Origin: Phaeobacter sp. HF9A
GTDB lineage: Bacteria; Pseudomonadota; Alphaproteobacteria; Rhodobacterales; Rhodobacteraceae
Direction: 5' to 3'
Assembly (NCBI RefSeq): GCF_011806385.1
Contig: NZ_JAATOX010000012.1
Coordinates: 1-57,942 of the forward strand
Length of the DNA stretch: 57,942 nucleotides
Shown here: positions 1-57,942 of the stretch, one piece after another
How positions within the stretch are numbered: the stretch's first letter is position 1
How the letters are laid out: every line of letters begins with the position of its first letter
Translations under genes and position numbers: made by a program
The notes under the pieces: model-generated
Told to the model about the DNA's origin: nothing
Database searches by the model: none
The model's input: the letters and a program-made list of their open reading frames with translations, nothing else

Positions 1-77
1 TACCAATAAAGCGCCCTATCAGTGCCAGAACCACCGTCCAGACGGTCGGCGCCACGCCCTCCATTTAGGCGGTCGTT
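1..77. repeat. Direct repeat copy A, 77 bp identical, inside the RTX gene
   Basis: Positions 1-77 are identical to 928-1004. The spacing is 927 bp (309 codons), so the repeat is in frame with the RTX gene. It encodes the stretch with [21 protein letters not shown]. The identity may continue left of the window edge. Confidence 0.95.
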
Positions 78-3000
78 GTTGTTTCCACCATAGAGACTGT
101 CGTTGCCGTCCCGACCGTGTAGATCGTCGTCGCCGTTTTGCCCCCAGAGCCTGTTGCTGCCGTCGTTGCCATAAAGGCGATCACGGTGAGCAGATCCAGA
201 GAGGTTTTCTACGCTGGCGTAGGTGTCCCCCTCCGCATCACCAGTATTAGATGAGATGGTTAGGAAATCTGCGACGACACCGGATGTCGCGCCTTCATAG
301 GAAACAAGATCTGTCCCGCTACCGCCGATCAACTGGTCCGCACCAGATCCGCCTTCAAGCGTGTCGTTGCCTGTTCCACCATCCAGCCGATCATTGCCAT
401 TACGGCCATAGAGCGCATCATTGCCTGCCATGCCCCAGATGCTGTCGTTCTGTGCATTGCCAGCTACGGTATCTGCATGGTTTGACGCAAAGACCTGCTC
501 GATGCTGATCAGCCTGTCACCCTGCGCAGCCCCCCCAATTTGCGTTGCCCGGTTCAGGTCGAGGTTCACGGCGGCATCGGAATCATCATAGCGCACGCGG
601 TCGGTTCCGCTGCCTCCGTCCAGCTCGTCGGCTCCCGCACCGCCGCTTAGATAATCATCTCCAGCAGCACCGCGGAGCGTGTCGGCTCCGCTCTCACCAA
701 AGAGGCTGTCGTTATGATCACCGCCGCCAAGCAGATCGTTTCCGGCTCTCCCATAGAGGCTGTCAGCGCCATCCCGCCCCCACAGGGCGTTGTTTCCACC
801 ATCGCCGGCCAGCGTATCGGTGTAGTTGGACCCCTCTATATACTCGATCGAGATATAGGTATCCCCCGCCGCCTCGCCGGTATTGCTTGAGGCATTGGCG
901 AGATCAGCCCGAACGCCAGATGATGCGTACCAATAAAGCGCCCTATCAGTGCCAGAACCACCGTCCAGACGGTCGGCGCCACGCCCTCCATTTAGGCGGT
1001 CGTTCCCGTCATCACCAAGCAGTGTGTCAGCGCCGTCACGAGCATAGAGGTGATCACCACCACCACCACCCCAAAGCCGGTTATTTCCATCATCACCAAA
1101 CAGTGTGTCATCATAGTGGAGCGAACCTGCAAGGTGCTCAATCGAAACAAATGTATCCCCAGCCGCTTCGCCAGCGTTTTGGCTGGCGTCATCAAGATTA
1201 ACTATGACAGCGCTGGTCGCGTCCCAATAGGCCGCCTCGTCACCACCAGAGCCACCATTCAAGTAATCCGCGCCTGCACCACCAAGAAGGGTATCGTTAT
1301 GAGCCCCCCCATAAAGCGTATCATCGTCCTCTCCACCGTTGAGCACATCACGACCGGCCTCGCCATACAATGCATCGTTCTGCGATCCCCCATAGAGTTT
1401 ATCATCTCCCTCGCCTCCGAGCATGGAATCGTTGTGCACATTCCCCCAAAGTTCGTCATTTCCGTTGCCGCCAAGCAGCGTGTCACTGTTTAGACCGCCT
1501 CTCATCGTGTCAGATCCCGCGCCGCCTTCGAGGCTATCGTTACCATCATCCCCTTTGAGGCTATCGTTCCCCGCCCCGCCGAAAATTTCGTCGTTGCCAA
1601 GACCGCCCGACACAGTATCTCCTACTGCGTCATCGCTCAGATCGTCGTGGAAGAACTGATCATCACCAGCGCCGAGATCAACATCGTCTGCGCCACGACC
1701 GCCCCAAACGCGGTCATTTCCGGCTCCGGCATCGAATTCATCATCTCCATCGCCGCCAATGAGCATGTCGTGCCCGCCGCCGCCATTCAGCGTATCGTTT
1801 CCGGCGAGACCTTCGAGTGTGTTGTCCAGCGCACCGCCTGTCAGATTATCTGCGTGACCGGATCCGACCAGACTTTCAATGTCGGTCAGCGTATCGCCTT
1901 GCGCGTCTCCTCCAGATGCAGTCGCGTTGGCAAGATTGACGGAGACAGCTGCCGAGGACTGCTCGTAACTCGCTACGTCAAGAATACCGCCGCCACCATT
2001 GAGGACGTCCGCGCCGCTGCCACCTTGCAAAATATCCCGGCCATCGCCGCCTGTCAGCGTATCGGTTCCATCGCCGCCAAAAAGCCAGTCGTCGTCGTGA
2101 CCACCATTCAGGAGGTCGTTGCCAGCCCCTCCGTACAGCACATCAAATCCATCATCGCCAGACAACGTATCGTTGCCGTCGCCGCCGAACAGTTCGTCCG
2201 CTCCGGCGCCACCAGTGAGAGAATCCTGCCCTTCACCGCCACTCAGCCCGTCTGCGCCCGTGCCGCCGTCCAGCAGATCATCGCCGCTGCCACCGTAAAG
2301 CGTATCATAGCCACTCTCGCCAAACAGAGTGTCGTTGTGATTGCCGCCACTGAGCATATCAGCGCCGCCACCACCGCTCAGGCTATCATGACCGTTGTCG
2401 CCCCAAATGCGGTCTGAGCCGGAACCGCCATCGATTGTATCCTGATCATTGCCGCCGCTGATGAGGTCCGCTCCGGTGTCGCCATAAATATTATCATTGC
2501 CATCACCACCAACAATCTGATCCGAGCCGCTGCCACCTCTCAGCGTGTCATGGCCACTATCGCCAGAAAGAATGTCCGAGCCGCTGCCTCCATTAAGAAC
2601 TTCACTACCGGAATATCCTTGAAGAGTGTCCTGCCCGGCCCAGCCATCTCCACTGGTAGTGACGATCGCCTCACCGATGGTTGCACCGGTCGTATACCGA
2701 CCATCACCATAGTAGTAGGTTTGCGCGTCTCCCATCCACGTGTCGGGGCTCGACCTTTGATAATCATCGCTAGTATCCAACGACGTGTCTGTGCTCAGCT
2801 CTCGAACCCGACCGTCAGCAAAACGGACAAACTCAATATCCTGTAAATCGACAATGATCTTGTTGGAGGCATTCACGTAGTTCACCAATTGCCACTGGTT
2901 TCCTCCGATGTGCCGTATTCGATCAACAGAATTCACACTCAACTGCAATGTATCGCTACCGATGCCGCCCTGGACGACGGACCAACCAAAATTGGCGTCG

Positions 3001-5339
3001 CCATCATATTGTTCGTCCGGTTGCAGATAGAAGGTGTCATCTCCGCCACCGCCAATGAGCAAATCATCCCCGCGCCAGAAATACAGATGGTCCATACCCT
3101 GGCCCCCACGCAGGGTATCGTCGCCACGGCCACCATTTAGATGGTCGGCCCCTTTGCCGCCATCCAGAATGTCATCGCCATTACCGCCGTCCAACGTATC
3201 GTGACCGGTCCCGCCAATCAGGTCATCATCACCATTGCCACCATCTAGAACATCGTGGCCTTCTCCTCCCATAAGGAGATCATCATCGGCGTTCCCCTTC
3301 AGGGTGTCCGCACCACTGCCGCCACTCAGAACATCATCGCCGTTGCCGCCATCCAGAATGTCATCGCCATCGTCGCCGGAAATGTAGTCGTTACTCTCCC
3401 CGCCCCGAAGTGTATCGTCGCCACCGCCACCGCCGAGCGCCAAGTCATCAAACAACCCTGCGCCGCTCAGACTGTCGTTACCGCCTCCGCCATAGGCGAT
3501 CTCAGCTGTGTGATCGACAAGCGAGAAACTAACTGCCGCATCACCGGTTACGATGATGGTATCTCTCCCGCCATCACCCTGCACATTGCCACCATCGAAG
3601 TCGTCGGCATCCACAAACAGGATATCATTGCCACCATAGCCACGGATGGTGTCCGTCCCGGCATCTCCTGACAACATATCGTCATTATTGCCGCCTCGAA
3701 TTACATCGTCACCAGCGCCGCCAGATATTTGCAAAGATCGCGAATGGCCATTCGCGTCCAGATTGTTCGATCTGCTGTCTCCAGTCGCACCGTCAAGAAC
3801 ATCTGTGACCAGATTGATGTCTGCGCTGCCGGAACCGTCCATTTCCGCATAGCGGAAGGTCTCGCCTGTCTCAAACTCAATAGTATGGATGCCGTTAACC
3901 GTATCCTCACGCCAACCGAGGGTACTATGGCTGAGAGACACATCACCGACAGCGCTGGTTGCAACTTTGCCCCCCTCGCCATCCGATACGCCAAAGTCCA
4001 GCACTGATCCATCATGCGTAAAAGAGGCCAACCCAAACAGAGTGTTACCATAGATATGGATATCGTCACTTTCGTCGGCATACATCGCCGCATTGTCTTC
4101 TGCGGTTTGTGGGGATTCTCCATCATAATTGAGGTTGATCTCGGTGATCCCCCACTCCGCCAGAGTCTTTAACTCGCCTTCATCCGCTTCACCGTCCTGA
4201 TCTGCGTCTTGCCAAATTCGAAGCTCATTCCAAACATCGTCCGCTTCGTTCAGAACACCATCGTCATTATAATCAAATGCCCGCCGCACGGCTTGGAGGT
4301 CGGTATCGCCTTCTTCGCCCCACAGCTCAAATGCCAACTCCCGCGCCTGGTCAATGACACCATCGCCTGCTCCGCGCGTCCCATCTGCGTTCAAGTCGAG
4401 CGCAAGGAAACCATCGTCAGGACCCGCCCAAGAGGTTTGTTCCTGGAAACCATCATCGTCCCAGTCGAAAAATACGCTCTGATCGAAGCCAATCTCTACG
4501 CCATTGCCATCAAGATCGAAAATGATAGGCACATTTGCGCCAGTCTTGTCACCGGTAAATGTCACCCCGCCCGTGTCGAAGGTGTAGCCACCACCTCCGG
4601 GTGAAGGGGTTGTATTCCCCCCGGCGACGTCCGACAATGAGGGTTCTGAGGAGTCACCACCGACACCGTAGCCTCCACCACCGCCGTTACCGGAATTACC
4701 GCCGTTACCGGAATTACCGCCGCTACCGGAATTATCGCCAGTGTCTGATTGATCACCACTAGAGTGATTTTCTGAAATTACGACACCCGACCGATAGTCA
4801 GCCTCAACACGCGCCGTAATAAATTGAGCGTCTCCTGCCACCTGTGAGCCAATATACACTCCATTTTCGGCGTCGTAATGCAGGCCAAGCTCTGCTTTAC
4901 CACCAACGCCCATACCCTCACCCAACACGCTAATTTGCGCTGCTGCGATAGCCCCAAAACCTACACTTGTTTCAACCTCAGTCCCCAATACACCACTGAT
5001 AATGCCTTCAGAAAAATCAACTGTTACCGTGAGGTCACCTCCCACTCCAAGGTACCCACCGACAGACAACTCTAGTGTGTGCGTTGCAACGTTATATGAG
5101 CCGCTGGCTTCTACACCCGCGCCAAGCCCTAGCGCCGCTCCTGCAGAATAGATATTATCGGATGGGTTATACCTCGGGTTTGCGGGGGAACCAATGCTCC
5201 GTGTGAACTCGCCAAGAGCGGTGACCGAACCTTCCATCTTTCCAGAAATGAAACTACTTCCAGCTCCACTCCCATTAGAATAACTAAAATCAACAATTGT
5301 ATCCCCATTATTTGAGGATGAAAAATTCACACGTCCCAT
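1..5339 (-). CDS. Giant RTX calcium-binding protein, partial (C-terminus beyond left edge)
   Basis: A single minus-strand frame is open from an ATG at 5339 to the window edge (about 1,780 codons, no stop). A purine-rich AAGAGAAAGAG precedes the start. Residues 1-200 form an uncharacterised Gly/Ala/Ser-rich domain. A Gly-Asn-Ser linker follows (about 200-220). Residues about 265-450 carry acidic EF-hand-like loops (DLDGNG, DLNADG, DYNDDG, DADQDG). From about residue 540 the protein is mostly glycine-aspartate nonapeptides (GGxGxDxxx), with a non-repeat insert near 785-835. Beyond about residue 1,100 the nonapeptides alternate with modules starting with a Tyr/aromatic strand and containing GDxxxSIE. 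Known for the family: RTX proteins are exported by type I secretion with a C-terminal signal and fold on binding Ca2+. No T1SS genes are in the window. A surface adhesin or exoprotein is more likely than a pore-forming toxin, but this is inference. Antisense reading frames here are shadows. Confidence 0.93.
928..1004. repeat. Direct repeat copy B, 77 bp identical, inside the RTX gene
   Basis: Second copy of the sequence at 1-77. Synonymous positions are also identical, which points to recent duplication or gene conversion between RTX modules rather than protein-level convergence. Sequence right of 1004 diverges from that right of 77. Confidence 0.95.
4686..4739. repeat. Three 18-bp tandem units encoding the Gly-Asn-Ser linker
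   Basis: Three consecutive 18-bp units (4686-4703, 4704-4721, 4722-4739); the third differs from the others at two positions. On the minus strand each encodes GGNSGN or a near variant. They form the flexible linker between the N-terminal domain and the EF-hand-like region of the RTX protein. Such units can change copy number by slippage and so alter linker length. Confidence 0.9.
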
Positions 5340-5433
5340 TTAAGAAACTCTTTCTCTTAATTATTCATTGAAGAAAAGCCACAACGCATCCGCGGCAGTT
5401 TTTAACTATAAAAACTTAAATACCTGCGCCGAT

Positions 5434-5661
5434 TTAGAAAAGCTTCCTGAACGCTACTATCAAAATGACGGGGAAGGCCACCCCGAGCATCAGAATTCTC
5501 GTGAGAAGATGTATGAAGTATGATACGTTATGGAAGCCTGAGAAGGTCGCGGCGCAGATGACAATAAGGAAAAGAACCATGCAAACGAAAATAAAACTTT
5601 TCGCTGGTTCGTTTATAACCAAGTTTGCCATTTTAGTGTAGGCGTTCATAATTTTTCTCAT
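5434..5661 (-). CDS. Small two-helix membrane protein, unknown
   Basis: A 75-residue frame on the same strand as the RTX gene and 94 bp upstream of it. It has a short basic N-terminus (MRKIMNAYTK), one strong hydrophobic helix (about residues 22-42) and a second near 52-71, ending in a basic RKLF. The sequence AAAGG lies about 11 nt before the first ATG; a second ATG four codons in is also possible. I recognise no family. Base composition is lower in GC than most of the window, like the RTX 5' end. It could be a real small inner-membrane protein or a chance frame; the hydrophobic pattern favours a real gene. Confidence 0.45.
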   Translation of the reverse strand: MRKIMNAYTKMANLVINEPAKSFIFVCMVLFLIVICAATFSGFHNVSYFIHLLTRILMLGVAFPVILIVAFRKLF

Positions 5662-5935
5662 TGTAGATACGGCCTTTCAACCTCACGCCAATCCTATACG
5701 GCGTCCCCCCCAACGGATCTACCGCAACTTGAATACTATTTTGCCCTTCAAAATCGTGAAATCAAGCCTTTTCTCTGGGTATGTTGTTTGGCTTCGCGTA
5801 ACCTTGCAGTTTTGGGTAGCTCAGAGGCTTTTCCACTCCAATAGGCTGAGGGGATTCATGTCGTCAATCCCGCATGGTAGCTGACTTGGTCGCAAAGAAG
5901 CCATGCAGCAGTTGGGACCCTCAAACGAGAAGACT
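5662..5935. other. Intergenic region, no gene recognised
   Basis: About 270 bp between the small membrane gene and the IS remnant. I see no convincing frame, RNA or repeat. It would hold the promoter of the small membrane gene and possibly the flank into which the IS inserted. Confidence 0.5.
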
Positions 5936-5968
5936 GATCAGCCCCACTTGAGTGGTCCAAATTGAAAG

Positions 5969-6817
5969 TTAGTGCATGGTTGGCCTTTGGTCCATCGAGC
6001 CGATGGCCTCTGGAGCCGGTGGGCGGTAGCCCAGAGCACTGTGGGGTCTTTTGGTATTGTAGTGTTTCCTCCAGCTTTCGATGATAATTTGCGCCTCACG
6101 TAGCGAGTAGAAAACTTCCCCGTTCAGCAGCTCGTCGCGCATTCGCCCGTTGAAGCTTTCGCAATAGCCATTCTCCCAAGGTGACCCTGGTTCAATGAAC
6201 GCAGTTTTGGCCCCGACAGCTTTGATCCAACCCCTGACAGCCTCCGCAATGAACTCTGGGCCGTTGTCAGATCGGATATACGCTGGGACACCACGCAATA
6301 TGAACAGATCCGTCAGCGCGTCGATGACTTCGGTCGAGTTCAGCTTTCGCTTCACCCGGATCGCAAGACACTCTCGGCTGTGTTCGTCCAGGATGTTCAA
6401 TGTCCTGAACGCCCTGCCATCATCTGTCCGGTGATGCACGAAGTCGTATGACCAAACGTGATTGCGATACTCCGGCCGCAGCCGGACACATGATCCGTCG
6501 TTGAGCCAGAGCCGTCCCTTCTTGGGTTGCTTCATTGGAACCTTTAGCCCCTCTCGCCGCCATAGACGTTCGACACGTTTATCGTTCACCTGCCAGCCTG
6601 CGTCTCTCAGCAGAGCGGCAATCCGACGGTAGCCGTAAATTACGCCAGATCCTGTCCAAGAGATGGGAAGTAGCTCACCCTGCGGGAAGCCCAAATCCTG
6701 ATCGAACAATGGCGAGTTCACTACAATACTGTCAGGCCGCATAGCGCATTGGGCTACCGTCCGCCTGCTCCAGAAAGCATCGCGCCGATGGACCAGAGGC
6801 CCACGATGCACTAACAA
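5969..6817 (-). pseudogene. IS3-family transposase OrfB, N-terminus replaced
   Basis: Residues from about 60 ([10 protein letters not shown]) to the end match the IS3-family OrfB integrase core (IS407-like group, my judgement). The DDE residues are visible: Asp in WSYDFVHH, Asp in RSDNGPE and Glu in WENGYCE, followed by the conserved [17 protein letters not shown] tail. The first ~55 residues of the open frame are not transposase. They are the antisense of a plus-strand copy of another element's C-terminus, so the junction lies near 6655-6670. OrfA and the left inverted repeat are missing. The catalytic core is intact, but the protein is almost certainly inactive and the element cannot be autonomous. 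Confidence 0.85.
6674..6814 (+). pseudogene. IS3-family OrfB C-terminal fragment (second copy)
   Basis: Forty-seven codons, stop included, read [14 protein letters not shown], then [19 protein letters not shown] and PMDQRPTMH with a stop at 6812-6814. A TAG just upstream (6671-6673) and the loss of all other OrfB sequence mark it as a fragment. It is inverted with respect to the copy at 5969. It is closely related but not identical ([14 protein letters not shown] against [14 protein letters not shown]). Confidence 0.8.
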
Positions 6818-6986
6818 TCAAACCGGACCACCCGATGGGGGCACGCCAGAAGACCAAGACCGGAACAGAGCTAACCTAAGTTAGCGGACTCCAAGGGGAG
6901 CAGGTCAGTCTGTTCGGTGTCGTTCTAGCAGGCGTTGCGATCTGGATGGTTGTCAACTGAATGCATGTGCTTGCGGTTGCCCCTCG

Positions 6987-7062
6987 GCCCCGGAGACCAT
7001 CGTCCCGATGGACCAAAGGCCAGTCATGCACTAACTTTCAAAATGGACCTCTCAGGTGGGGG
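6987..7062 (+). pseudogene. IS3-family OrfB extreme C-terminus plus element end (third copy)
   Basis: Sixteen codons (APETIVPMDQRPVMH and stop) end at 7034. They are followed by ACTTTCAAAATGGACC and a GGTGGGGG motif, matching the end sequence of the minus-strand copy. Nothing else of the element is left. Confidence 0.7.
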
Positions 7063-7155
7063 CCAATCAGCGTCTATGCCGGGCTTCTGGCCGGCACATG
7101 ATCGTCGGGAGCGGGCATTGCGACACTGCGGCCGGGTGCCGCTTACTTTTGGCGC

Positions 7156-7728
7156 TCACTCGTTCTGTGGCTCGGCATCTTCCAGACCCGTCGGCGTTGC
7201 GGACAACATGTCGTCGAACAGCGCCTTCCACTGCGTATCCGGCAAAGACAGAAGACCGAAGGCCTTGAGCAGGAATGCACCTTCAGCGGCGAGGAAGGTC
7301 GTTGCCAACCGACGGTCTCCCGGCTTCGACAGATCAAGTCGCCCAAAGCGGGCGGCGTACCAGTCGCGTGTCTCTGCCAGTTGGTCAGGATGCTGAAACA
7401 GCGCGGTCACGGCGACGGCTGCGCGGGAATGGTCGGCCTCCTCCGCATCTCGCATCGCCGCAAGATGCCCCCGGATCAACGCCTGTGCCGAAGGATCGGG
7501 CCCGGTTCGCTGGGCCACGTCGGCGTCGAAGGCCTCTTCCCAGCGGGTGATCATCGATCTGATCAGGTTGTCGCGCGTCCCGAAGGCGTATTGCACGCCA
7601 CCCTTAGTGATCCCCGCAGCTTTCGCCACGGCGTCGAAACTGAGCGCTGAAGCGCCTTCGGTCATCACGAGCGCCTCGGCTGCATCAAGAACTTTGTCAC
7701 GGTCGATAGAGCGGGGACGTCCGGCCAT
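7156..7728 (-). CDS. TetR/AcrR-family transcriptional repressor
   Basis: 190 residues, typical for the family. The N-terminal helix-turn-helix covers about residues 8-54 (DKVLDAAEALV, then FDAVAKAAGITKGGVQYAFGTRDNLI). The remaining helical domain would bind an inducer and dimerise. It is transcribed divergently from the MFS efflux gene at 7814 with an 85-bp shared upstream region. By the usual logic of such pairs it represses the pump and itself until a substrate binds. The C-terminus ends next to IS debris. The arrangement resembles smvR-smvA or similar TetR-DHA2 pairs, but the inducer cannot be read from sequence. Confidence 0.92.
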   Translation of the reverse strand: MAGRPRSIDRDKVLDAAEALVMTEGASALSFDAVAKAAGITKGGVQYAFGTRDNLIRSMITRWEEAFDADVAQRTGPDPSAQALIRGHLAAMRDAEEADHSRAAVAVTALFQHPDQLAETRDWYAARFGRLDLSKPGDRRLATTFLAAEGAFLLKAFGLLSLPDTQWKALFDDMLSATPTGLEDAEPQNE

Positions 7729-7746
7729 TTTGTCTCTTTCATTACG

Positions 7747-7758
7747 ATACGACTGTAT
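7747..7758. promoter_or_regulatory. Candidate TetR operator between the divergent genes
   Basis: ATAC-GACT-GTAT, a perfect 4-bp inverted repeat with a 4-bp spacer, sits in the 85-bp divergent region. Position and symmetry fit a TetR-type operator, but the arms are short and chance is possible. The MFS gene has a separate strong AAGGAG at 7801-7806. Confidence 0.35.
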
Positions 7759-7813
7759 TTATATGCGCAGCCATGTGATGCAAGCCTAACACGACTCTCC
7801 AAGGAGACCCCAG

Positions 7814-9277
7814 ATGCTTCCCCGCAACCGTTGGCTCGTGCTGGCGATCGTCTCAAGCTCCCTGTTCCTGATCGTCATCGACGTGACGGTGCTTTATACC
7901 GCACTGCCACGCCTCACACAGGATCTTGCCGCGACGGCCTCCGAGAAACTGTGGATCGTGAACGCATATCCGCTGGTTGTAGCGGGCCTCCTGCCAGGCA
8001 TGGGCGGTTTGGGAGACCGGGTCGGCCACAAGCGCATGTTCCTCGCCGGGCTGGCGGTCTTCGGTCTCGCCTCGCTGGCCGCAGCTTTTTCCCCGACGCC
8101 CACGGCGTTGATCGCGGCACGGGCGCTGCTGGCCGTGGGTGCATCGATGATGATGCCGGCCACCTTGTCGCTGATCCGCCTTACCTTTACCGACGAGAAA
8201 GAGCGCGCCTTCGCCATCGGCATCTGGTCCGCCGTCGCCTCCGGCGGTGCGGCCGCGGGGCCGGTCGTCGGAGGCCTCTTGCTGGAGTGGTTTTGGTGGG
8301 GGTCGGTCTTTCTCATCAACGTGCCAGTCATCGTTGCAGCCCTTGTCGGCGGCGCGCTGATACTGGTCAATCGGCGTCCCGAAATGTCGCATCCCTTCGA
8401 TCTTGCGGGCTCGGCCCAGGTGATGATCGGGCTGGTCGGTCTGGTCTACGCGATCAAGGAGGTCGCCAAGAGCGACCCGTCCTTCGCAGCCGCGGGCATC
8501 GCTCTTGCCGCCGGAGCCGTCGCCATATGGGCTTTCGTGCGCCGCCAGCGGTCGAGCGCGCATCCGCTAATCGACTTCGCGCTCTTCCGCAATGCGCGCT
8601 TTGCCTCTGGTGTGGTTGCGGCCCTGGTGGCCGCCGGAGCCCTGATCGGGGTCGAGCTGGTCTTCAGTCAGCGCCTGCAGCTGGTCCTCGGCCTGTCGCC
8701 GCTGGAGGCAGGGTTGCTGATCCTGCCGATTTCGGCCGCGTCCTTCATAGCCGGCCCGCTGACGGGCCTTGCGATGCCGCGCCTTGGGGAGGTCCGAGTG
8801 CTGACCTCGGCGCTGGCGCTGACGGGCCTTGCGCTGCTGGCTTTCCTGCTGACACATCAGGGACCGACAAGCCTCTGGCTTTCGGTCCTGGCGGTCATGG
8901 GCTTCGGAGTTGGAGCCACCATGACGGCCGCGTCAAGCGTGATCATGCTATCCGCACCAGAGGATCAAGCTGGCATGGCAGCCTCGGTGCAGGAGGTTTC
9001 GTTCGAACTCGGTGGCGCCGTCGGTATCGCCATTCTCGGCAGCGTCATGACCGCGCTCTACACCCGAGCCATGACCGTTCCTGCGGGGCTCAGCGCAAAC
9101 GTCACCGACAGCATCGATCAGGCGTTACTGATTGCCGAGAGCTTGAACGGCAGCGCTGCCGCGCACCTCACGTCGCTCGCCCGGGACGCCTTCGACGAAG
9201 CTTTCGTCGGCGTGATTGCAGTTGCTTCCGTCGTAGTCCTAGGCGCGGCGCTCTGTATCTGGCGCCGGAGGACGTAA
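7814..9277 (+). CDS. MFS drug efflux transporter, DHA2 (14-helix) family
   Basis: 487 residues with about 14 hydrophobic segments, the usual size for DHA2 drug:H+ antiporters (QacA/SmvA/EmrB type). Motif A is visible in the loop after helix 2 (GGLGDRVGHKRM, about residues 64-75). The DHA2-typical segment GPVVGGLLLEWFWWGS..FLINVP lies at about 150-175. Asp near residue 23 (LIVIDVTVL) is the usual helix-1 acidic residue. AAGGAG 8 nt upstream supports the ATG at 7814. It probably exports cationic or amphipathic toxicants. It is paired with a divergent TetR repressor and the pair is flanked by IS3 remnants, suggesting lateral acquisition. The substrate is unknown. Confidence 0.92.
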   Translation: MLPRNRWLVLAIVSSSLFLIVIDVTVLYTALPRLTQDLAATASEKLWIVNAYPLVVAGLLPGMGGLGDRVGHKRMFLAGLAVFGLASLAAAFSPTPTALIAARALLAVGASMMMPATLSLIRLTFTDEKERAFAIGIWSAVASGGAAAGPVVGGLLLEWFWWGSVFLINVPVIVAALVGGALILVNRRPEMSHPFDLAGSAQVMIGLVGLVYAIKEVAKSDPSFAAAGIALAAGAVAIWAFVRRQRSSAHPLIDFALFRNARFASGVVAALVAAGALIGVELVFSQRLQLVLGLSPLEAGLLILPISAASFIAGPLTGLAMPRLGEVRVLTSALALTGLALLAFLLTHQGPTSLWLSVLAVMGFGVGATMTAASSVIMLSAPEDQAGMAASVQEVSFELGGAVGIAILGSVMTALYTRAMTVPAGLSANVTDSIDQALLIAESLNGSAAAHLTSLARDAFDEAFVGVIAVASVVVLGAALCIWRRRT

Positions 9278-9298
9278 CATACCCGTCACGCCATGCGC

Positions 9299-9488
9299 GG
9301 CTTCAGCCCCTCTCGCCGCCATAGCCGTTCCACGCGGTTGTCATTCACATACCAACCCGTATCTCTCAGCAGCGCCACATTCGCCGCAAACTGGCCTGTG
9401 GCCTTCCGGCGCTTCGGCATTTTCGTATCCCCTCAATAGGTTTGGGCTATACCTGAGCCGACTGTGCAGTTTTCTGGAACCACCTCAC
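9299..9488 (-). mobile_element. Internally deleted IS3-family relic (left end, orfA start fused to orfB piece)
   Basis: Read on the minus strand: an element end with GGTTCC, then ATG starting MPKRRKATGQFAANV (an orfA-like N-terminus). It is fused directly to [25 protein letters not shown], an orfB segment nearly identical to that of the copy at 5969 ([25 protein letters not shown]). The region between is deleted. The relic has the opposite end from the copies at 5.9-7.1 kb, so remnants of related elements bracket the TetR-MFS pair. Confidence 0.75.
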
Positions 9489-9524
9489 GGTTCAGAACAT
9501 CGCGGGGCGGACCGACCCTAGAAC

Positions 9525-10352
9525 TCAGTCACCTTGGTTGATTGTGTCGTCGTGTGATGACAGCCTCTCTGCTCCGCTCGTCACCACGATCAGCAGCGAT
9601 ATCGCAGCCATGACGGCCGCGAAGACCAGAATACCTTCGAAGTGGCCCCGATAGACATCGATGTAGCCGCCAAACCAAGCATTTCCCGCGCCGTGCATGA
9701 CCGCCGCCACAAGAACGCTTCCGCGCGTGTTATTGAAGACCCAAGTATATTGCACGGACCATGCAATGCAAAATAGCGTGTAGCCGCCGACAGCGGTCAG
9801 CCAACCTCCGTCCTGAAGCCACTGGCTTTGGACCGTGCCGGGGGCGAGGAACAGGGGAATATGCCACATGCCCCAGCACACCCCAATGACAAGGCTGGCG
9901 CCAAGGGCCGTGTGCTTGCGTTTCAGCCGCGGCAAGGCGAAACCGCGCCAGCCGAATTCCTCGCCGAAACCGGCCAGCAGGGTCAAGATCAGGATCATCG
10001 GGATCACCTGCCAGATCGGTTTCAAGTGACTCCAATCCGGGTATGGTCCGCCCAGGGCATGATAGAGATACAGGGAGGCAACCGCGGGAAAGATCGGAAA
10101 GAACAGGGCAAAGGCCCACCAGAACCAGCCGACGCGCCATATCAGTGCCCTGCGCATCAAGTCCCGGACGCCGGCCCAACCATTTTCCATTGCGACAAGC
10201 AGGAACGCCGCAAGGCTGGCGCTGAACGCGCCAAGCTGGCTGATCCCGGATGGCCGGGCGCCGGAGGCAACGGCCAGGATAGGTGCCGTCCCGAGAGCCA
10301 TGGCAACAACGGTCAAGAGGACAGCAGGATATGCTTTCAGCAGAGACGGCAT
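9525..10352 (-). CDS. CPBP-family intramembrane metalloprotease
   Basis: 275 residues with about eight hydrophobic segments. The three CPBP (CAAX protease and bacteriocin-processing, Abi) motifs are intact: EEFGWRG at about residues 130-136 (Glu-Glu and Arg), WHIP near 162 and MHGAGNAW near 219. Family members cleave prenylated or other membrane proteins, or protect against bacteriocins. No bacteriocin gene is visible nearby. It lies between the IS relic and the AraC regulator, divergent from the latter across about 400 bp. Substrate unknown. Confidence 0.88.
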   Translation of the reverse strand: MPSLLKAYPAVLLTVVAMALGTAPILAVASGARPSGISQLGAFSASLAAFLLVAMENGWAGVRDLMRRALIWRVGWFWWAFALFFPIFPAVASLYLYHALGGPYPDWSHLKPIWQVIPMILILTLLAGFGEEFGWRGFALPRLKRKHTALGASLVIGVCWGMWHIPLFLAPGTVQSQWLQDGGWLTAVGGYTLFCIAWSVQYTWVFNNTRGSVLVAAVMHGAGNAWFGGYIDVYRGHFEGILVFAAVMAAISLLIVVTSGAERLSSHDDTINQGD

Positions 10353-10751
10353 GGATGGCCAGCCTTTCGGAAATTGCCTAGGGATCAGCCAGCATCGCTG
10401 TGCGCAGCCCTAAACTTTGGCGAAGCTATTTGATCTGTCGAAAAGGTTTCATGGATATGCGCTTTGCAAAATCGGAATGCCGCCCTTTCGGATCAAGAGT
10501 AGCGGTTTGATTTTTTATGCGGCAGGATGCGCCCGACGCTGCGCTGCGTGATATGTCTTGGAAGGCCAAAGACGGCATGAGATTGTCTCCTGCCACTGCG
10601 TGTCCAAACACCATGCCCCGGTCCAAGAGGCAGTTGCCCTCGGCGCAGCAGAAAGTCGCAACTTTGTTTTCCGCATGTCTCGGCCGGTTTGGTGTCGACA
10701 TTCATTTCAAGAGTGCCTTGCACATCAAATGATACAGAAAGGCTGACTGCC
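10353..10751. other. Long divergent intergenic region upstream of the AraC regulator
   Basis: About 400 bp. Short frames exist on both strands (for example 10517-10732 plus and 10426-10701 minus), but none has family features or a good ribosome binding site. I take them as chance frames. The region must hold promoters for the CPBP gene and the AraC-type gene. I recognise no specific operator. Confidence 0.45.
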
Positions 10752-11924
10752 GTGATTGCTGTGGATATCGCGACCGTAACATTGGTGACGATGACATTCG
10801 CCATTGCTCTGTTCGGTGCGAGCGTGATGGCTGGGGATCAGGGACAGCGCCAGCTGAACAGTGGCTTGATCGCGTTTCTCCTGATTGCGGCATTCGACAA
10901 TGTCGCGGTCTTGATCGGACTGTGGGACGCATATGACGCGCTGCTTTGGATCGGTAGCCTCGAACCCGTTGTCATTTTTCTCTATGGCCCGGCCATTTAT
11001 ACATATGTTTTGACAGTGACAGGAACGGCCCCCTCTCGGCGCCATGTCGCTCTGCTGTACGGCGGTCCGATGGCGGTTGCGCTCTTGCTCTTTGCCGCCG
11101 CAGCCCAGTTGCCGCGCGACGTGCGGCTGGCCATGATTTCATCCATGCCAGTGTCGGACCCCGCGCGGGCGGATCTGGCTGGAATGATCATGATCGCGAT
11201 GCAGTATTCCTTTGTCGCGATCACCTTTGGCTACCTTGTCGCGTGCTGGCGCGCTCTTGATGACAACTTGCGCCGGGTCGGAGCGCTTTTTTCTTCCATC
11301 GAAGACCGCACGCTCAGGTGGCTGCGTGTGGTGATGATCCTCATTTTCCTTGCCTGGGTGCAGGCCGCGTTGCAGCCCTTGCTCGCCGGGACCCTGGAAG
11401 ATGGCGATTGGGCTGAGAGGATCGACGCTGGGATAACCCTGACCTGGGTGACGATGCTGGCGTTTTTCGGCATTCGCCAGCGTCCCGTACTACAGGAACC
11501 CGACCGGCGGGCGACCGCGGTTCCGGCGGTGGACACGGTCACCGAAAAATACGCGCGCTCCGCCTTGGGCGCTGACAGGATGCAGAAACTGGGGGAGCGT
11601 ATCACGCTCTTGATGCAGCGAGATGCGCTGCACCGTGACTCCGCTCTGTCGCTGCGCCGTCTTGCCGAACAGGTCGGAGCCAGCCCGAACTATGTTTCGC
11701 AGACGCTCAACGACCACCTGGGGGTCAGCTTCTTTGATTTTGTCAACGGTTTCAGGGTCGACGAGGCAGAAGAACTGATGCGCACCACAGATCGCAGCAT
11801 CACCGAGATCGCGCTGGACGTCGGGTTCAACTCCCGGTCCACCTTCAATGCCGCCATACGCAAGCACCGTGGCATGTCTCCCTCCGAGCTGCGCAAAGGG
11901 GGAAAGGCGCACCGCGCCGATTGA
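10752..11924 (+). CDS. AraC-family regulator with N-terminal membrane domain
   Basis: 390 residues from a GTG at 10752, chosen because AGAAAGG lies about 9 nt upstream; the frame is also open to an ATG at 10689. Residues 1-235 contain about seven hydrophobic segments, a membrane sensor-like half. The C-terminal ~100 residues hold the two AraC helix-turn-helix motifs: LSLRRLAEQVGASPNYVSQTLN, then ITEIALDVGFNSRSTFNAAIRKH with the conserved GMSPSELRK end. Membrane-bound AraC regulators of this shape sense envelope or external signals (family knowledge). It sits 135 bp upstream of an OmpV-like porin gene and is the likely regulator of the three genes that follow. Confidence 0.9.
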   Translation: MIAVDIATVTLVTMTFAIALFGASVMAGDQGQRQLNSGLIAFLLIAAFDNVAVLIGLWDAYDALLWIGSLEPVVIFLYGPAIYTYVLTVTGTAPSRRHVALLYGGPMAVALLLFAAAAQLPRDVRLAMISSMPVSDPARADLAGMIMIAMQYSFVAITFGYLVACWRALDDNLRRVGALFSSIEDRTLRWLRVVMILIFLAWVQAALQPLLAGTLEDGDWAERIDAGITLTWVTMLAFFGIRQRPVLQEPDRRATAVPAVDTVTEKYARSALGADRMQKLGERITLLMQRDALHRDSALSLRRLAEQVGASPNYVSQTLNDHLGVSFFDFVNGFRVDEAEELMRTTDRSITEIALDVGFNSRSTFNAAIRKHRGMSPSELRKGGKAHRAD

Positions 11925-12059
11925 CCGAACCGTCCCGTCCGAACGTTGAAATGTCCTGTCCTGCCTGACCGGACGCAGAGCGGCTTCCGCTCTGTCATGG
12001 ATCTGTTGGTGCGCCTGACCGGCGACACCTTCGAGCGAACAGGCAAAAGGACGGTAGGA

Positions 12060-12824
12060 ATGAACCGAGATATACGCGACCGCTGTTGCGAACTGACCAT
12101 GATATTTCTTGTTGCTGTGTGTTTGGACCCTGGCCAGGCGCGCGCACAGAGCAAGGGGTCCGGCTTTTCGATCGGCCTCTATGCGGCGACGGCAGTCTCC
12201 CCCTTTGGCGCTGCGGCGTCTGACAATGCCCTGATACCGGCCTTCGATTATACGAGGGGCCGTTTCAGCATTGGCACCTCTGGCCTTGGCTTTGATGTGG
12301 TCAGCACTGACCAGATCACCCTCACCGCCAAGCTGGCTCCTAGAACCTTTGCCGACCCCACTTCGGTGCCGGGCCTTGGCCATCTGGACCGCGACATCGC
12401 CCTGGAGGCCGGGGTGGCGGCAGAGCTGCGCTATGGCCGGATTTCGACCGGCATCGAGGCGCTCACCGATGTTTCCGACACTCACAGGGGGACAGCGGTT
12501 CGGGCCAGTGTTGGAACCGCCTTCACCCCCGCGCCGCGGTGGGGCATTGCGCTAGAGGCCGGAGCCACCTGGATGGATGGAAATCTGGCGACCTACAGCT
12601 TTGGCGTCCTCCCAAGCGAGGCGCGCGGCACGCTCGCCGCATATTCGGTTCAGAATCTGGTGGTGCCGTCGATCGGGGTCCGGTCGAACTATGAGCTTAC
12701 CGACCGGCTCGCGCTCGTCGCGGGGGTGTCGGTCGATTTTCTTCCAAGGCAGGCGACCGACAGTCTGATCGTGAAACGGGACACTCTAACCTCTGCGATG
12801 ATCGGGTTGCGTTTTGAGTACTGA
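12060..12824 (+). CDS. MipA/OmpV-family outer-membrane protein
   Basis: 255 residues from an ATG at 12060, preceded by a purine-rich GGACGGTAGGA. The frame extends upstream but that part has no signal-peptide character. Residues 1-30 look like a signal peptide ending at ARAQ. The rest is alternating beta-strand sequence (GFSIGLYAAT, RFSIGTSGLGFDV, and so on) ending in GLRFEY with the terminal aromatic typical of outer-membrane barrels. MipA/OmpV proteins are scaffolds or pore-like barrels (family knowledge). The stop overlaps the start of the next gene, so expression is coupled. Confidence 0.82.
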   Translation: MNRDIRDRCCELTMIFLVAVCLDPGQARAQSKGSGFSIGLYAATAVSPFGAAASDNALIPAFDYTRGRFSIGTSGLGFDVVSTDQITLTAKLAPRTFADPTSVPGLGHLDRDIALEAGVAAELRYGRISTGIEALTDVSDTHRGTAVRASVGTAFTPAPRWGIALEAGATWMDGNLATYSFGVLPSEARGTLAAYSVQNLVVPSIGVRSNYELTDRLALVAGVSVDFLPRQATDSLIVKRDTLTSAMIGLRFEY

Positions 12825-13635
12825 GGCAGCCCATCAGCGACCGGCGCGCAGGACAGAGGATGGCTCCGCGCAGCTCCCACAATGGTCGGCGGCGGGCCTG
12901 CTGGGGCTTTGGCTTCTGGTCACCTTGCCGATGGCGGGATTGTCCCTCGGTCTTGCCCCCTATCTCATTGCGCGCCTTCCCGATGCGGACCCTGGGCTGA
13001 TCTTCTGGAAGACCATCATCGCGGGCATGGCCTGGCAAACCGTGGTCTCCATCGGGGTGCTCGCCTGGGAGGGGCAGGGGTGGACCCTCGACGCACTCCG
13101 GCGCGGTCTTTGGCTGCGCGCGCCATCTTTGCACGGCACAAAACGGGCCAATTGGGCTATCCTCTGGAGGTTGGTTCCTGTCGGTGTTCTCTGTGTTCTT
13201 GCCGTTGATAGCGCCTTTGGATGGCTTGATGCGGTGCTTGCCGCGCGGTTGCCGGAATGGCTGGTGCCATCTTACGCAGACATCACCGCTCTCGCCACCG
13301 CGGCGAACAAAGGCAACTGGAGCCTGCTTTGGATCGCCCTCGTGTCGAGTGTCTTCAACTATGGTCTGGGAGAGGCGCTCTTCTTTCACGGGATTCTGCT
13401 GCCCAGGATGGTGCAGACCTTCGGTCGCCGGGCCTGGGCCGTCAATGCCGTGGCCTTTGGGCTCTATCACGCGCACAAGGCCGCTGTCTGGCCCACGGTC
13501 ATCCTGTCCTGCGTCGCGTATAGCTGGCCGGCGCAATACACGCGCTCGATCTGGCCCGCGCTGCTGATCCACGGCTTTGAAGGTCTCGTCCTGATCGCAG
13601 CCGTGCTCCTGGTCGTTCTGGGCGGCCCTCTTTGA
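12814..13635 (+). CDS. CPBP-like intramembrane protein with degenerate active site
   Basis: 273 residues from a TTG at 12814, overlapping the OmpV gene by 11 bp. About seven hydrophobic segments. CPBP motifs 1-3 are recognisable as GEALFFHGILLPRM (about residues 186-199), LYHAHK and LIHG. The normal Glu-Glu pair of motif 1 is Glu-Ala, so one catalytic glutamate is missing while both histidines are kept. It may be an inactive or altered protease acting as a membrane partner, or a divergent active enzyme. Coupling to an outer-membrane barrel and an exported hydrolase suggests an envelope role. Specific function unknown. Confidence 0.72.
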   Translation: MSTEAAHQRPARRTEDGSAQLPQWSAAGLLGLWLLVTLPMAGLSLGLAPYLIARLPDADPGLIFWKTIIAGMAWQTVVSIGVLAWEGQGWTLDALRRGLWLRAPSLHGTKRANWAILWRLVPVGVLCVLAVDSAFGWLDAVLAARLPEWLVPSYADITALATAANKGNWSLLWIALVSSVFNYGLGEALFFHGILLPRMVQTFGRRAWAVNAVAFGLYHAHKAAVWPTVILSCVAYSWPAQYTRSIWPALLIHGFEGLVLIAAVLLVVLGGPL

Positions 13636-13676
13636 TTTCACTCTGAAACCTAAACTTGATCGCATGGAGACCCGAA

Positions 13677-14888
13677 ATGCGAAAATTATTGATGACCGCC
13701 GCTATTCTTCTGGCAGCCACCTATGCCGCCGTTCTGAGCCTGTTGGCCTTGCCGGATTGGAATTTCCCGCGGCAGGAGGCGCCGCGGCTGGTCGATCAGA
13801 CGCTTGCGGACCCTGAAGACGCGCTGACCTTTGCCTTCACGTCGGGCAATTCGGATGCACAAGCCCAAAGGCGTCTGTTGCTTGTCACCGAGATCGGACT
13901 CGACAATGTTTTCGCCATCGACCTGTCCCCGCATCTTCCCCCGGGAAGCCATGATGCCTTTGACGCCGTCGATATTCTGGGCTGGGCGGACCTCGTCCAG
14001 ATGGCCTCACAAGGGGCAAGCGATTTTTTCCCGATAGACAGCCTCCTTCCGGTTGCCGAGGGGGAGGCGCATGTGGCCTTCGGAACGAACTTCCAGAGCC
14101 ACGGCAAGGAGGTGGAAAACGAGGCACCCTTTGCCTTTCCGCGCCTGACACGGCCCTCCGCCGCCATGACTGAACTTGCCGTGGACAGTCAGGCGGTTCT
14201 CCTGGATTACGAGGTCGAGCTCTGTATGCGCTTTGATCGCGATATTGCCGTGCTTGGCGATTTCGAGGCCGCCCGCAAGGCGATTTTCCTATGCGGCGAT
14301 TTCACAGATCGCGCTGCCCTACTCCGCGGGATGCCAGAGGGAGAGAAGACGTTCAGCGGGATCGGCTTCACCGATGCCAAGAGTTTGCCGGGGGCCTTCC
14401 CCACTGGTCCGGTGTTGGTCATCCCGCGCGACTGGCGCAGCTTCGTCAAAGAGGAGTACATCGCGACGGAATTGAACGGACAGCCGATGCAATTTGCCAG
14501 CGGCGCGGACATGCAGCTGGACTTTGGGCAGATGGCGGATTTCACGTTGCAGCGCGCTGGTGCCGATGACTGGGTCCATCAAGGCAGCGCAATCCCGTTG
14601 ATACCGGGCCGCGTCATCCGCAAGGGCCAGGTGCTTCTCTCTGGAACCCCCGAGGGCGTGCTGCTGCGCCGCCCGAGCCGACGAACCATTCTGGCCAATG
14701 TTGGAAGCTATCTGCTGCTGGGCGGGGCCTTTTCCGGCCGCTCACCCTATCGCTACATCCTGGAAAACTTCATCCAAAGCGGGCTCCGCGAGGGCGCTAT
14801 GTTGCAGCCCGGCGATACAGTGGTCCATCGCGCGACCCGCCTCGGAACGATCAAGACGCAGATAAAGGAAAAGGGCACGACAGGATGA
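13677..14888 (+). CDS. Fumarylacetoacetate hydrolase-fold protein with N-terminal export/anchor segment
   Basis: 403 residues from the ATG at 13677 (GGAGA just upstream). Residues 4-26 form a hydrophobic segment, a signal peptide or anchor. The FAH fold then shows His142 (FQSHGKE), Glu179 and Glu181 (DYEVEL) and Asp208 (CGDF), matching the acid/metal-ligand pattern of FAH enzymes, and a late SGTPEGV loop. FAH-family enzymes hydrolyse C-C bonds in diketo acids or decarboxylate/tautomerise keto acids, normally in the cytoplasm. An exported member is unusual. It is the last gene of the AraC-OmpV-CPBP group. The substrate is not predictable. Confidence 0.78.
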   Translation: MRKLLMTAAILLAATYAAVLSLLALPDWNFPRQEAPRLVDQTLADPEDALTFAFTSGNSDAQAQRRLLLVTEIGLDNVFAIDLSPHLPPGSHDAFDAVDILGWADLVQMASQGASDFFPIDSLLPVAEGEAHVAFGTNFQSHGKEVENEAPFAFPRLTRPSAAMTELAVDSQAVLLDYEVELCMRFDRDIAVLGDFEAARKAIFLCGDFTDRAALLRGMPEGEKTFSGIGFTDAKSLPGAFPTGPVLVIPRDWRSFVKEEYIATELNGQPMQFASGADMQLDFGQMADFTLQRAGADDWVHQGSAIPLIPGRVIRKGQVLLSGTPEGVLLRRPSRRTILANVGSYLLLGGAFSGRSPYRYILENFIQSGLREGAMLQPGDTVVHRATRLGTIKTQIKEKGTTG

Positions 14889-15014
14889 GAACAGGTTCAA
14901 CCTATTGCTTGTGTTTGCTGCGCCAACCGTAGCGAGTTGGCCGCCTGTATGTCGTACCCCGATCAGCATCGGGCAGCGGGCTGGTCGGGCGGGGGGCGGG
15001 ATGCTGCGTTGCGC

Positions 15015-15734
15015 TTAGCCCGACCCCAGAATTGCGGCCAGATCATCCTGTGGATCCGGTCGCGCGTTCATGTCGAGCCCGCTTTGGATGTGTTCAAGAT
15101 GCGAGATCAGCAACCGCTCTGCCTGTTCCGGGTCTTGCGACTGGATCGCCTGGAGAATGTTGCTGTGCTCATCATCCGGGCAGCTGGCGTTCTCGGACGA
15201 TCCAAAAAGACCAACGATCAGCGACGTGCGCGTGACCAGTTCCCGCATCATGCGGAAGATGAACTTATTCCCCGTCGCCTCGGCCAGTTTGGTGTGAAAT
15301 TCACCTGACAGGCGAATGATTTCCGTGCGCTCTTTGTTGCGTCGCGCCGTGTCCTCAAGCGCGATGTGATCGACCAGAACCGTCAGGTCCAGGTCCTCGG
15401 CGCTTTGCGCCAATTGGCGCACCAGCGGCGGCTCGATCAACATTCTGGCGGCGAAAACCTCGTTCGCCTCGGATTGGTCGGGGCAGGCGACATAGGCGCC
15501 GCGATTGGACTCCAGCTTGATGATTCCCTGACTGGACAGCAACAGCAGCACCCGGCGGATTCGCATACGCCCGACCCCGAAGGTCTCGCAAAGGCGCGCT
15601 TCACTCAGTTTGGTATTGGGCGCCAAGCGCTGCTCCATCACGGCCTTATAGATGCGCTCAACAATAAAACTCTCATCCGGCCCCGCTTTGGAGCTCGATG
15701 TGGTTAGGCTGTTTTGCTGCGGATCGGAGGGCAC
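15015..15734 (-). CDS. GntR-family regulator (FadR/FCD subfamily)
   Basis: 239 residues. A winged helix-turn-helix covers about residues 22-85 (ERIYKAVMEQRLAPNTKLSEARLCETFGVGRMRIRRVL). An all-helical FCD-type ligand domain follows with acidic and histidine residues (EFH, later SHLEH) of the kind that bind a metal and organic acid. It is divergent from the ABC importer operon, and the shared 230-bp region contains strong palindromes. It probably controls the importer and racemase in response to the imported compound or a breakdown product. Confidence 0.9.
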   Translation of the reverse strand: MPSDPQQNSLTTSSSKAGPDESFIVERIYKAVMEQRLAPNTKLSEARLCETFGVGRMRIRRVLLLLSSQGIIKLESNRGAYVACPDQSEANEVFAARMLIEPPLVRQLAQSAEDLDLTVLVDHIALEDTARRNKERTEIIRLSGEFHTKLAEATGNKFIFRMMRELVTRTSLIVGLFGSSENASCPDDEHSNILQAIQSQDPEQAERLLISHLEHIQSGLDMNARPDPQDDLAAILGSG

Positions 15735-15834
15735 AAGATCACCTTCAAGACTAACGGGTTTTACAACGTTGGTTGGCGGTAAACGCCTAAACTTCGATCA
15801 ATGTAAGGGCAAATCTCAGAATTTGTCGATCAGA

Positions 15835-15867
15835 TTGTCAAAAGTGTTGACAAAGATTGTTAACAAT
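15835..15867. promoter_or_regulatory. Palindromic operator cluster upstream of the ABC importer (likely GntR sites)
   Basis: TTGTCAA at 15835-15841 and TTGACAA at 15847-15853 form a perfect 7-bp inverted repeat with a 5-bp spacer. Immediately after it, ATTGTTAACAAT at 15856-15867 is a perfect 12-bp palindrome. TTGACA (15847-15852) could also serve as a -35 box. The TTGT...ACAA pattern fits FadR/FCD GntR operators. The location is about 100-130 bp before the binding-protein start and about 100 bp before the regulator start. Confidence 0.7.
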
Positions 15868-15964
15868 ACTTCGCTGAAGGCGCGGCATGAACGGAGTCTC
15901 CACCTCACTGCCGGCCAAAAATAGCGCGAAACGCGCCGAAATCGAATCCAACGGGAGTTGAGAC

Positions 15965-17152
15965 ATGCAACGAAGAACACTTATGAAGGCGGCCCTGACA
16001 GCCGTAACGCTGACGGCACTGGGCACCAGCGCCGCTGTCGCGGAAAATCCGGTTCTGAAGATCGGTTTTGTCGGCGTCACCAGTGGCCCGGCGGCGGCCT
16101 GGGGGATTTCCAACCAGCGTTCGATGGAAACCCGCGCGGCCTGGATCAACGAGACCGGCGGCGTCACCATCGGCGACACCACCTATGATATCGAGATCGT
16201 TTCCTTTGACGACCAGAAAGACCCCAAGCGCGCGATCGCGGGCATGGAGAAAATGGCGCAGGAAGGCATCCACTATGTGGTCGGCCCGAACGTCGATGAC
16301 GGCGCAGCAGCCGTGCGCCCGGTCGCCGAAGCCAACGGGATCATGTATTTCCCCTATGCCTTCCCGAAATCTCTCTATGAGCCGCCCGCATCAAACGCGG
16401 TTCTCGGCATGGTCGCCAACTATCAGTCCGGCCCGGCGATCTACAAATATCTGATGGATGAAAAGGGCGTCAAAAGCGTTGCCTTTATTGCCGCCAATGA
16501 ATCCGATCCGCTGAGCCAGCGTGACGGTGGCGTGGCCGCTGCCGAGGCGCTGGGTCTGGATGTTGTTTCTGCCAATGTCACTTATCAGGTCGATACCACG
16601 GATTTCACCCCGGTGCTGACGCCGGTCATGCGCACGCGCCCCGACCTGCTGGTTCTGTCCGGCGTGTCGCCGGCAAACGCGCCCCAGCTGATCCGCTCGG
16701 CACGCGAGCTGGGCTTTGAGGGCATCATCTCCACCGAGACCGCGCAGGACGCTGGCGTTCTGGCCGAAGGCGCCGGTGATCTGGCGAATGGCTTTATCTC
16801 GGTCGGTGGCGCTTCCACACCCGAGCTGGCCTCGCCGATGATGAACGAATTCGTGCAGCGGTATACCGACATGTTTGGCGAATATAACGATGAGTCCAAC
16901 ACCAAGGTTTACGCGCTGGAGTACATCCTGGAGACGCTGAAGGCCGATCCCGCCGCGATCTCCGACGTGGATGCCTTCAAGACCACCATGGACAGCTTTG
17001 AAGCGCCCAACCCCTATATGAACGGCGATGCCAAACTGCGCTATGTCGGCATGTCCTCCTTTGGCCAGAAACGTCAGGTTGCGGTGCCGCTGGTGGTGAA
17101 TGTCTACAAGGATGGCGCCTTCGAGACGCTGTTCGTCGCCGAAGTTGACTAA
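15965..17152 (+). CDS. ABC importer periplasmic binding protein, amide/urea/branched-chain type
   Basis: 395 residues. An N-terminal Sec-type signal (MQRRTLMKAAL...SAAVAEN) precedes a Peripla_BP_6 fold. The segment VVGPNVDDGAAAVRPVAEANGIMYF is typical of the amide/urea-binding (UrtA/AmiC/FmdD-like) branch rather than strict leucine binders. GGGAGTTG precedes the start. It delivers substrate to the LivH/M/G/F-type complex encoded next. The gene that closes the operon is a hydantoin/Asp-Glu racemase, so hydantoins, allantoin-related ureides or amides are plausible ligands (inference). A hairpin follows the gene, as often seen when the binding protein is made in excess. Confidence 0.9.
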   Translation: MQRRTLMKAALTAVTLTALGTSAAVAENPVLKIGFVGVTSGPAAAWGISNQRSMETRAAWINETGGVTIGDTTYDIEIVSFDDQKDPKRAIAGMEKMAQEGIHYVVGPNVDDGAAAVRPVAEANGIMYFPYAFPKSLYEPPASNAVLGMVANYQSGPAIYKYLMDEKGVKSVAFIAANESDPLSQRDGGVAAAEALGLDVVSANVTYQVDTTDFTPVLTPVMRTRPDLLVLSGVSPANAPQLIRSARELGFEGIISTETAQDAGVLAEGAGDLANGFISVGGASTPELASPMMNEFVQRYTDMFGEYNDESNTKVYALEYILETLKADPAAISDVDAFKTTMDSFEAPNPYMNGDAKLRYVGMSSFGQKRQVAVPLVVNVYKDGAFETLFVAEVD

Positions 17153-17188
17153 GAAACGTCCCCGACTGCTTTGAACTGAGCAGAACCT

Positions 17189-17220
17189 CCCTGGGCCTGT
17201 GAAAGGGCCCGGGGGCTTTT
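17189..17220 (+). terminator. Hairpin plus T-run between binding-protein and permease genes
   Basis: A 9-bp stem (17189-17197 with 17206-17214, one G-T pair), an 8-nt loop, then CTTTT. It lies between the first two genes of the operon, so it is probably a partial terminator or mRNA-end stabiliser. It would lower permease expression relative to the binding protein. Confidence 0.75.
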
Positions 17221-17237
17221 CCAACAAGGAAAACTCC

Positions 17238-18107
17238 ATGGAACAGATACTGGCGAATGGCGTCTATCTGGGGTCCCAATACGCGATGATCGCGCTTGGT
17301 CTGACCCTGATTTTTGCGCTGATGAACGTCCTGAATTTCGCGCACGGGCAGATGTATGTCATCGGTGGCTTTGTCACCTATACAGTCTACGGCCAGTTGG
17401 GCCTGCCATTTGTCGTGGCGCTTGTGATGTCCTGCGTCACCCTGGCGATCCTGGGGGCGCTGATTGAAAAATTCCTCTTTGCGCCGGTGATCAAGGGATC
17501 CGCCCGCGAAGAAAGCACCATGCTTCTGGCCGCCGGGATCGCCTTCTTTCTGGATGCGCTGATCCTGATCATCTTTGGCGAGAAACAACGCGGTGTGCCA
17601 AAGATCGTGAATGGGGTTTTTAACTATGATTTCCGACTGATCATGCCCTATGACCGCATCCTGATCTGCGGTCTGGCGATCCTGTCGATCGTCGCCTTCA
17701 TCGGCCTGATGCAATACACCAAGACGGGCCGCGCCCTGCGTGCCCTGGCGCAGGATCGCACCGCCGCCCAGCTGATGGGCGTGAATGTTGACCGCTATTC
17801 GATGATCGGTTTTGCCCTTGGCGCGATGCTGGCCGGGCTGGTCGGTGGTCTTTTGGTCACCATCACCGGCGTCAACCTCGGCATGGGCGGGCCGACCTCG
17901 ATCAAGGCCTTCATGATGGTGATGATCGGCGGCGCGGGGGTGATTTCCGGCGCCATCTGGGGCGGGATCATCCTTGGCTTCATGGAGGCGATCGGCCTCG
18001 CGGTGCTGTCCCAATACGGCGACATCACCTATCTGCTGATCTTCATCTCGCTGATGATTTTCCTCGCCATCCGGCCTCAGGGCCTGATGGGCAAGCCGTG
18101 GGGTTGA
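17238..18107 (+). CDS. Branched-chain-type ABC permease (LivH family)
   Basis: 289 residues from the ATG at 17238, chosen because AAGGAAA lies just upstream; a longer frame from 17199 would start inside the hairpin. About eight hydrophobic helices with LivH landmarks: GLTLIFALMNVLNFAHGQ near residues 22-39, and TGRALRALAQDRTAAQLMGVN, the EAA-like coupling loop. Inner-membrane half of the importer, paired with the LivM-type gene 4 bp downstream. Confidence 0.92.
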   Translation: MEQILANGVYLGSQYAMIALGLTLIFALMNVLNFAHGQMYVIGGFVTYTVYGQLGLPFVVALVMSCVTLAILGALIEKFLFAPVIKGSAREESTMLLAAGIAFFLDALILIIFGEKQRGVPKIVNGVFNYDFRLIMPYDRILICGLAILSIVAFIGLMQYTKTGRALRALAQDRTAAQLMGVNVDRYSMIGFALGAMLAGLVGGLLVTITGVNLGMGGPTSIKAFMMVMIGGAGVISGAIWGGIILGFMEAIGLAVLSQYGDITYLLIFISLMIFLAIRPQGLMGKPWG

Positions 18108-18111
18108 GCGC

Positions 18112-19092
18112 ATGATGGGTTTTTCTTCAAAACAGATGATGGGCCTTGGCGTCTTTCTCTTTGCGATCTTTGTCGGCGTGCCGCTGCTGATTGGCGCAAC
18201 GGGACGCTGGGATTTCTACTTCACGCTGACCTCCGTCGCGCTGCTGGCAATTGCAAGCGCGGGCGTCTGGCTGACCTTCTACATCGGCCGGATCAACATC
18301 GGTCAGGGCGCATTTGCCCTGATCGGCGCCTATGTTTCGGCCATCCTGGTCGTCAAGGCGGGCTGGTCTTTCTGGCTGTCGCTGCCCGCCGCGGGCCTGT
18401 TTGCCGCCCTTGTTGCGGTGCTGATCGGCCTGCCGATCCTGCGGCTGCGCGGGGTCTATTTTGCCATGATCACGCTGGTTCTGACGCAGGTGGTAACGCT
18501 GACCGCGCTGGCCCTGCCGATCACCAATGGCGCCAAGGGGATCTCGAACATCCCGCTGCCCTCGGGGCTGTCGCTGTTCGGCATTCCGCTCATTCCCGAT
18601 TTCGGCAGCATGGAAAATACCAAGCTGGCCTTTTATCTGACCGCCTGCATTCTGATGGTGGTGACCTATGCGGCGCTCTACCGGCTGGTCAATTCGCGGC
18701 TGGGTCACCTTTGCCGCTCGATGCAGCAGAACGAAGAGCTGGCCAGCTCCATCGGCGTGAACATCGCCTATATCCGCATCGTGATCTTTGCGATTTCCAG
18801 CTTCTTTGGCGGTCTTGGCGGTGCGATGTTCGGCTCCATCGCGCAGTCGGTCTACCCCTCCAGTTTTCAGGTCGCGGATTCGGTGAACTTCATGCTGAAC
18901 TGCTTCCTTGGCGGGCTGGGTTATGTCTTTGGTCCGATGCTCGGCACGCTTGTGCTCTACTTCGGCTGGGACCTGCTGTTTGAATTCGGCAAGTACCAGA
19001 TGCTGATCTACTCAACCCTCCTGATCCTGATCATTCGCTTTCTGCCCAATGGCTTGCTCAGCATCCGTTTCAGCAAGGGGGATAAATCATGA
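18112..19092 (+). CDS. Branched-chain-type ABC permease (LivM family)
   Basis: 326 residues with about nine hydrophobic segments. LivM features include YIGRINIGQGAFALIGAY near residues 55-72 and the coupling loop GHLCRSMQQNEELASSIGVN near 196-215. Its stop overlaps the ATG of the next gene by 4 bp. It heterodimerises with the LivH-type subunit. Confidence 0.92.
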   Translation: MMGFSSKQMMGLGVFLFAIFVGVPLLIGATGRWDFYFTLTSVALLAIASAGVWLTFYIGRINIGQGAFALIGAYVSAILVVKAGWSFWLSLPAAGLFAALVAVLIGLPILRLRGVYFAMITLVLTQVVTLTALALPITNGAKGISNIPLPSGLSLFGIPLIPDFGSMENTKLAFYLTACILMVVTYAALYRLVNSRLGHLCRSMQQNEELASSIGVNIAYIRIVIFAISSFFGGLGGAMFGSIAQSVYPSSFQVADSVNFMLNCFLGGLGYVFGPMLGTLVLYFGWDLLFEFGKYQMLIYSTLLILIIRFLPNGLLSIRFSKGDKS

Positions 19093-19871
19093 GCAGCCTC
19101 ATCCAGGTCAAGAATGTCACCAAGAAATACGGTGGCCTGACGGCAAACAACGACATCAGCTTTGATGTGGGCGAACACGAGATCCTCTCGGTCATCGGCC
19201 CGAATGGCGCTGGTAAATCGACCCTGTTCAAGATGATTTCCTCGTTCACGCCCACCACCTCCGGCGAGGTGCTCTATCGCGGCGAGCGGATTTCCAATTT
19301 GAAACCGCATATCGTGGCCCGCAAGGGCGTGGTGCGCACCTTTCAGGAGACCACGATCTTCAAGAGCATGACCGTGCGCGAAAGCGTCGTGGTCGCCCAG
19401 CACCTGCGCGCCAAGGCCTCGCTTGCCGGGTATTTCTGGGGCTCCAGAACCGCGCAGGATGATGTGGCTGCCTTTGGCAAATACGCCGACGAGCTGCTGG
19501 AGTTCCTCGGCATGTCCGAGATCGCCAACGAGCTGGCGAGCAATCTGCCGCAGGGCAATCTGCGGGCGCTTGGCATCGCCATCGGCTTGGCCACCGCGCC
19601 CAAGGTGCTGCTGCTGGACGAACCCTTTGCCGGCATGAACCATGACGAGACCATGAATATGGTCAATCTGGTGCGCTCAGTGCGGGATGAGCGCGGCGTG
19701 ACCATCATGCTGGTCGAACATGACATGCCGGCGGTGATGAGCATCTCTGACCGGATTGTGGTTCTGAACTTTGGCGAAAAGATCGCCGAGGGCACACCGT
19801 CTGAAATCCAGAACAATGAAAACGTCATCGAGGCCTATCTGGGCAGCGCGGACGACGAGATCGGGATGTAA
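19089..19871 (+). CDS. ABC ATPase, LivG type
   Basis: 260 residues. Walker A is GPNGAGKS (about 37-44), the signature region reads LPQGNLRALGIA (about 155) in place of LSGGQ, as LivG proteins often vary, and Walker B is VLLLDEP (about 175). A switch His lies in VEHDM. First of the two ATPases, overlapping LivM by 4 bp and separated from the LivF-type gene by 3 bp. Confidence 0.92.
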   Translation: MSSLIQVKNVTKKYGGLTANNDISFDVGEHEILSVIGPNGAGKSTLFKMISSFTPTTSGEVLYRGERISNLKPHIVARKGVVRTFQETTIFKSMTVRESVVVAQHLRAKASLAGYFWGSRTAQDDVAAFGKYADELLEFLGMSEIANELASNLPQGNLRALGIAIGLATAPKVLLLDEPFAGMNHDETMNMVNLVRSVRDERGVTIMLVEHDMPAVMSISDRIVVLNFGEKIAEGTPSEIQNNENVIEAYLGSADDEIGM

Positions 19872-19874
19872 GCC

Positions 19875-20597
19875 ATGACAGCCATGTTGGATTTCAAAGA
19901 TGTCGAACTGTACTACGATCACGTCTACGCGCTGAAAGGCGTGTCGCTACAGGTCAATCAGGGCGAGACCGTCGCCCTGATCGGCGCCAATGGCGCGGGC
20001 AAATCCTCGATCCTGCGCGCCATCACCGGGCTGGCAAAGCCAGCGCGCGGATCCGTGACATTCGAGGGCGCGCGTGTCGATGGCACTGATCCGTCGGCCA
20101 TCGTCAAACGGGGCATCGCCATGGTGCCGGAAGGGCGGCGGGTGTTTCCCTATATGTCGGTGAAGGACAACCTGATGATGGGGGCCTTCACCCGCAGCGA
20201 CAAGGCCGAAATTCAGGCCACGCTGGACAGCATCCTGACCCGCTTTCCCCGCCTCAAGGAACGTTACAGCCAGGCAGCGGGCACGCTCTCGGGCGGCGAA
20301 CAGCAAATGATGGTGATCGGGCGCGCCCTGATGGCCAAGCCCAAGCTGCTCTTGCTGGACGAGCCCAGCCTCGGCATTGCGCCCAAGCTGGTGCAGGACA
20401 TTGCCCGCTCGATCGTGGCGATCAACCGCGACGAAGGGGTCTCTGTGCTGCTGGTCGAGCAGAACTCGCGCATGGCGCTCAGCATTTCGCATCGCGCCTA
20501 TGCCATGGCCACCGGGAATGTGGTGATCGAGGGGAACTCGAAGGAGCTCCTGCATGATGATCGGATCAAGGCCGCCTATCTTGGCGCAGAGGTGTAA
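19875..20597 (+). CDS. ABC ATPase, LivF type
   Basis: 240 residues. Walker A GANGAGKS (about 36-43), signature LSGGEQQMM (about 137) and Walker B LLLLDEP (about 156) are all canonical, as is LVEQNS. Second nucleotide-binding subunit of the importer. Confidence 0.93.
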   Translation: MTAMLDFKDVELYYDHVYALKGVSLQVNQGETVALIGANGAGKSSILRAITGLAKPARGSVTFEGARVDGTDPSAIVKRGIAMVPEGRRVFPYMSVKDNLMMGAFTRSDKAEIQATLDSILTRFPRLKERYSQAAGTLSGGEQQMMVIGRALMAKPKLLLLDEPSLGIAPKLVQDIARSIVAINRDEGVSVLLVEQNSRMALSISHRAYAMATGNVVIEGNSKELLHDDRIKAAYLGAEV

Positions 20598-20603
20598 ACA
20601 ATA

Positions 20604-21287
20604 ATGAAAATTCTGGTTATCAACCCCAACACCACCAGCTCCATGACCGACAAGATCGGGGCAGCGGCCCGGGCCGTTGCCCGCCCGGACACGGAGATCA
20701 TAGCCACCAATTCGCAAAACGGTCCCGCAAGCATTCAGGGCTATCTCGATGTTGCGACCTGTGTGCCGGGGTTGCTGGAAGAGGTCGCACGCCACCCCGA
20801 CGTCGATGCGATCGTCATCGCCTGTTTTGACGATACCGGCCTCAACGCGGTGCGCACTTTGGTGTCGGTGCCGGTTCTGGGCATCGGCGAGGCCGCCTAT
20901 CACGCCGCCAGCATGGTCGCCAACAAGTTCAGCGTGATCACGACCCTGTCCCGATCCGTGCCGGGGCTTGAGGACAACCTGACGCGCTATGGGCTTGCCC
21001 AGAAATGCGCCAGGGTGCGGGCAACGGAAATTCCGGTGCTGAAGCTGGAAGAAGGCGACCCGGCCACCATGTACAAGATCCGCTCGGAAATTCGCGAGGC
21101 CATCGACCAGGACTACGCCGAAGCCATCGTGCTGGGATGTGCGGGCATGGCCGACCTCATGGCTGACCTCAGCGCCGAGTTCGGCCTGCCCGTCATTGAT
21201 GGGGTCGCCGCCGGGGTCACCTTTGCCGAAGCCTTGGTAAATACCAAGCTCAAGACCTCCAAGATCGGTGCATATTCAAGCCTTTAG
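20604..21287 (+). CDS. Asp/Glu/hydantoin racemase family protein
   Basis: 227 residues. The N-terminus MKILVINPNTTSSMT is typical of hydantoin and allantoin racemases. The two catalytic cysteines are Cys74 (IACFDDTG) and Cys179 (VLGCAGM), which act as acid and base on opposite faces of the substrate carbon. It ends the ABC operon, 6 bp after the LivF-type gene, so it probably racemises the imported compound, for example a 5-substituted hydantoin or an amino-acid derivative, before a hydrolase encoded elsewhere. No hydantoinase or carbamoylase is in this window. Confidence 0.85.
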   Translation: MKILVINPNTTSSMTDKIGAAARAVARPDTEIIATNSQNGPASIQGYLDVATCVPGLLEEVARHPDVDAIVIACFDDTGLNAVRTLVSVPVLGIGEAAYHAASMVANKFSVITTLSRSVPGLEDNLTRYGLAQKCARVRATEIPVLKLEEGDPATMYKIRSEIREAIDQDYAEAIVLGCAGMADLMADLSAEFGLPVIDGVAAGVTFAEALVNTKLKTSKIGAYSSL

Positions 21288-21308
21288 TCAGAACCTCCGG
21301 CGGTGCGG

Positions 21309-22358
21309 TCATCGTTCCGCCGGTGCAGCGGCCAGTGCAGGAAAGCGGGCGACGGCCTGCCGCGCCTCCGCTGTCCAGAGATCAAGCGCCTCGCGATCCT
21401 GCTCTGGCAGCGCTCGGTGCCGAGGGGCGCGCGGCTGCGGGATCGGGCTGGCAGCATCAAGCCATGCTGCATCCTGCGAGATCTGCAGAAAGTCTGCCAA
21501 CCCCGCAAGTCGTGGGCGCGGCTGCTCAATGATGTCTTCGTAGCGCAAAACATGCAGCTGCTCCGGCGGGGTTTGTGCCAATCCACGTAGCCCGGCCAGG
21601 GTGATGGCGGACCAGAATGCCGCACAATCCTGCAACGAGGGCGGCTGCGCCATAATCCGGCGCATGGGCAGCAAGCGCGCGCCCAGCAGCTCCGCCAGCC
21701 AGATCCGACGGGAGCGCCCCAGATGCGCGTCGGCAGAGAGTACATCAACACCGGCGCGGCGGGCCTGTTTCCACATCCAGATCACAAATCGCGCTGGTTT
21801 GTAATTCTGCATCGACAACGCTGTATCCCGCCCATCGCGCAGCAGCAGAACCTTTTTGGCCTCGGGAAACAGCGCGTTCAGCGTAGGGGCCGCCAACAGG
21901 GAGCCGCCGGAGCGTTCGATCCAGAGGCTCGCATTGCTGTCTTGGGCAAGACAGTGGAACAGGTGCCGATAATGGTCCGCCCGCCTCTGCCTGGGCGCGG
22001 CGCAGATCATCGGCGCGAGCTGATCAAAGACCGGGTCCGGGTCATCAAAGAGATGCGGCAGCGTCACCGCCAGCAGGGGCGGGCAATTGTCGGGATCAAA
22101 CCGGCGACGCGCAACCCGGTGATAAAGGAACTCCTCCGGGGCGACGCTCGGATTGGCCAGCTGCCGCAGCAGCGGCGTCGGGCGGGAGAGCTGCCGCCAG
22201 AACGCGGCACCGCTGATATGCCCCGGCAGCAAGGCCCGCGACGCCTGCATGGTGAGCAGTTCAGACAGGCTCAACACCTCGGGATGCATCCGCAGGATCT
22301 GCGAAAGCATGGTCGAACCACTGCGCGACGCGCTGAGAAGAAACGCCCCCCGCATCAT
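21309..22358 (-). CDS. Sulfotransferase-family protein
   Basis: 349 residues from the ATG at 22358, which overlaps the preceding stop as ATGA; an open extension to 22394 lies inside the upstream gene. The 5'-phosphosulfate loop of PAPS sulfotransferases is seen as LLSASRSGSTMLSQIL (about 5-20). The 3'-phosphate site is seen as VLLLRDGRDTALSM (about 173-186). The late segment LHVLRYEDIIEQP is also typical. It would transfer sulfate from PAPS to a hydroxyl or amine of the product made by the four upstream enzymes. It is the last gene of the KASIII operon and convergent with the racemase gene. Confidence 0.85.
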   Translation of the reverse strand: MMRGAFLLSASRSGSTMLSQILRMHPEVLSLSELLTMQASRALLPGHISGAAFWRQLSRPTPLLRQLANPSVAPEEFLYHRVARRRFDPDNCPPLLAVTLPHLFDDPDPVFDQLAPMICAAPRQRRADHYRHLFHCLAQDSNASLWIERSGGSLLAAPTLNALFPEAKKVLLLRDGRDTALSMQNYKPARFVIWMWKQARRAGVDVLSADAHLGRSRRIWLAELLGARLLPMRRIMAQPPSLQDCAAFWSAITLAGLRGLAQTPPEQLHVLRYEDIIEQPRPRLAGLADFLQISQDAAWLDAASPIPQPRAPRHRALPEQDREALDLWTAEARQAVARFPALAAAPAER

Positions 22359-23632
22359 CGTGCCGCCCACCGCATATCCGGGCCAAGGCGGCACTCGACA
22401 CGGCGCAGTTTGCGACTCGGATCAAAGGTGAGCGTTGCCCTTTTCTGGGTGATCCGGCACGTGGCCTGACGGCAGGCAAGGAGCTGATCAACAGCGGTCG
22501 CGGCGGCTTGTGCGGCCTCGTCAGGCAGGTCGGTCGTCAGCCGGAGCTCGATCTCATCGACAGCAACCTGGATCAGCCGGAAATCCGTGATCCGCCGGTC
22601 GCTGTCCAGAATTGCATTGCGCAGCACATCTGGCGTCAGGAACACCGGCCCCGCCGCGCCGGTCAGGTGAAAACAATCATCCACGCGGCCGACGACCTCC
22701 TCGACCAGACGCAGCGGCGAGCCGCAAGCGCAGGGCCGCTCTGCCAGGCGCAACAGGTCGTTCATCCGATATCGCGCGAGGATCTGCGTCTGTCGCCGGA
22801 AACTGCTGATCACCGGATTGACCAGTCCGTTGCCAGCTGGCTCAAATTCAAAGAACATCGACTCCTCCGCCAGATGCAGTCCGCCCTGTCGGCAGGTCAC
22901 CGCCAGCAGCCCTTCGGTCGCCATGTAGATCTGTTCCAGCGCTTGCCCGAAACAGGTTTCGATCACTGACCGGTCCATCGGGTCCAGCGTTTCTGCCGCT
23001 GAAAAGATACGCTGCGGGCGCAGCCGGAACTGCTGTTGCGCGACATGGCGCAGGAGCTTTGGCGGTGCGATAAGGACGCTGGGATCGAAGGCCTCCAGCT
23101 CTGTGCGCCAGTTCTCCGGCCCGCTGCGCAGATCAAAGAACCGCAGCTGCATCAGCGGCAGGCTGCGCGCGCTGTCATAAAGCCGGGTGTCCTGTGGCAG
23201 GATGATCGCGACCCGCTGGCGACGGCCCCACAAGCCGCCCATGGTCTTGGCCAGCACGGTGCCAAGCCAGCGGTAGCGCTCGGGCTCGGAAATCACGAAC
23301 ACCCCGCGATTGCCGCTGGTGCCGGTGCTGGCGCCGACGGTGAAATCCCCGATGCGGCAGGTGTCGCCGATGGCCTGCCAGGCCTGATCGGCAGAGATCC
23401 CGGCACGGTTGTATGCAGCGAAATCCGCCATCAGTGTGGCCTTGTCGCGGATCGGCAGGTCTTGCAGCTCGGTTGCCCCGCCCTGATAGGCGCGGACACC
23501 TCTAACGTCGCGCGCCAGCCAGCGCCGGAGCATGCGGTGCTGCCAGTGGTCAAACGCTGCGCGGCTCAACCCCGGACGGGCCATGCGCGTGGCGGTCACA
23601 AAGGCCGAGGCAGTCTCCAATGCGGCCCTCAT
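22355..23632 (-). CDS. F390-synthetase/PaaK-like adenylate-forming enzyme
   Basis: 425 residues. The nucleotide-binding Ser/Thr/Gly loop is GASTGTSGNRG (about 99-109). Downstream, QIYMATEGLLAVTC (about 235-248) resembles the adenine/Tyr-x-x-x-E motif, and VVGRVDDCFHL the hinge Asp motif of phenylacetate-CoA ligase-like proteins. It fits the group annotated as CoF390 synthetase-related putative adenylate-forming enzymes. It would activate a carboxylic acid as acyl-AMP and perhaps pass it to CoA, an amine or an alcohol. It overlaps both neighbours by 4 bp, so it is translationally coupled. Confidence 0.82.
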   Translation of the reverse strand: MRAALETASAFVTATRMARPGLSRAAFDHWQHRMLRRWLARDVRGVRAYQGGATELQDLPIRDKATLMADFAAYNRAGISADQAWQAIGDTCRIGDFTVGASTGTSGNRGVFVISEPERYRWLGTVLAKTMGGLWGRRQRVAIILPQDTRLYDSARSLPLMQLRFFDLRSGPENWRTELEAFDPSVLIAPPKLLRHVAQQQFRLRPQRIFSAAETLDPMDRSVIETCFGQALEQIYMATEGLLAVTCRQGGLHLAEESMFFEFEPAGNGLVNPVISSFRRQTQILARYRMNDLLRLAERPCACGSPLRLVEEVVGRVDDCFHLTGAAGPVFLTPDVLRNAILDSDRRITDFRLIQVAVDEIELRLTTDLPDEAAQAAATAVDQLLACRQATCRITQKRATLTFDPSRKLRRVECRLGPDMRWAAR

Positions 23633-24471
23633 GCCCCGGCCTCGCTGGAAGGCAGGTCATAGCGGGTGGCGGCAGGGTCATGGCAGAGCATCAGTTCACC
23701 GCCCGCCGCCTGAAACCTGCGCAAGGCCGCAGCGGTGCTGCCGAGTGCCGTCGGATCATCCGCAATCCACCCCGCGGCCCCCCCCGGAGAGCGACCCGGG
23801 ATAAGTGCTGCCAACAGCCATTGGGCATCAACCGCGTAGAGCAGCGGCGGGTCGAGCTGCGGGAAATAGAGGCCAAACTGCCCGGCGGCGTGACCGGGCA
23901 GCGCCACCGCCAACACGCTGCCATCGCCAAAGAGATCCCCGGCCTCGGAAAAGCCGACAGGCAGAGCGGCAGCTTTCGCCGCAGGCATCTGCTCCAGAGG
24001 AGACAGCCGGGCCTCAAAATCCGCCGGAAGCAGTTCGGGAAATACGCCGTGACGCAGGTTTGCCCAGGCTCGGTTTTGCTTGATCCCACGCCACGCGGCG
24101 GCGCTGGCAATAAACCTGGCCTTGGGAAACAGCCGCAGACCGGAGACATGATCGGCGTGGAAATGGGTGAGGATCACGCAAGCGATATCCGCAGGCCCAA
24201 GCCCGTGGCGGGCCAGAAAGACCTCTGGCTGTTCGGCGGCGTTCATTTGGGGGCGCAGAAGCTGGCCATAGGCGCGAAGGGGCAGGCTGCGACCGGGGGC
24301 CGCAAGGGAATGCGCGGTGTAGCCGGTATCAATCAGCACCGGCCCAATCACCGGATGTCTGACCAGCCCATAACGAACCCGCAAGCGGATCCGGCGCCAG
24401 CCCCCGCCCTTTAAGAGCAGGGCCTCGGGCGCGGCGACCCAAGCGCTATTGGCAAAAAGCGGCTGCATCAC
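23629..24471 (-). CDS. Metallo-beta-lactamase-fold hydrolase
   Basis: 280 residues with the HxHxDH zinc motif (His103, His105, Asp107, His108) in ILTHFHADHVSGL, a later metal His in ALPGHAAGQF and Asp in YAVDAQWL. The fold is the lactonase/glyoxalase II-like MBL superfamily, cytoplasmic by its lack of a signal peptide. In this operon it could hydrolyse a thioester or lactone intermediate (inference). ATGA overlap with the upstream SDR gene and with the downstream adenylating gene. Confidence 0.85.
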   Translation of the reverse strand: MMQPLFANSAWVAAPEALLLKGGGWRRIRLRVRYGLVRHPVIGPVLIDTGYTAHSLAAPGRSLPLRAYGQLLRPQMNAAEQPEVFLARHGLGPADIACVILTHFHADHVSGLRLFPKARFIASAAAWRGIKQNRAWANLRHGVFPELLPADFEARLSPLEQMPAAKAAALPVGFSEAGDLFGDGSVLAVALPGHAAGQFGLYFPQLDPPLLYAVDAQWLLAALIPGRSPGGAAGWIADDPTALGSTAAALRRFQAAGGELMLCHDPAATRYDLPSSEAGA

Positions 24472-25454
24472 GGGGCGCCCTTGGCAAAGGTCATGTCCAG
24501 CCCCTCGGCAAAGCGGACCTGGGGTGACCAGCCCAGGACGCGCCGAGCCTTGTCGATATTCAGGCTTTGTGCATAGGCAAATAGCGCCAGCCCATAGCGT
24601 GTGACCAAGGGTTCAGGCTGGCCCGGGCTGTATCGGGCGATGCCCTCCGCCAGCGCGGCCATGGCCATCAGCGGGCGTAACGGCAGGCTGCGCCACCTCA
24701 GTGCGACGCCCGCCCGTGTGCAGGCTTGCCCGGCGATTTCGGTCACCGGCAGCACCTCGCCGCCGGAAATATTGAAGATTTCGCCCTCTGCCGATTGATC
24801 CGCCAGAAGGGCCGCAAGTGCCGCGCCCGCGGCATCGCTCACATGGGTCAGGTCAATGCGCGCCTGCCCCCCTCGCAACAGGGGCAGGGGCCTGCTGCGC
24901 GCAGCGGCCAGCAGACGGGGCAAAAGGGCGCTGTCCCCGGCGCCATAGATCCCACGCGGGCGCAGCACAACGGGGCCCAGATCGGCATGCGCGAGCACCA
25001 GTTGCTCTGCGGCGCGTTTGCTGGCGGCATAGGGATTGAAGGGGCGGGGCAGCGGCATGTCTTCGCTCACCCCCAGCTGGTCCTGCATCGCGAAATAGAC
25101 CGAGGGGCTTGAGATCAGCACAAATCGCTGCACGCCCTGGCTGCGGGCAAATCGGAGGAGATTGCGCGTGCCCGTGACATTGGCCCGCTCGAAATCCGCG
25201 CGCGGACCAAAGGGCGCAGACAGGGCCGCGCAATGCAGCACTGATGTGACTTCGGCCAGTTCCGCCGGGACCTGCTCCGGCAGGGGTGTGGCCAGATCCC
25301 AGCGCAGAACCGGGTGGCCCTCTGCGGCCAGATCTGCGCATTTTTCAGGGTCGCGCCCCTGCGCCACCACCGGCAGATCCCGCGCGCGCAGCAGACGCAG
25401 GACCTCTGCCCCCAGAAACCCGGTCGCGCCGGTGACCAGAACGCGCCCCGCCAC
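24468..25454 (-). CDS. NAD(P)-dependent epimerase/dehydratase (extended SDR, OleD-like)
   Basis: 328 residues from a GTG at 25454. I chose it because the Rossmann motif VLVTGATGFLG begins five codons later, and the open extension to 25595 is antisense-like sequence inside the upstream gene. The catalytic Tyr-Lys pair is in NPYAASKRAAEQL, with an upstream Ser (SSPSVYF). Extended SDRs of this kind oxidise or reduce beta-hydroxy/keto groups or epimerise sugars. Next to a KASIII-like gene, a 3-oxoacyl or beta-keto acid reductase role like OleD is attractive (inference). One base separates it from the KASIII stop. Confidence 0.83.
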   Translation of the reverse strand: MAGRVLVTGATGFLGAEVLRLLRARDLPVVAQGRDPEKCADLAAEGHPVLRWDLATPLPEQVPAELAEVTSVLHCAALSAPFGPRADFERANVTGTRNLLRFARSQGVQRFVLISSPSVYFAMQDQLGVSEDMPLPRPFNPYAASKRAAEQLVLAHADLGPVVLRPRGIYGAGDSALLPRLLAAARSRPLPLLRGGQARIDLTHVSDAAGAALAALLADQSAEGEIFNISGGEVLPVTEIAGQACTRAGVALRWRSLPLRPLMAMAALAEGIARYSPGQPEPLVTRYGLALFAYAQSLNIDKARRVLGWSPQVRFAEGLDMTFAKGAP

Positions 25455-25455
25455 G

Positions 25456-26445
25456 TCAGTATTCCAGCGCCATGCCGCCAAAGGACACGCCCGCAGATGT
25501 GCCCAGGAACAAGAGCTTGTCGCCCGCGTGAATGCGCCCCTCCCGGCGCGCCATATCCAGCACAAAGGGGATCGAGGCGGCGATCTGGTTGCCATAGTCG
25601 CGGGTGATATCCATCACGATGCTCGGATCAAACCCCGTCTGGCGGATCATATGCGCCAAAGCCGCCGGGCTGGCCTGATGCGGCACCACCAGGCTGACCT
25701 CGTCGCGGGTCCAGCCCGCGCGGTCGAGCAAATCTGTCACGAAGCCGCCGAATTTCTGCGCTGCGAGGCGGAACAGCGGCTTGCCCTCCATCTGAAACAG
25801 CGCGTGCCGGGCAAAACGCTCAGGATCGCGGGCGAAGTCGAACCTTGTGCCACCGGCGGCCAGCGCGCAGGCGTCATAAAGCGACGGATAGCTGCGCATC
25901 AATGTGGCTTTCAGCGTGCCGCCAGCCTCGGCTGAACCGGTAACGACCGCCGCCGCCGCGCCATCGCCAAACAGCGCTGCCACCTCCGGGTCCTGCTGCC
26001 AGGGCAAGGCGCGCGAGGCGACCTCGGAGGAGAACACCAGCGCCCTCTGAACCTCGCCGCAGGTAATCATACGCGCCGCCGTGCCAAAGGCCGTGAGGAA
26101 GCTGAGGCAGGTGCTGTTGACGTCAAAAGCCTGCGCCATGCCATCCGCAATGCCAAGCCGCGACATGACCAATGGCGCTGTGGCCGGGATCGGCTGATAG
26201 GGAACCGCGCATCCCGCCAGAACCAGATCAATGTCGCTGGCCGCCAGCCCCGCATCGCGCAGGGCAGCCTCGGCTGCCGCCACCGCGAGATCAATCTGGC
26301 TCTCTTCCTCGCAGACATAGCGCTGCGCCACGCCGACCGCTGCGGAGAGTTGCCCACAGGGCAGGCCAAGTGCGTCCTCATACTCTGCTGTCGTGCGGCA
26401 GGTATGGGGCAGGGCCCGCCCCGTGCCTGCGATCTTAATCCGCAT
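25456..26445 (-). CDS. KASIII/FabH-like 3-oxoacyl-ACP synthase
   Basis: 329 residues from the ATG at 26445, preceded by TAGGA; the frame extends to 26505 without homologous sequence. The thiolase-fold Cys-His-Asn triad is complete: Cys113 (STCLSF), His256 (VPHQAS) and Asn286 (DYGNQIA). FabH, OleA and related enzymes perform a Claisen condensation starting from acyl-CoA. This one is not in a fatty-acid gene cluster but heads an operon with SDR, MBL, adenylating and sulfotransferase genes. A role in a specialised metabolite or unusual lipid is therefore more likely than housekeeping fatty-acid initiation. Confidence 0.88.
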   Translation of the reverse strand: MRIKIAGTGRALPHTCRTTAEYEDALGLPCGQLSAAVGVAQRYVCEEESQIDLAVAAAEAALRDAGLAASDIDLVLAGCAVPYQPIPATAPLVMSRLGIADGMAQAFDVNSTCLSFLTAFGTAARMITCGEVQRALVFSSEVASRALPWQQDPEVAALFGDGAAAAVVTGSAEAGGTLKATLMRSYPSLYDACALAAGGTRFDFARDPERFARHALFQMEGKPLFRLAAQKFGGFVTDLLDRAGWTRDEVSLVVPHQASPAALAHMIRQTGFDPSIVMDITRDYGNQIAASIPFVLDMARREGRIHAGDKLLFLGTSAGVSFGGMALEY

Positions 26446-26534
26446 GAACGATATCCTATGGGAGTGCGCCACCCCGCCGATGCGGATCATGGCTGGCCCC
26501 CTCAAAATGTTGGACCGTTATCGGTCTTGGGAAA

Positions 26535-26720
26535 ATGCCCTGTCAAGTCGGGGTGGTCGCGCATTTCATCTATACGAGCATTGTCGGCATCTTTCATCAA
26601 TGGCTGGCGACCAGCGATGCCGACCGCATGATGCAGACGATTGACGATCTGATCCTGGCGGCGCGGGGCATGGCCCGCGTGGTTGGCGGCAGGCCGCTGG
26701 CTTGCAACTCATGGACGAAA
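26535..26720 (+). pseudogene. Possible TetR C-terminal remnant
   Basis: An open stretch reads GVVAHFIYTSIVGIFHQWLA followed by an IDDLILAARG helix, the look of the last two helices of a TetR ligand domain. No helix-turn-helix part is present upstream because the divergent KASIII gene begins there. The frame runs on into the riboswitch, which it cannot really encode. I rate this a relic or a coincidence. Confidence 0.25.
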
Positions 26721-26773
26721 TCCCGGCTCTTGATCTCTTGTGGTGGTGCCATAATTGTGCAACTGATCGCGCT

Positions 26774-26933
26774 GTCGGTTTCCTTCGGGAATGAAAAGGG
26801 AATCCGTTCTGGCCTTGGCCAGAAAACGGAACTGCCCCCGCAACTGTAGGCGGCGAGTGCCTCTCTGCATGCCACTGGGATACCCCGGGAAGGCGAGAGG
26901 TGTGACGACCCGTCAGTCAGGAGACCTGCCGAC
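26774..26933 (+). promoter_or_regulatory. Cobalamin riboswitch
   Basis: The conserved B12 aptamer elements occur in order: AAAAGGGAA (26794-26802), the B12-box GCCCCCGCAACTGTA (about 26835-26849), GCCACTGGGA near 26870-26879, GGGAAGGC near 26887 and GTCAGGAGACCTGCC (about 26915-26930). The outer stem pairs GTCGG (26774-26778) with CCGAC (26929-26933). A GC-rich stretch between 26950 and 27000 probably forms the expression platform before the BtuF-like gene. It would shut off the downstream importer when adenosylcobalamin is plentiful. Confidence 0.95.
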
Positions 26934-27052
26934 AAGAGTGAAACCACGACCGGACGGGGTGTGCCGCGGCGGGAAACCTGATGCGGCCATTTCGCCGCCC
27001 TCCGTTTCGCGTCTTGTCCCTGATGGTCCTATTATCTGACGGGATGGATTGG

Positions 27053-28063
27053 ATGAGACTGAGTATTTTGACGGCCGCGCTGCTGGCCGGTGCGACACTG
27101 CCCCTGCATGCGCAGGACACGGACTACCCCCTGACACTGATGAACTGCGGCGTCGAGGTCAGTTTTGACGCCGCGCCGGACAGCGCCGTGACCATCGGCC
27201 AATCCGCGACAGAGATCCTCTATTCCCTTGGCCTTGCGCCCAAGGTCTCGGGCACCGCCGTCTGGTTCAACCCGGTTCTGCCGGAATACGCCGAAATCAA
27301 CGCGGGGATCGAGCGTCTGGCCGACAATGACCCCAGCTTTGAAAGCGTGGTCGCCAAGCGCCCCGGGCTGGTTGCGGTGCAATATGAATGGCACGTCGGC
27401 GAAAACGGCATCGTCGGCACGCGGGAGATGTTCGGCGATCTGGGCATCCCGACCTATATCCTGCCCGCCGATTGTGACACCAAGGACAACTCCACCGGCG
27501 GTGACGGAACCCGCATCGGTGCCTTCGAGACGGGCTCGGTCTATAAGGGCATCCGGGAGCTGGCGGAGATTTTCGACGTGAGCGCCGCGGGCGAGGCCCT
27601 GGTTGCAAAGCTGCAAGCCACCGAGAGCGCGGCGATCACCCGGGCCGAAAGCCTGGATCTGCCGGAAGATCTCTCGGCGCTGTTCTGGTTCTCCTCTGCC
27701 GATCTTGAAATCGACCCCTATGTCGCCGGGCGGCTCGGCGCGCCAGGTTACATGATGTCAAAGCTGGGGATCGAGAACGTCATCCAGTCCGATGAAGAAT
27801 GGCCGACGGTCGGATGGGAAAGCATCGCCCGCGCCGATCCTGATATTCTCGTCATCGCCTATATGGACCGCCGCCGTTTTCCGGCGGATGATGTGGAGAA
27901 AAAGCTCGAATTCCTGCGCAGCGACCCCGTCACCAGTCAGATGACCGCCGTGCGCGAAGGACGGATCGTGCAGATGGACGCCCATGCAATGAGCGCGACG
28001 ATGCGGTCGATCTATGGGCTGCAAACCCTGTCCGAGGCGCTCGCGGAGATGTCTTTCAAATGA
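27053..28063 (+). CDS. Cobalamin-type ABC importer binding protein (BtuF-like)
   Basis: 336 residues from the ATG at 27053; the ATG at 27044 and the open extension to 26981 are alternatives. Residues 1-20 are a signal peptide (LTAALLAGATLPLHAQ). The rest is a class III Peripla_BP_2 fold: AVTIGQSATEILYSLGLA near 42-60, VVAKRPGLVAVQYEW near 98, WESIARADPDILVI near 258. Fold and permease match vitamin B12 and Fe-siderophore systems. The riboswitch directly upstream decides for a corrinoid. It binds the ligand in the periplasm and docks on the BtuC-like permease. Confidence 0.88.
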   Translation: MRLSILTAALLAGATLPLHAQDTDYPLTLMNCGVEVSFDAAPDSAVTIGQSATEILYSLGLAPKVSGTAVWFNPVLPEYAEINAGIERLADNDPSFESVVAKRPGLVAVQYEWHVGENGIVGTREMFGDLGIPTYILPADCDTKDNSTGGDGTRIGAFETGSVYKGIRELAEIFDVSAAGEALVAKLQATESAAITRAESLDLPEDLSALFWFSSADLEIDPYVAGRLGAPGYMMSKLGIENVIQSDEEWPTVGWESIARADPDILVIAYMDRRRFPADDVEKKLEFLRSDPVTSQMTAVREGRIVQMDAHAMSATMRSIYGLQTLSEALAEMSFK

Positions 28064-29118
28064 CCATGGTGGCCGTGCCCACCCGCATTGAGGCAAGGCG
28101 CAGCATCTGGCTGGCGCCTTGCCTTCTGGGGCTGACGATCCTGGCCGGGACCGCCATTGGCGAGACCCGGCTGCCGTTTGAGACGGTGCTGCAGACGCTG
28201 GCGAACCACCTTTGGGGTGCGGGCTATGCGGTGGATGGCATTGATGCCGGGATCATCTGGAGCTATCGCCTGCCGCGCGCCATCGTGGCGGCCTGCTGTG
28301 GCGCGGGGCTGGCGCTGACCGGCGTCGTTCTGCAAGCGCTGCTGCGCAATCCGCTGGCAGATCCCTATCTGATGGGCCTCTCGGCGGGCGCCTCGACCGG
28401 CGCGGTTCTTGTGACCGTCGCGGGCGTGGGAGGCGGCGCGGTCTCCATGTCGCTCGGCGCCCTGAGCGGGGCGCTGCTCGCCTTCGGCTGCGTTGTGCTT
28501 CTCGCCCATGCGGTGAGCGGCGGCGCAGGCGGCGGACGCGCGGCCCAGTCCGCCGCCGCGATCATCCTCGCCGGGATCGCCGGCTCGCAGATGTTCAACG
28601 CGCTCACTGCCTTCACCATTGCCCGTTCGGCCAATGCCGAGCAGGCCCGCAGCATCATGTTCTGGCTCATGGGCAACCTCTCGGGCATCCGATGGGACGA
28701 CGTGGGCCCCTGCGTGGCGGTTTCCCTGATGGGCGTGGCGCTCTGCCTGTGGCACCGGCGCGGGCTCGATGCCTTCACCTTTGGCGCGGACGGCGCAGCC
28801 TCGCTGGGTATCAACGTTCGGGTGCTGCGCGGCAGCCTGATTACCGCAACCGCAGTCATGGTCGGAGTGCTGGTGTCCAAGGTCGGTGCCATCGGCTTTG
28901 TCGGGCTTGTGGTGCCCCATGCCATGCGCTTTTTGGTGGGCACCCGTCACGACCGCCTGGTGCCGGCCTCAGCGCTGGCGGGCGCGGTGTTCCTGGTCGC
29001 CGCTGACGTGATCAGCCGCATTATCGTGCCGGGTCAGGTTCTGCCCATCGGGGTGGTGACCGCCCTTGTGGGCGCGCCGGCCTTCGCGCTGATCCTTGTG
29101 CGGGGGGCGCGGACATGA
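28060..29118 (+). CDS. FecCD/BtuC-family ABC permease
   Basis: 352 residues with about ten hydrophobic segments, the size and pattern of FecCD transporters. Landmarks: YRLPRAIVAACCGAGLALTGVVLQ near 69-92, NPLADPYLMGLSAGAS near 97-112 and the coupling loop with VGFVGLVVPH-like residues (IGFVGLVVPHAMR near 277-290). It overlaps the binding-protein stop by 4 bp and the ATPase start by 4 bp. Confidence 0.93.
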   Translation: MTMVAVPTRIEARRSIWLAPCLLGLTILAGTAIGETRLPFETVLQTLANHLWGAGYAVDGIDAGIIWSYRLPRAIVAACCGAGLALTGVVLQALLRNPLADPYLMGLSAGASTGAVLVTVAGVGGGAVSMSLGALSGALLAFGCVVLLAHAVSGGAGGGRAAQSAAAIILAGIAGSQMFNALTAFTIARSANAEQARSIMFWLMGNLSGIRWDDVGPCVAVSLMGVALCLWHRRGLDAFTFGADGAASLGINVRVLRGSLITATAVMVGVLVSKVGAIGFVGLVVPHAMRFLVGTRHDRLVPASALAGAVFLVAADVISRIIVPGQVLPIGVVTALVGAPAFALILVRGART

Positions 29119-29876
29119 GGATCGAAGTGCAGCAGCTGTCGGCAAAGATCCACCGCACCCCGCTCTTGAAGGCTATTTCCCTCGCTATCGAGAGCGGCGA
29201 ACTCTTTGGCCTCGTTGGACCCAACGGGTCGGGCAAGTCCACCCTGATGCGCTGCCTTGCCGGGCTGCAACGTCCTGCCGCGGGTCGCGTTCTTGCAGAT
29301 GACAGCGACCTTGCGCGGATGCCTGCCCGGCAACGCGCCCGCCGGATTGCGCTGGTCGCGCAGCAGGCCGACACCACGGAGCGTCTGACGGTTCGCCAAG
29401 CGGTGGAACTGGGCCGCACGCCCTATCTCTCGCCGTTGCGGGGGTGGGGGCAGGCGGATGGCGCCGCCGTCGAGCGCGCGCTTGCCACGGTAGAGATGAC
29501 CGGTTTCGCCGACCGCCTTTGGCACACGCTTTCAGGCGGCGAGCGCCAGCGCGTCCACATCGCCCGCGCCCTTGCCCAGGACCCAGAGCTGCTGCTTCTG
29601 GATGAGCCGACCAATCACCTCGACATCCGCCACCAGCTTTCCCTGATGGCGGTGGTGCGGGAGCTGCCGATCACGCGCATCGTTGCATTGCACGATCTGA
29701 ACCAGGCCGCCGTTTGCGACCGGGTCGGGGTGATGCGGGGGGGACGGCTTGTGGCCGCAGGCCCGCCGCACGAGGTGCTGAACGAGGCCCTCTTGGCCGA
29801 GGTTTTTGGCGTTGCCGCAACCCGTCACGCGGCGCCGGATGGCACGCCGCGGCTTCATTTTTCACATGCTTTGTAA
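29115..29876 (+). CDS. FecE/BtuD-family ABC ATPase
   Basis: 253 residues with Walker A GPNGSGKS (about 35-42), signature LSGGERQRVHIARAL (about 139) and Walker B LLLLDEPTNHLD (about 159). The switch His is in VALHDLN. It completes the three-gene corrinoid importer under riboswitch control. Confidence 0.93.
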   Translation: MRIEVQQLSAKIHRTPLLKAISLAIESGELFGLVGPNGSGKSTLMRCLAGLQRPAAGRVLADDSDLARMPARQRARRIALVAQQADTTERLTVRQAVELGRTPYLSPLRGWGQADGAAVERALATVEMTGFADRLWHTLSGGERQRVHIARALAQDPELLLLDEPTNHLDIRHQLSLMAVVRELPITRIVALHDLNQAAVCDRVGVMRGGRLVAAGPPHEVLNEALLAEVFGVAATRHAAPDGTPRLHFSHAL

Positions 29877-29886
29877 AGGATTGCTC

Positions 29887-30297
29887 ATGCGCCTGTTTGC
29901 TTGTCTTCTGACCCTGCTGCCTGTTGTCGGGCTGGCTGAAACCCATGAGGTGAACATGCTCACCCGCGGCGAAACCGGTGCGATGGTTTATGAACCCGGC
30001 TATCTGGAGATCGCGCCCGGTGACACGGTTCGCTTTCTGCCTGTTCAGGGCGGGCATAACGCGGCCTCCATTCCCGAGATGCTGCCAGAGGGCGCCGCGC
30101 GGTTCATCGGCAAAATCGACGAGGAAATCGCGGTGACCTTCGATGTCGAGGGGCGCTATGGTGTCAAATGTTCTCCGCATTATGCCATGGGGATGGTGAT
30201 GATCATTGATGTCGGCGAGGTCGATCCCTCCGTGCCGCTCCCAGAGGCGCTGCCGCGTCGCGCGCGGGAGCGGATGGCAATATTGCTGGCTCAATGA
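29887..30297 (+). CDS. Pseudoazurin-type blue copper protein
   Basis: 136 residues from the ATG at 29887 with AAAGGA 7 nt upstream. Residues 1-18 are a signal peptide (LLTLLPVVGLAE). The mature part is a cupredoxin with type I copper ligands His57 (GGHN), Cys95, His98 and Met103 (VKCSPHYAMGM); the 38-residue His-Cys spacing matches pseudoazurin. In denitrifiers pseudoazurin carries electrons to nitrite or N2O reductase; no such reductase is in the window. It follows the B12 importer by 10 bp, so it may be cotranscribed and fall under the same riboswitch, an odd combination. Confidence 0.9.
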   Translation: MRLFACLLTLLPVVGLAETHEVNMLTRGETGAMVYEPGYLEIAPGDTVRFLPVQGGHNAASIPEMLPEGAARFIGKIDEEIAVTFDVEGRYGVKCSPHYAMGMVMIIDVGEVDPSVPLPEALPRRARERMAILLAQ

Positions 30298-30299
30298 GG

Positions 30300-30690
30300 A
30301 TGTCCCCCAGCAACAGGCGTTTGAGCGGGGAGCGGAATTTTCCTGCAACGGGCCTGATGACGCGTCCGATGGGCGGAACGTGTTGACTGGCTGCCCTGCG
30401 GTGTCGCGACATTGCGCCGATGCGCGTTACCCAGCCCGTTGCTGGGTGGACCCAGACCAGCTTGTGGTGAAAGCGTGCGGTGGCTTCCAGCGGATCGTAG
30501 GTGCCGTTCAAGCGCCTCGCGCAAGAGCGTTGCGGCGGGCAGGCCTGCGGCCTCAGCCTTGGCGCGCAGTTCGGCTTTCTCAGCCGCCGTGCAACGGAAG
30601 ACGAAGGTCTCCGTCAGCAGCTCCTTTGCGCGGGCTTTTCCCGCGCCGGTGGGGTTCGAAGGGGAGGCTTGCCGCCCCTCGTAAGGTCCC
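30300..30690 (-). pseudogene. MobC-like mobilisation protein remnant
   Basis: In one minus-strand frame, residues KARAKELLTETFVFRCTAAE followed by KAELRAKAEAAGLPAATLLREAL match the N-terminal part of plasmid mobilisation (MobC/relaxosome) proteins. No ATG, GTG or TTG start fits it. The sequence after REAL no longer resembles the family, and no relaxase follows. I read it as a decayed end of a mobilisable element beside the tRNA gene. Confidence 0.5.
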
Positions 30691-31045
30691 GTGGGGGCCG
30701 CTGTGGCCCCGGTACCCCGGCCACCGTGGCCCCCGTCTCGATATCGGGCTCGGCGGTCAGTTCCAGCGCCTGAACCTTGGCCAGATCGATCCGGTAAACG
30801 ACGGTGAAACCGTTCTTGTAGCCCCGCGCGCCGGTCTCGACCAGAATACCTTCCTTCAGGAACTCCCGGATCGTCCGCTTGACCGTGGTCTCGCCGAGCT
30901 CGGTGTGCCGTTGGATTGTTCCCTTGGAACACCAGATGCCCGAACCATCGTCCGAGGCCTTGTCCGCCAGGAACATGATGATCTGCTTGCGCGTGGCACT
31001 GCCGAACTTCCGTTCGGCGCACGCGTTCGCCACCCGCCAGCTCAT
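30614..31045 (-). CDS. Helix-turn-helix replication/regulatory protein of mobile-element type
   Basis: 143 residues from the ATG at 31045 (MSWRVANACAERKFGSATRK); an open extension to 31165 has no matching sequence. The middle reads WCSKGTIQRHTELGETTVKRTIREFLKEGIL, a winged helix-turn-helix like those of plasmid or phage replication-initiation proteins. The last 30 residues (from GPQRPPRD) are low-complexity, Arg/Pro-rich and overlap the MobC-like frame, so the C-terminus may be truncated. It lies 155 bp from tRNA-Arg on the same strand, consistent with an integrated element. Confidence 0.6.
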   Translation of the reverse strand: MSWRVANACAERKFGSATRKQIIMFLADKASDDGSGIWCSKGTIQRHTELGETTVKRTIREFLKEGILVETGARGYKNGFTVVYRIDLAKVQALELTAEPDIETGATVAGVPGPQRPPRDLTRGGKPPLRTPPAREKPAQRSC

Positions 31046-31200
31046 CGGACCGTCCCGAAAGGCGCGCAGACGTGCGAATTTTGTACAGGTTTTGTACGAG
31101 ACTTCACCCGTTTCAGGCGAATTTCGCGCGAAAGCTCGCGGGGATTTCTGCACGCTTCTGCGCAATGCCCTGTAAATAAACCATATTTTTCAGGTGGTTT

Positions 31201-31277
31201 TGGTGACCCCGGCAGGATTCGAACCTGCAACCTGCCCCTTAGGAGGGGGCTGCTCTATCCAGTTGAGCCACGGGGCC
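31201..31277 (-). tRNA. tRNA-Arg (anticodon CCU)
   Basis: On the minus strand the sequence begins GGCCCCG and ends CGGGGTC-A-CCA, a 7-bp acceptor stem with one G-U pair and an encoded CCA. The D arm is GCTCAACTGGATAGAGC, the anticodon arm GCCCC-CTCCTAA-GGGGC (anticodon CCT), and the T arm has GGTTCGAATCC. The length is 77 nt. Mobile-element relics lie directly downstream (30300-31045), and tRNA 3' ends are common integration sites. Confidence 0.96.
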
Positions 31278-31401
31278 ACGCGTAGTGGCGATAGCAAATC
31301 GGCACCCTGACCACAAGCGCGGCTTGATCCGTGCATGGGTCATTGTGTCCCTATGCGAGACTGGCTAACCTCTACTGGACAAAGTTAAAGAGGCCAAGCA
31401 C

Positions 31402-32430
31402 GTGACCAATGACAACAAGCGTCCGTTGACGCTGCGCGATGTTTCCGACGCCACCGGCGTATCCGAGATGACTGTCAGCCGTGTCTTGCGCAACCGGGGG
31501 GATGTTTCGGAAAAAACCCGCCAAAAGGTGCTCGAAGCGGCCAAAGCGCTTGGCTATGTGCCAAACAAGATCGCGGGCGCCCTGGCCTCCAAGCGGGTCA
31601 ACCTGGTGGCGGTCATCATTCCGTCGCTGTCAAACATGGTCTTTCCCGAGGTGCTGACCGGGATCAACCGCGTGCTGGAGAACACCGAATTGCAGCCGGT
31701 GGTCGGGGTGACGGACTATCAGCCGGAAAAAGAGGAAAAGGTCCTTTATGAGATGCTCTCCTGGCGGCCATCCGGGGTGATCATCGCAGGGCTGGAGCAT
31801 ACCGATGCGGCGCGGGCGATGCTGGCGGCCTCGGGGATTCCGGTGGTGGAAATCATGGATACCGATGGCAATCCCGTGGACGCGATGGTGGGGATTTCGC
31901 ATCGCCGCGCCGGGCGGGAGATGGCGAAGGCGATCCTGAAAGCGGGATACAGCCATATCGGCTTTATGGGCACCAAGATGCCGCTCGACCATCGTGCGCG
32001 CAAACGGTTTGAAGGCTTCACCGAGGCGCTGGCCAAAGAAGGGGTGGAGATCGAGGATCGCGAATTCTACTCCGGTGGTTCTGCGCTGGCCAAGGGGCGC
32101 GAGATGACGCAGGCGATGCTGGAACGCTCGCCGGATCTGGATTTCCTGTATTATTCCAACGATATGATCGGTGCGGGCGGGCTGCTCTATCTGCTGGATC
32201 AGGGTATTGAGGTGCCCGGCCAGATTGGCTTGGCCGGCTTTAACGGGGTCGAGCTTTTGGCGGGCCTGCCGCGGCAATTGGCGACGATGGATGCCTGCCG
32301 TACCGAAATCGGCATGAAGGCCGCCCAGATTATCGCGGCGCAGCTGGAAGACCCGGATGCGGTGGCGGAAAAGCACGTCACGCTGACTCCGACGATCACC
32401 TATGGCGATACGCTGAAGCGGCGGGTCTAG
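31402..32430 (+). CDS. LacI-family transcriptional regulator
   Basis: 342 residues from a GTG at 31402 with AAAGAGG upstream. The N-terminal DNA-binding domain is classic LacI (LTLRDVSDATGVSEMTVSRVLR, then the hinge helix NKIAGALASKR). The rest is a periplasmic-binding-protein-like effector domain, closest in feel to gluconate-type GntR (LacI class) regulators. No sugar transport or catabolic gene adjoins it: tRNA and element relics lie left and a convergent CoA-transferase right. Its targets must be elsewhere or it is an orphan. Confidence 0.9.
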   Translation: MTNDNKRPLTLRDVSDATGVSEMTVSRVLRNRGDVSEKTRQKVLEAAKALGYVPNKIAGALASKRVNLVAVIIPSLSNMVFPEVLTGINRVLENTELQPVVGVTDYQPEKEEKVLYEMLSWRPSGVIIAGLEHTDAARAMLAASGIPVVEIMDTDGNPVDAMVGISHRRAGREMAKAILKAGYSHIGFMGTKMPLDHRARKRFEGFTEALAKEGVEIEDREFYSGGSALAKGREMTQAMLERSPDLDFLYYSNDMIGAGGLLYLLDQGIEVPGQIGLAGFNGVELLAGLPRQLATMDACRTEIGMKAAQIIAAQLEDPDAVAEKHVTLTPTITYGDTLKRRV

Positions 32431-32453
32431 GGCGTTAGCCCCAGACCCTGAGC

Positions 32454-33590
32454 TTAGATCCGTTTGCCAAGGGCAGGGGCCGCCTGATCCAGCGCCATTT
32501 CGCTGCGGGAAAACCGAATGGGCGTGCGCAGCCCTTCGATGCCTTCGGGGGCGATGCGCAGACCGCGCGCGGTGATCTGGGGTTCGTTCAAGGCTTCGGC
32601 GACCGAATTGATCGGACCTCCGGGCACTTTGGCTGTGTCCAGTGCCGCGATGAGCGCCGCTTTGCTCCAGCGGGAGGTCTTGTCAGCGATCCTGTCGCAA
32701 AGATCGACCCGGTTCTCCACTCGCGCGGGGTTGGTGGCAAAAGCCGGATCCTGCTCCAGCCCGTCGAGCCCCAGCACCTGCACCAGCGCGGCGAATTGCC
32801 GGTCGTTGCCGCAGGCGATGATCAAATGGCCGTCGGAGGTGGGAAAAACCTGATAGGGCACGATGTTGGGGTGGCTGTTGCCAAGCCGGGTTGGCTCTAG
32901 GCCGCCGAGCAGGAAATTGCTGGCCTGGTTCGCCAGCACCCCGACGCCACAATCCAGAAGCGACAGATCCACATGCTGACCCAGGCCCGAGCGCGCACGT
33001 TCGGCCAATGCGGTCTGGATGCCGATCACGCCATAGAGGCCGGTAAAGATGTCGATCCAGGCGACGCCAACCTTTTGCGGCTCGCCCTCCGGCGCGCCGG
33101 TAAGATCCATGATGCCGCACATGCCCTGAATCAGGAAATCATAGCCGGGCTGGCTGGCGCGGGGGCCGTCCTGACCAAAGCCGGTGACCGAGGCATAGAC
33201 CAGACGCGGGTTGAGCTCAGAGAGACTCTCGTAATCAAGACCGAATTTCGCCAGGCCGCCGACCTTGAAGTTTTCGACCAGCACATCGGCCCCGGCGATC
33301 AGCTCCTTGAGGCGGGCCAGATCTTCGGGGTTGCTGAAATCGCAGGTGACCGAGGATTTGCCCCGATTGGCGGCGTGAAAATAGGCGGCAACGGTTTCGG
33401 TGCCGCCCTCCGGCAGGGGGCGCTCGATAAAGGGCGGCCCCCAGCGGCGGGTGTCGTCGCCCTCCGGGGCTTCGACCTTGATCACCTCGGCACCGAGATC
33501 GGCCAGCGTCTGACCGATCCAGGGACCGGCCAGAATGCGTGCCAGCTCGATCACTTTCAAGCCGTGCAGGGGAGCGTTGCTCTGCGTCAT
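32454..33590 (-). CDS. Class III CoA-transferase, probably succinyl-CoA:glutarate CoA-transferase
   Basis: 378 residues, CaiB/BaiF family. Early motif LKVIELARILAGPWIGQTLADLGAEVIKVE and the catalytic aspartate in GYDFLIQGMCGIMDLTG (about residue 158) are present. The start lies 3 bp after the gcdH stop on the same strand. The two form a unit, so glutarate activation to glutaryl-CoA with succinyl-CoA as donor is the most economical role (the SUGCT reaction). Other dicarboxylates are possible. Confidence 0.87.
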   Translation of the reverse strand: MTQSNAPLHGLKVIELARILAGPWIGQTLADLGAEVIKVEAPEGDDTRRWGPPFIERPLPEGGTETVAAYFHAANRGKSSVTCDFSNPEDLARLKELIAGADVLVENFKVGGLAKFGLDYESLSELNPRLVYASVTGFGQDGPRASQPGYDFLIQGMCGIMDLTGAPEGEPQKVGVAWIDIFTGLYGVIGIQTALAERARSGLGQHVDLSLLDCGVGVLANQASNFLLGGLEPTRLGNSHPNIVPYQVFPTSDGHLIIACGNDRQFAALVQVLGLDGLEQDPAFATNPARVENRVDLCDRIADKTSRWSKAALIAALDTAKVPGGPINSVAEALNEPQITARGLRIAPEGIEGLRTPIRFSRSEMALDQAAPALGKRI

Positions 33591-33593
33591 GGA

Positions 33594-34793
33594 TCAGGCG
33601 AAGGCCTGAAGGCCGGTGATGGCACGGCCCAGGATCAGCGCGTGCACGTCATGGGTGCCTTCATAGGTGTTCACCGTCTCCAGGTTCTGCGCATGGCGCA
33701 TCACGTGGTATTCGATCTGGATGCCGTTGCCGCCGTGCATGTCGCGGGATTGACGCGCGATATCGAGCGCCTTGCCGCAGTTGTTGCGCTTGATGAGCGA
33801 GATCATTTCAGGCGCGAATTGACCCTCATCCATCAGCCGCCCGACGCGCAGGCTCGCTTGCAGGCCCAGGGCGATTTCGGTTTCCATATCCGCCAGTTTT
33901 TTCTGATACAGCTGGGTGGCGGCGAGGGGGCGGTTGAACTGTTTGCGATCCAGCCCGTATTGGCGGCTGCGATGCAGGCAGTCCTCGGCGGCGCCCATCA
34001 CGCCCCAGGAAATGCCATAGCGCGCGCGGTTCAGACAGCCAAAGGGGCCGCTCATGCCTTCGACGTTGGGCAGCAGCGCATCTTCGCCGACCTCCACATC
34101 GTCCATCACGATCTCGCCGGTGATCGAGGCGCGCAGGGAGAGCTTGCCGTCGATTTTCGGCGCGCTGAGGCCCTTCATGCCCTTTTCCAGCACAAAGCCA
34201 CGCACCTTGCCGCCATGGGCTTCGGATTTGGCCCAGATGACAAAGACATCGGCGATCGGGGCGTTGGAGATCCACATTTTCGCGCCGCGCAGCACATAGC
34301 CGCCGTCGGTCTTGATGGCGCGGGTCTTCATGCCGCCCGGGTCAGAGCCCGCATCGGGTTCGGTGAGGCCAAAGCAGCCGATATATTCACCGCTGGCCAG
34401 TTTGGGCAGATATTTCATCTTCTGCTCTTCGGAGCCATAGGCGTAGATCGGGAACATCACCAGCGAGGATTGCACCGACATCATCGAACGATAACCGCTG
34501 TCCACGCGCTCGACCTCGCGCGCGACCAGGCCGTAGGACACATAGGATGCGCCAACGCCACCGTATTGTTCCGGCACCGTCACACCCAAGAGCCCCTGCG
34601 CGCCCATTTCGCGAAAGATTTCCGGGTCGGTTTGCTCGTTGAGGTAAGCGTCGCGCACCCGGGGCAGCAGGCGATCCTGCGCATAGGCCTTGGCCGCGTC
34701 AGAGATCATGCGCTCCTCGTCGGAGAGCTGCGCGGAGAGGGCAAAGGGATCTTCCCAATTATAGGCTACACCTTTGTGAGAGGATGTGGACAT
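33594..34793 (-). CDS. gcdH: Glutaryl-CoA dehydrogenase
   Basis: 399 residues from the ATG at 34793 (GGAGA 8 nt upstream); the frame stays open to 35477 but that part is antisense to the LysR gene. Acyl-CoA dehydrogenase landmarks: [18 protein letters not shown], and the catalytic Glu in [18 protein letters not shown] near the C-terminus, the GCDH-specific form. It is an FAD enzyme converting glutaryl-CoA to crotonyl-CoA and CO2 in lysine/tryptophan degradation. It is paired with a CoA-transferase and divergent from a LysR regulator, as in glutarate operons. Confidence 0.95.
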
Positions 34794-34895
34794 CGCGGCA
34801 GTCTCCATTGATTTTTGAAATTTCAGCGATTGTATGCATGGATATCGCCGATAAAAAGCGGTATTTCTGCATTTAATCATGTAGAAAATGTATGA

Positions 34896-35789
34896 ATGCG
34901 ACAGCGACGTTTCCTTCCCTCGATCAAGCTCCTGATGGCACTGGATGCGGTGGTGCGGCATCGGTCGGTGACGGCTGCGGCGGCAGAGCTGAACCTGACC
35001 CAAAGCACCGTGAGCCGGTTGATCCTGACGCTGGAGGCGCAGCTGGGGCAGGATTTGTTCACCCGTGAGCGGCGACGGCTGATCCCGAATGCGGCGGCGC
35101 TGCGCTATCAGCAGGACGTGGCGCGGGCGCTCGACATGGTGCATCGGGCGTCGATGTCGCTTGTCACCAACCCCGAGAGCGGCACCGTGTCGCTGGCGGT
35201 TTTGCCCACCTTTGCAACCAGATGGCTGGGGCCGCGGCTGGGAGCATTCTTCAATGCCCATCCCGGGGTTGGCATCAACATGTCCACCCGCATCGGCCAT
35301 GTGGATTTCACGAACGAGCCCTTTGACGCCGCGATCTACTTTGGGCTGGGCGATTGGGATGGGGTCAATCATCTCAAGCTGCTGGATGAAACGGTGACGG
35401 CCTGCGTCTCGCCCGACTATGGCAGGCAGCATCGGCTGGAGCGGTTGGAGGATCTGGCGGAGCTGCCCCGCTTGCATCTGGAAAGCCGGACAACCGCCTG
35501 GGCCGATTGGTATGCCGCGCAGGGCGGCGAGATCACGACGGCGGGCGGCATGCTGATGGATCAGTTTTCGATGATGATACAGGTGGCGATTTCCGGTCTG
35601 GGGATCGCGCTGTTGCCGGACTATCTGGCACAGATCGAGATCGCAGAAGGGCGGCTGGTGCCGGTGCTGACTGAGGCGGTTCCCGTCCGGGGTGCCTATT
35701 GGCTCGCCTGGCCAAAGGACAAAGATGCGGATGCGCCCCTGCGCGCCTTTCGGAGCTGGGTCTCCGGTCAGGCGTCTATGCCAGCATGA
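34896..35789 (+). CDS. LysR-family regulator, probable activator of the glutarate genes
   Basis: 297 residues. Helix-turn-helix at about residues 10-65 ([34 protein letters not shown]). The effector domain is of the GcvA-like type ([19 protein letters not shown]). It is divergent from gcdH over 102 bp, the usual LysR arrangement, so glutarate or glutaryl-CoA-responsive control of gcdH and the CoA-transferase is likely. I could not single out a T-N11-A operator with confidence. Confidence 0.88.
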
Positions 35790-35801
35790 GGGCAGGCCGG
35801 A

Positions 35802-36723
35802 TCAGGCGGGCAAGACGTAGCGATGCTGCGCATAAAGCGCTTCGGCGGCGCGGCGGACCACCTCGGCGATATCGCGCAGCTGCGGGGCGAGGGGGCTGGT
35901 CTTGCGCCAGACCATGCCAATGGTGCGCCCGGGCTCTTCGCCGGAAAAGCGCGCCAGCGACACCGGGGCGGAGCGTGTCTCGACCGGGATCGCCATTTCG
36001 GGAATGATCGTGACACCGATCCCCGCGCCGACCATCTGCACCAGCGTCGAGAGCGAACTGCCGTCCAGCCCTGCCTGGGGCATTGATGGGCGAAGGTTGC
36101 AAAAGGAAACCGCCTGGTCGCGAAAACAATGGCCCTCTTCCAGCAAGAGCAGCTTCATCTCGCGCAGCCCTTCGGGAGAGGGCACCGGCGCCTGCGCATC
36201 CGCCGCGCTGCGCACCAGCACGAATTTCTCGTCAAAGAGCGCGGTCTCCACCAGCCCCGGTTCCGAGACGGGCAGGGCGACGATGGCGGCGTCCAGCCTG
36301 CCGTCCAGCAGTTCGATAATCAGCTTTTGCGTCAGGGTTTCGCGGATATGCACATCAAGGCCGCTATATTCGCTATGCAGCTGATGGATGAGCGTCGGCA
36401 GCAAATAGGGCGCGATGGTGGGAATAACTCCCATGCGCAAGCGGCTGATCATGCGATCCCGCGCCAGCCGCGCCAGATCGCCAAGCTCATCCACCGCGCG
36501 CAGGATGTCGCGGGCGCGTTCGGCGAAATCCTGCCCAAAGCCTGTCAGCCGCACCTGCCGCGCACTACGTTCAAACAACACGATGCCGAGGCTTTCTTCC
36601 AGCTCCTTGATCTGCACCGACAGCGCAGGCTGGGAAATGGCACAGGCATCGGCGGCACGCCCAAAATGGCCGTGACGGGTCAGGGCCTCGAAATAGCGGA
36701 GTTGTTTGAATGTAATGTTGACC

Positions 36724-36725
<2 letters not shown>
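35802..36725 (-). CDS. oxyR: Hydrogen peroxide-responsive LysR regulator OxyR
   Basis: 307 residues. N-terminal LysR helix-turn-helix (about 5-60). The redox pair Cys200 and Cys209 lies in EEGHCFRDQAVSFC, matching the E. coli OxyR Cys199/Cys208 segment. It is divergent from katG across 165 bp. On oxidation the disulfide form would activate katG (family knowledge). Confidence 0.95.
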
Positions 36726-39131
<2,406 letters not shown>

Positions 39132-39155
39132 GTCTTTCAGATCCTGAAGGCAAAG

Positions 39156-39184
39156 AAGGCGTCGCGGTGAGCGGCGCCTTTTTT
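39156..39184 (+). terminator. Rho-independent terminator of katG
   Basis: GGCGTCGC (39158-39165) pairs with GCGGCGCC (39171-39178), one mismatch, then a run of T (39179-39184). It lies between katG and the convergent thiolase gene. Confidence 0.85.
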
Positions 39185-39196
39185 CGTCTTGGGGGA

Positions 39197-40306
39197 TCAG
39201 GGTGCGATGGCTTCAAACAGCGCAGCAGAGCCCAGCCCACCCGCTGCCGCAATTGCGGCAAGCGCAGGACCATCGGAGGGGCGCAGCGCGTGAAACAGCT
39301 TCACCGCGTGGATTGCACCGGAGGCTCCGACGGGATGGCCCTGCGCCAGTGCGCCCCCTGCCGGGTTGACGATCTCCTCGGCCAAATGTGCGCCCCGGAT
39401 GCAGGCCAGCGTCTGCACCGCGAAAGCCTCCATGATTTCCGCCCGGTGCAGTGCTTTGGCGGATAGTCCGGCGCGCGACAGCACCTCCGCGATGGCGGGG
39501 ATTGGGGCGAGGCCCGGCTGTTCCGGGTCGGCCCCCAGCGTGACGCCCTGCATCAGGCGCATCCCACCCCGGTTCAGCCGCCGCGCGAGGGTATCACTGA
39601 CGATCACCACAAAGGCCGCCGCATCTGCCGCTACCGCCATGGTCGCGGCGGTGATATCGCCAAAAACACTTGGCGCTCTGGCACAATGGCGCGGGCTCAG
39701 CTCACGGGTGAACTGATCGTCGGTGATGGTATGAATCGGCACGATCTCGGCGCTGCGCGCCGTGGCAGCGGCCCGGGCCCATGCATGGCTGCGGATCGCC
39801 CAGTCGTCCTGCTCGGCACGGCTGATGCCCTGCGTTTGGGCCAGCGCGGCGGCGGCCTCTGCCATATCGGGGTCGCGTTCGGGCCAGGGGGTGAAGGGCG
39901 CCTGATCATAGGGTTCGGGCGTGCGGCCATCGGCAAAACGGTGGGCGCGCAGCGGGCGGCGGGAGTAGCTCTCGGCCCCGCCTGCGATCACCACGTCATG
40001 CACGCCCGCATCTACCAGCGCATGGCCCAGCAGGATCGCATCCAGCCCGCCCGCGCACTGGCGATCAATGCTCAACCCCGCGACGCGTTCGGGCAGATCT
40101 GCCGCCAGCGCCGCAATCCGCGCCGGGTTGCCGCCCCCGCCAAGCGCGTTGGAAAGGATCAGCTCGCCAACCTCATCGGTCCGCAATCCGGCATCCAACA
40201 GGCACGTTGTGATCACCGGCGCGGCGAGCTGATGTGGCTCTAATGCGGCGAATTTCCCGCCTTTTGGCACCACTGCACTGCGCCGCGCGGCGATGATCCG
40301 CGCCAT
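39197..40306 (-). CDS. Thiolase-family protein lacking the second catalytic cysteine
   Basis: 369 residues from the ATG at 40306, overlapping the ligase stop as TAATG; an open extension to 40456 is shadow. The nucleophilic Cys is in IDRQCAGGLDA (about residue 86) and His in LAQGHPVGASG. The C-terminal CxGGG motif that supplies the second catalytic Cys in thiolases reads AIAAAGGLGSA, without Cys. A normal Claisen/retro-Claisen cycle is therefore doubtful. It may be a non-degradative condensing enzyme or acyltransferase, as in SCP2-type or specialised thiolase-fold proteins. It is coupled to the acyl-ligase gene. Confidence 0.8.
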   Translation of the reverse strand: MARIIAARRSAVVPKGGKFAALEPHQLAAPVITTCLLDAGLRTDEVGELILSNALGGGGNPARIAALAADLPERVAGLSIDRQCAGGLDAILLGHALVDAGVHDVVIAGGAESYSRRPLRAHRFADGRTPEPYDQAPFTPWPERDPDMAEAAAALAQTQGISRAEQDDWAIRSHAWARAAATARSAEIVPIHTITDDQFTRELSPRHCARAPSVFGDITAATMAVAADAAAFVVIVSDTLARRLNRGGMRLMQGVTLGADPEQPGLAPIPAIAEVLSRAGLSAKALHRAEIMEAFAVQTLACIRGAHLAEEIVNPAGGALAQGHPVGASGAIHAVKLFHALRPSDGPALAAIAAAGGLGSAALFEAIAP

Positions 40307-41460
40307 TATGCACCCTCCCAGAGTTTTGCCAGCGCCCGCAAGTCGGGCTTGCCTGCGGCGAGCAGCGGGATCTTGTCGAGGCTGCGGATCTCCTTTGGCA
40401 CCGCATGGGCGCCGATCTGGGTCCGGCAGAGCTGCCGTAAGTGCTGAGGATTGCAATCGCCCTGGACCACGGCCACGATCCGGTGTCCGCGCATGGGGTC
40501 CGGCAGGGCCAGCGCCACGGCGGCCTCGACCCCCTCGGCCTGCATCAACAGGCTTTCGATCTCTTCGGGAAAGACATTCTTGTCAGCGACGGTGACCATC
40601 CGGTTGCGCCGCCCCTTGGGGTAGAGGTTGCCCGCTGCATCCAGCCAGCCCATCTCGCCAATGCTGAGCCAGTCACCATCCCAGCGGGTCTCGGTGCTGC
40701 TGCCCTCGGCATAGCCGTCAAACAGATAGGGGCTGCGCAACCAGATCTCGCCCAGGCCCAGGGGGTCGGGATCGGCAATGCGGAGCTCGACCCCCGGATA
40801 GGGGCGCCCGACCGAGCCTGCCGGGGTCTCCGGTGTGGAAAGCGTGATATAGCTGGTCTCCGCCGCGCCGAAAATCTCCATCACTTGTGCATTTGGGCAG
40901 AGCCGGGCGAGGGCGTGACGGCTGGCCTCGTCCAGCTTGCCGCCGGAGGAAAAGATCAGACGCAGCTGCGGCAGATTGCGGTCATGGGCGGCCCTGAGCA
41001 GCAGCCGAAGCTGCGCCGGGGTGGCATAGAGAATGCTCGCCTCCAAAGCGCGCAACTGGGCAAGCTGAGAGCGCGGCGTCGCGCCTCCCAGCATCGCCAG
41101 ATCGGCGCCGATGTGACAGGCGGCGACAGCGGCAAAGAGCGTCAGCGAATGCGAGAGGCTGCCAAGGGTGGCATAGGTATCGGCCCCCTTCAGGGCAAAA
41201 AGATCCCGATCCTGCTCAAAGCTGCGGATCCAGCTTTCAGGGCTGCGGCGAATGGTTTTGGCATAGCCGGTGGAGCCGGAGCTTTGGCAATAAAGCCATT
41301 GTTGCGGCTCTAATACAGGGGAAATGGGCGCATCCTCGGGCTTTGCCAGGATGGATGTTTCGCTTAGCAGCGCCTCTCGCAGCTCCGGCAGACCTGCAAC
41401 ATCGGGTGTCAGGAAACGGGTCTGCGGCGACAGCTGAAATCTGTTCTGGGTCGAGGTCAT
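40306..41460 (-). CDS. Short AMP-dependent acyl ligase (ANL superfamily)
   Basis: 384 residues, shorter than the usual ~500. The N-terminal part is reduced, but the core motifs are kept: SSGSTGYAKTIRR (P-loop, about 60-72), EIFGAAETSY (adenine site), GDWLSIGEMGWLD (hinge Asp region) and a C-terminal lysine in AAGKPDLRAL. It would make acyl-AMP and an acyl thioester for the coupled thiolase-fold protein. Its ATG overlaps an in-frame stop (GCATGA) that ends an open stretch upstream, hinting at a lost upstream partner gene. Confidence 0.82.
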   Translation of the reverse strand: MTSTQNRFQLSPQTRFLTPDVAGLPELREALLSETSILAKPEDAPISPVLEPQQWLYCQSSGSTGYAKTIRRSPESWIRSFEQDRDLFALKGADTYATLGSLSHSLTLFAAVAACHIGADLAMLGGATPRSQLAQLRALEASILYATPAQLRLLLRAAHDRNLPQLRLIFSSGGKLDEASRHALARLCPNAQVMEIFGAAETSYITLSTPETPAGSVGRPYPGVELRIADPDPLGLGEIWLRSPYLFDGYAEGSSTETRWDGDWLSIGEMGWLDAAGNLYPKGRRNRMVTVADKNVFPEEIESLLMQAEGVEAAVALALPDPMRGHRIVAVVQGDCNPQHLRQLCRTQIGAHAVPKEIRSLDKIPLLAAGKPDLRALAKLWEGA

Positions 41461-41523
41461 GCGCGCTCCGCCGCTTTCTGGTCGGCGATCAGCGTATCGC
41501 GGGGCCGGGTGAGAGAACAGGCC

Positions 41524-42381
41524 TCAGGTGAACTTGCGAAACAGCCGGGTGCGATCAAAGGCGGCTTCCAGCTCGTCGGTGCGCAGCTTTACGGTTTCCC
41601 AGTGCTGCTCCTGGATTTGGGCGATCATGCTTTCCACCAGCAAGAGCAGCGCAACGCCGGAATCCCAGGCCGAGGGCACCGTGATGCGCGCAGAAAACGT
41701 GTATTTCGCCACTTTCTGGATCGGCGAGCGCCATTGGTCGGTGAAGAGCACCACATCAACCCCGCGCTCATGCGCCATCTCGGCCAGCAGCAAGGTGGCG
41801 TTCTCGTATCGGCGGATGTCGAACAGAATCAGCGTGTCGCCGGGCAGGAGATCCAGCACCGAATGCGCCCAGGAGGCCCGTGGCGGGATCATGAAGACAT
41901 CTTTTCGGATCATCTGGAGGTGCAGATAGAGCGATTGCGCCAATGTCCCGCTCAGCCGCCCGCCGGCGATATGCACGCGCCGGTTGGTATCCGCGAGAAG
42001 ATCGCAGAGCGTGTCGAACTCCTCCAGGTTCACATTCTCCAGCGTGGCGCGGATGTTGTCATAGACCCCTATGGCAAAGCGATTGAGCATATGGGTCTCG
42101 GGCAGGGCGGGGGCCATTTCTGCCCGTTTTTCCACAGGGTTGGAGATAATCTCGTGCAGTTCCTCGCGCAGCGCATGCTGGAATTCGGGGTAGCCGGAAA
42201 AGCCGAGCTTTTGCACCATACGGGCAACGGTCGGGGTCGAAACCTGCGCCAGCTCCGCCAGCTCCGTAATGCTGCCGAGCCCGGGGATCGGATAATTGTC
42301 GAGGATCGCCGCCGAGAGTTGTCGCTCTGCCCGAGTCAGATCTTGTTCACGGGCCTTTAGCTTTTCGGCAATCGTCGGCAT
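41524..42381 (-). CDS. MurR/RpiR-family regulator (HTH plus SIS domain)
   Basis: 285 residues. HTH_6 at about 1-80 (TRAERQLSAAILDNYPIPGLGSITELAELAQVSTPTVARMVQKLGFSGYPEFQ). SIS phosphosugar-type domain at about 115-250 (VHIAGGRLSGTLAQ..., LLPGDTLILFDIRRYE). It is divergent from the amidohydrolase/TRAP operon at 42487. In Roseobacters such regulators often control amine or amino-acid catabolism rather than sugar genes (inference). AT-rich sequence in the gap probably holds both promoters. Confidence 0.9.
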   Translation of the reverse strand: MPTIAEKLKAREQDLTRAERQLSAAILDNYPIPGLGSITELAELAQVSTPTVARMVQKLGFSGYPEFQHALREELHEIISNPVEKRAEMAPALPETHMLNRFAIGVYDNIRATLENVNLEEFDTLCDLLADTNRRVHIAGGRLSGTLAQSLYLHLQMIRKDVFMIPPRASWAHSVLDLLPGDTLILFDIRRYENATLLLAEMAHERGVDVVLFTDQWRSPIQKVAKYTFSARITVPSAWDSGVALLLLVESMIAQIQEQHWETVKLRTDELEAAFDRTRLFRKFT

Positions 42382-42486
42382 TCCGGTCTCCCTCTGCTCG
42401 ATATTTATTCATATTATTACAGACGAGTGTTCGATGAAAGGATTTTTACAGAAAGTATATTGACAGAAGGCCGCTGGCTGAAGAGC

Positions 42487-43260
42487 ATGCGACATATGCA
42501 ACCGGATTCCTCTGCCTCGGGCTTCGGCCCCGCATTCGCCAAGACGCCCTCATCCCCAGATGCGGAGGTGATCGTCGTCTGTGAACATGCCGCCAACTGG
42601 ATCCCGCCTGCGCTTGCGGATCTGGGTCTGGATGCGGCGACCCGTCAGAGCCATATCGCCTGGGATCCCGGCGCCCTCGCCGTTGCGCGCCGCCTGGCAG
42701 AGCGGTTCAGCGGGCCGATGGTGGAGGGCTGCATCTCGCGGCTTGTGTACGATCTGAACCGGCCGCCCTCGGCGCCTAGCGCGATCCCGACCAGGTCAGA
42801 GATTTTTGACGTTCCCGGCAACCACGACCTCTCGGACGCGGCGCGCGCGCAGCGGGTGGCGGCTGTGTACGAGCCGTTCCGCGCCGCTTTGGCGGAGGAA
42901 ATCGTCCGCCGCAAAGACGCGCTGCGCCTGATGGTGACAGTGCATAGTTTCACCCCGGTCTATAAGGGCGAGCGCCGGGCGGTTGAACTTGGCCTCTTGC
43001 ACGGCCGCGATGCGCGTTTCGCCACGGAAATGCTGGCCCGCAAGCCCGCGGATCTTGGCTGGGATGTACGCCTCAACGCGCCCTATAGCGCCAGCGACGG
43101 TGTTGCGCATACGCTGGATTTACACGGCTGTGACAATGGGCTGCTCAATGTCATGCTGGAAATCCGCAACGATCTGATTGCGACCGCCGCACAGCAGGAC
43201 GCCTGGGCCGATGCCCTGGCCCCCTGGATCCGCGCCACTTTGAAGGAGGGCTTTGCATGA
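42487..43260 (+). CDS. N-formylglutamate amidohydrolase-family enzyme
   Basis: 257 residues from the ATG at 42487; the ATG at 42496 or a GTG at 42427 are alternatives and no ribosome site decides clearly. Family motifs: VVCEHAANWIPP (metal Glu-His), SRLVYDLNRPPSA and VTVHSFTPVYKG, followed by LHGRD. FGase-fold enzymes are zinc hydrolases cleaving formyl or acyl groups from glutamate and related amides. No histidine-utilisation gene is near. The context, a TRAP importer and a gamma-glutamyl ligase, suggests cleavage of an N-acyl or gamma-glutamyl compound (inference). The stop overlaps the TRAP small permease start. Confidence 0.82.
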   Translation: MRHMQPDSSASGFGPAFAKTPSSPDAEVIVVCEHAANWIPPALADLGLDAATRQSHIAWDPGALAVARRLAERFSGPMVEGCISRLVYDLNRPPSAPSAIPTRSEIFDVPGNHDLSDAARAQRVAAVYEPFRAALAEEIVRRKDALRLMVTVHSFTPVYKGERRAVELGLLHGRDARFATEMLARKPADLGWDVRLNAPYSASDGVAHTLDLHGCDNGLLNVMLEIRNDLIATAAQQDAWADALAPWIRATLKEGFA

Positions 43261-43844
43261 TCAACGCCATGTTGGGATATGCCCGTGTCGTGGATGCGGT
43301 GAACTACCGGATTGGCCGGGTGATGATGTGGGGCCTGTTTGCGATGATGGGGGTCCTGCTGTGGTCCTCGATCTCCAAGACCTTTTTCCTGCCATCGCTC
43401 TGGACGCTGGAAATGGCGCAGTTTGCCATGGTGACCTATTATATCCTGGGCGGACCCTATTCGATCCAGCTGGGTTCCAACGTGCGGATGGACCTGTTCT
43501 ACCACAGCTGGTCAACGCGGCGAAAAGCCTGGTTTGATGCCTTCACCGTATTGTTCCTGATCATCTATCTCGCGATCCTTTTTTACGGCGGGCTTGGCTC
43601 CACGGCCTATTCACTGGGCTATTGGGGCGACAATCCCTTTGCGTTTTTCTGGGGTTTGATCACTGGCGCTGAAGAGGTTGGCCATATGGAGCGCGCCTCC
43701 ACCGCGTGGCGCCCCTTCATCTGGCCGATTAAATCCATCATGGTTTTGGGCTTCTTCCTGATGCTGCTTCAGGCCGTCTCCGAACTCTTCAAAGACATTG
43801 CCCGCCTCAACGGGCACGAGATTGCAAGCGAGCGTGACGCATGA
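43257..43844 (+). CDS. TRAP transporter small permease (DctQ type)
   Basis: 195 residues with four hydrophobic segments, overlapping the upstream gene by 4 bp and the large permease by 4 bp. The segment TLEMAQFAMVTYYILGGPYSIQ with a following NVRMDLFY matches the TRAP small subunit. It works with the DctM-type subunit to drive Na+-coupled uptake. Confidence 0.9.
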   Translation: MINAMLGYARVVDAVNYRIGRVMMWGLFAMMGVLLWSSISKTFFLPSLWTLEMAQFAMVTYYILGGPYSIQLGSNVRMDLFYHSWSTRRKAWFDAFTVLFLIIYLAILFYGGLGSTAYSLGYWGDNPFAFFWGLITGAEEVGHMERASTAWRPFIWPIKSIMVLGFFLMLLQAVSELFKDIARLNGHEIASERDA

Positions 43845-45160
43845 ACCAGGAATATATCGCCATCTTTATGTTCGCGTCGATGATGCTGATGCTCTTCACC
43901 GGGCAGCGGGTCTTTGGGGCGATCGGTGCTGTCGGAGCGATTGCGGCCATGCTGCTTTGGGGTGTCGGAGGCTATGACATCCCGTTCTCGGCAGCGATGA
44001 AGCTGATGAAATGGTATCCGCTGCTGACGCTGCCGATGTTCATCTTTATGGGCTATGTGCTGAGCGAAAGCCGCCTGGCCGATGACCTTTACAAGATGTT
44101 CCACGTCTGGATGGGGCCGATCAACGGCGGGCTGGCGATTGGCACCATCGGCCTGATGGTGCTGGTGTCGGCGATGAATGGCCTGTCTGTTGCGGGCATG
44201 GCGATCGGCGCCACCATCGCACTGCCGGAGCTGTTGAAGCGCGGCTATGACAAAACCATGGTCACCGGCGTGATTCAGGCGGGGTCCTCGCTCGGCATTC
44301 TGGTGCCGCCCTCGGTGGTGCTGGTGCTTTATGCGATGATTGCGCGTCAGCCCGTGGGCCAGCTTTGGCTCGCGGGGGTGATGCCGGGGCTGATGATGGC
44401 CGGATTGTTCATCATTTACATCTGGCTGCGCTGCAAAATCTCGCCCGATCTAGGCCCGGCGATGGAAGATGCCCATGAGGTCAGCCGTGCCGAAAAACTG
44501 CGCCTGCTCGGTGCCGGTGCGCTGCCCCTGCTGATCTTTGCCGCCATGATGGTGCCCTTTGTCAACGGCTGGACCTCGCTGGTGGAAAGCTCCGCCATCG
44601 GGGCGCTGACCGCCCTGGCGGCCTCGATCGCCAAGCGTCGGATGAGCTGGAAAATCTTTGAATCCTGCACCCGCAGCACGCTGGCGATTTCCTGCATGTT
44701 CATGTGGATCATTCTGGCCGCGCTGGGGTTTGGCGCGGTGTTTGATGGGCTCGGCGCGGTGAAGGCGATCGACAGCCTGTTTACCGATCAATGGGGCCTC
44801 AGCCCCTGGGTGATCCTGATCCTGATGCAGCTGTCCTTCATCATCATGGGAACCTTCCTTGATGATACCGCCATGCTGGTCATCGTTGCGCCGCTCTATG
44901 TGCCGCTGGTTGGCGAGCTGGGATTTGATCTGGTCTGGTATGGCATCCTCTATACGATCACCACGCAGATCGCCTATATGACCCCGCCCTTCGGCTATAA
45001 CCTCTTTCTGATGCGGGCGATGGCCCCGCCCGAGATTTCGCTGATGGATATCTATCGCTCCATCGTGCCCTTTGTCGGCATTATGGTGGTGGCACTGGGG
45101 ATCATCATGGTCTTTCCGCAAATCGCCCTTTGGCTGCCGGAGCTGGTCTATGGCAAGTGA
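43841..45160 (+). CDS. TRAP transporter large permease (DctM type)
   Basis: 439 residues with about twelve hydrophobic segments. DctM landmarks: PLLTLPMFIFMGYVLSESRLADDLY near 58-82, GSSLGILVPPSVVLVLYAMIA near 148-168 and LDDTAMLVIVAPLYVPL near 345. It is the Na+-coupled transport subunit. Its end overlaps the start of the DUF4336 gene by 11 bp. Confidence 0.93.
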   Translation: MNQEYIAIFMFASMMLMLFTGQRVFGAIGAVGAIAAMLLWGVGGYDIPFSAAMKLMKWYPLLTLPMFIFMGYVLSESRLADDLYKMFHVWMGPINGGLAIGTIGLMVLVSAMNGLSVAGMAIGATIALPELLKRGYDKTMVTGVIQAGSSLGILVPPSVVLVLYAMIARQPVGQLWLAGVMPGLMMAGLFIIYIWLRCKISPDLGPAMEDAHEVSRAEKLRLLGAGALPLLIFAAMMVPFVNGWTSLVESSAIGALTALAASIAKRRMSWKIFESCTRSTLAISCMFMWIILAALGFGAVFDGLGAVKAIDSLFTDQWGLSPWVILILMQLSFIIMGTFLDDTAMLVIVAPLYVPLVGELGFDLVWYGILYTITTQIAYMTPPFGYNLFLMRAMAPPEISLMDIYRSIVPFVGIMVVALGIIMVFPQIALWLPELVYGK

Positions 45161-45887
45161 CCCCGCTCTCCTGACCCCATTGGGGGAGGACATCTGGATC
45201 GTTGATGGCCCCACCATTGACTTTTACAAGATCCCCTTTCCGACCCGGATGACCGTCATGCGGCTGCAAAACGGCGATCTGTTCTTGCATTCGCCCATCG
45301 CCTATACGCCGCAACTGGCCGCCGAGCTGGAGGCGCTGGGCCGGATCCGTCACCTGGTGTCGCCGAACTGGATTCACTATGCCTATATCGGCACCTGGGC
45401 AGAGCACTACCCGGAGGCCGTGAGCTGGGCCTCTCCCGGGGTGCGCGAGCGGGCCGAGAGCCGCAATGTTTCCATCGCCTTTGACCGGGATCTGGGCGAG
45501 GCCCCCGCGCCCGACTGGGCCGAGGAGATCGACCAGCTGATCGTTCGCGGCAGCAAGGCTCATACCGAGGTGGTGTTCTTTCACAAAAAGAGCCACACGC
45601 TGGTGCTGACAGATCTGATAGAGAATATGCATGGCGCCAGGCTGCCGCTCTGGGTGCGCCCCTTTGCGTGGCTGGCCGGCATCCTTGCACCAAACGGAAA
45701 AATGCCGCTGGACATCTGGATGTCCTTTGCCGGCAACCGGGACAAGCTCGGGGCCGCATTGGCCCGGATGCTCGACTGGGACCCCACGATCGTCGTGCTC
45801 GCGCATGGCGACATCCTTCGCGAGAATGCACCGCAACGGCTCCGGGAAGGATTCAGAGGGCTGGCGCCAACCCGGCACAGCCATTGA
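45150..45887 (+). CDS. DUF4336 protein, metallo-beta-lactamase-like
   Basis: 245 residues from the ATG at 45150, GGAGCTGG upstream. It has DUF4336 landmarks: LFLHSPIAYTPQL, LVSPNWIHYAYIGTW and VVLAHGDILREN. The family is related to the MBL fold with altered metal residues. Its function is not established. It sits inside the TRAP operon between permease and binding-protein genes, so it may act on the imported substrate or an early product. No signal peptide. Confidence 0.8.
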   Translation: MASDPALLTPLGEDIWIVDGPTIDFYKIPFPTRMTVMRLQNGDLFLHSPIAYTPQLAAELEALGRIRHLVSPNWIHYAYIGTWAEHYPEAVSWASPGVRERAESRNVSIAFDRDLGEAPAPDWAEEIDQLIVRGSKAHTEVVFFHKKSHTLVLTDLIENMHGARLPLWVRPFAWLAGILAPNGKMPLDIWMSFAGNRDKLGAALARMLDWDPTIVVLAHGDILRENAPQRLREGFRGLAPTRHSH

Positions 45888-45914
45888 ACAAAGTCCGACA
45901 GAGGAGACTGAAAC

Positions 45915-46949
45915 ATGACGACACGTCGTAACTTTCTAAAGACCACCGCATTGGGCGCCGCCGCGGCCCCGCTGGCAACACCGGCGCTGGCCTCCGGCAA
46001 AATCACCTGGCGGATGCAGACCTATGCCGGTCCCGCGCTTGCCGAACATGTGATCGACCCGGCGATCCAGATGTTCAACAAGATCGCGGGCGACCGGATG
46101 CAGATCGAGCTTTTCTATGCCGACCAACTGGTGCCCACCGGCGAATTGTTCCGGGCCATGCAGAAAGGCACCATCGACGCGGTGCAGTCGGATGATGACT
46201 CCATGGCCTCGCCCACCGAAGTCACCGTTTTTGGCGGCTACTTCCCCTTCGCGTCGCGCTATTCGCTCGATGTGCCGGTGCTGTTCAACCAGTATGGCCT
46301 GAACGAGATCTGGGACGCGGAATATTCCAAGGTCGGCGTCAAACATATCTCTGCCGGGTCCTGGGATCCCTGCCACTTTGCCACCAAAGAGCCGATCCGC
46401 AGCCTCGCGGACCTCAAGGGCAAGCGGGTTTTCACCTTCCCGACCGCTGGTCGCTTCCTCAGCCAGTTTGGCGTGGTGCCGGTCACCCTGCCGTGGGAAG
46501 ACATCGAGGTTGCGGTGCAAACCGGCGAGCTGGACGGCATCGCCTGGTCCGGTATCACCGAAGATTATACCGTGGGCTGGGCCGATGTGACCAACTACTT
46601 CCTGACCAACAATATCTCCGGCGCATGGGCGGGCAGTTTCTTTGCCAATATGGATCGCTGGAACGAGCTGCCGGAAGATCTGCAAACCCTGTTCCGGGTC
46701 TGCACAGATCAATCCCATTATTACCGTCAGTGGTGGTATTGGGGCGGCGAAGCTTCCTTGCGCGTCAATGGCGACAAGATGCAGCTGACCTCCATCCCCG
46801 ATGCGGAATGGCAGCAGGTAGAAGACGCCGCCGTGAAGTTCTGGGATGAAATCGCGGCGGAGTCCGAAACCAAGGCGAAGGTCGTCGAGATCTTCAAGAA
46901 GTATAACGCCGATATGGCCAAAGCAGGTCGCCCCTACCGCTACGGGTGA
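45915..46949 (+). CDS. TRAP transporter substrate-binding protein (DctP type)
   Basis: 344 residues with a Tat-like signal (TTRRNFLKTTALGAAAAPLATPALA) and GAGGAG upstream. DctP fold: AMQKGTIDAVQSDDDSM, then SLADLKGKRVFTFPTAGRFLSQFGVVPVTLP with the conserved Arg that binds a substrate carboxylate. The helix GELDGIAWSGITEDYTVGWADVT follows. Tat export and abundance of Trp suggest the mannitol/chloroaromatic-type (DctP7) branch, but the ligand is not readable. Strong hairpins follow the gene. Confidence 0.92.
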   Translation: MTTRRNFLKTTALGAAAAPLATPALASGKITWRMQTYAGPALAEHVIDPAIQMFNKIAGDRMQIELFYADQLVPTGELFRAMQKGTIDAVQSDDDSMASPTEVTVFGGYFPFASRYSLDVPVLFNQYGLNEIWDAEYSKVGVKHISAGSWDPCHFATKEPIRSLADLKGKRVFTFPTAGRFLSQFGVVPVTLPWEDIEVAVQTGELDGIAWSGITEDYTVGWADVTNYFLTNNISGAWAGSFFANMDRWNELPEDLQTLFRVCTDQSHYYRQWWYWGGEASLRVNGDKMQLTSIPDAEWQQVEDAAVKFWDEIAAESETKAKVVEIFKKYNADMAKAGRPYRYG

Positions 46950-46955
46950 CCCAGC

Positions 46956-47019
46956 GGGCCGGTCCGGGCCTTGGGCCCGAACCGGTCTTGATCAGCGACC
47001 GGCCCCGATGGGGCCGGTC
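46956..47019 (+). promoter_or_regulatory. Two adjacent GC-rich hairpins with mutually exclusive pairing
   Basis: Hairpin 1 spans about 46959-46985 (CGGGCC-TTG-GGCCCG core with an extended CCGGT/ACCGG stem). Hairpin 2 is GACCGGCCCC (46997-47006), loop GAT, GGGGCCGGTC (47010-47019), a perfect 10-bp stem. GGGCCGGTC at 46956-46964 can also pair with GACCGGCCC of hairpin 2, giving a competing fold. No T-run follows. It is probably an mRNA-end stabiliser or attenuator between the binding-protein and ligase genes. Confidence 0.65.
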
Positions 47020-47063
47020 ACCGTTTAGGAACCCTTCCACTCTGACCAACCGGGGGACGTATC

Positions 47064-48425
47064 ATGTCTGGCCTTCTCACTCTCGATGCGCTCAAAGCCG
47101 AAATGGAGCGCGGCACAATTGATACTGTTCTGGTTTGCATCGTCGATATGCAGGGCCGGCTGGCAGGCAAGCGGTTTCATGCGGAGGCTTTCCTAGAGAT
47201 GGCCGAGGGCGAGACCCATTGCTGCAACTATTTGCTGGCCACCGATCTCGCGATGGCGACGCCCGATGGCTATGCCTCCACCAGTTGGCAGGCGGGCTAC
47301 GGCGATTATATCATGAAGCCGGATCTGACGACCCTTCGGCCCGTAGCCTGGCTGGAAGGCACCGCAATGGTGCTCTGTGATGTGCTTGATCACCACCACC
47401 ACGCGCCGGTGCCCCATTCCCCGCGCGAGATGCTGAAAAAGCAAATTGCCCGCTGTGCCGTGCTGGGCTTTACGCCGGTGATGGCCACCGAGCTGGAGTT
47501 TTTCCTGTTTCAGGGCACTCATGACGAGATCGCGCAAAACGGGTTCAAGCTGAAGCCGATCTCCACCTACAATGAAGACTACAGCATCTTCCAGACCTCC
47601 AAGGAAGAGCCGGTGATGCGTCCCATTCGCAACCATCTGCGCGCCATGGGGATTCCGGTCGAAGGCTCCAAGGGCGAGGCGGAGGCCGGTCAGGAAGAGC
47701 TGAACGTCAAATATGCCGAAGCGCTGGCGACCGCAGACCATCACACGCTGGCCAAACATGGCATCAAGGAAATCGCGCATCAGCAGGGCTATGCGGCCAG
47801 CTTCCTGCCGAAGTGGCATCAGGACCGTGTCGGCTCTGCCGCCCATGTGCATCAGTCGCTCTGGGCAGATGGCAAGAATGCGTTTTTTGATGAGGCCGCG
47901 CCCCTGGGCAAGTCCAGGCTGATGGATCACTATATGGCCGGGCTGCTGAAATACGCCGCCGACTACACCTATTTCATGGCGCCCTATATCAACAGCTACA
48001 AACGTTTTGCCAAGGGCACCTTTGCGCCGACGCAGGTGGTCTGGTCGGTGGACAATCGCACTGCGGCCTTCCGTCTTTGTGGTGAGGGCAGCAAGGCGGT
48101 GCGGGTGGAATGCCGGGTGCCGGGCTCTGATATGAACCCCTATCTGGCCCAGGCGGCGATGCTGGCGGCGGGGCTGAAGGGCATTGAAGAGCAGCTCGCG
48201 CTGTCTGCGCCCTTTAGCGGCGATGCCTATGCGGATGACGCAACACAGCATATCCCCCGCAGCCTGACGGAGGCGCGCGAGGCCTTGCTGGCCTCGGATA
48301 TGCTGCGCGAGGCGATGGGCGATGAGGTCATCGCCCATTACGCCCGTGCCGCTGAGTGGGAAATTGAGGAGTTCGACCGCGTCGTGACCGATTACGAGAT
48401 CGCGCGTGGATTGGAAAAAGCCTGA
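47064..48425 (+). CDS. Glutamine synthetase-family gamma-glutamyl ligase
   Basis: 453 residues. GS landmarks: the beta-grasp N-terminal domain (about 1-105), ATELEFFLF (metal Glu, about 140), HVHQSLW (metal His, about 257), KGTFAPTQVVWSVDNRTAAFR (about 315-335, Arg for ATP) and VECRVPGSDMNPYLA (metal Glu, about 350). The tyrosine-adenylylation site of GlnA-I is absent, and the sequence fits PuuA/GlnA3-4-like enzymes that gamma-glutamylate amines. GGGGGACG precedes the start. Followed by an aldehyde and an alcohol dehydrogenase gene, it probably glutamylates an imported amine or amino-alcohol (inference). Confidence 0.88.
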   Translation: MSGLLTLDALKAEMERGTIDTVLVCIVDMQGRLAGKRFHAEAFLEMAEGETHCCNYLLATDLAMATPDGYASTSWQAGYGDYIMKPDLTTLRPVAWLEGTAMVLCDVLDHHHHAPVPHSPREMLKKQIARCAVLGFTPVMATELEFFLFQGTHDEIAQNGFKLKPISTYNEDYSIFQTSKEEPVMRPIRNHLRAMGIPVEGSKGEAEAGQEELNVKYAEALATADHHTLAKHGIKEIAHQQGYAASFLPKWHQDRVGSAAHVHQSLWADGKNAFFDEAAPLGKSRLMDHYMAGLLKYAADYTYFMAPYINSYKRFAKGTFAPTQVVWSVDNRTAAFRLCGEGSKAVRVECRVPGSDMNPYLAQAAMLAAGLKGIEEQLALSAPFSGDAYADDATQHIPRSLTEAREALLASDMLREAMGDEVIAHYARAAEWEIEEFDRVVTDYEIARGLEKA

Positions 48426-48438
48426 CATGCCGATGGAG

Positions 48439-48480
48439 GCGGGGGCCAGCCCCCGCGCCCCCGGGATATTTTTGAAAAGA
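48439..48480. repeat. GC-rich hairpin with AT tail, likely dispersed Rhodobacteraceae repeat
   Basis: GCGGGGGC (48439-48446), CA, GCCCCCGC (48449-48456) is a perfect 8-bp stem. It is followed by CCCCCGGGATATTTTTGAAAAGA. The tail is of a kind I remember seeing many times in Rhodobacteraceae intergenic DNA. Copies elsewhere cannot be checked here. It lies between the GS-like and ALDH genes. Confidence 0.55.
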
Positions 48481-48527
48481 TGAAAGCGTAGCGAGGTCGC
48501 GACAGGCGCCCTCCGAGGAGTTGGCCA

Positions 48528-49910
48528 ATGGGCAAGACACTGAACTGTATTTCGCCGATCGACGGATCGGTCTTTGCAAGTCGCGAGACACTGACGCTGG
48601 AGGCGGCCCGCGCTGAGGTTGCGCAGGTCCGTGCGGCACAAAAAGCCTGGGCCGCACGCCCGCTGCAAGAGCGTATTGATCTGGTCATGGCTGGGGTTGC
48701 CGCCGTTGGCGCGATGAATGACGAGATCGTGCCGGAACTGGCCCATATGATGGGGCGCCCCGTGCGCTTTGGCGGAGAATTTGGCGGGTTCAACGAGCGT
48801 GCCAGCCATATGGCCGAGATCGCTGCAACGGCGCTGGCGGATATCGAGGTCGGCGAAGATGCGACCTTCAAACGCTACATCAAGCGCCTGCCGCATGGGG
48901 TGGTTTTTGTCGTCGCCCCCTGGAACTACCCCTATATGACCGCGATCAACACCGTTGCGCCGGCGCTGATCGCCGGCAATACCGTGGTACTCAAACATGC
49001 CACCCAGACCCTGCTGGTGGGCGAGCGCATGGCGCAGGCTTTCCATTCCGTGGGGGTGCCGGAGGATGTGTTCAGGAATGTTTTCCTGGATCACGACACC
49101 ACATCGGCGCTGATTGCCGAGCGGGCGTTTGATTTTGTGAACTTTACCGGCTCCGTTGGCGGTGGTCAGGCGATGGAACGCGCGGCGGCGGGCACCTTTA
49201 CCGGTGTCGGCACCGAGCTGGGCGGCAAGGATCCCGGCTATGTCATGGAAGACGCCGATCTGGATGCGGCGGTGGACACGCTGATCGACGGTGCCATGTT
49301 CAACTCGGGCCAGTGTTGCTGTGGGATCGAGCGGATCTACGTGCATGAGAGCCTTTACGACGCCTTTGTTGAAAAAGCTGTCGCGCTGGTCAACGGCTAC
49401 AAACTGGGCAACCCGCTGGACGGTGAGGCCACCATCGGCCCGATGGCCAATGTGCGCTTTGCCCGGGAGGTGCGCGATCAGATCGACGAGGCGGTGGCGC
49501 AGGGCGCGGTGGCGCATATCGCGCCGATGGCGGCCGATGATGGCGGCGCCTATCTGACGCCGCAGATCCTGACCAATGTCACCCATGAGATGCGGGTGAT
49601 GCGCGACGAGAGCTTTGGCCCGGTTGTGGGCATCATGAAGGTGTCCTCGGACGAGGAAGCCATTGTGCTAATGAACGACAGCGACTTCGGCCTCACGGCC
49701 TCGCTCTGGACGAAGGATCTGGAGCGTGCGCAGGCGGTGGGCGATCAAATCGAGACCGGCACTGTCTTTATGAACCGCGCTGATTACCTTGATCCCGGCT
49801 TGTGCTGGACCGGTTGCAAGAACACCGGGCGGGGTGGCGGTCTGTCTGTCATCGGCTATCAGAATCTGACACGGCCCAAGTCCTATCACCTGAAAAAAGT
49901 CACCGGCTGA
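48528..49910 (+). CDS. NAD(P)-dependent aldehyde dehydrogenase
   Basis: 460 residues. ALDH landmarks: VAPWNYPYMTAINTVAPALIAGNTVVLKHA (about 127-156), FTGSVGGG (Rossmann loop, about 206), catalytic Glu in GTELGGKDPG (about 228) and catalytic Cys in NSGQCCCGIERI (about 262-264, three consecutive Cys). GAGGAG lies before the ATG. It is likely to oxidise the aldehyde produced by the iron alcohol dehydrogenase that follows, probably a gamma-glutamyl amino-aldehyde by analogy with PuuC (inference). Confidence 0.92.
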   Translation: MGKTLNCISPIDGSVFASRETLTLEAARAEVAQVRAAQKAWAARPLQERIDLVMAGVAAVGAMNDEIVPELAHMMGRPVRFGGEFGGFNERASHMAEIAATALADIEVGEDATFKRYIKRLPHGVVFVVAPWNYPYMTAINTVAPALIAGNTVVLKHATQTLLVGERMAQAFHSVGVPEDVFRNVFLDHDTTSALIAERAFDFVNFTGSVGGGQAMERAAAGTFTGVGTELGGKDPGYVMEDADLDAAVDTLIDGAMFNSGQCCCGIERIYVHESLYDAFVEKAVALVNGYKLGNPLDGEATIGPMANVRFAREVRDQIDEAVAQGAVAHIAPMAADDGGAYLTPQILTNVTHEMRVMRDESFGPVVGIMKVSSDEEAIVLMNDSDFGLTASLWTKDLERAQAVGDQIETGTVFMNRADYLDPGLCWTGCKNTGRGGGLSVIGYQNLTRPKSYHLKKVTG

Positions 49911-49919
49911 TGTTTCTCC

Positions 49920-49939
49920 CCGGACCCTGAGCGGTCCGG
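49920..49939. promoter_or_regulatory. Hairpin between ALDH and alcohol dehydrogenase genes
   Basis: CCGGACC (49920-49926) and GGTCCGG (49933-49939) form a perfect 7-bp stem with a 6-nt loop, followed by CATCCTTTCT. It could be a weak terminator or stabiliser; the third structured spacer in this operon. Confidence 0.5.
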
Positions 49940-50016
49940 CATCCTTTCTGCGCCTTGCGTGGGCGCGATTTCACCTACTGGCCATTGCGCCAGCCACTTC
50001 ACGAAAGGCACTGCTT

Positions 50017-51162
50017 ATGTCTCTCATCGGAAATTGGTCCTATCCGACCGCTATCAAATTCGGCGCAGGCCGGATCAAGGAACTGGCCGAGGCCTGTGCC
50101 CAGGCGGGGATCAGCAAACCGCTCCTGGTTACCGACAAAGGGCTTGCGAGCTTGCCCGTCACCCAATCCACGCTGGATATCATGGAGGCCGCTGGCCTTG
50201 GCCGCGCGATGTTCTCCGAGGTGGATCCCAACCCGAACGAGAAAAATCTCGAAGCCGGTGTCGAGGCCTACAAGGCCGGTGGTCATGACGGCGTGATCGC
50301 CTTCGGCGGCGGTTCGGGGCTGGATCTGGGCAAGATGGTCGCCTTTATGGCCGGTCAAACCCGCCCGATCTGGGATTTTGAGGATATCGGCGATTGGTGG
50401 ACCCGCGCCGATGCCGATGCGATCGCACCGATCATCGCGGTGCCGACCACCGCAGGTACCGGATCAGAGGTTGGTCGCGCCTCGGTGATCACCGATAGCG
50501 TGACGCATCAAAAGAAGATCATTTTCCACCCGAAGGTTCTGCCCTCGGTGGTGATCTGTGATCCCGAACTCACCGTCGGCATGCCGAAATTCATCACCGC
50601 AGGCACCGGCCTGGATGCCTTTGCCCATTGTGTCGAGGCGTTTTCCTCGCCGCATTATCACCCGATGTCGCAGGGCATCGCGCTGGAGGGGATGCGCCTG
50701 GTCAAGGAGTATCTGCCGCGTGCCTATGCCGATGGCAGTGACCTGGAAGCGCGGGCGCATATGATGTCGGCGGCGGCCATGGGGGCCACCGCATTCCAGA
50801 AAGGTCTCGGTGCGATCCATGCCATGAGTCACCCGATCGGGGCGCATTTCAACACCCACCACGGCACCACCAACGCGGTTTGCATGCCGGCGGTTCTGGC
50901 CTTCAACGCCAGCGCGATTTCCGACCGTTTTGACATGGCGGCGGCCTATCTCGGTATCGCGGGCGGCTTTGAGGGCTTTCAGAGCTTTGTGCAGGGGTTC
51001 AACGACAGTTTTGAGATCCCGCGCAAGCTCTCTGATCTTGGGGTCACCGAAGACGCGATCCCGGCATTGGTCAAGGATGCCCTCATCGACCCCAGCTGTG
51101 GCGGCAATCCGATCGAGCTGACCGAAGCAAATCTGACCGCGCTCTTTCAAGAGGCGCTCTAA
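50017..51162 (+). CDS. Iron-containing alcohol dehydrogenase
   Basis: 381 residues, group III ADH. GGGSGLDLGKMVAFM near 93-107 binds the cofactor phosphate (GGGS). Metal ligands are Asp in GTGLDAFAHCVEAF (about 200), His in the same motif, and two more His in GAIHAMSHPIGAHFNTHHG (about 265-285). It interconverts an alcohol and aldehyde with NAD(H). After the GS-like ligase and ALDH genes, oxidation of a glutamylated amino-alcohol fits (inference). A strong terminator follows, so this closes the operon. Confidence 0.93.
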   Translation: MSLIGNWSYPTAIKFGAGRIKELAEACAQAGISKPLLVTDKGLASLPVTQSTLDIMEAAGLGRAMFSEVDPNPNEKNLEAGVEAYKAGGHDGVIAFGGGSGLDLGKMVAFMAGQTRPIWDFEDIGDWWTRADADAIAPIIAVPTTAGTGSEVGRASVITDSVTHQKKIIFHPKVLPSVVICDPELTVGMPKFITAGTGLDAFAHCVEAFSSPHYHPMSQGIALEGMRLVKEYLPRAYADGSDLEARAHMMSAAAMGATAFQKGLGAIHAMSHPIGAHFNTHHGTTNAVCMPAVLAFNASAISDRFDMAAAYLGIAGGFEGFQSFVQGFNDSFEIPRKLSDLGVTEDAIPALVKDALIDPSCGGNPIELTEANLTALFQEAL

Positions 51163-51179
51163 ACACCTTGAAGGTAAGA

Positions 51180-51209
51180 AAAGCCACGCCTGCCGGGCGT
51201 GGCTTTTTT
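51180..51209 (+). terminator. Rho-independent terminator after the alcohol dehydrogenase gene
   Basis: AGCCACGCC (51182-51190) and GGCGTGGCT (51196-51204) form a perfect 9-bp stem with a 5-nt loop, ending in a T-run (51204-51209). The upstream A-rich stretch lets it act on both strands, which also serves the convergent GGDEF-EAL gene. Confidence 0.95.
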
Positions 51210-51262
51210 GTTGGCGCGGGTTGGCGCGACGGGCGGGGGCGTGCTGCGCGGCGGGAAAGGGG

Positions 51263-52897
51263 TCACTTTCCAGAGGCATGCAGCGCCGCGTATTCGCATT
51301 TCATCCAGCGCGCGGCGAAGTCATCCGCTGATACGGGGCGGCTGAAGTAATAGCCCTGCGCATGGGTGCAACCCAGTGCGATCAGCCGCTCTTTTTGCTC
51401 GCGGGTTTCGATGCCTTCGGCGATGACATTGATGCCCATGCTCCGCCCCATCGCAATGAGGGCGGCAACGATGCGGTCGTCCTTTTGGTCGCGGGGCAGG
51501 TTCTTGATAAACTGCCGATCCAGTTTGATCCGGCTGATTGGCAGGTCCTTGAGCATCGCCAGCGAGGAATAGCCGGTTCCGAAATCATCAATGGCCAGAT
51601 CAATGCCTGTCGCGCATAGATCCTCGATGGCGTCGATAGAGGCCCGCATGCGGGGGAACAGGGTGCTTTCCAGGACTTCCAGTTCCAATTTGCGCAGGTC
51701 GATATCGTGCTTTTGCGTATTGCTCAGCAGGAGATTGCTGAAGCCGGGCTGCAACAGGGTCGCCGCCGAGACGTTGATGGAAATCTGATGCGTATCATAG
51801 CCTTCGGCCTTCCAGCGACCGATCTGCGCACAGGCGTGTTGCAGGACAAAATGGTCGATCACCGAGCTTAACCCGCTATCCAGCGCAAGCGGAACAAAAC
51901 CGCCGGGGAACAACATGCCCTTCTGCGGGTGCTGCCAGCGCAGCAGCGCCTCGGCACCGACGCAGCGTCCGGTCCGCAGGTCGATCTGCGGCTGGTAGTG
52001 CAGCAAGAGCTCGTTATTGGCGATGGCATGGTGCAGGTCGTTTTCCAGCTGGAGACTCTCTTCGGTGCGGCGTTCCATATGCTGCGCATGGCAGCTGATC
52101 TGGCCGCGCCCCTTTGATTTGGCATGGCTCAGGGAGACCTTGGCCGCCTGCATCAGATCGCGGTAACTGTGACCATCCGCAGGGTATTGCGCGATGCCGA
52201 TGCTGGCGCTCAATCGACAGGTCAGCCCCTCGGCGGTGACCTCATCGCCAAGGGCTGCGGCGATCTCCTTTGCCAGCTGTTCCAGGCAATCTTCGGCAGA
52301 TAGGCGCTCCACGAGCAGCAGAAATTCATCGCCGCCCAGCGTGCCGATGGTCAGCCCGGGACGAGGGCTGGAGCGCAGCGCCGCGGTAAAGCGCATAAGG
52401 ACCTGATCGCCCACCTCATCGCCCATATGGTCGTTGATGTCCCGAAAACGATCCAGATCAACCAGCATGAGCGCCAGTTGTTCGCCCTTGGCTGCGGCGC
52501 GCGCCAGGGCCTGGGTGATCTGGCTCTTGATGCTGAGCCGCGTATGCAAAGGAAGCGGAAGCGTCGTGTTCTCTGCGGCGGGGGCAACGCCGTCGCCTTT
52601 GGCCTGGCCATCCGCATGTCTCTCCTTGTTGGGTATTGGCTGCGGCCCATGGCGCCGGGTGGCGGGGGGCAGCAGGCGCGTGGCCTGGCCTTGTGCCGCC
52701 TGACGTCGCATGTGCAGAACAGTGCTGAGCAGATAGCCTCCGGCAAAGGCGAGAGCGACCAAACAGGCCAGAACCGCGACCATTGCAGGGGGAGACATCA
52801 TCGCTATGCCCCCCGACGCACCTGGCACGGGGATCGCAAGGCGTATGGCAGGATCGCTCGCGCCATGTTGTGCGGTGGTCGCGGTGCAGGGCGACAT
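51263..52897 (-). CDS. Cyclic di-GMP enzyme, GGDEF plus EAL domains, membrane-anchored
   Basis: 544 residues. One membrane helix lies at about 37-62. The GGDEF domain (about 118-270) has an intact GGDEF at 188-192 but no RxxD inhibitory site before it. The EAL domain (about 285-535) has EAL at 316-318 and the downstream acidic motifs (DDFGTGYSSL, KLDRQFI, EGIET). Both catalytic sites look complete, so it could make and break cyclic di-GMP; one usually dominates. AAGGAG lies only 3 nt from the ATG at 52897, so a start at 52801 is possible. No sensor domain beyond the helix is recognised. Confidence 0.93.
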   Translation of the reverse strand: MSPCTATTAQHGASDPAIRLAIPVPGASGGIAMMSPPAMVAVLACLVALAFAGGYLLSTVLHMRRQAAQGQATRLLPPATRRHGPQPIPNKERHADGQAKGDGVAPAAENTTLPLPLHTRLSIKSQITQALARAAAKGEQLALMLVDLDRFRDINDHMGDEVGDQVLMRFTAALRSSPRPGLTIGTLGGDEFLLLVERLSAEDCLEQLAKEIAAALGDEVTAEGLTCRLSASIGIAQYPADGHSYRDLMQAAKVSLSHAKSKGRGQISCHAQHMERRTEESLQLENDLHHAIANNELLLHYQPQIDLRTGRCVGAEALLRWQHPQKGMLFPGGFVPLALDSGLSSVIDHFVLQHACAQIGRWKAEGYDTHQISINVSAATLLQPGFSNLLLSNTQKHDIDLRKLELEVLESTLFPRMRASIDAIEDLCATGIDLAIDDFGTGYSSLAMLKDLPISRIKLDRQFIKNLPRDQKDDRIVAALIAMGRSMGINVIAEGIETREQKERLIALGCTHAQGYYFSRPVSADDFAARWMKCEYAALHASGK

Positions 52898-53134
52898 ATG
52901 CTCCTTAAAGAAGCTATGCCACGCAGTCTCGCAACCGCCTGTGCCCGTCCTCCTCCGCGCAACCTCTGATCCTCCTGTGTTCTGATTCAGGGTAGCGTAA
53001 GTGCTTATTATGTCAACTATAGGTTGTTGATCGTCTCGCCTCCCCGGCGGGCGTGCCGGTCAGAAGGCAATAAAACCCTTGCGCGGCGCGGGATGGCTTT
53101 GCAGTAGATCATGCAGGACCACGACGGAGGCACC

Positions 53135-53563
53135 ATGGACGATCTGGATCGCCGGATCATCGCCGCACTGCAAGCGAATGCCCGGGAGAGCACAACCAAA
53201 CTGGCGGCAAAGCTTGGGGTGGCGCGCACCACCGTTCACGAGCGGATCACCCGGCTGGAAGAGCGCGGCATCATTGCCGGCTATACGGTGGTGTTGCGAG
53301 AGGCGGATGAGGGCAACACCGTGATGGTGGTGGTGCTGCTTGAGGTGCAACAAAAAGACACCAGCCGCATTGTCAAACGTCTGGAGGCCTATCCCGAAAT
53401 TCGCCAATGCCTGTCGATCAATGGCGAGTATGATCTGATGGTCTCGGCCGAGGCGCCCCGGATCGAGGATCTGGACATTCTGGTGGATGAGGTCGGGCGC
53501 ATGCCGGGGGTGCAGCGGACCAATACGCTGGTGGTGTTTGGGCGTCGTATCGACCGAACCTGA
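53135..53563 (+). CDS. Lrp/AsnC-family regulator
   Basis: 142 residues from the ATG at 53135 (GGAGG 5 nt upstream; an earlier ATG at 53111 lacks one). Helix-turn-helix at about 1-50 (DLDRRIIAALQANARESTTKLAAKLGVARTTVHERITRLEERGII). The RAM/effector domain follows (EIRQCLSINGEYDLMVSAEAPRIEDLDILVDEVGRMPGV). It is 118 bp upstream of the lysine-catabolic pair on the same strand and is the likely lysine- or aminoadipate-responsive regulator. Confidence 0.92.
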   Translation: MDDLDRRIIAALQANARESTTKLAAKLGVARTTVHERITRLEERGIIAGYTVVLREADEGNTVMVVVLLEVQQKDTSRIVKRLEAYPEIRQCLSINGEYDLMVSAEAPRIEDLDILVDEVGRMPGVQRTNTLVVFGRRIDRT

Positions 53564-53680
53564 CGCTATGACGGAGCTTTCGTCGATTTGGCGGTAATCC
53601 GCGTCAATCCGACAATCCTCGCCCTACAATATGAACAAATGTCCCTGCATCCTCATAAAAAACAAGGAGGTGCGGGTCAT

Positions 53681-54790
53681 ATGCGATGGAATATCTGTAT
53701 CGTCGGGGCGGGCAAGATCGGGCAGATGATTGCCACGCTGCTGAAAATGTCGCCCAACTACCAGGTGACGCTTGCGGATCACGATTTGGCGGCGCTTGGC
53801 GCGGTTTCTGACCTTGGGGTCCCAACCCGCCAGATCGACGCCAAGGATCCCGACGATCTGGCCAGAGGGCTGGCGGGGTTTGACGCCGTCATCTCTGCCG
53901 CGCCGTATTTCCTGACGCCCGCTATCGCCACGGCGGCCAAATCCGCCCGCGCGCATTACTTTGACCTGACCGAGGACGTCGCCGCCACTGACGCCGTGCG
54001 CGCGCTGGCCCAGGGCAGCGCGACCGTCTTTATGCCGCAATGTGGCCTTGCCCCGGGGTTTGTCGGCATCGCAGGCGCGGCGCTGGCGGCGGAGTTTGAC
54101 ACCTTGGACAGCCTGCACATGCGGGTCGGCGCGCTGCCAAAGTTCCCGACAAACGCGCTGAAGTACAATCTGACCTGGTCCACCGATGGGCTGATCAACG
54201 AATATTGCAATCCCTGCGACGCCATCGTCGCCGGAGAGCGAACCAAGACCGCGCCGCTGGAAGACTACGAACGCCTTGGTCTCGATGGGGTGGAATACGA
54301 ATGTTTCAACACCTCGGGCGGGCTCGGCACCCTGCCGGAAACGCTGGAGGGCAAGGCGCGGGCCGTGTCCTATCGCTCGATCCGCTATCCGGGGCACTGC
54401 GATATCCTGAAACTGCTGTTGCATGATCTCGGACTTGAGCGTCGGCGCGACCTCTTGAAGGAGATTTTTGAAACCGCGCTGCCGCGCACCGATCAGGACG
54501 TTGTGCTGGTCTATTGCACCGCGCGCGGACAGATCAACGGCGCGCTGCGTGAAAAAAGCCTGATCAACAAGAGCTTTTCTCGTCAGATCGGCGATCAGAC
54601 CTGGAGCGCGATCCAGGTGACCACGGCGGCCGGGGTGCTTGGCGTTGTGGATCTGGTGCGGCGGGGGCGACTGCCGCAACAGGGCTTCCTGCGGCAGGAA
54701 CAAGTGGCGCTAAACGCCTTTTTAGAGACTGAATTTGGCCAGCTCTACCGGGCTGGTGACCTGGACCACATGACAATGGCGGCTGAGTGA
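53681..54790 (+). CDS. Saccharopine dehydrogenase-family oxidoreductase (L-lysine 6-dehydrogenase or SDH)
   Basis: 369 residues from the ATG at 53681, preceded by AAGGAGGT; the open extension to 53588 covers the promoter. Rossmann motif [10 protein letters not shown] (about 5-14) and the family core [13 protein letters not shown] (about 123). [29 protein letters not shown] lies near 156-184. This core is shared by L-lysine 6-dehydrogenases and some saccharopine dehydrogenases. No lysine-ketoglutarate reductase is adjacent, which favours direct lysine deamination to aminoadipate semialdehyde (inference). Its stop overlaps the next ATG by one base. Confidence 0.85.
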
Positions 54791-56307
54791 TGAAAGATAT
54801 GACACAGACAGTAGACGACATTCTGAAAACCTTCGGCCTCGACGCGGGCATCCTCAGCGGCGGCACCCGTGCGGTGCATTCCCCGATCGACGGTCGCCTG
54901 CTGGCAGAGCTGAAGGACACCCCGGTCAGCGACATGCCCGCGATCCTCGCGCGCGCTCAGGCGGCCTTCAAGGTTTGGCGTCTGGTGCCTGCCCCCCGCC
55001 GTGGCGAGCTGATCCGCCTGCTGGGCGAGGAGCTGCGCGCCGCCAAGGAGGATCTTGGCGCGCTGGTCAGCTGGGAGGCGGGCAAGATCACCTCCGAGGG
55101 CCTTGGCGAGGTGCAGGAGATGATCGACATCTGCGATTTCGCAGTCGGGCAGTCGCGCCAGCTTTATGGTCTGACCATCGCGTCGGAACGACCGGGCCAC
55201 AGCATGCGGGAAACCTGGCAGCCGGTCGGGCCGGTGGGCGTGATCTCCGCCTTTAACTTTCCGGTGGCGGTCTGGTCCTGGAACACGGCGCTGGCGATTG
55301 TCTGTGGCGATCCGGTGATCTGGAAACCGTCGGAGAAAACCCCGCTGACGGCGATGGCCTGCGCCAGGATCTTTGAACGCGCACTGGCCCGTTTCGGCGA
55401 TGACGCGCCCGAGGGGCTGCTGCAACTGCTGATCGGTGATGCCGACCTGGGCAAGGCGCTGGTTGCAAGCCCGATGGTGCCGGTGATCTCCGCCACCGGC
55501 TCCACCCGCATGGGGCGCGCGGTCGCGCCTGTGGTCGCGGAACGCTTTGGCAAATGCATTCTGGAGCTGGGCGGCAACAACGCGATGATCGTCGCGCCCT
55601 CGGCGGACCTGGAAATGGCGGTGCGCGCCATTGTGTTCTCCGCCGTTGGCACCGCCGGTCAACGCTGCACCACCCTGCGCCGCCTGATCGTGCATAACTC
55701 GATCCGCGCGGATCTGGTGAAACGCCTGAAATCCGCCTATGCGGGCCTGCCCATTGGCGACCCGCTCGCCGAGGGCACCCTGGTGGGGCCGCTGGTGGAT
55801 GAGGCCGCAGGCGAGGCAATGACGGCCGCGCTCCGTGCGGCGGAGGCCGAGGGCGGCACCGTGCATGGCGGCGCACGGGTCACCGAGGGCGTACCCGCTG
55901 GTGGTGTCTATATGGCGCCGGCGCTGGTCGAGATGCCAAGCCAGACCGCCAGCGTGAAGGAAGAGACCTTCGCCCCGATCCTCTACGTTATGGGCTATGA
56001 CGATTTTGACCAGGCGCTGGAGATGCAAAACGACGTGCCACAGGGGCTCAGCTCCTGTGTGTTCACGCTCAACCTGCGCGAAGCGGAGGGCTTCCTGACC
56101 GCTGCCGGATCGGATTGCGGCATCGCCAACGTCAATATCGGCCCCTCCGGTGCGGAAATCGGCGGCGCCTTTGGCGGCGAGAAGGAGACCGGCGGCGGGC
56201 GCGAAAGCGGCTCTGATGCATGGAAAGCCTATATGCGGCGGCAAACCAACACGGTGAACTACTCGGCAGAGCTGCCACTGGCGCAGGGGGTCAAATTCGA
56301 CATTTAA
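54790..56307 (+). CDS. Alpha-aminoadipate semialdehyde dehydrogenase (ALDH7 type)
   Basis: 505 residues from the ATG at 54790, or one more from the adjacent GTG. ALDH landmarks: ISAFNFPVAVWSWNTALAIVCGDPVIWKPSEKTP, ATGSTRMGRAV, catalytic Glu in LELGGNNAMI and Cys in GTAGQRCTTLRR. The C-terminus GGAFGGEKETGGGRESGSDAW with the TNTVNYSAELPLAQGVKFDI end is diagnostic of the ALDH7/antiquitin group. It oxidises aminoadipate semialdehyde to 2-aminoadipate, the second step after the upstream dehydrogenase. Confidence 0.95.
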   Translation: MKDMTQTVDDILKTFGLDAGILSGGTRAVHSPIDGRLLAELKDTPVSDMPAILARAQAAFKVWRLVPAPRRGELIRLLGEELRAAKEDLGALVSWEAGKITSEGLGEVQEMIDICDFAVGQSRQLYGLTIASERPGHSMRETWQPVGPVGVISAFNFPVAVWSWNTALAIVCGDPVIWKPSEKTPLTAMACARIFERALARFGDDAPEGLLQLLIGDADLGKALVASPMVPVISATGSTRMGRAVAPVVAERFGKCILELGGNNAMIVAPSADLEMAVRAIVFSAVGTAGQRCTTLRRLIVHNSIRADLVKRLKSAYAGLPIGDPLAEGTLVGPLVDEAAGEAMTAALRAAEAEGGTVHGGARVTEGVPAGGVYMAPALVEMPSQTASVKEETFAPILYVMGYDDFDQALEMQNDVPQGLSSCVFTLNLREAEGFLTAAGSDCGIANVNIGPSGAEIGGAFGGEKETGGGRESGSDAWKAYMRRQTNTVNYSAELPLAQGVKFDI

Positions 56308-56334
56308 CCGCGCTGGGGCTGGCCTGAAACAATG

Positions 56335-56363
56335 CCTCTCCGCCGGCCCCGGCGGGGAGGTTT
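56335..56363. terminator. Bidirectional terminator between ALDH7 and cyclase genes
   Basis: A stem of 11 pairs (56335-56345 with 56350-56360, one G-T pair) around a 4-nt loop, then TTT. It sits between convergent genes and touches the cyclase stop codon. Confidence 0.8.
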
Positions 56364-57801
56364 ACCTGTCGGCAGGAATCGCAAAGCTCTCCACCGGGGT
56401 GCTGACGTTGTGCAGCTTCACCTGTCCAAGCGGCAGCGCGTCGGCCTCTGCCTCCACCAGAATATCCTTCGAGACGACAATGCGGTGCCCGACGGCTTTG
56501 CCATAGTCCCCAAGCCGCGCCGCTATATTGGCGGCCTGGCCGATCACGGTGAAATCCAGCCGCTCCTGCGAGCCGATATTGCCATAGAGCACAGACCCTG
56601 AGGCGATCCCGATGGCGCAGTCCAGGCAGTCCTGGCTGGGGCAGGGCGCGATCTCTGCCAAGGCGGCGACAATCGCCCGCGCCGCAGCGAGCGCCTGCAT
56701 GCGTGCCTCGACCGGGTTCTGACCTGCGGGAAAGACCGCCAGAACCGCGTCGCCGATGAACTTCAGCACCTCGCCACCGTTTTCATGCACCTTGTCGGAT
56801 GTGGTCTCAAAGAACTGGTTCAGCAGCTTGATGTATTTGTCGCGCGGTAGCAGCTCTTCGAGCTTGGTGGAGCCACGCAGGTCACAAAACATGATCGCAG
56901 CGTCAATTTCGTCGCCATCGCCCCGGCGGATATTGCCGCCAAGGACCCGCGCGCCCGAGCGTTTGCCAACATAGGTTTCCAGCACCGCCTGCGCGTTTTC
57001 GCGCTGCATGAAGACCTCGTAATAGCGCGCGATCACCGCCGAACATTCAAAGATCAGCCCGAGATCCGCTGTGCTAAAGCCCCTGGGGGCGTCCGAGGCG
57101 GCGGTGAGCACATTGATCCGCCCATCCGAGAAGGGCAGCGGCATGGCGACATAGTCGGTCATGCCGCGGTCTCGCAGGTCCTTCAGGATCGGGAAATCCT
57201 CCGAGGGCACCGCAGCCGTCAGCCGATACCGAAGCCCGCCGAGCCCCCTGGAGACATGCCGCAGCGGCGAATTCTTGAATTCCGGCAGTTCGTGAATTTC
57301 ATAGGACGGCGAGCGGGTGGTGACCCCGGGGTCGCCCTTTTCCCAGAGGTAGTGATGCCCGGCGATCCGGGGATGCAGCGCCCAAGCGAGGATGGTCAGG
57401 CGCGAGAGCGGCACGCCCTGTTCGTGCAGCTTGTCGACAAAAGCCTGGGTGAAGTCTTCGGGCGTGGGCAGAAAGGCCGCCTCGCGCAAGAGCCAGTCCA
57501 CCAGCGGGCCAGAAATATTCCCGTAATCCGGCGCTTGCAGCCGGTTGTCGCCGAGATCCAGCCGATCCAGCGCCTCGGGGATGAAGCCGATATGCCCTTT
57601 GATCTGTCGCGCTTCCGGCAGGGTCTCGTCGTAGCTCCACACCGCATTGCAGAGCTCCTTTTTGCCCGGCAGGATCAGATCCCGGTAATGCGCGGTGCCC
57701 TTGAAGGGGCAGAAGGTGGTCTTGCCGCAGGCCTTGTCGATATCCACCCGCAGGTCTTCGCGCGGGAAATAGACCACCGGGGCGCGGCGGGTTTCATACA
57801 T
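56362..57801 (-). CDS. DUF427 domain fused to a class III adenylate/guanylate cyclase
   Basis: 479 residues from the ATG at 57801. The first ~85 residues (APVVYFPREDL, CPFKGTAHY, AVWSYDE) are a DUF427 domain. The middle (about 130-270) is a GAF-like or linker region. The C-terminal ~200 residues are a class III nucleotide cyclase: AAIMFCDLRGSTKLEELL with the first metal Asp, GDAVLAVFP with the second, and IGIASGSVLYGNIGSQERLDFTVIGQAANIAARL with the Asn/Arg transition-state region. DUF427-like sequence (GDRTLAQSSRAKV) continues in frame upstream of this ATG but without an ATG, GTG or TTG, so the true start may be a CTG, or there is a frameshift near 57840. Confidence 0.85.
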   Translation of the reverse strand: MYETRRAPVVYFPREDLRVDIDKACGKTTFCPFKGTAHYRDLILPGKKELCNAVWSYDETLPEARQIKGHIGFIPEALDRLDLGDNRLQAPDYGNISGPLVDWLLREAAFLPTPEDFTQAFVDKLHEQGVPLSRLTILAWALHPRIAGHHYLWEKGDPGVTTRSPSYEIHELPEFKNSPLRHVSRGLGGLRYRLTAAVPSEDFPILKDLRDRGMTDYVAMPLPFSDGRINVLTAASDAPRGFSTADLGLIFECSAVIARYYEVFMQRENAQAVLETYVGKRSGARVLGGNIRRGDGDEIDAAIMFCDLRGSTKLEELLPRDKYIKLLNQFFETTSDKVHENGGEVLKFIGDAVLAVFPAGQNPVEARMQALAAARAIVAALAEIAPCPSQDCLDCAIGIASGSVLYGNIGSQERLDFTVIGQAANIAARLGDYGKAVGHRIVVSKDILVEAEADALPLGQVKLHNVSTPVESFAIPADR

Positions 57802-57942
57802 GACTTTTGCGCGGCTGCTCTGCGCCAGCGTCCTGTCTCCTTTTTCTTCCTCTTTCGCGCCATCCAGTTGTTCTCCCTTCCTTCCGTCCCCGTTGCGCGG
57901 CGGGATCTTTTTTTTCCTCCTCCCTCATGTCCAATGGGATAG
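57802..57942. other. Upstream region of the cyclase gene, possible unrecognised N-terminus
   Basis: The cyclase frame stays open to an in-frame TGA near 57925. Candidate CTG codons follow good purine-rich sites (AAGGGAG and AAAGGAG). An ATG near 57863 in another frame starts MARKRKKK and would join the cyclase frame only through a frameshift in the A/G-rich stretch. Eight consecutive T at 57908-57915 make the area prone to indels. Confidence 0.4.

What the first reader, a model, noticed from the sequence alone, without database searches (positions are those of the whole stretch)
21309..26445. Five-gene operon: KASIII-like synthase, SDR, MBL hydrolase, F390-like adenylating enzyme and sulfotransferase
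All five genes overlap by 4 bp or abut by one base, so they are expressed as one unit. The catalytic residues of the KASIII, MBL and SDR members are intact. The set resembles the logic of OleA/OleD plus an acyl-activating enzyme, but the adenylating gene is PaaK/F390-like rather than OleC-like. A sulfotransferase ends the operon. There is no PKS, NRPS or fatty-acid gene around. The simplest reading is a pathway that condenses acyl units, reduces the beta-keto product, activates or releases it and sulfates it. The product is not one I recognise.
Basis: partly seen in the sequence, partly recalled or inferred. Interest (0 to 1): 0.75.

Follow-up and report, generated by a model that had tools for sequence, protein, structure and literature searches.

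The report
Widespread lipid-like cassette with swappable ending
Four of these five genes are a uniform enzyme set found in many bacteria, including some E. coli, for which no description was found, and the fifth gene, here a sulfate-adding enzyme, is a swappable finishing step, which suggests a family of related fatty molecules with different polar ends.

Summary
In detail: five minus-strand genes, 26445-21309, joined by a 1-base gap and 4-base overlaps, with intact catalytic motifs. The first four (KASIII, OleD-like reductase, lactonase-type metallo-hydrolase, PaaK/F390-like adenylating enzyme) kept order and strand in 74 of 74 named relatives with enough upstream sequence. In 295 sampled family genomes the KASIII was found in 11, always beside the adenylating gene. 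The cassette also occurs in Bacillota, Fusobacteriota and 672 of 5426 complete E. coli genomes. The KASIII is separate from FabH, which the genome also has. The sulfotransferase is not part of the core: it fills a slot after the adenylating gene that elsewhere holds GNAT+Rieske+ATP-grasp, a DUF3419 (BtaA-type) gene, a glycosyltransferase, or PAP2+hydroxylase+desaturase. Best reading, inferred: the core builds a hydroxy-acyl, lipid-like backbone and the slot enzyme installs its polar end, here sulfate. Ten searches of one open paper library found no description. Product, substrates and order of steps are unknown.

The parts
25456..26445 (-). KASIII-like condensing enzyme, core gene 1 (nearest model PRK07204)
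   Evidence: ACP_syn_III and ACP_syn_III_C; best NCBIfam model NF005541, 276.7 bits, under its cut-off of 402; C113/H256/N286; separated from FabH rows with 99/95 support
24468..25454 (-). extended SDR / 3beta-HSD-like reductase, core gene 2, OleD-like
   Evidence: best NCBIfam model OleD, 176.6 bits, cut-off 580 not met; Epimerase Pfam; GATGFLG and YAASK
23629..24471 (-). metallo-beta-lactamase-fold hydrolase of the AHL-lactonase side, core gene 3
   Evidence: Lactamase_B; profile of 35 rows hits AHL lactonases best among solved structures, 1.2e-22; seven metal-ligand positions invariant in 35 rows
22355..23632 (-). PaaK/F390-synthetase-like adenylate-forming enzyme, core gene 4
   Evidence: TIGR02304, 242.9 bits, cut-off 251.9; adenylation motif residues invariant in 11 rows, T103 in all but one or so
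21309..22358 (-). sulfotransferase, variable slot-5 (end) gene
   Evidence: Sulfotransfer_3 and Sulfotransfer_1; orthologues directly after the adenylating gene in L095, L099, L101, L107; on the opposite strand upstream of the KASIII in L021, L022, L126, L129, with one shorter frame between (TetR in L126 and L129)

Best explanation
The operon is a biosynthetic cassette for a lipid-like hydroxy-acyl metabolite. Shown here: a conserved four-gene core plus a variable end gene. Inferred: the KASIII condenses an activated, probably medium- or long-chain acyl group with malonyl-ACP; the OleD-like reductase turns the beta-keto group into a hydroxyl; the metallo-hydrolase frees the acid from its carrier (or opens a lactone); the PaaK-like enzyme adenylates that acid so it can be passed on to a thiol or amine; and the slot-5 enzyme caps the product with a polar end. 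In this genome the cap would be sulfate from PAPS. In relatives it would be something else, so one backbone would give a family of related molecules with different ends.
For: Core KASIII-SDR-MBL-ADE in order in 74 of 74 named loci with enough upstream sequence, the four genes together in 10 of 12 family relatives found by the adenylating gene and in 9 of 9 other phylum-sample genomes. Cassette KASIII in 11 of 295 family genomes (own included), all 11 with the adenylating gene beside it. Slot 5 follows the adenylating gene with a possible 4-base overlap in 57 of 61 GNAT and 4 of 4 sulfotransferase cases; so do the glycosyltransferase in L020 and the DUF3419 gene in L112. Several slot-5 partners are lipid enzymes: DUF3419 (BtaA family, recalled), PAP2, FA_hydroxylase (best model OlsE, 66.6 bits, cut-off 475), FA_desaturase. 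Sulfotransferase and the GNAT/Rieske/ATP-grasp set were never together in the 75 named loci. GNAT and ATP-grasp were not found in 7 of 8 genomes searched, among them the 6 whose cassette has the sulfotransferase and no GNAT set (the seventh, G293, has no cassette). Strong sulfotransferase orthologues lie in 4 of 11 cassette genomes and 0 of 284 others, Fisher p 1.1e-6; with the weak G123 hit counted against, 5e-6. KASIII residue 86 is Ile where the two aligned FabH rows have Phe, a position that, as I recall, limits FabH to short primers.
Against: No product, substrate or expression data. None of the five genes is a carrier protein. GNAT, Rieske and ATP-grasp partners fit a peptide- or amide-type small molecule as well as a lipid. 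The sulfotransferase could act on something other than the core product. Of the 75 named loci, 7 have neither sulfotransferase nor any gene of the GNAT set; 2 of these 7 (L091, L102) have DUF3419 and 5 (L063, L096, L108, L110, L114) have no end gene that I identified. The DUF3419 label is scattered on the tree no better than shuffled labels (500 of 500 as low), and L112 and L113 have it together with a Rieske or GNAT gene, so 'one cap per cassette' is not strict. In G221 a sulfotransferase lies 18 kb from a cassette that has the GNAT set.
Confidence: 0.5

Rival explanations
1. The core makes a small diffusible signal or antibiotic (alkylquinolone-, AHL- or lactone-like logic) rather than a structural lipid. 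The metallo-hydrolase acts as lactonase or thioesterase on it, and slot 5 decorates it.
For: The MBL profile matches AHL lactonases best among solved structures. KASIII + MBL + ligase recalls PqsD/PqsE/PqsA (recalled), and a 'PQS biosynthetic enzyme' and PqsC are among weaker KASIII structure hits. A TetR gene lies beside the cassette in 3 of the 9 annotated plasmid records looked at (L126, L127, L129). The distribution is sparse: 11 of 295 family genomes.
Against: DUF3419, PAP2, fatty-acid hydroxylase and desaturase partners are lipid enzymes. Signal receptors and exporters near the cassettes were not searched for, so their absence cannot be claimed.
Confidence: 0.25
2. Dissociated olefin synthase: KASIII and SDR make a beta-hydroxy acyl chain, the sulfotransferase sulfates the beta-hydroxyl as in CurM or Ols, and hydrolysis by the MBL drives loss of CO2 and sulfate to a terminal alkene.
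For: CurM sulfotransferase (4gbm) and a 'Polyketide synthase' chain (4gox, an Ols sulfotransferase domain as I recall) are among the nearest solved structures of P0005. The gene order supplies keto-synthase, reductase, sulfotransferase and hydrolase.
Against: Tyrosylprotein sulfotransferases score slightly better with the family profile, and all matches are weak and partial. The adenylating enzyme has no role in this route. Most cassettes looked at have no sulfotransferase.
Confidence: 0.07
3. True Ole-type chemistry: the adenylating enzyme closes a beta-lactone as OleC does, and the MBL opens or decarboxylates it in place of OleB.
For: The SDR's best model is OleD. The operon pairs a thiolase-superfamily condensing enzyme with an ATP-using ANL enzyme. 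The MBL is lactonase-like.
Against: The KASIII scores higher with FabH-type models and structures (184.7 and 149.5 bits) than with those that I recall as OleA-type (119.3 and about 95 bits), and OleD's cut-off is far from met. The adenylating enzyme is of the PaaK/F390 branch and gave no Pfam hit at E 0.01.
Confidence: 0.1
4. The sulfotransferase sits beside the core by chance and has an unrelated task.
For: Only 4 of 75 named loci with enough downstream sequence carry it.
Against: The same orthologue group is attached to separate core lineages (4 label changes on the tree, at least 3 forced), in two different positions, and strong orthologues occur only in cassette genomes of the 295 sampled.
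Confidence: 0.05

Closest known systems
OleABCD long-chain olefin pathway
   Same: Thiolase-superfamily condensing enzyme, OleD-like reductase and an ATP-using ANL enzyme in one cluster
   Different: KASIII scores higher with FabH-type than with the models and structures I recall as OleA-type; PaaK/F390-like instead of OleC; metallo-hydrolase instead of the alpha/beta hydrolase OleB (make-up of Ole recalled)
TIGR02304 'F390 synthetase-related protein' (aden_form_hyp, NCBIfam)
   Same: The adenylating gene is at the edge of this model (242.9 against 251.9 bits); the E. coli, Paenibacillus and Ketogulonicigenium cassettes carry genes annotated with this name
   Different: The model's name gives no function; the window and 5 of the other 12 family hits (L012, L013, L015, L016, L017; 236 to 249 bits) score a little under its cut-off, 5 score over it
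Housekeeping FabH
   Same: Family and Cys-His-Asn triad
   Different: 184.2 bits against TIGR00747's 292.1 cut-off, own FabH 404.7; separate on the tree
CurM / Ols sulfotransferases (terminal alkene formation, recalled)
   Same: Sulfotransferase near a ketosynthase and a reductase; among the nearest solved structures
   Different: Free-standing, weak and partial match, and the operon has an adenylating enzyme
Roseobacter sulfur-containing aminolipid (SalA)
   Same: Sulfur-containing lipid in the same bacterial group
   Different: Needs SalA, an LPAAT/PlsC-family acyltransferase; the main text does not contain the word sulfotransferase (PMC8319176, passages)

Membership tests
OleABCD olefin pathway | OleD orthologue above its curated cut-off | tested here: not met
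   176.6 bits against 580
OleABCD olefin pathway | OleB-type alpha/beta hydrolase and OleC-type AMP-binding enzyme in the cluster | tested here: not met
   MBL-fold hydrolase and TIGR02304-like enzyme instead; no Pfam hit for P0004 at E 0.01
OleABCD olefin pathway | Head-to-head condensation and long-chain olefin product | not testable with these tools
   needs enzyme assay or lipid analysis
FabH (TIGR00747) | score above the curated cut-off and grouping with FabH | tested here: not met
   184.2 against 292.1 bits; separated from FabH rows with 99/95 support
FabH (TIGR00747) | Cys-His-Asn catalytic triad | tested here: met
   C113, H256, N286 invariant in 9 aligned rows
TIGR02304 F390 synthetase-related | score above the curated cut-off | tested here: not met
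   242.9 against 251.9 bits, near miss
TIGR02304 F390 synthetase-related | ANL adenylation motifs (recalled) | tested here: met
   S102, G104, T105, S106, G107, E240, D292, K408 invariant and T103 nearly so in 11 rows
AHL-lactonase-type MBL | HxHxDH plus H, D, H metal ligands (recalled) | tested here: met
   invariant in 35 rows
AHL-lactonase-type MBL | above the cut-off of a named lactonase model | tested here: not met
   best, AttM model, 50.8 bits against 390
CurM/Ols olefin-forming sulfotransferase | clearly nearest to CurM/Ols among sulfotransferases | tested here: inconclusive

The most novel reading that the evidence does not exclude
An undescribed, apparently horizontally spread class of bacterial lipid-like molecules: one four-enzyme core makes a common hydroxy-acyl backbone, and the gene or genes in a slot after the adenylating enzyme decide the polar end or chain finish (sulfate, aminocarboxypropyl, sugar, amino-acid/acyl, or hydroxylated and desaturated chain). 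The class would reach from marine Rhodobacterales and Mesorhizobium to E. coli, Paenibacillus and Fusobacterium.
Probability: 0.4. Interest if true: 0.82.

Novelty: new variant of a known kind. Interest (0 to 1): 0.66.

Why it matters
A four-gene biosynthetic core this uniform, in several phyla and in about one in eight of the complete E. coli genomes held (672 of 5426, among those listed Nissle 1917, ATCC 25922 and ABU 83972), with no description in the papers searched, points to a common but unrecognised molecule. The swappable end gene makes the chemistry testable by comparison: strains that share the core and differ in slot 5 should make products that differ by a predictable mass. For the window's lineage that is plus 80 Da (SO3) over the uncapped form.

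Tried and rejected
Rejected: KASIII as the only or housekeeping FabH; the five genes as a fixed unit. Considered and lowered: Ole membership, CurM/Ols-type alkene formation, the roseobacter SAL pathway. Led nowhere: ten paper searches listed no paper that I recognised as treating the cassette (one search gave 38 papers, 10 listed); the Pbo phaseolotoxin cluster, listed, was checked in passages and has a different make-up. The congener G293 lacks the cassette, but only short scattered matches to the window's flanks were found there, so no empty site could be compared. Promoter scan: none found; the 9 terminator-like sites (4.4 expected) all lie inside the genes.

Limits of the counts. The profiles used were built from the 80 named loci themselves (seeded by phmmer with the window's proteins), so one search is not an independent search. 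Searches are the broader samples. Of 50 plasmid records with a match, 40 were listed and 11 looked at. Genome-wide absence of GNAT rests on one query protein and of ATP-grasp on one model, both at E 1e-10; Rieske was not searched genome-wide. The sulfotransferase test was thought of after seeing the neighbourhoods, and its p-value ignores relatedness. Rows dropped: trees used rows thinned at 80% (KASIII, 123 to 64) and 85% identity (adenylating enzyme, 113 to 69), KASIII stretches under 280 aa left out; 8 of the 69 had no slot-5 label. G221 (L023) was labelled by its GNAT set, not by its distant sulfotransferase. L027 was labelled DUF3419 because L091 appears to be the same contig (same length, 65957); its own downstream gene was not scanned. 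Of the DUF3419 rows only L112 and L102 were run against Pfam; L091 and L113 fell in the same cluster.
Full report
What is there. Five minus-strand genes run from 26445 to 21309: KASIII, extended SDR, metallo-beta-lactamase-fold hydrolase (MBL), PaaK/F390-like adenylating enzyme (ADE) and sulfotransferase (ST). Pfam and NCBIfam confirm the families; ADE has no Pfam hit but reaches 242.9 bits with TIGR02304, 'F390 synthetase-related', just under its 251.9 cut-off. The expected catalytic residues are present in the window and invariant in the relatives aligned (ADE 11 rows, MBL 35, KASIII 9). Operon GC is 66.1% against 61.4% for the window. The cobalamin riboswitch upstream is on the other strand.

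Not the housekeeping enzyme. The genome has a FabH on another contig at 404.7 bits with TIGR00747; the operon KASIII scores 184.2, cut-off 292.1. All 15 genomes searched in that call have a FabH over the cut-off, apart from the cassette KASIII. In a tree of 64 rows, the 54 cassette KASIII rows are one side of a branch with 99/95 support, apart from nine FabH rows and one other, long-branched own-genome KASIII. Rooting is unknown, so this says 'separate', not 'which came first'. OleA, DarB and PqsD were not put on the tree; model scores stand in for them.

A conserved four-gene core. TIGR02304 at E<=1e-20 is in 13 of 295 sampled family genomes, own genome included. Of the 12 relatives, 10 have KASIII, SDR, MBL and ADE together; L024 and L031 have a distant ADE alone. 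From the other side, the KASIII at E<=1e-45 is in 11 of 295, own included, and these are exactly the 11 with ADE beside it. In the phylum sample, 10 of 398 have ADE at E<=1e-40, own included, and the other 9 all have the four genes (in L143 the SDR is in two pieces). A collection search gave 80 named loci: in all 74 with at least 3.2 kb upstream of ADE the order is KASIII-SDR-MBL-ADE on one strand. The other six begin at or near the end of the stored sequence; what they hold of the core is in the same order. SDR/MBL can overlap by exactly 4 bases in 78 of 78, MBL/ADE in 70 of 78, KASIII/SDR in 19 of 76 with 51 more between -1 and +5.

Range. tblastn of ADE matched 50 plasmid records; 11 were looked at. 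The cassette is in Paenibacillus and Pontibacillus (with an ATP-grasp gene inside), Paraburkholderia, Ketogulonicigenium, Paracoccus, Rhizobium, Burkholderia, E. coli and, with KASIII last, Fusobacterium. L133 (Pseudomonas amygdali) has ADE and ATP-grasp with no KASIII found, and in L128 (Pseudomonas sp. Leaf58) the genes are scattered among other frames. The E. coli seven-gene stretch is in 672 of 5426 complete E. coli genomes, 671 with at least 80% of it; the listing includes ABU 83972, Nissle 1917 and ATCC 25922. In the two records opened it lies between narI and purU.

The fifth gene is a slot. Of 75 named loci with at least 4 kb downstream of ADE, 62 have a GNAT-like gene, 57 a Rieske protein, 62 an ATP-grasp protein (PRK06849-like), 4 the ST, and 7 none of these; ST and the GNAT/Rieske/ATP-grasp set never occur together. 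Two of the 7 (L091, L102), and also L112 and L113, have a DUF3419 gene directly after ADE (Pfam run on L112 and L102); L112 has a Rieske and L113 a GNAT gene besides. The other five (L063, L096, L108, L110, L114) have no end gene that I identified. DUF3419 is, as I recall, the family of BtaA, which makes the head of betaine lipids. In L020 slot 5 is a glycosyltransferase that overlaps ADE by 4 bases. In E. coli and three or so kin it is PAP2, fatty-acid hydroxylase and desaturase (the kin were scanned in L136 only). On a 69-row ADE tree the ST label needs 4 changes, at least 3 forced by well-supported branches, and the five slot-5 labels together 9; DUF3419 alone is as scattered as shuffled labels.

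The sulfotransferase link. In the same 295 genomes, ST matches at E<=1e-20 are in 5: own, G058 and G088 (45 and 43% identity, upstream of the KASIII on the other strand), G221 (54%, same contig, 18 kb from the cassette) and G123 (28%, no cassette found). The four strong ones are all in the 11 cassette genomes; Fisher p is 1.1e-6, or 5e-6 if G123 is counted against. Neither figure corrects for relatedness, though the sample holds 294 genera, and the test was set up after the pattern was seen. GNAT and ATP-grasp were not found genome-wide in own, G293, G058, G088 and the genomes of L095, L099 and L107, and are present in G221. So ST stands in place of that set in the ST cassettes examined and coexists with it in G221.

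Mechanism. Shown: gene content, order, motifs, co-distribution, and alternative end genes. Inferred from families: KASIII makes a beta-ketoacyl chain; SDR reduces it; MBL releases or opens the product; ADE activates an acid; slot 5 caps. Ile86 in the KASIII, where the two FabH rows carry Phe, would fit a longer acyl primer (role of this position recalled). The nearest solved structures of ST are tyrosylprotein sulfotransferases and the CurM and 4gox chains, all weak, so alkene formation by sulfate loss stays possible and unlikely. The MBL is of the AHL-lactonase side, which keeps a signal-type product open.

Literature. Ten searches of the open paper library listed nothing recognisable on the cassette, TIGR02304 or the E. 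coli stretch. Passages, not whole texts, were read of PMC8319176, PMC11631085 and PMC8473136. Papers outside that library were not seen, so 'undescribed' is limited to it.

Noticed in passing
L135 (E. coli ABU 83972) 3372-10253; L124 9140-16021: The same core with PAP2, OlsE-like hydroxylase and desaturase sits between narI and purU in the two records opened; the stretch is in 672 of 5426 complete E. coli genomes.
   Followed up: partly
window 26759-26947: Cobalamin riboswitch (118.8 bits) on the + strand ahead of what reads by eye as a substrate-binding/permease/ATPase set at 26981-29876, divergent from the operon.
   Followed up: no
window 39197-41460: AMP-binding ligase and thiolase frames on the minus strand, overlapping, 13 kb from the operon; a second acyl-activating pair.
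   Followed up: no
L032 (own genome C32) 8495-13237: Another KASIII-like cluster: alpha/beta hydrolase, KASIII-like protein, and an 813-aa frame with a PLP decarboxylase and an acyl-CoA dehydrogenase middle domain.
   Followed up: no
L069 (Flavobacteriaceae MAG): Its cassette nests with Ruegeria and Palleronia on both trees: recent transfer or a mis-binned contig.
   Followed up: no
L128 and L133 (Pseudomonas megaplasmids): Divergent ADE and ATP-grasp genes scattered among hypothetical genes; in L133 no KASIII was found.
   Followed up: no
L126, L127, L129: A TetR-family regulator lies next to the KASIII in these three records (divergent in L126 and L129, same strand upstream in L127); I recognised none beside the window operon, by eye only.
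   Followed up: no
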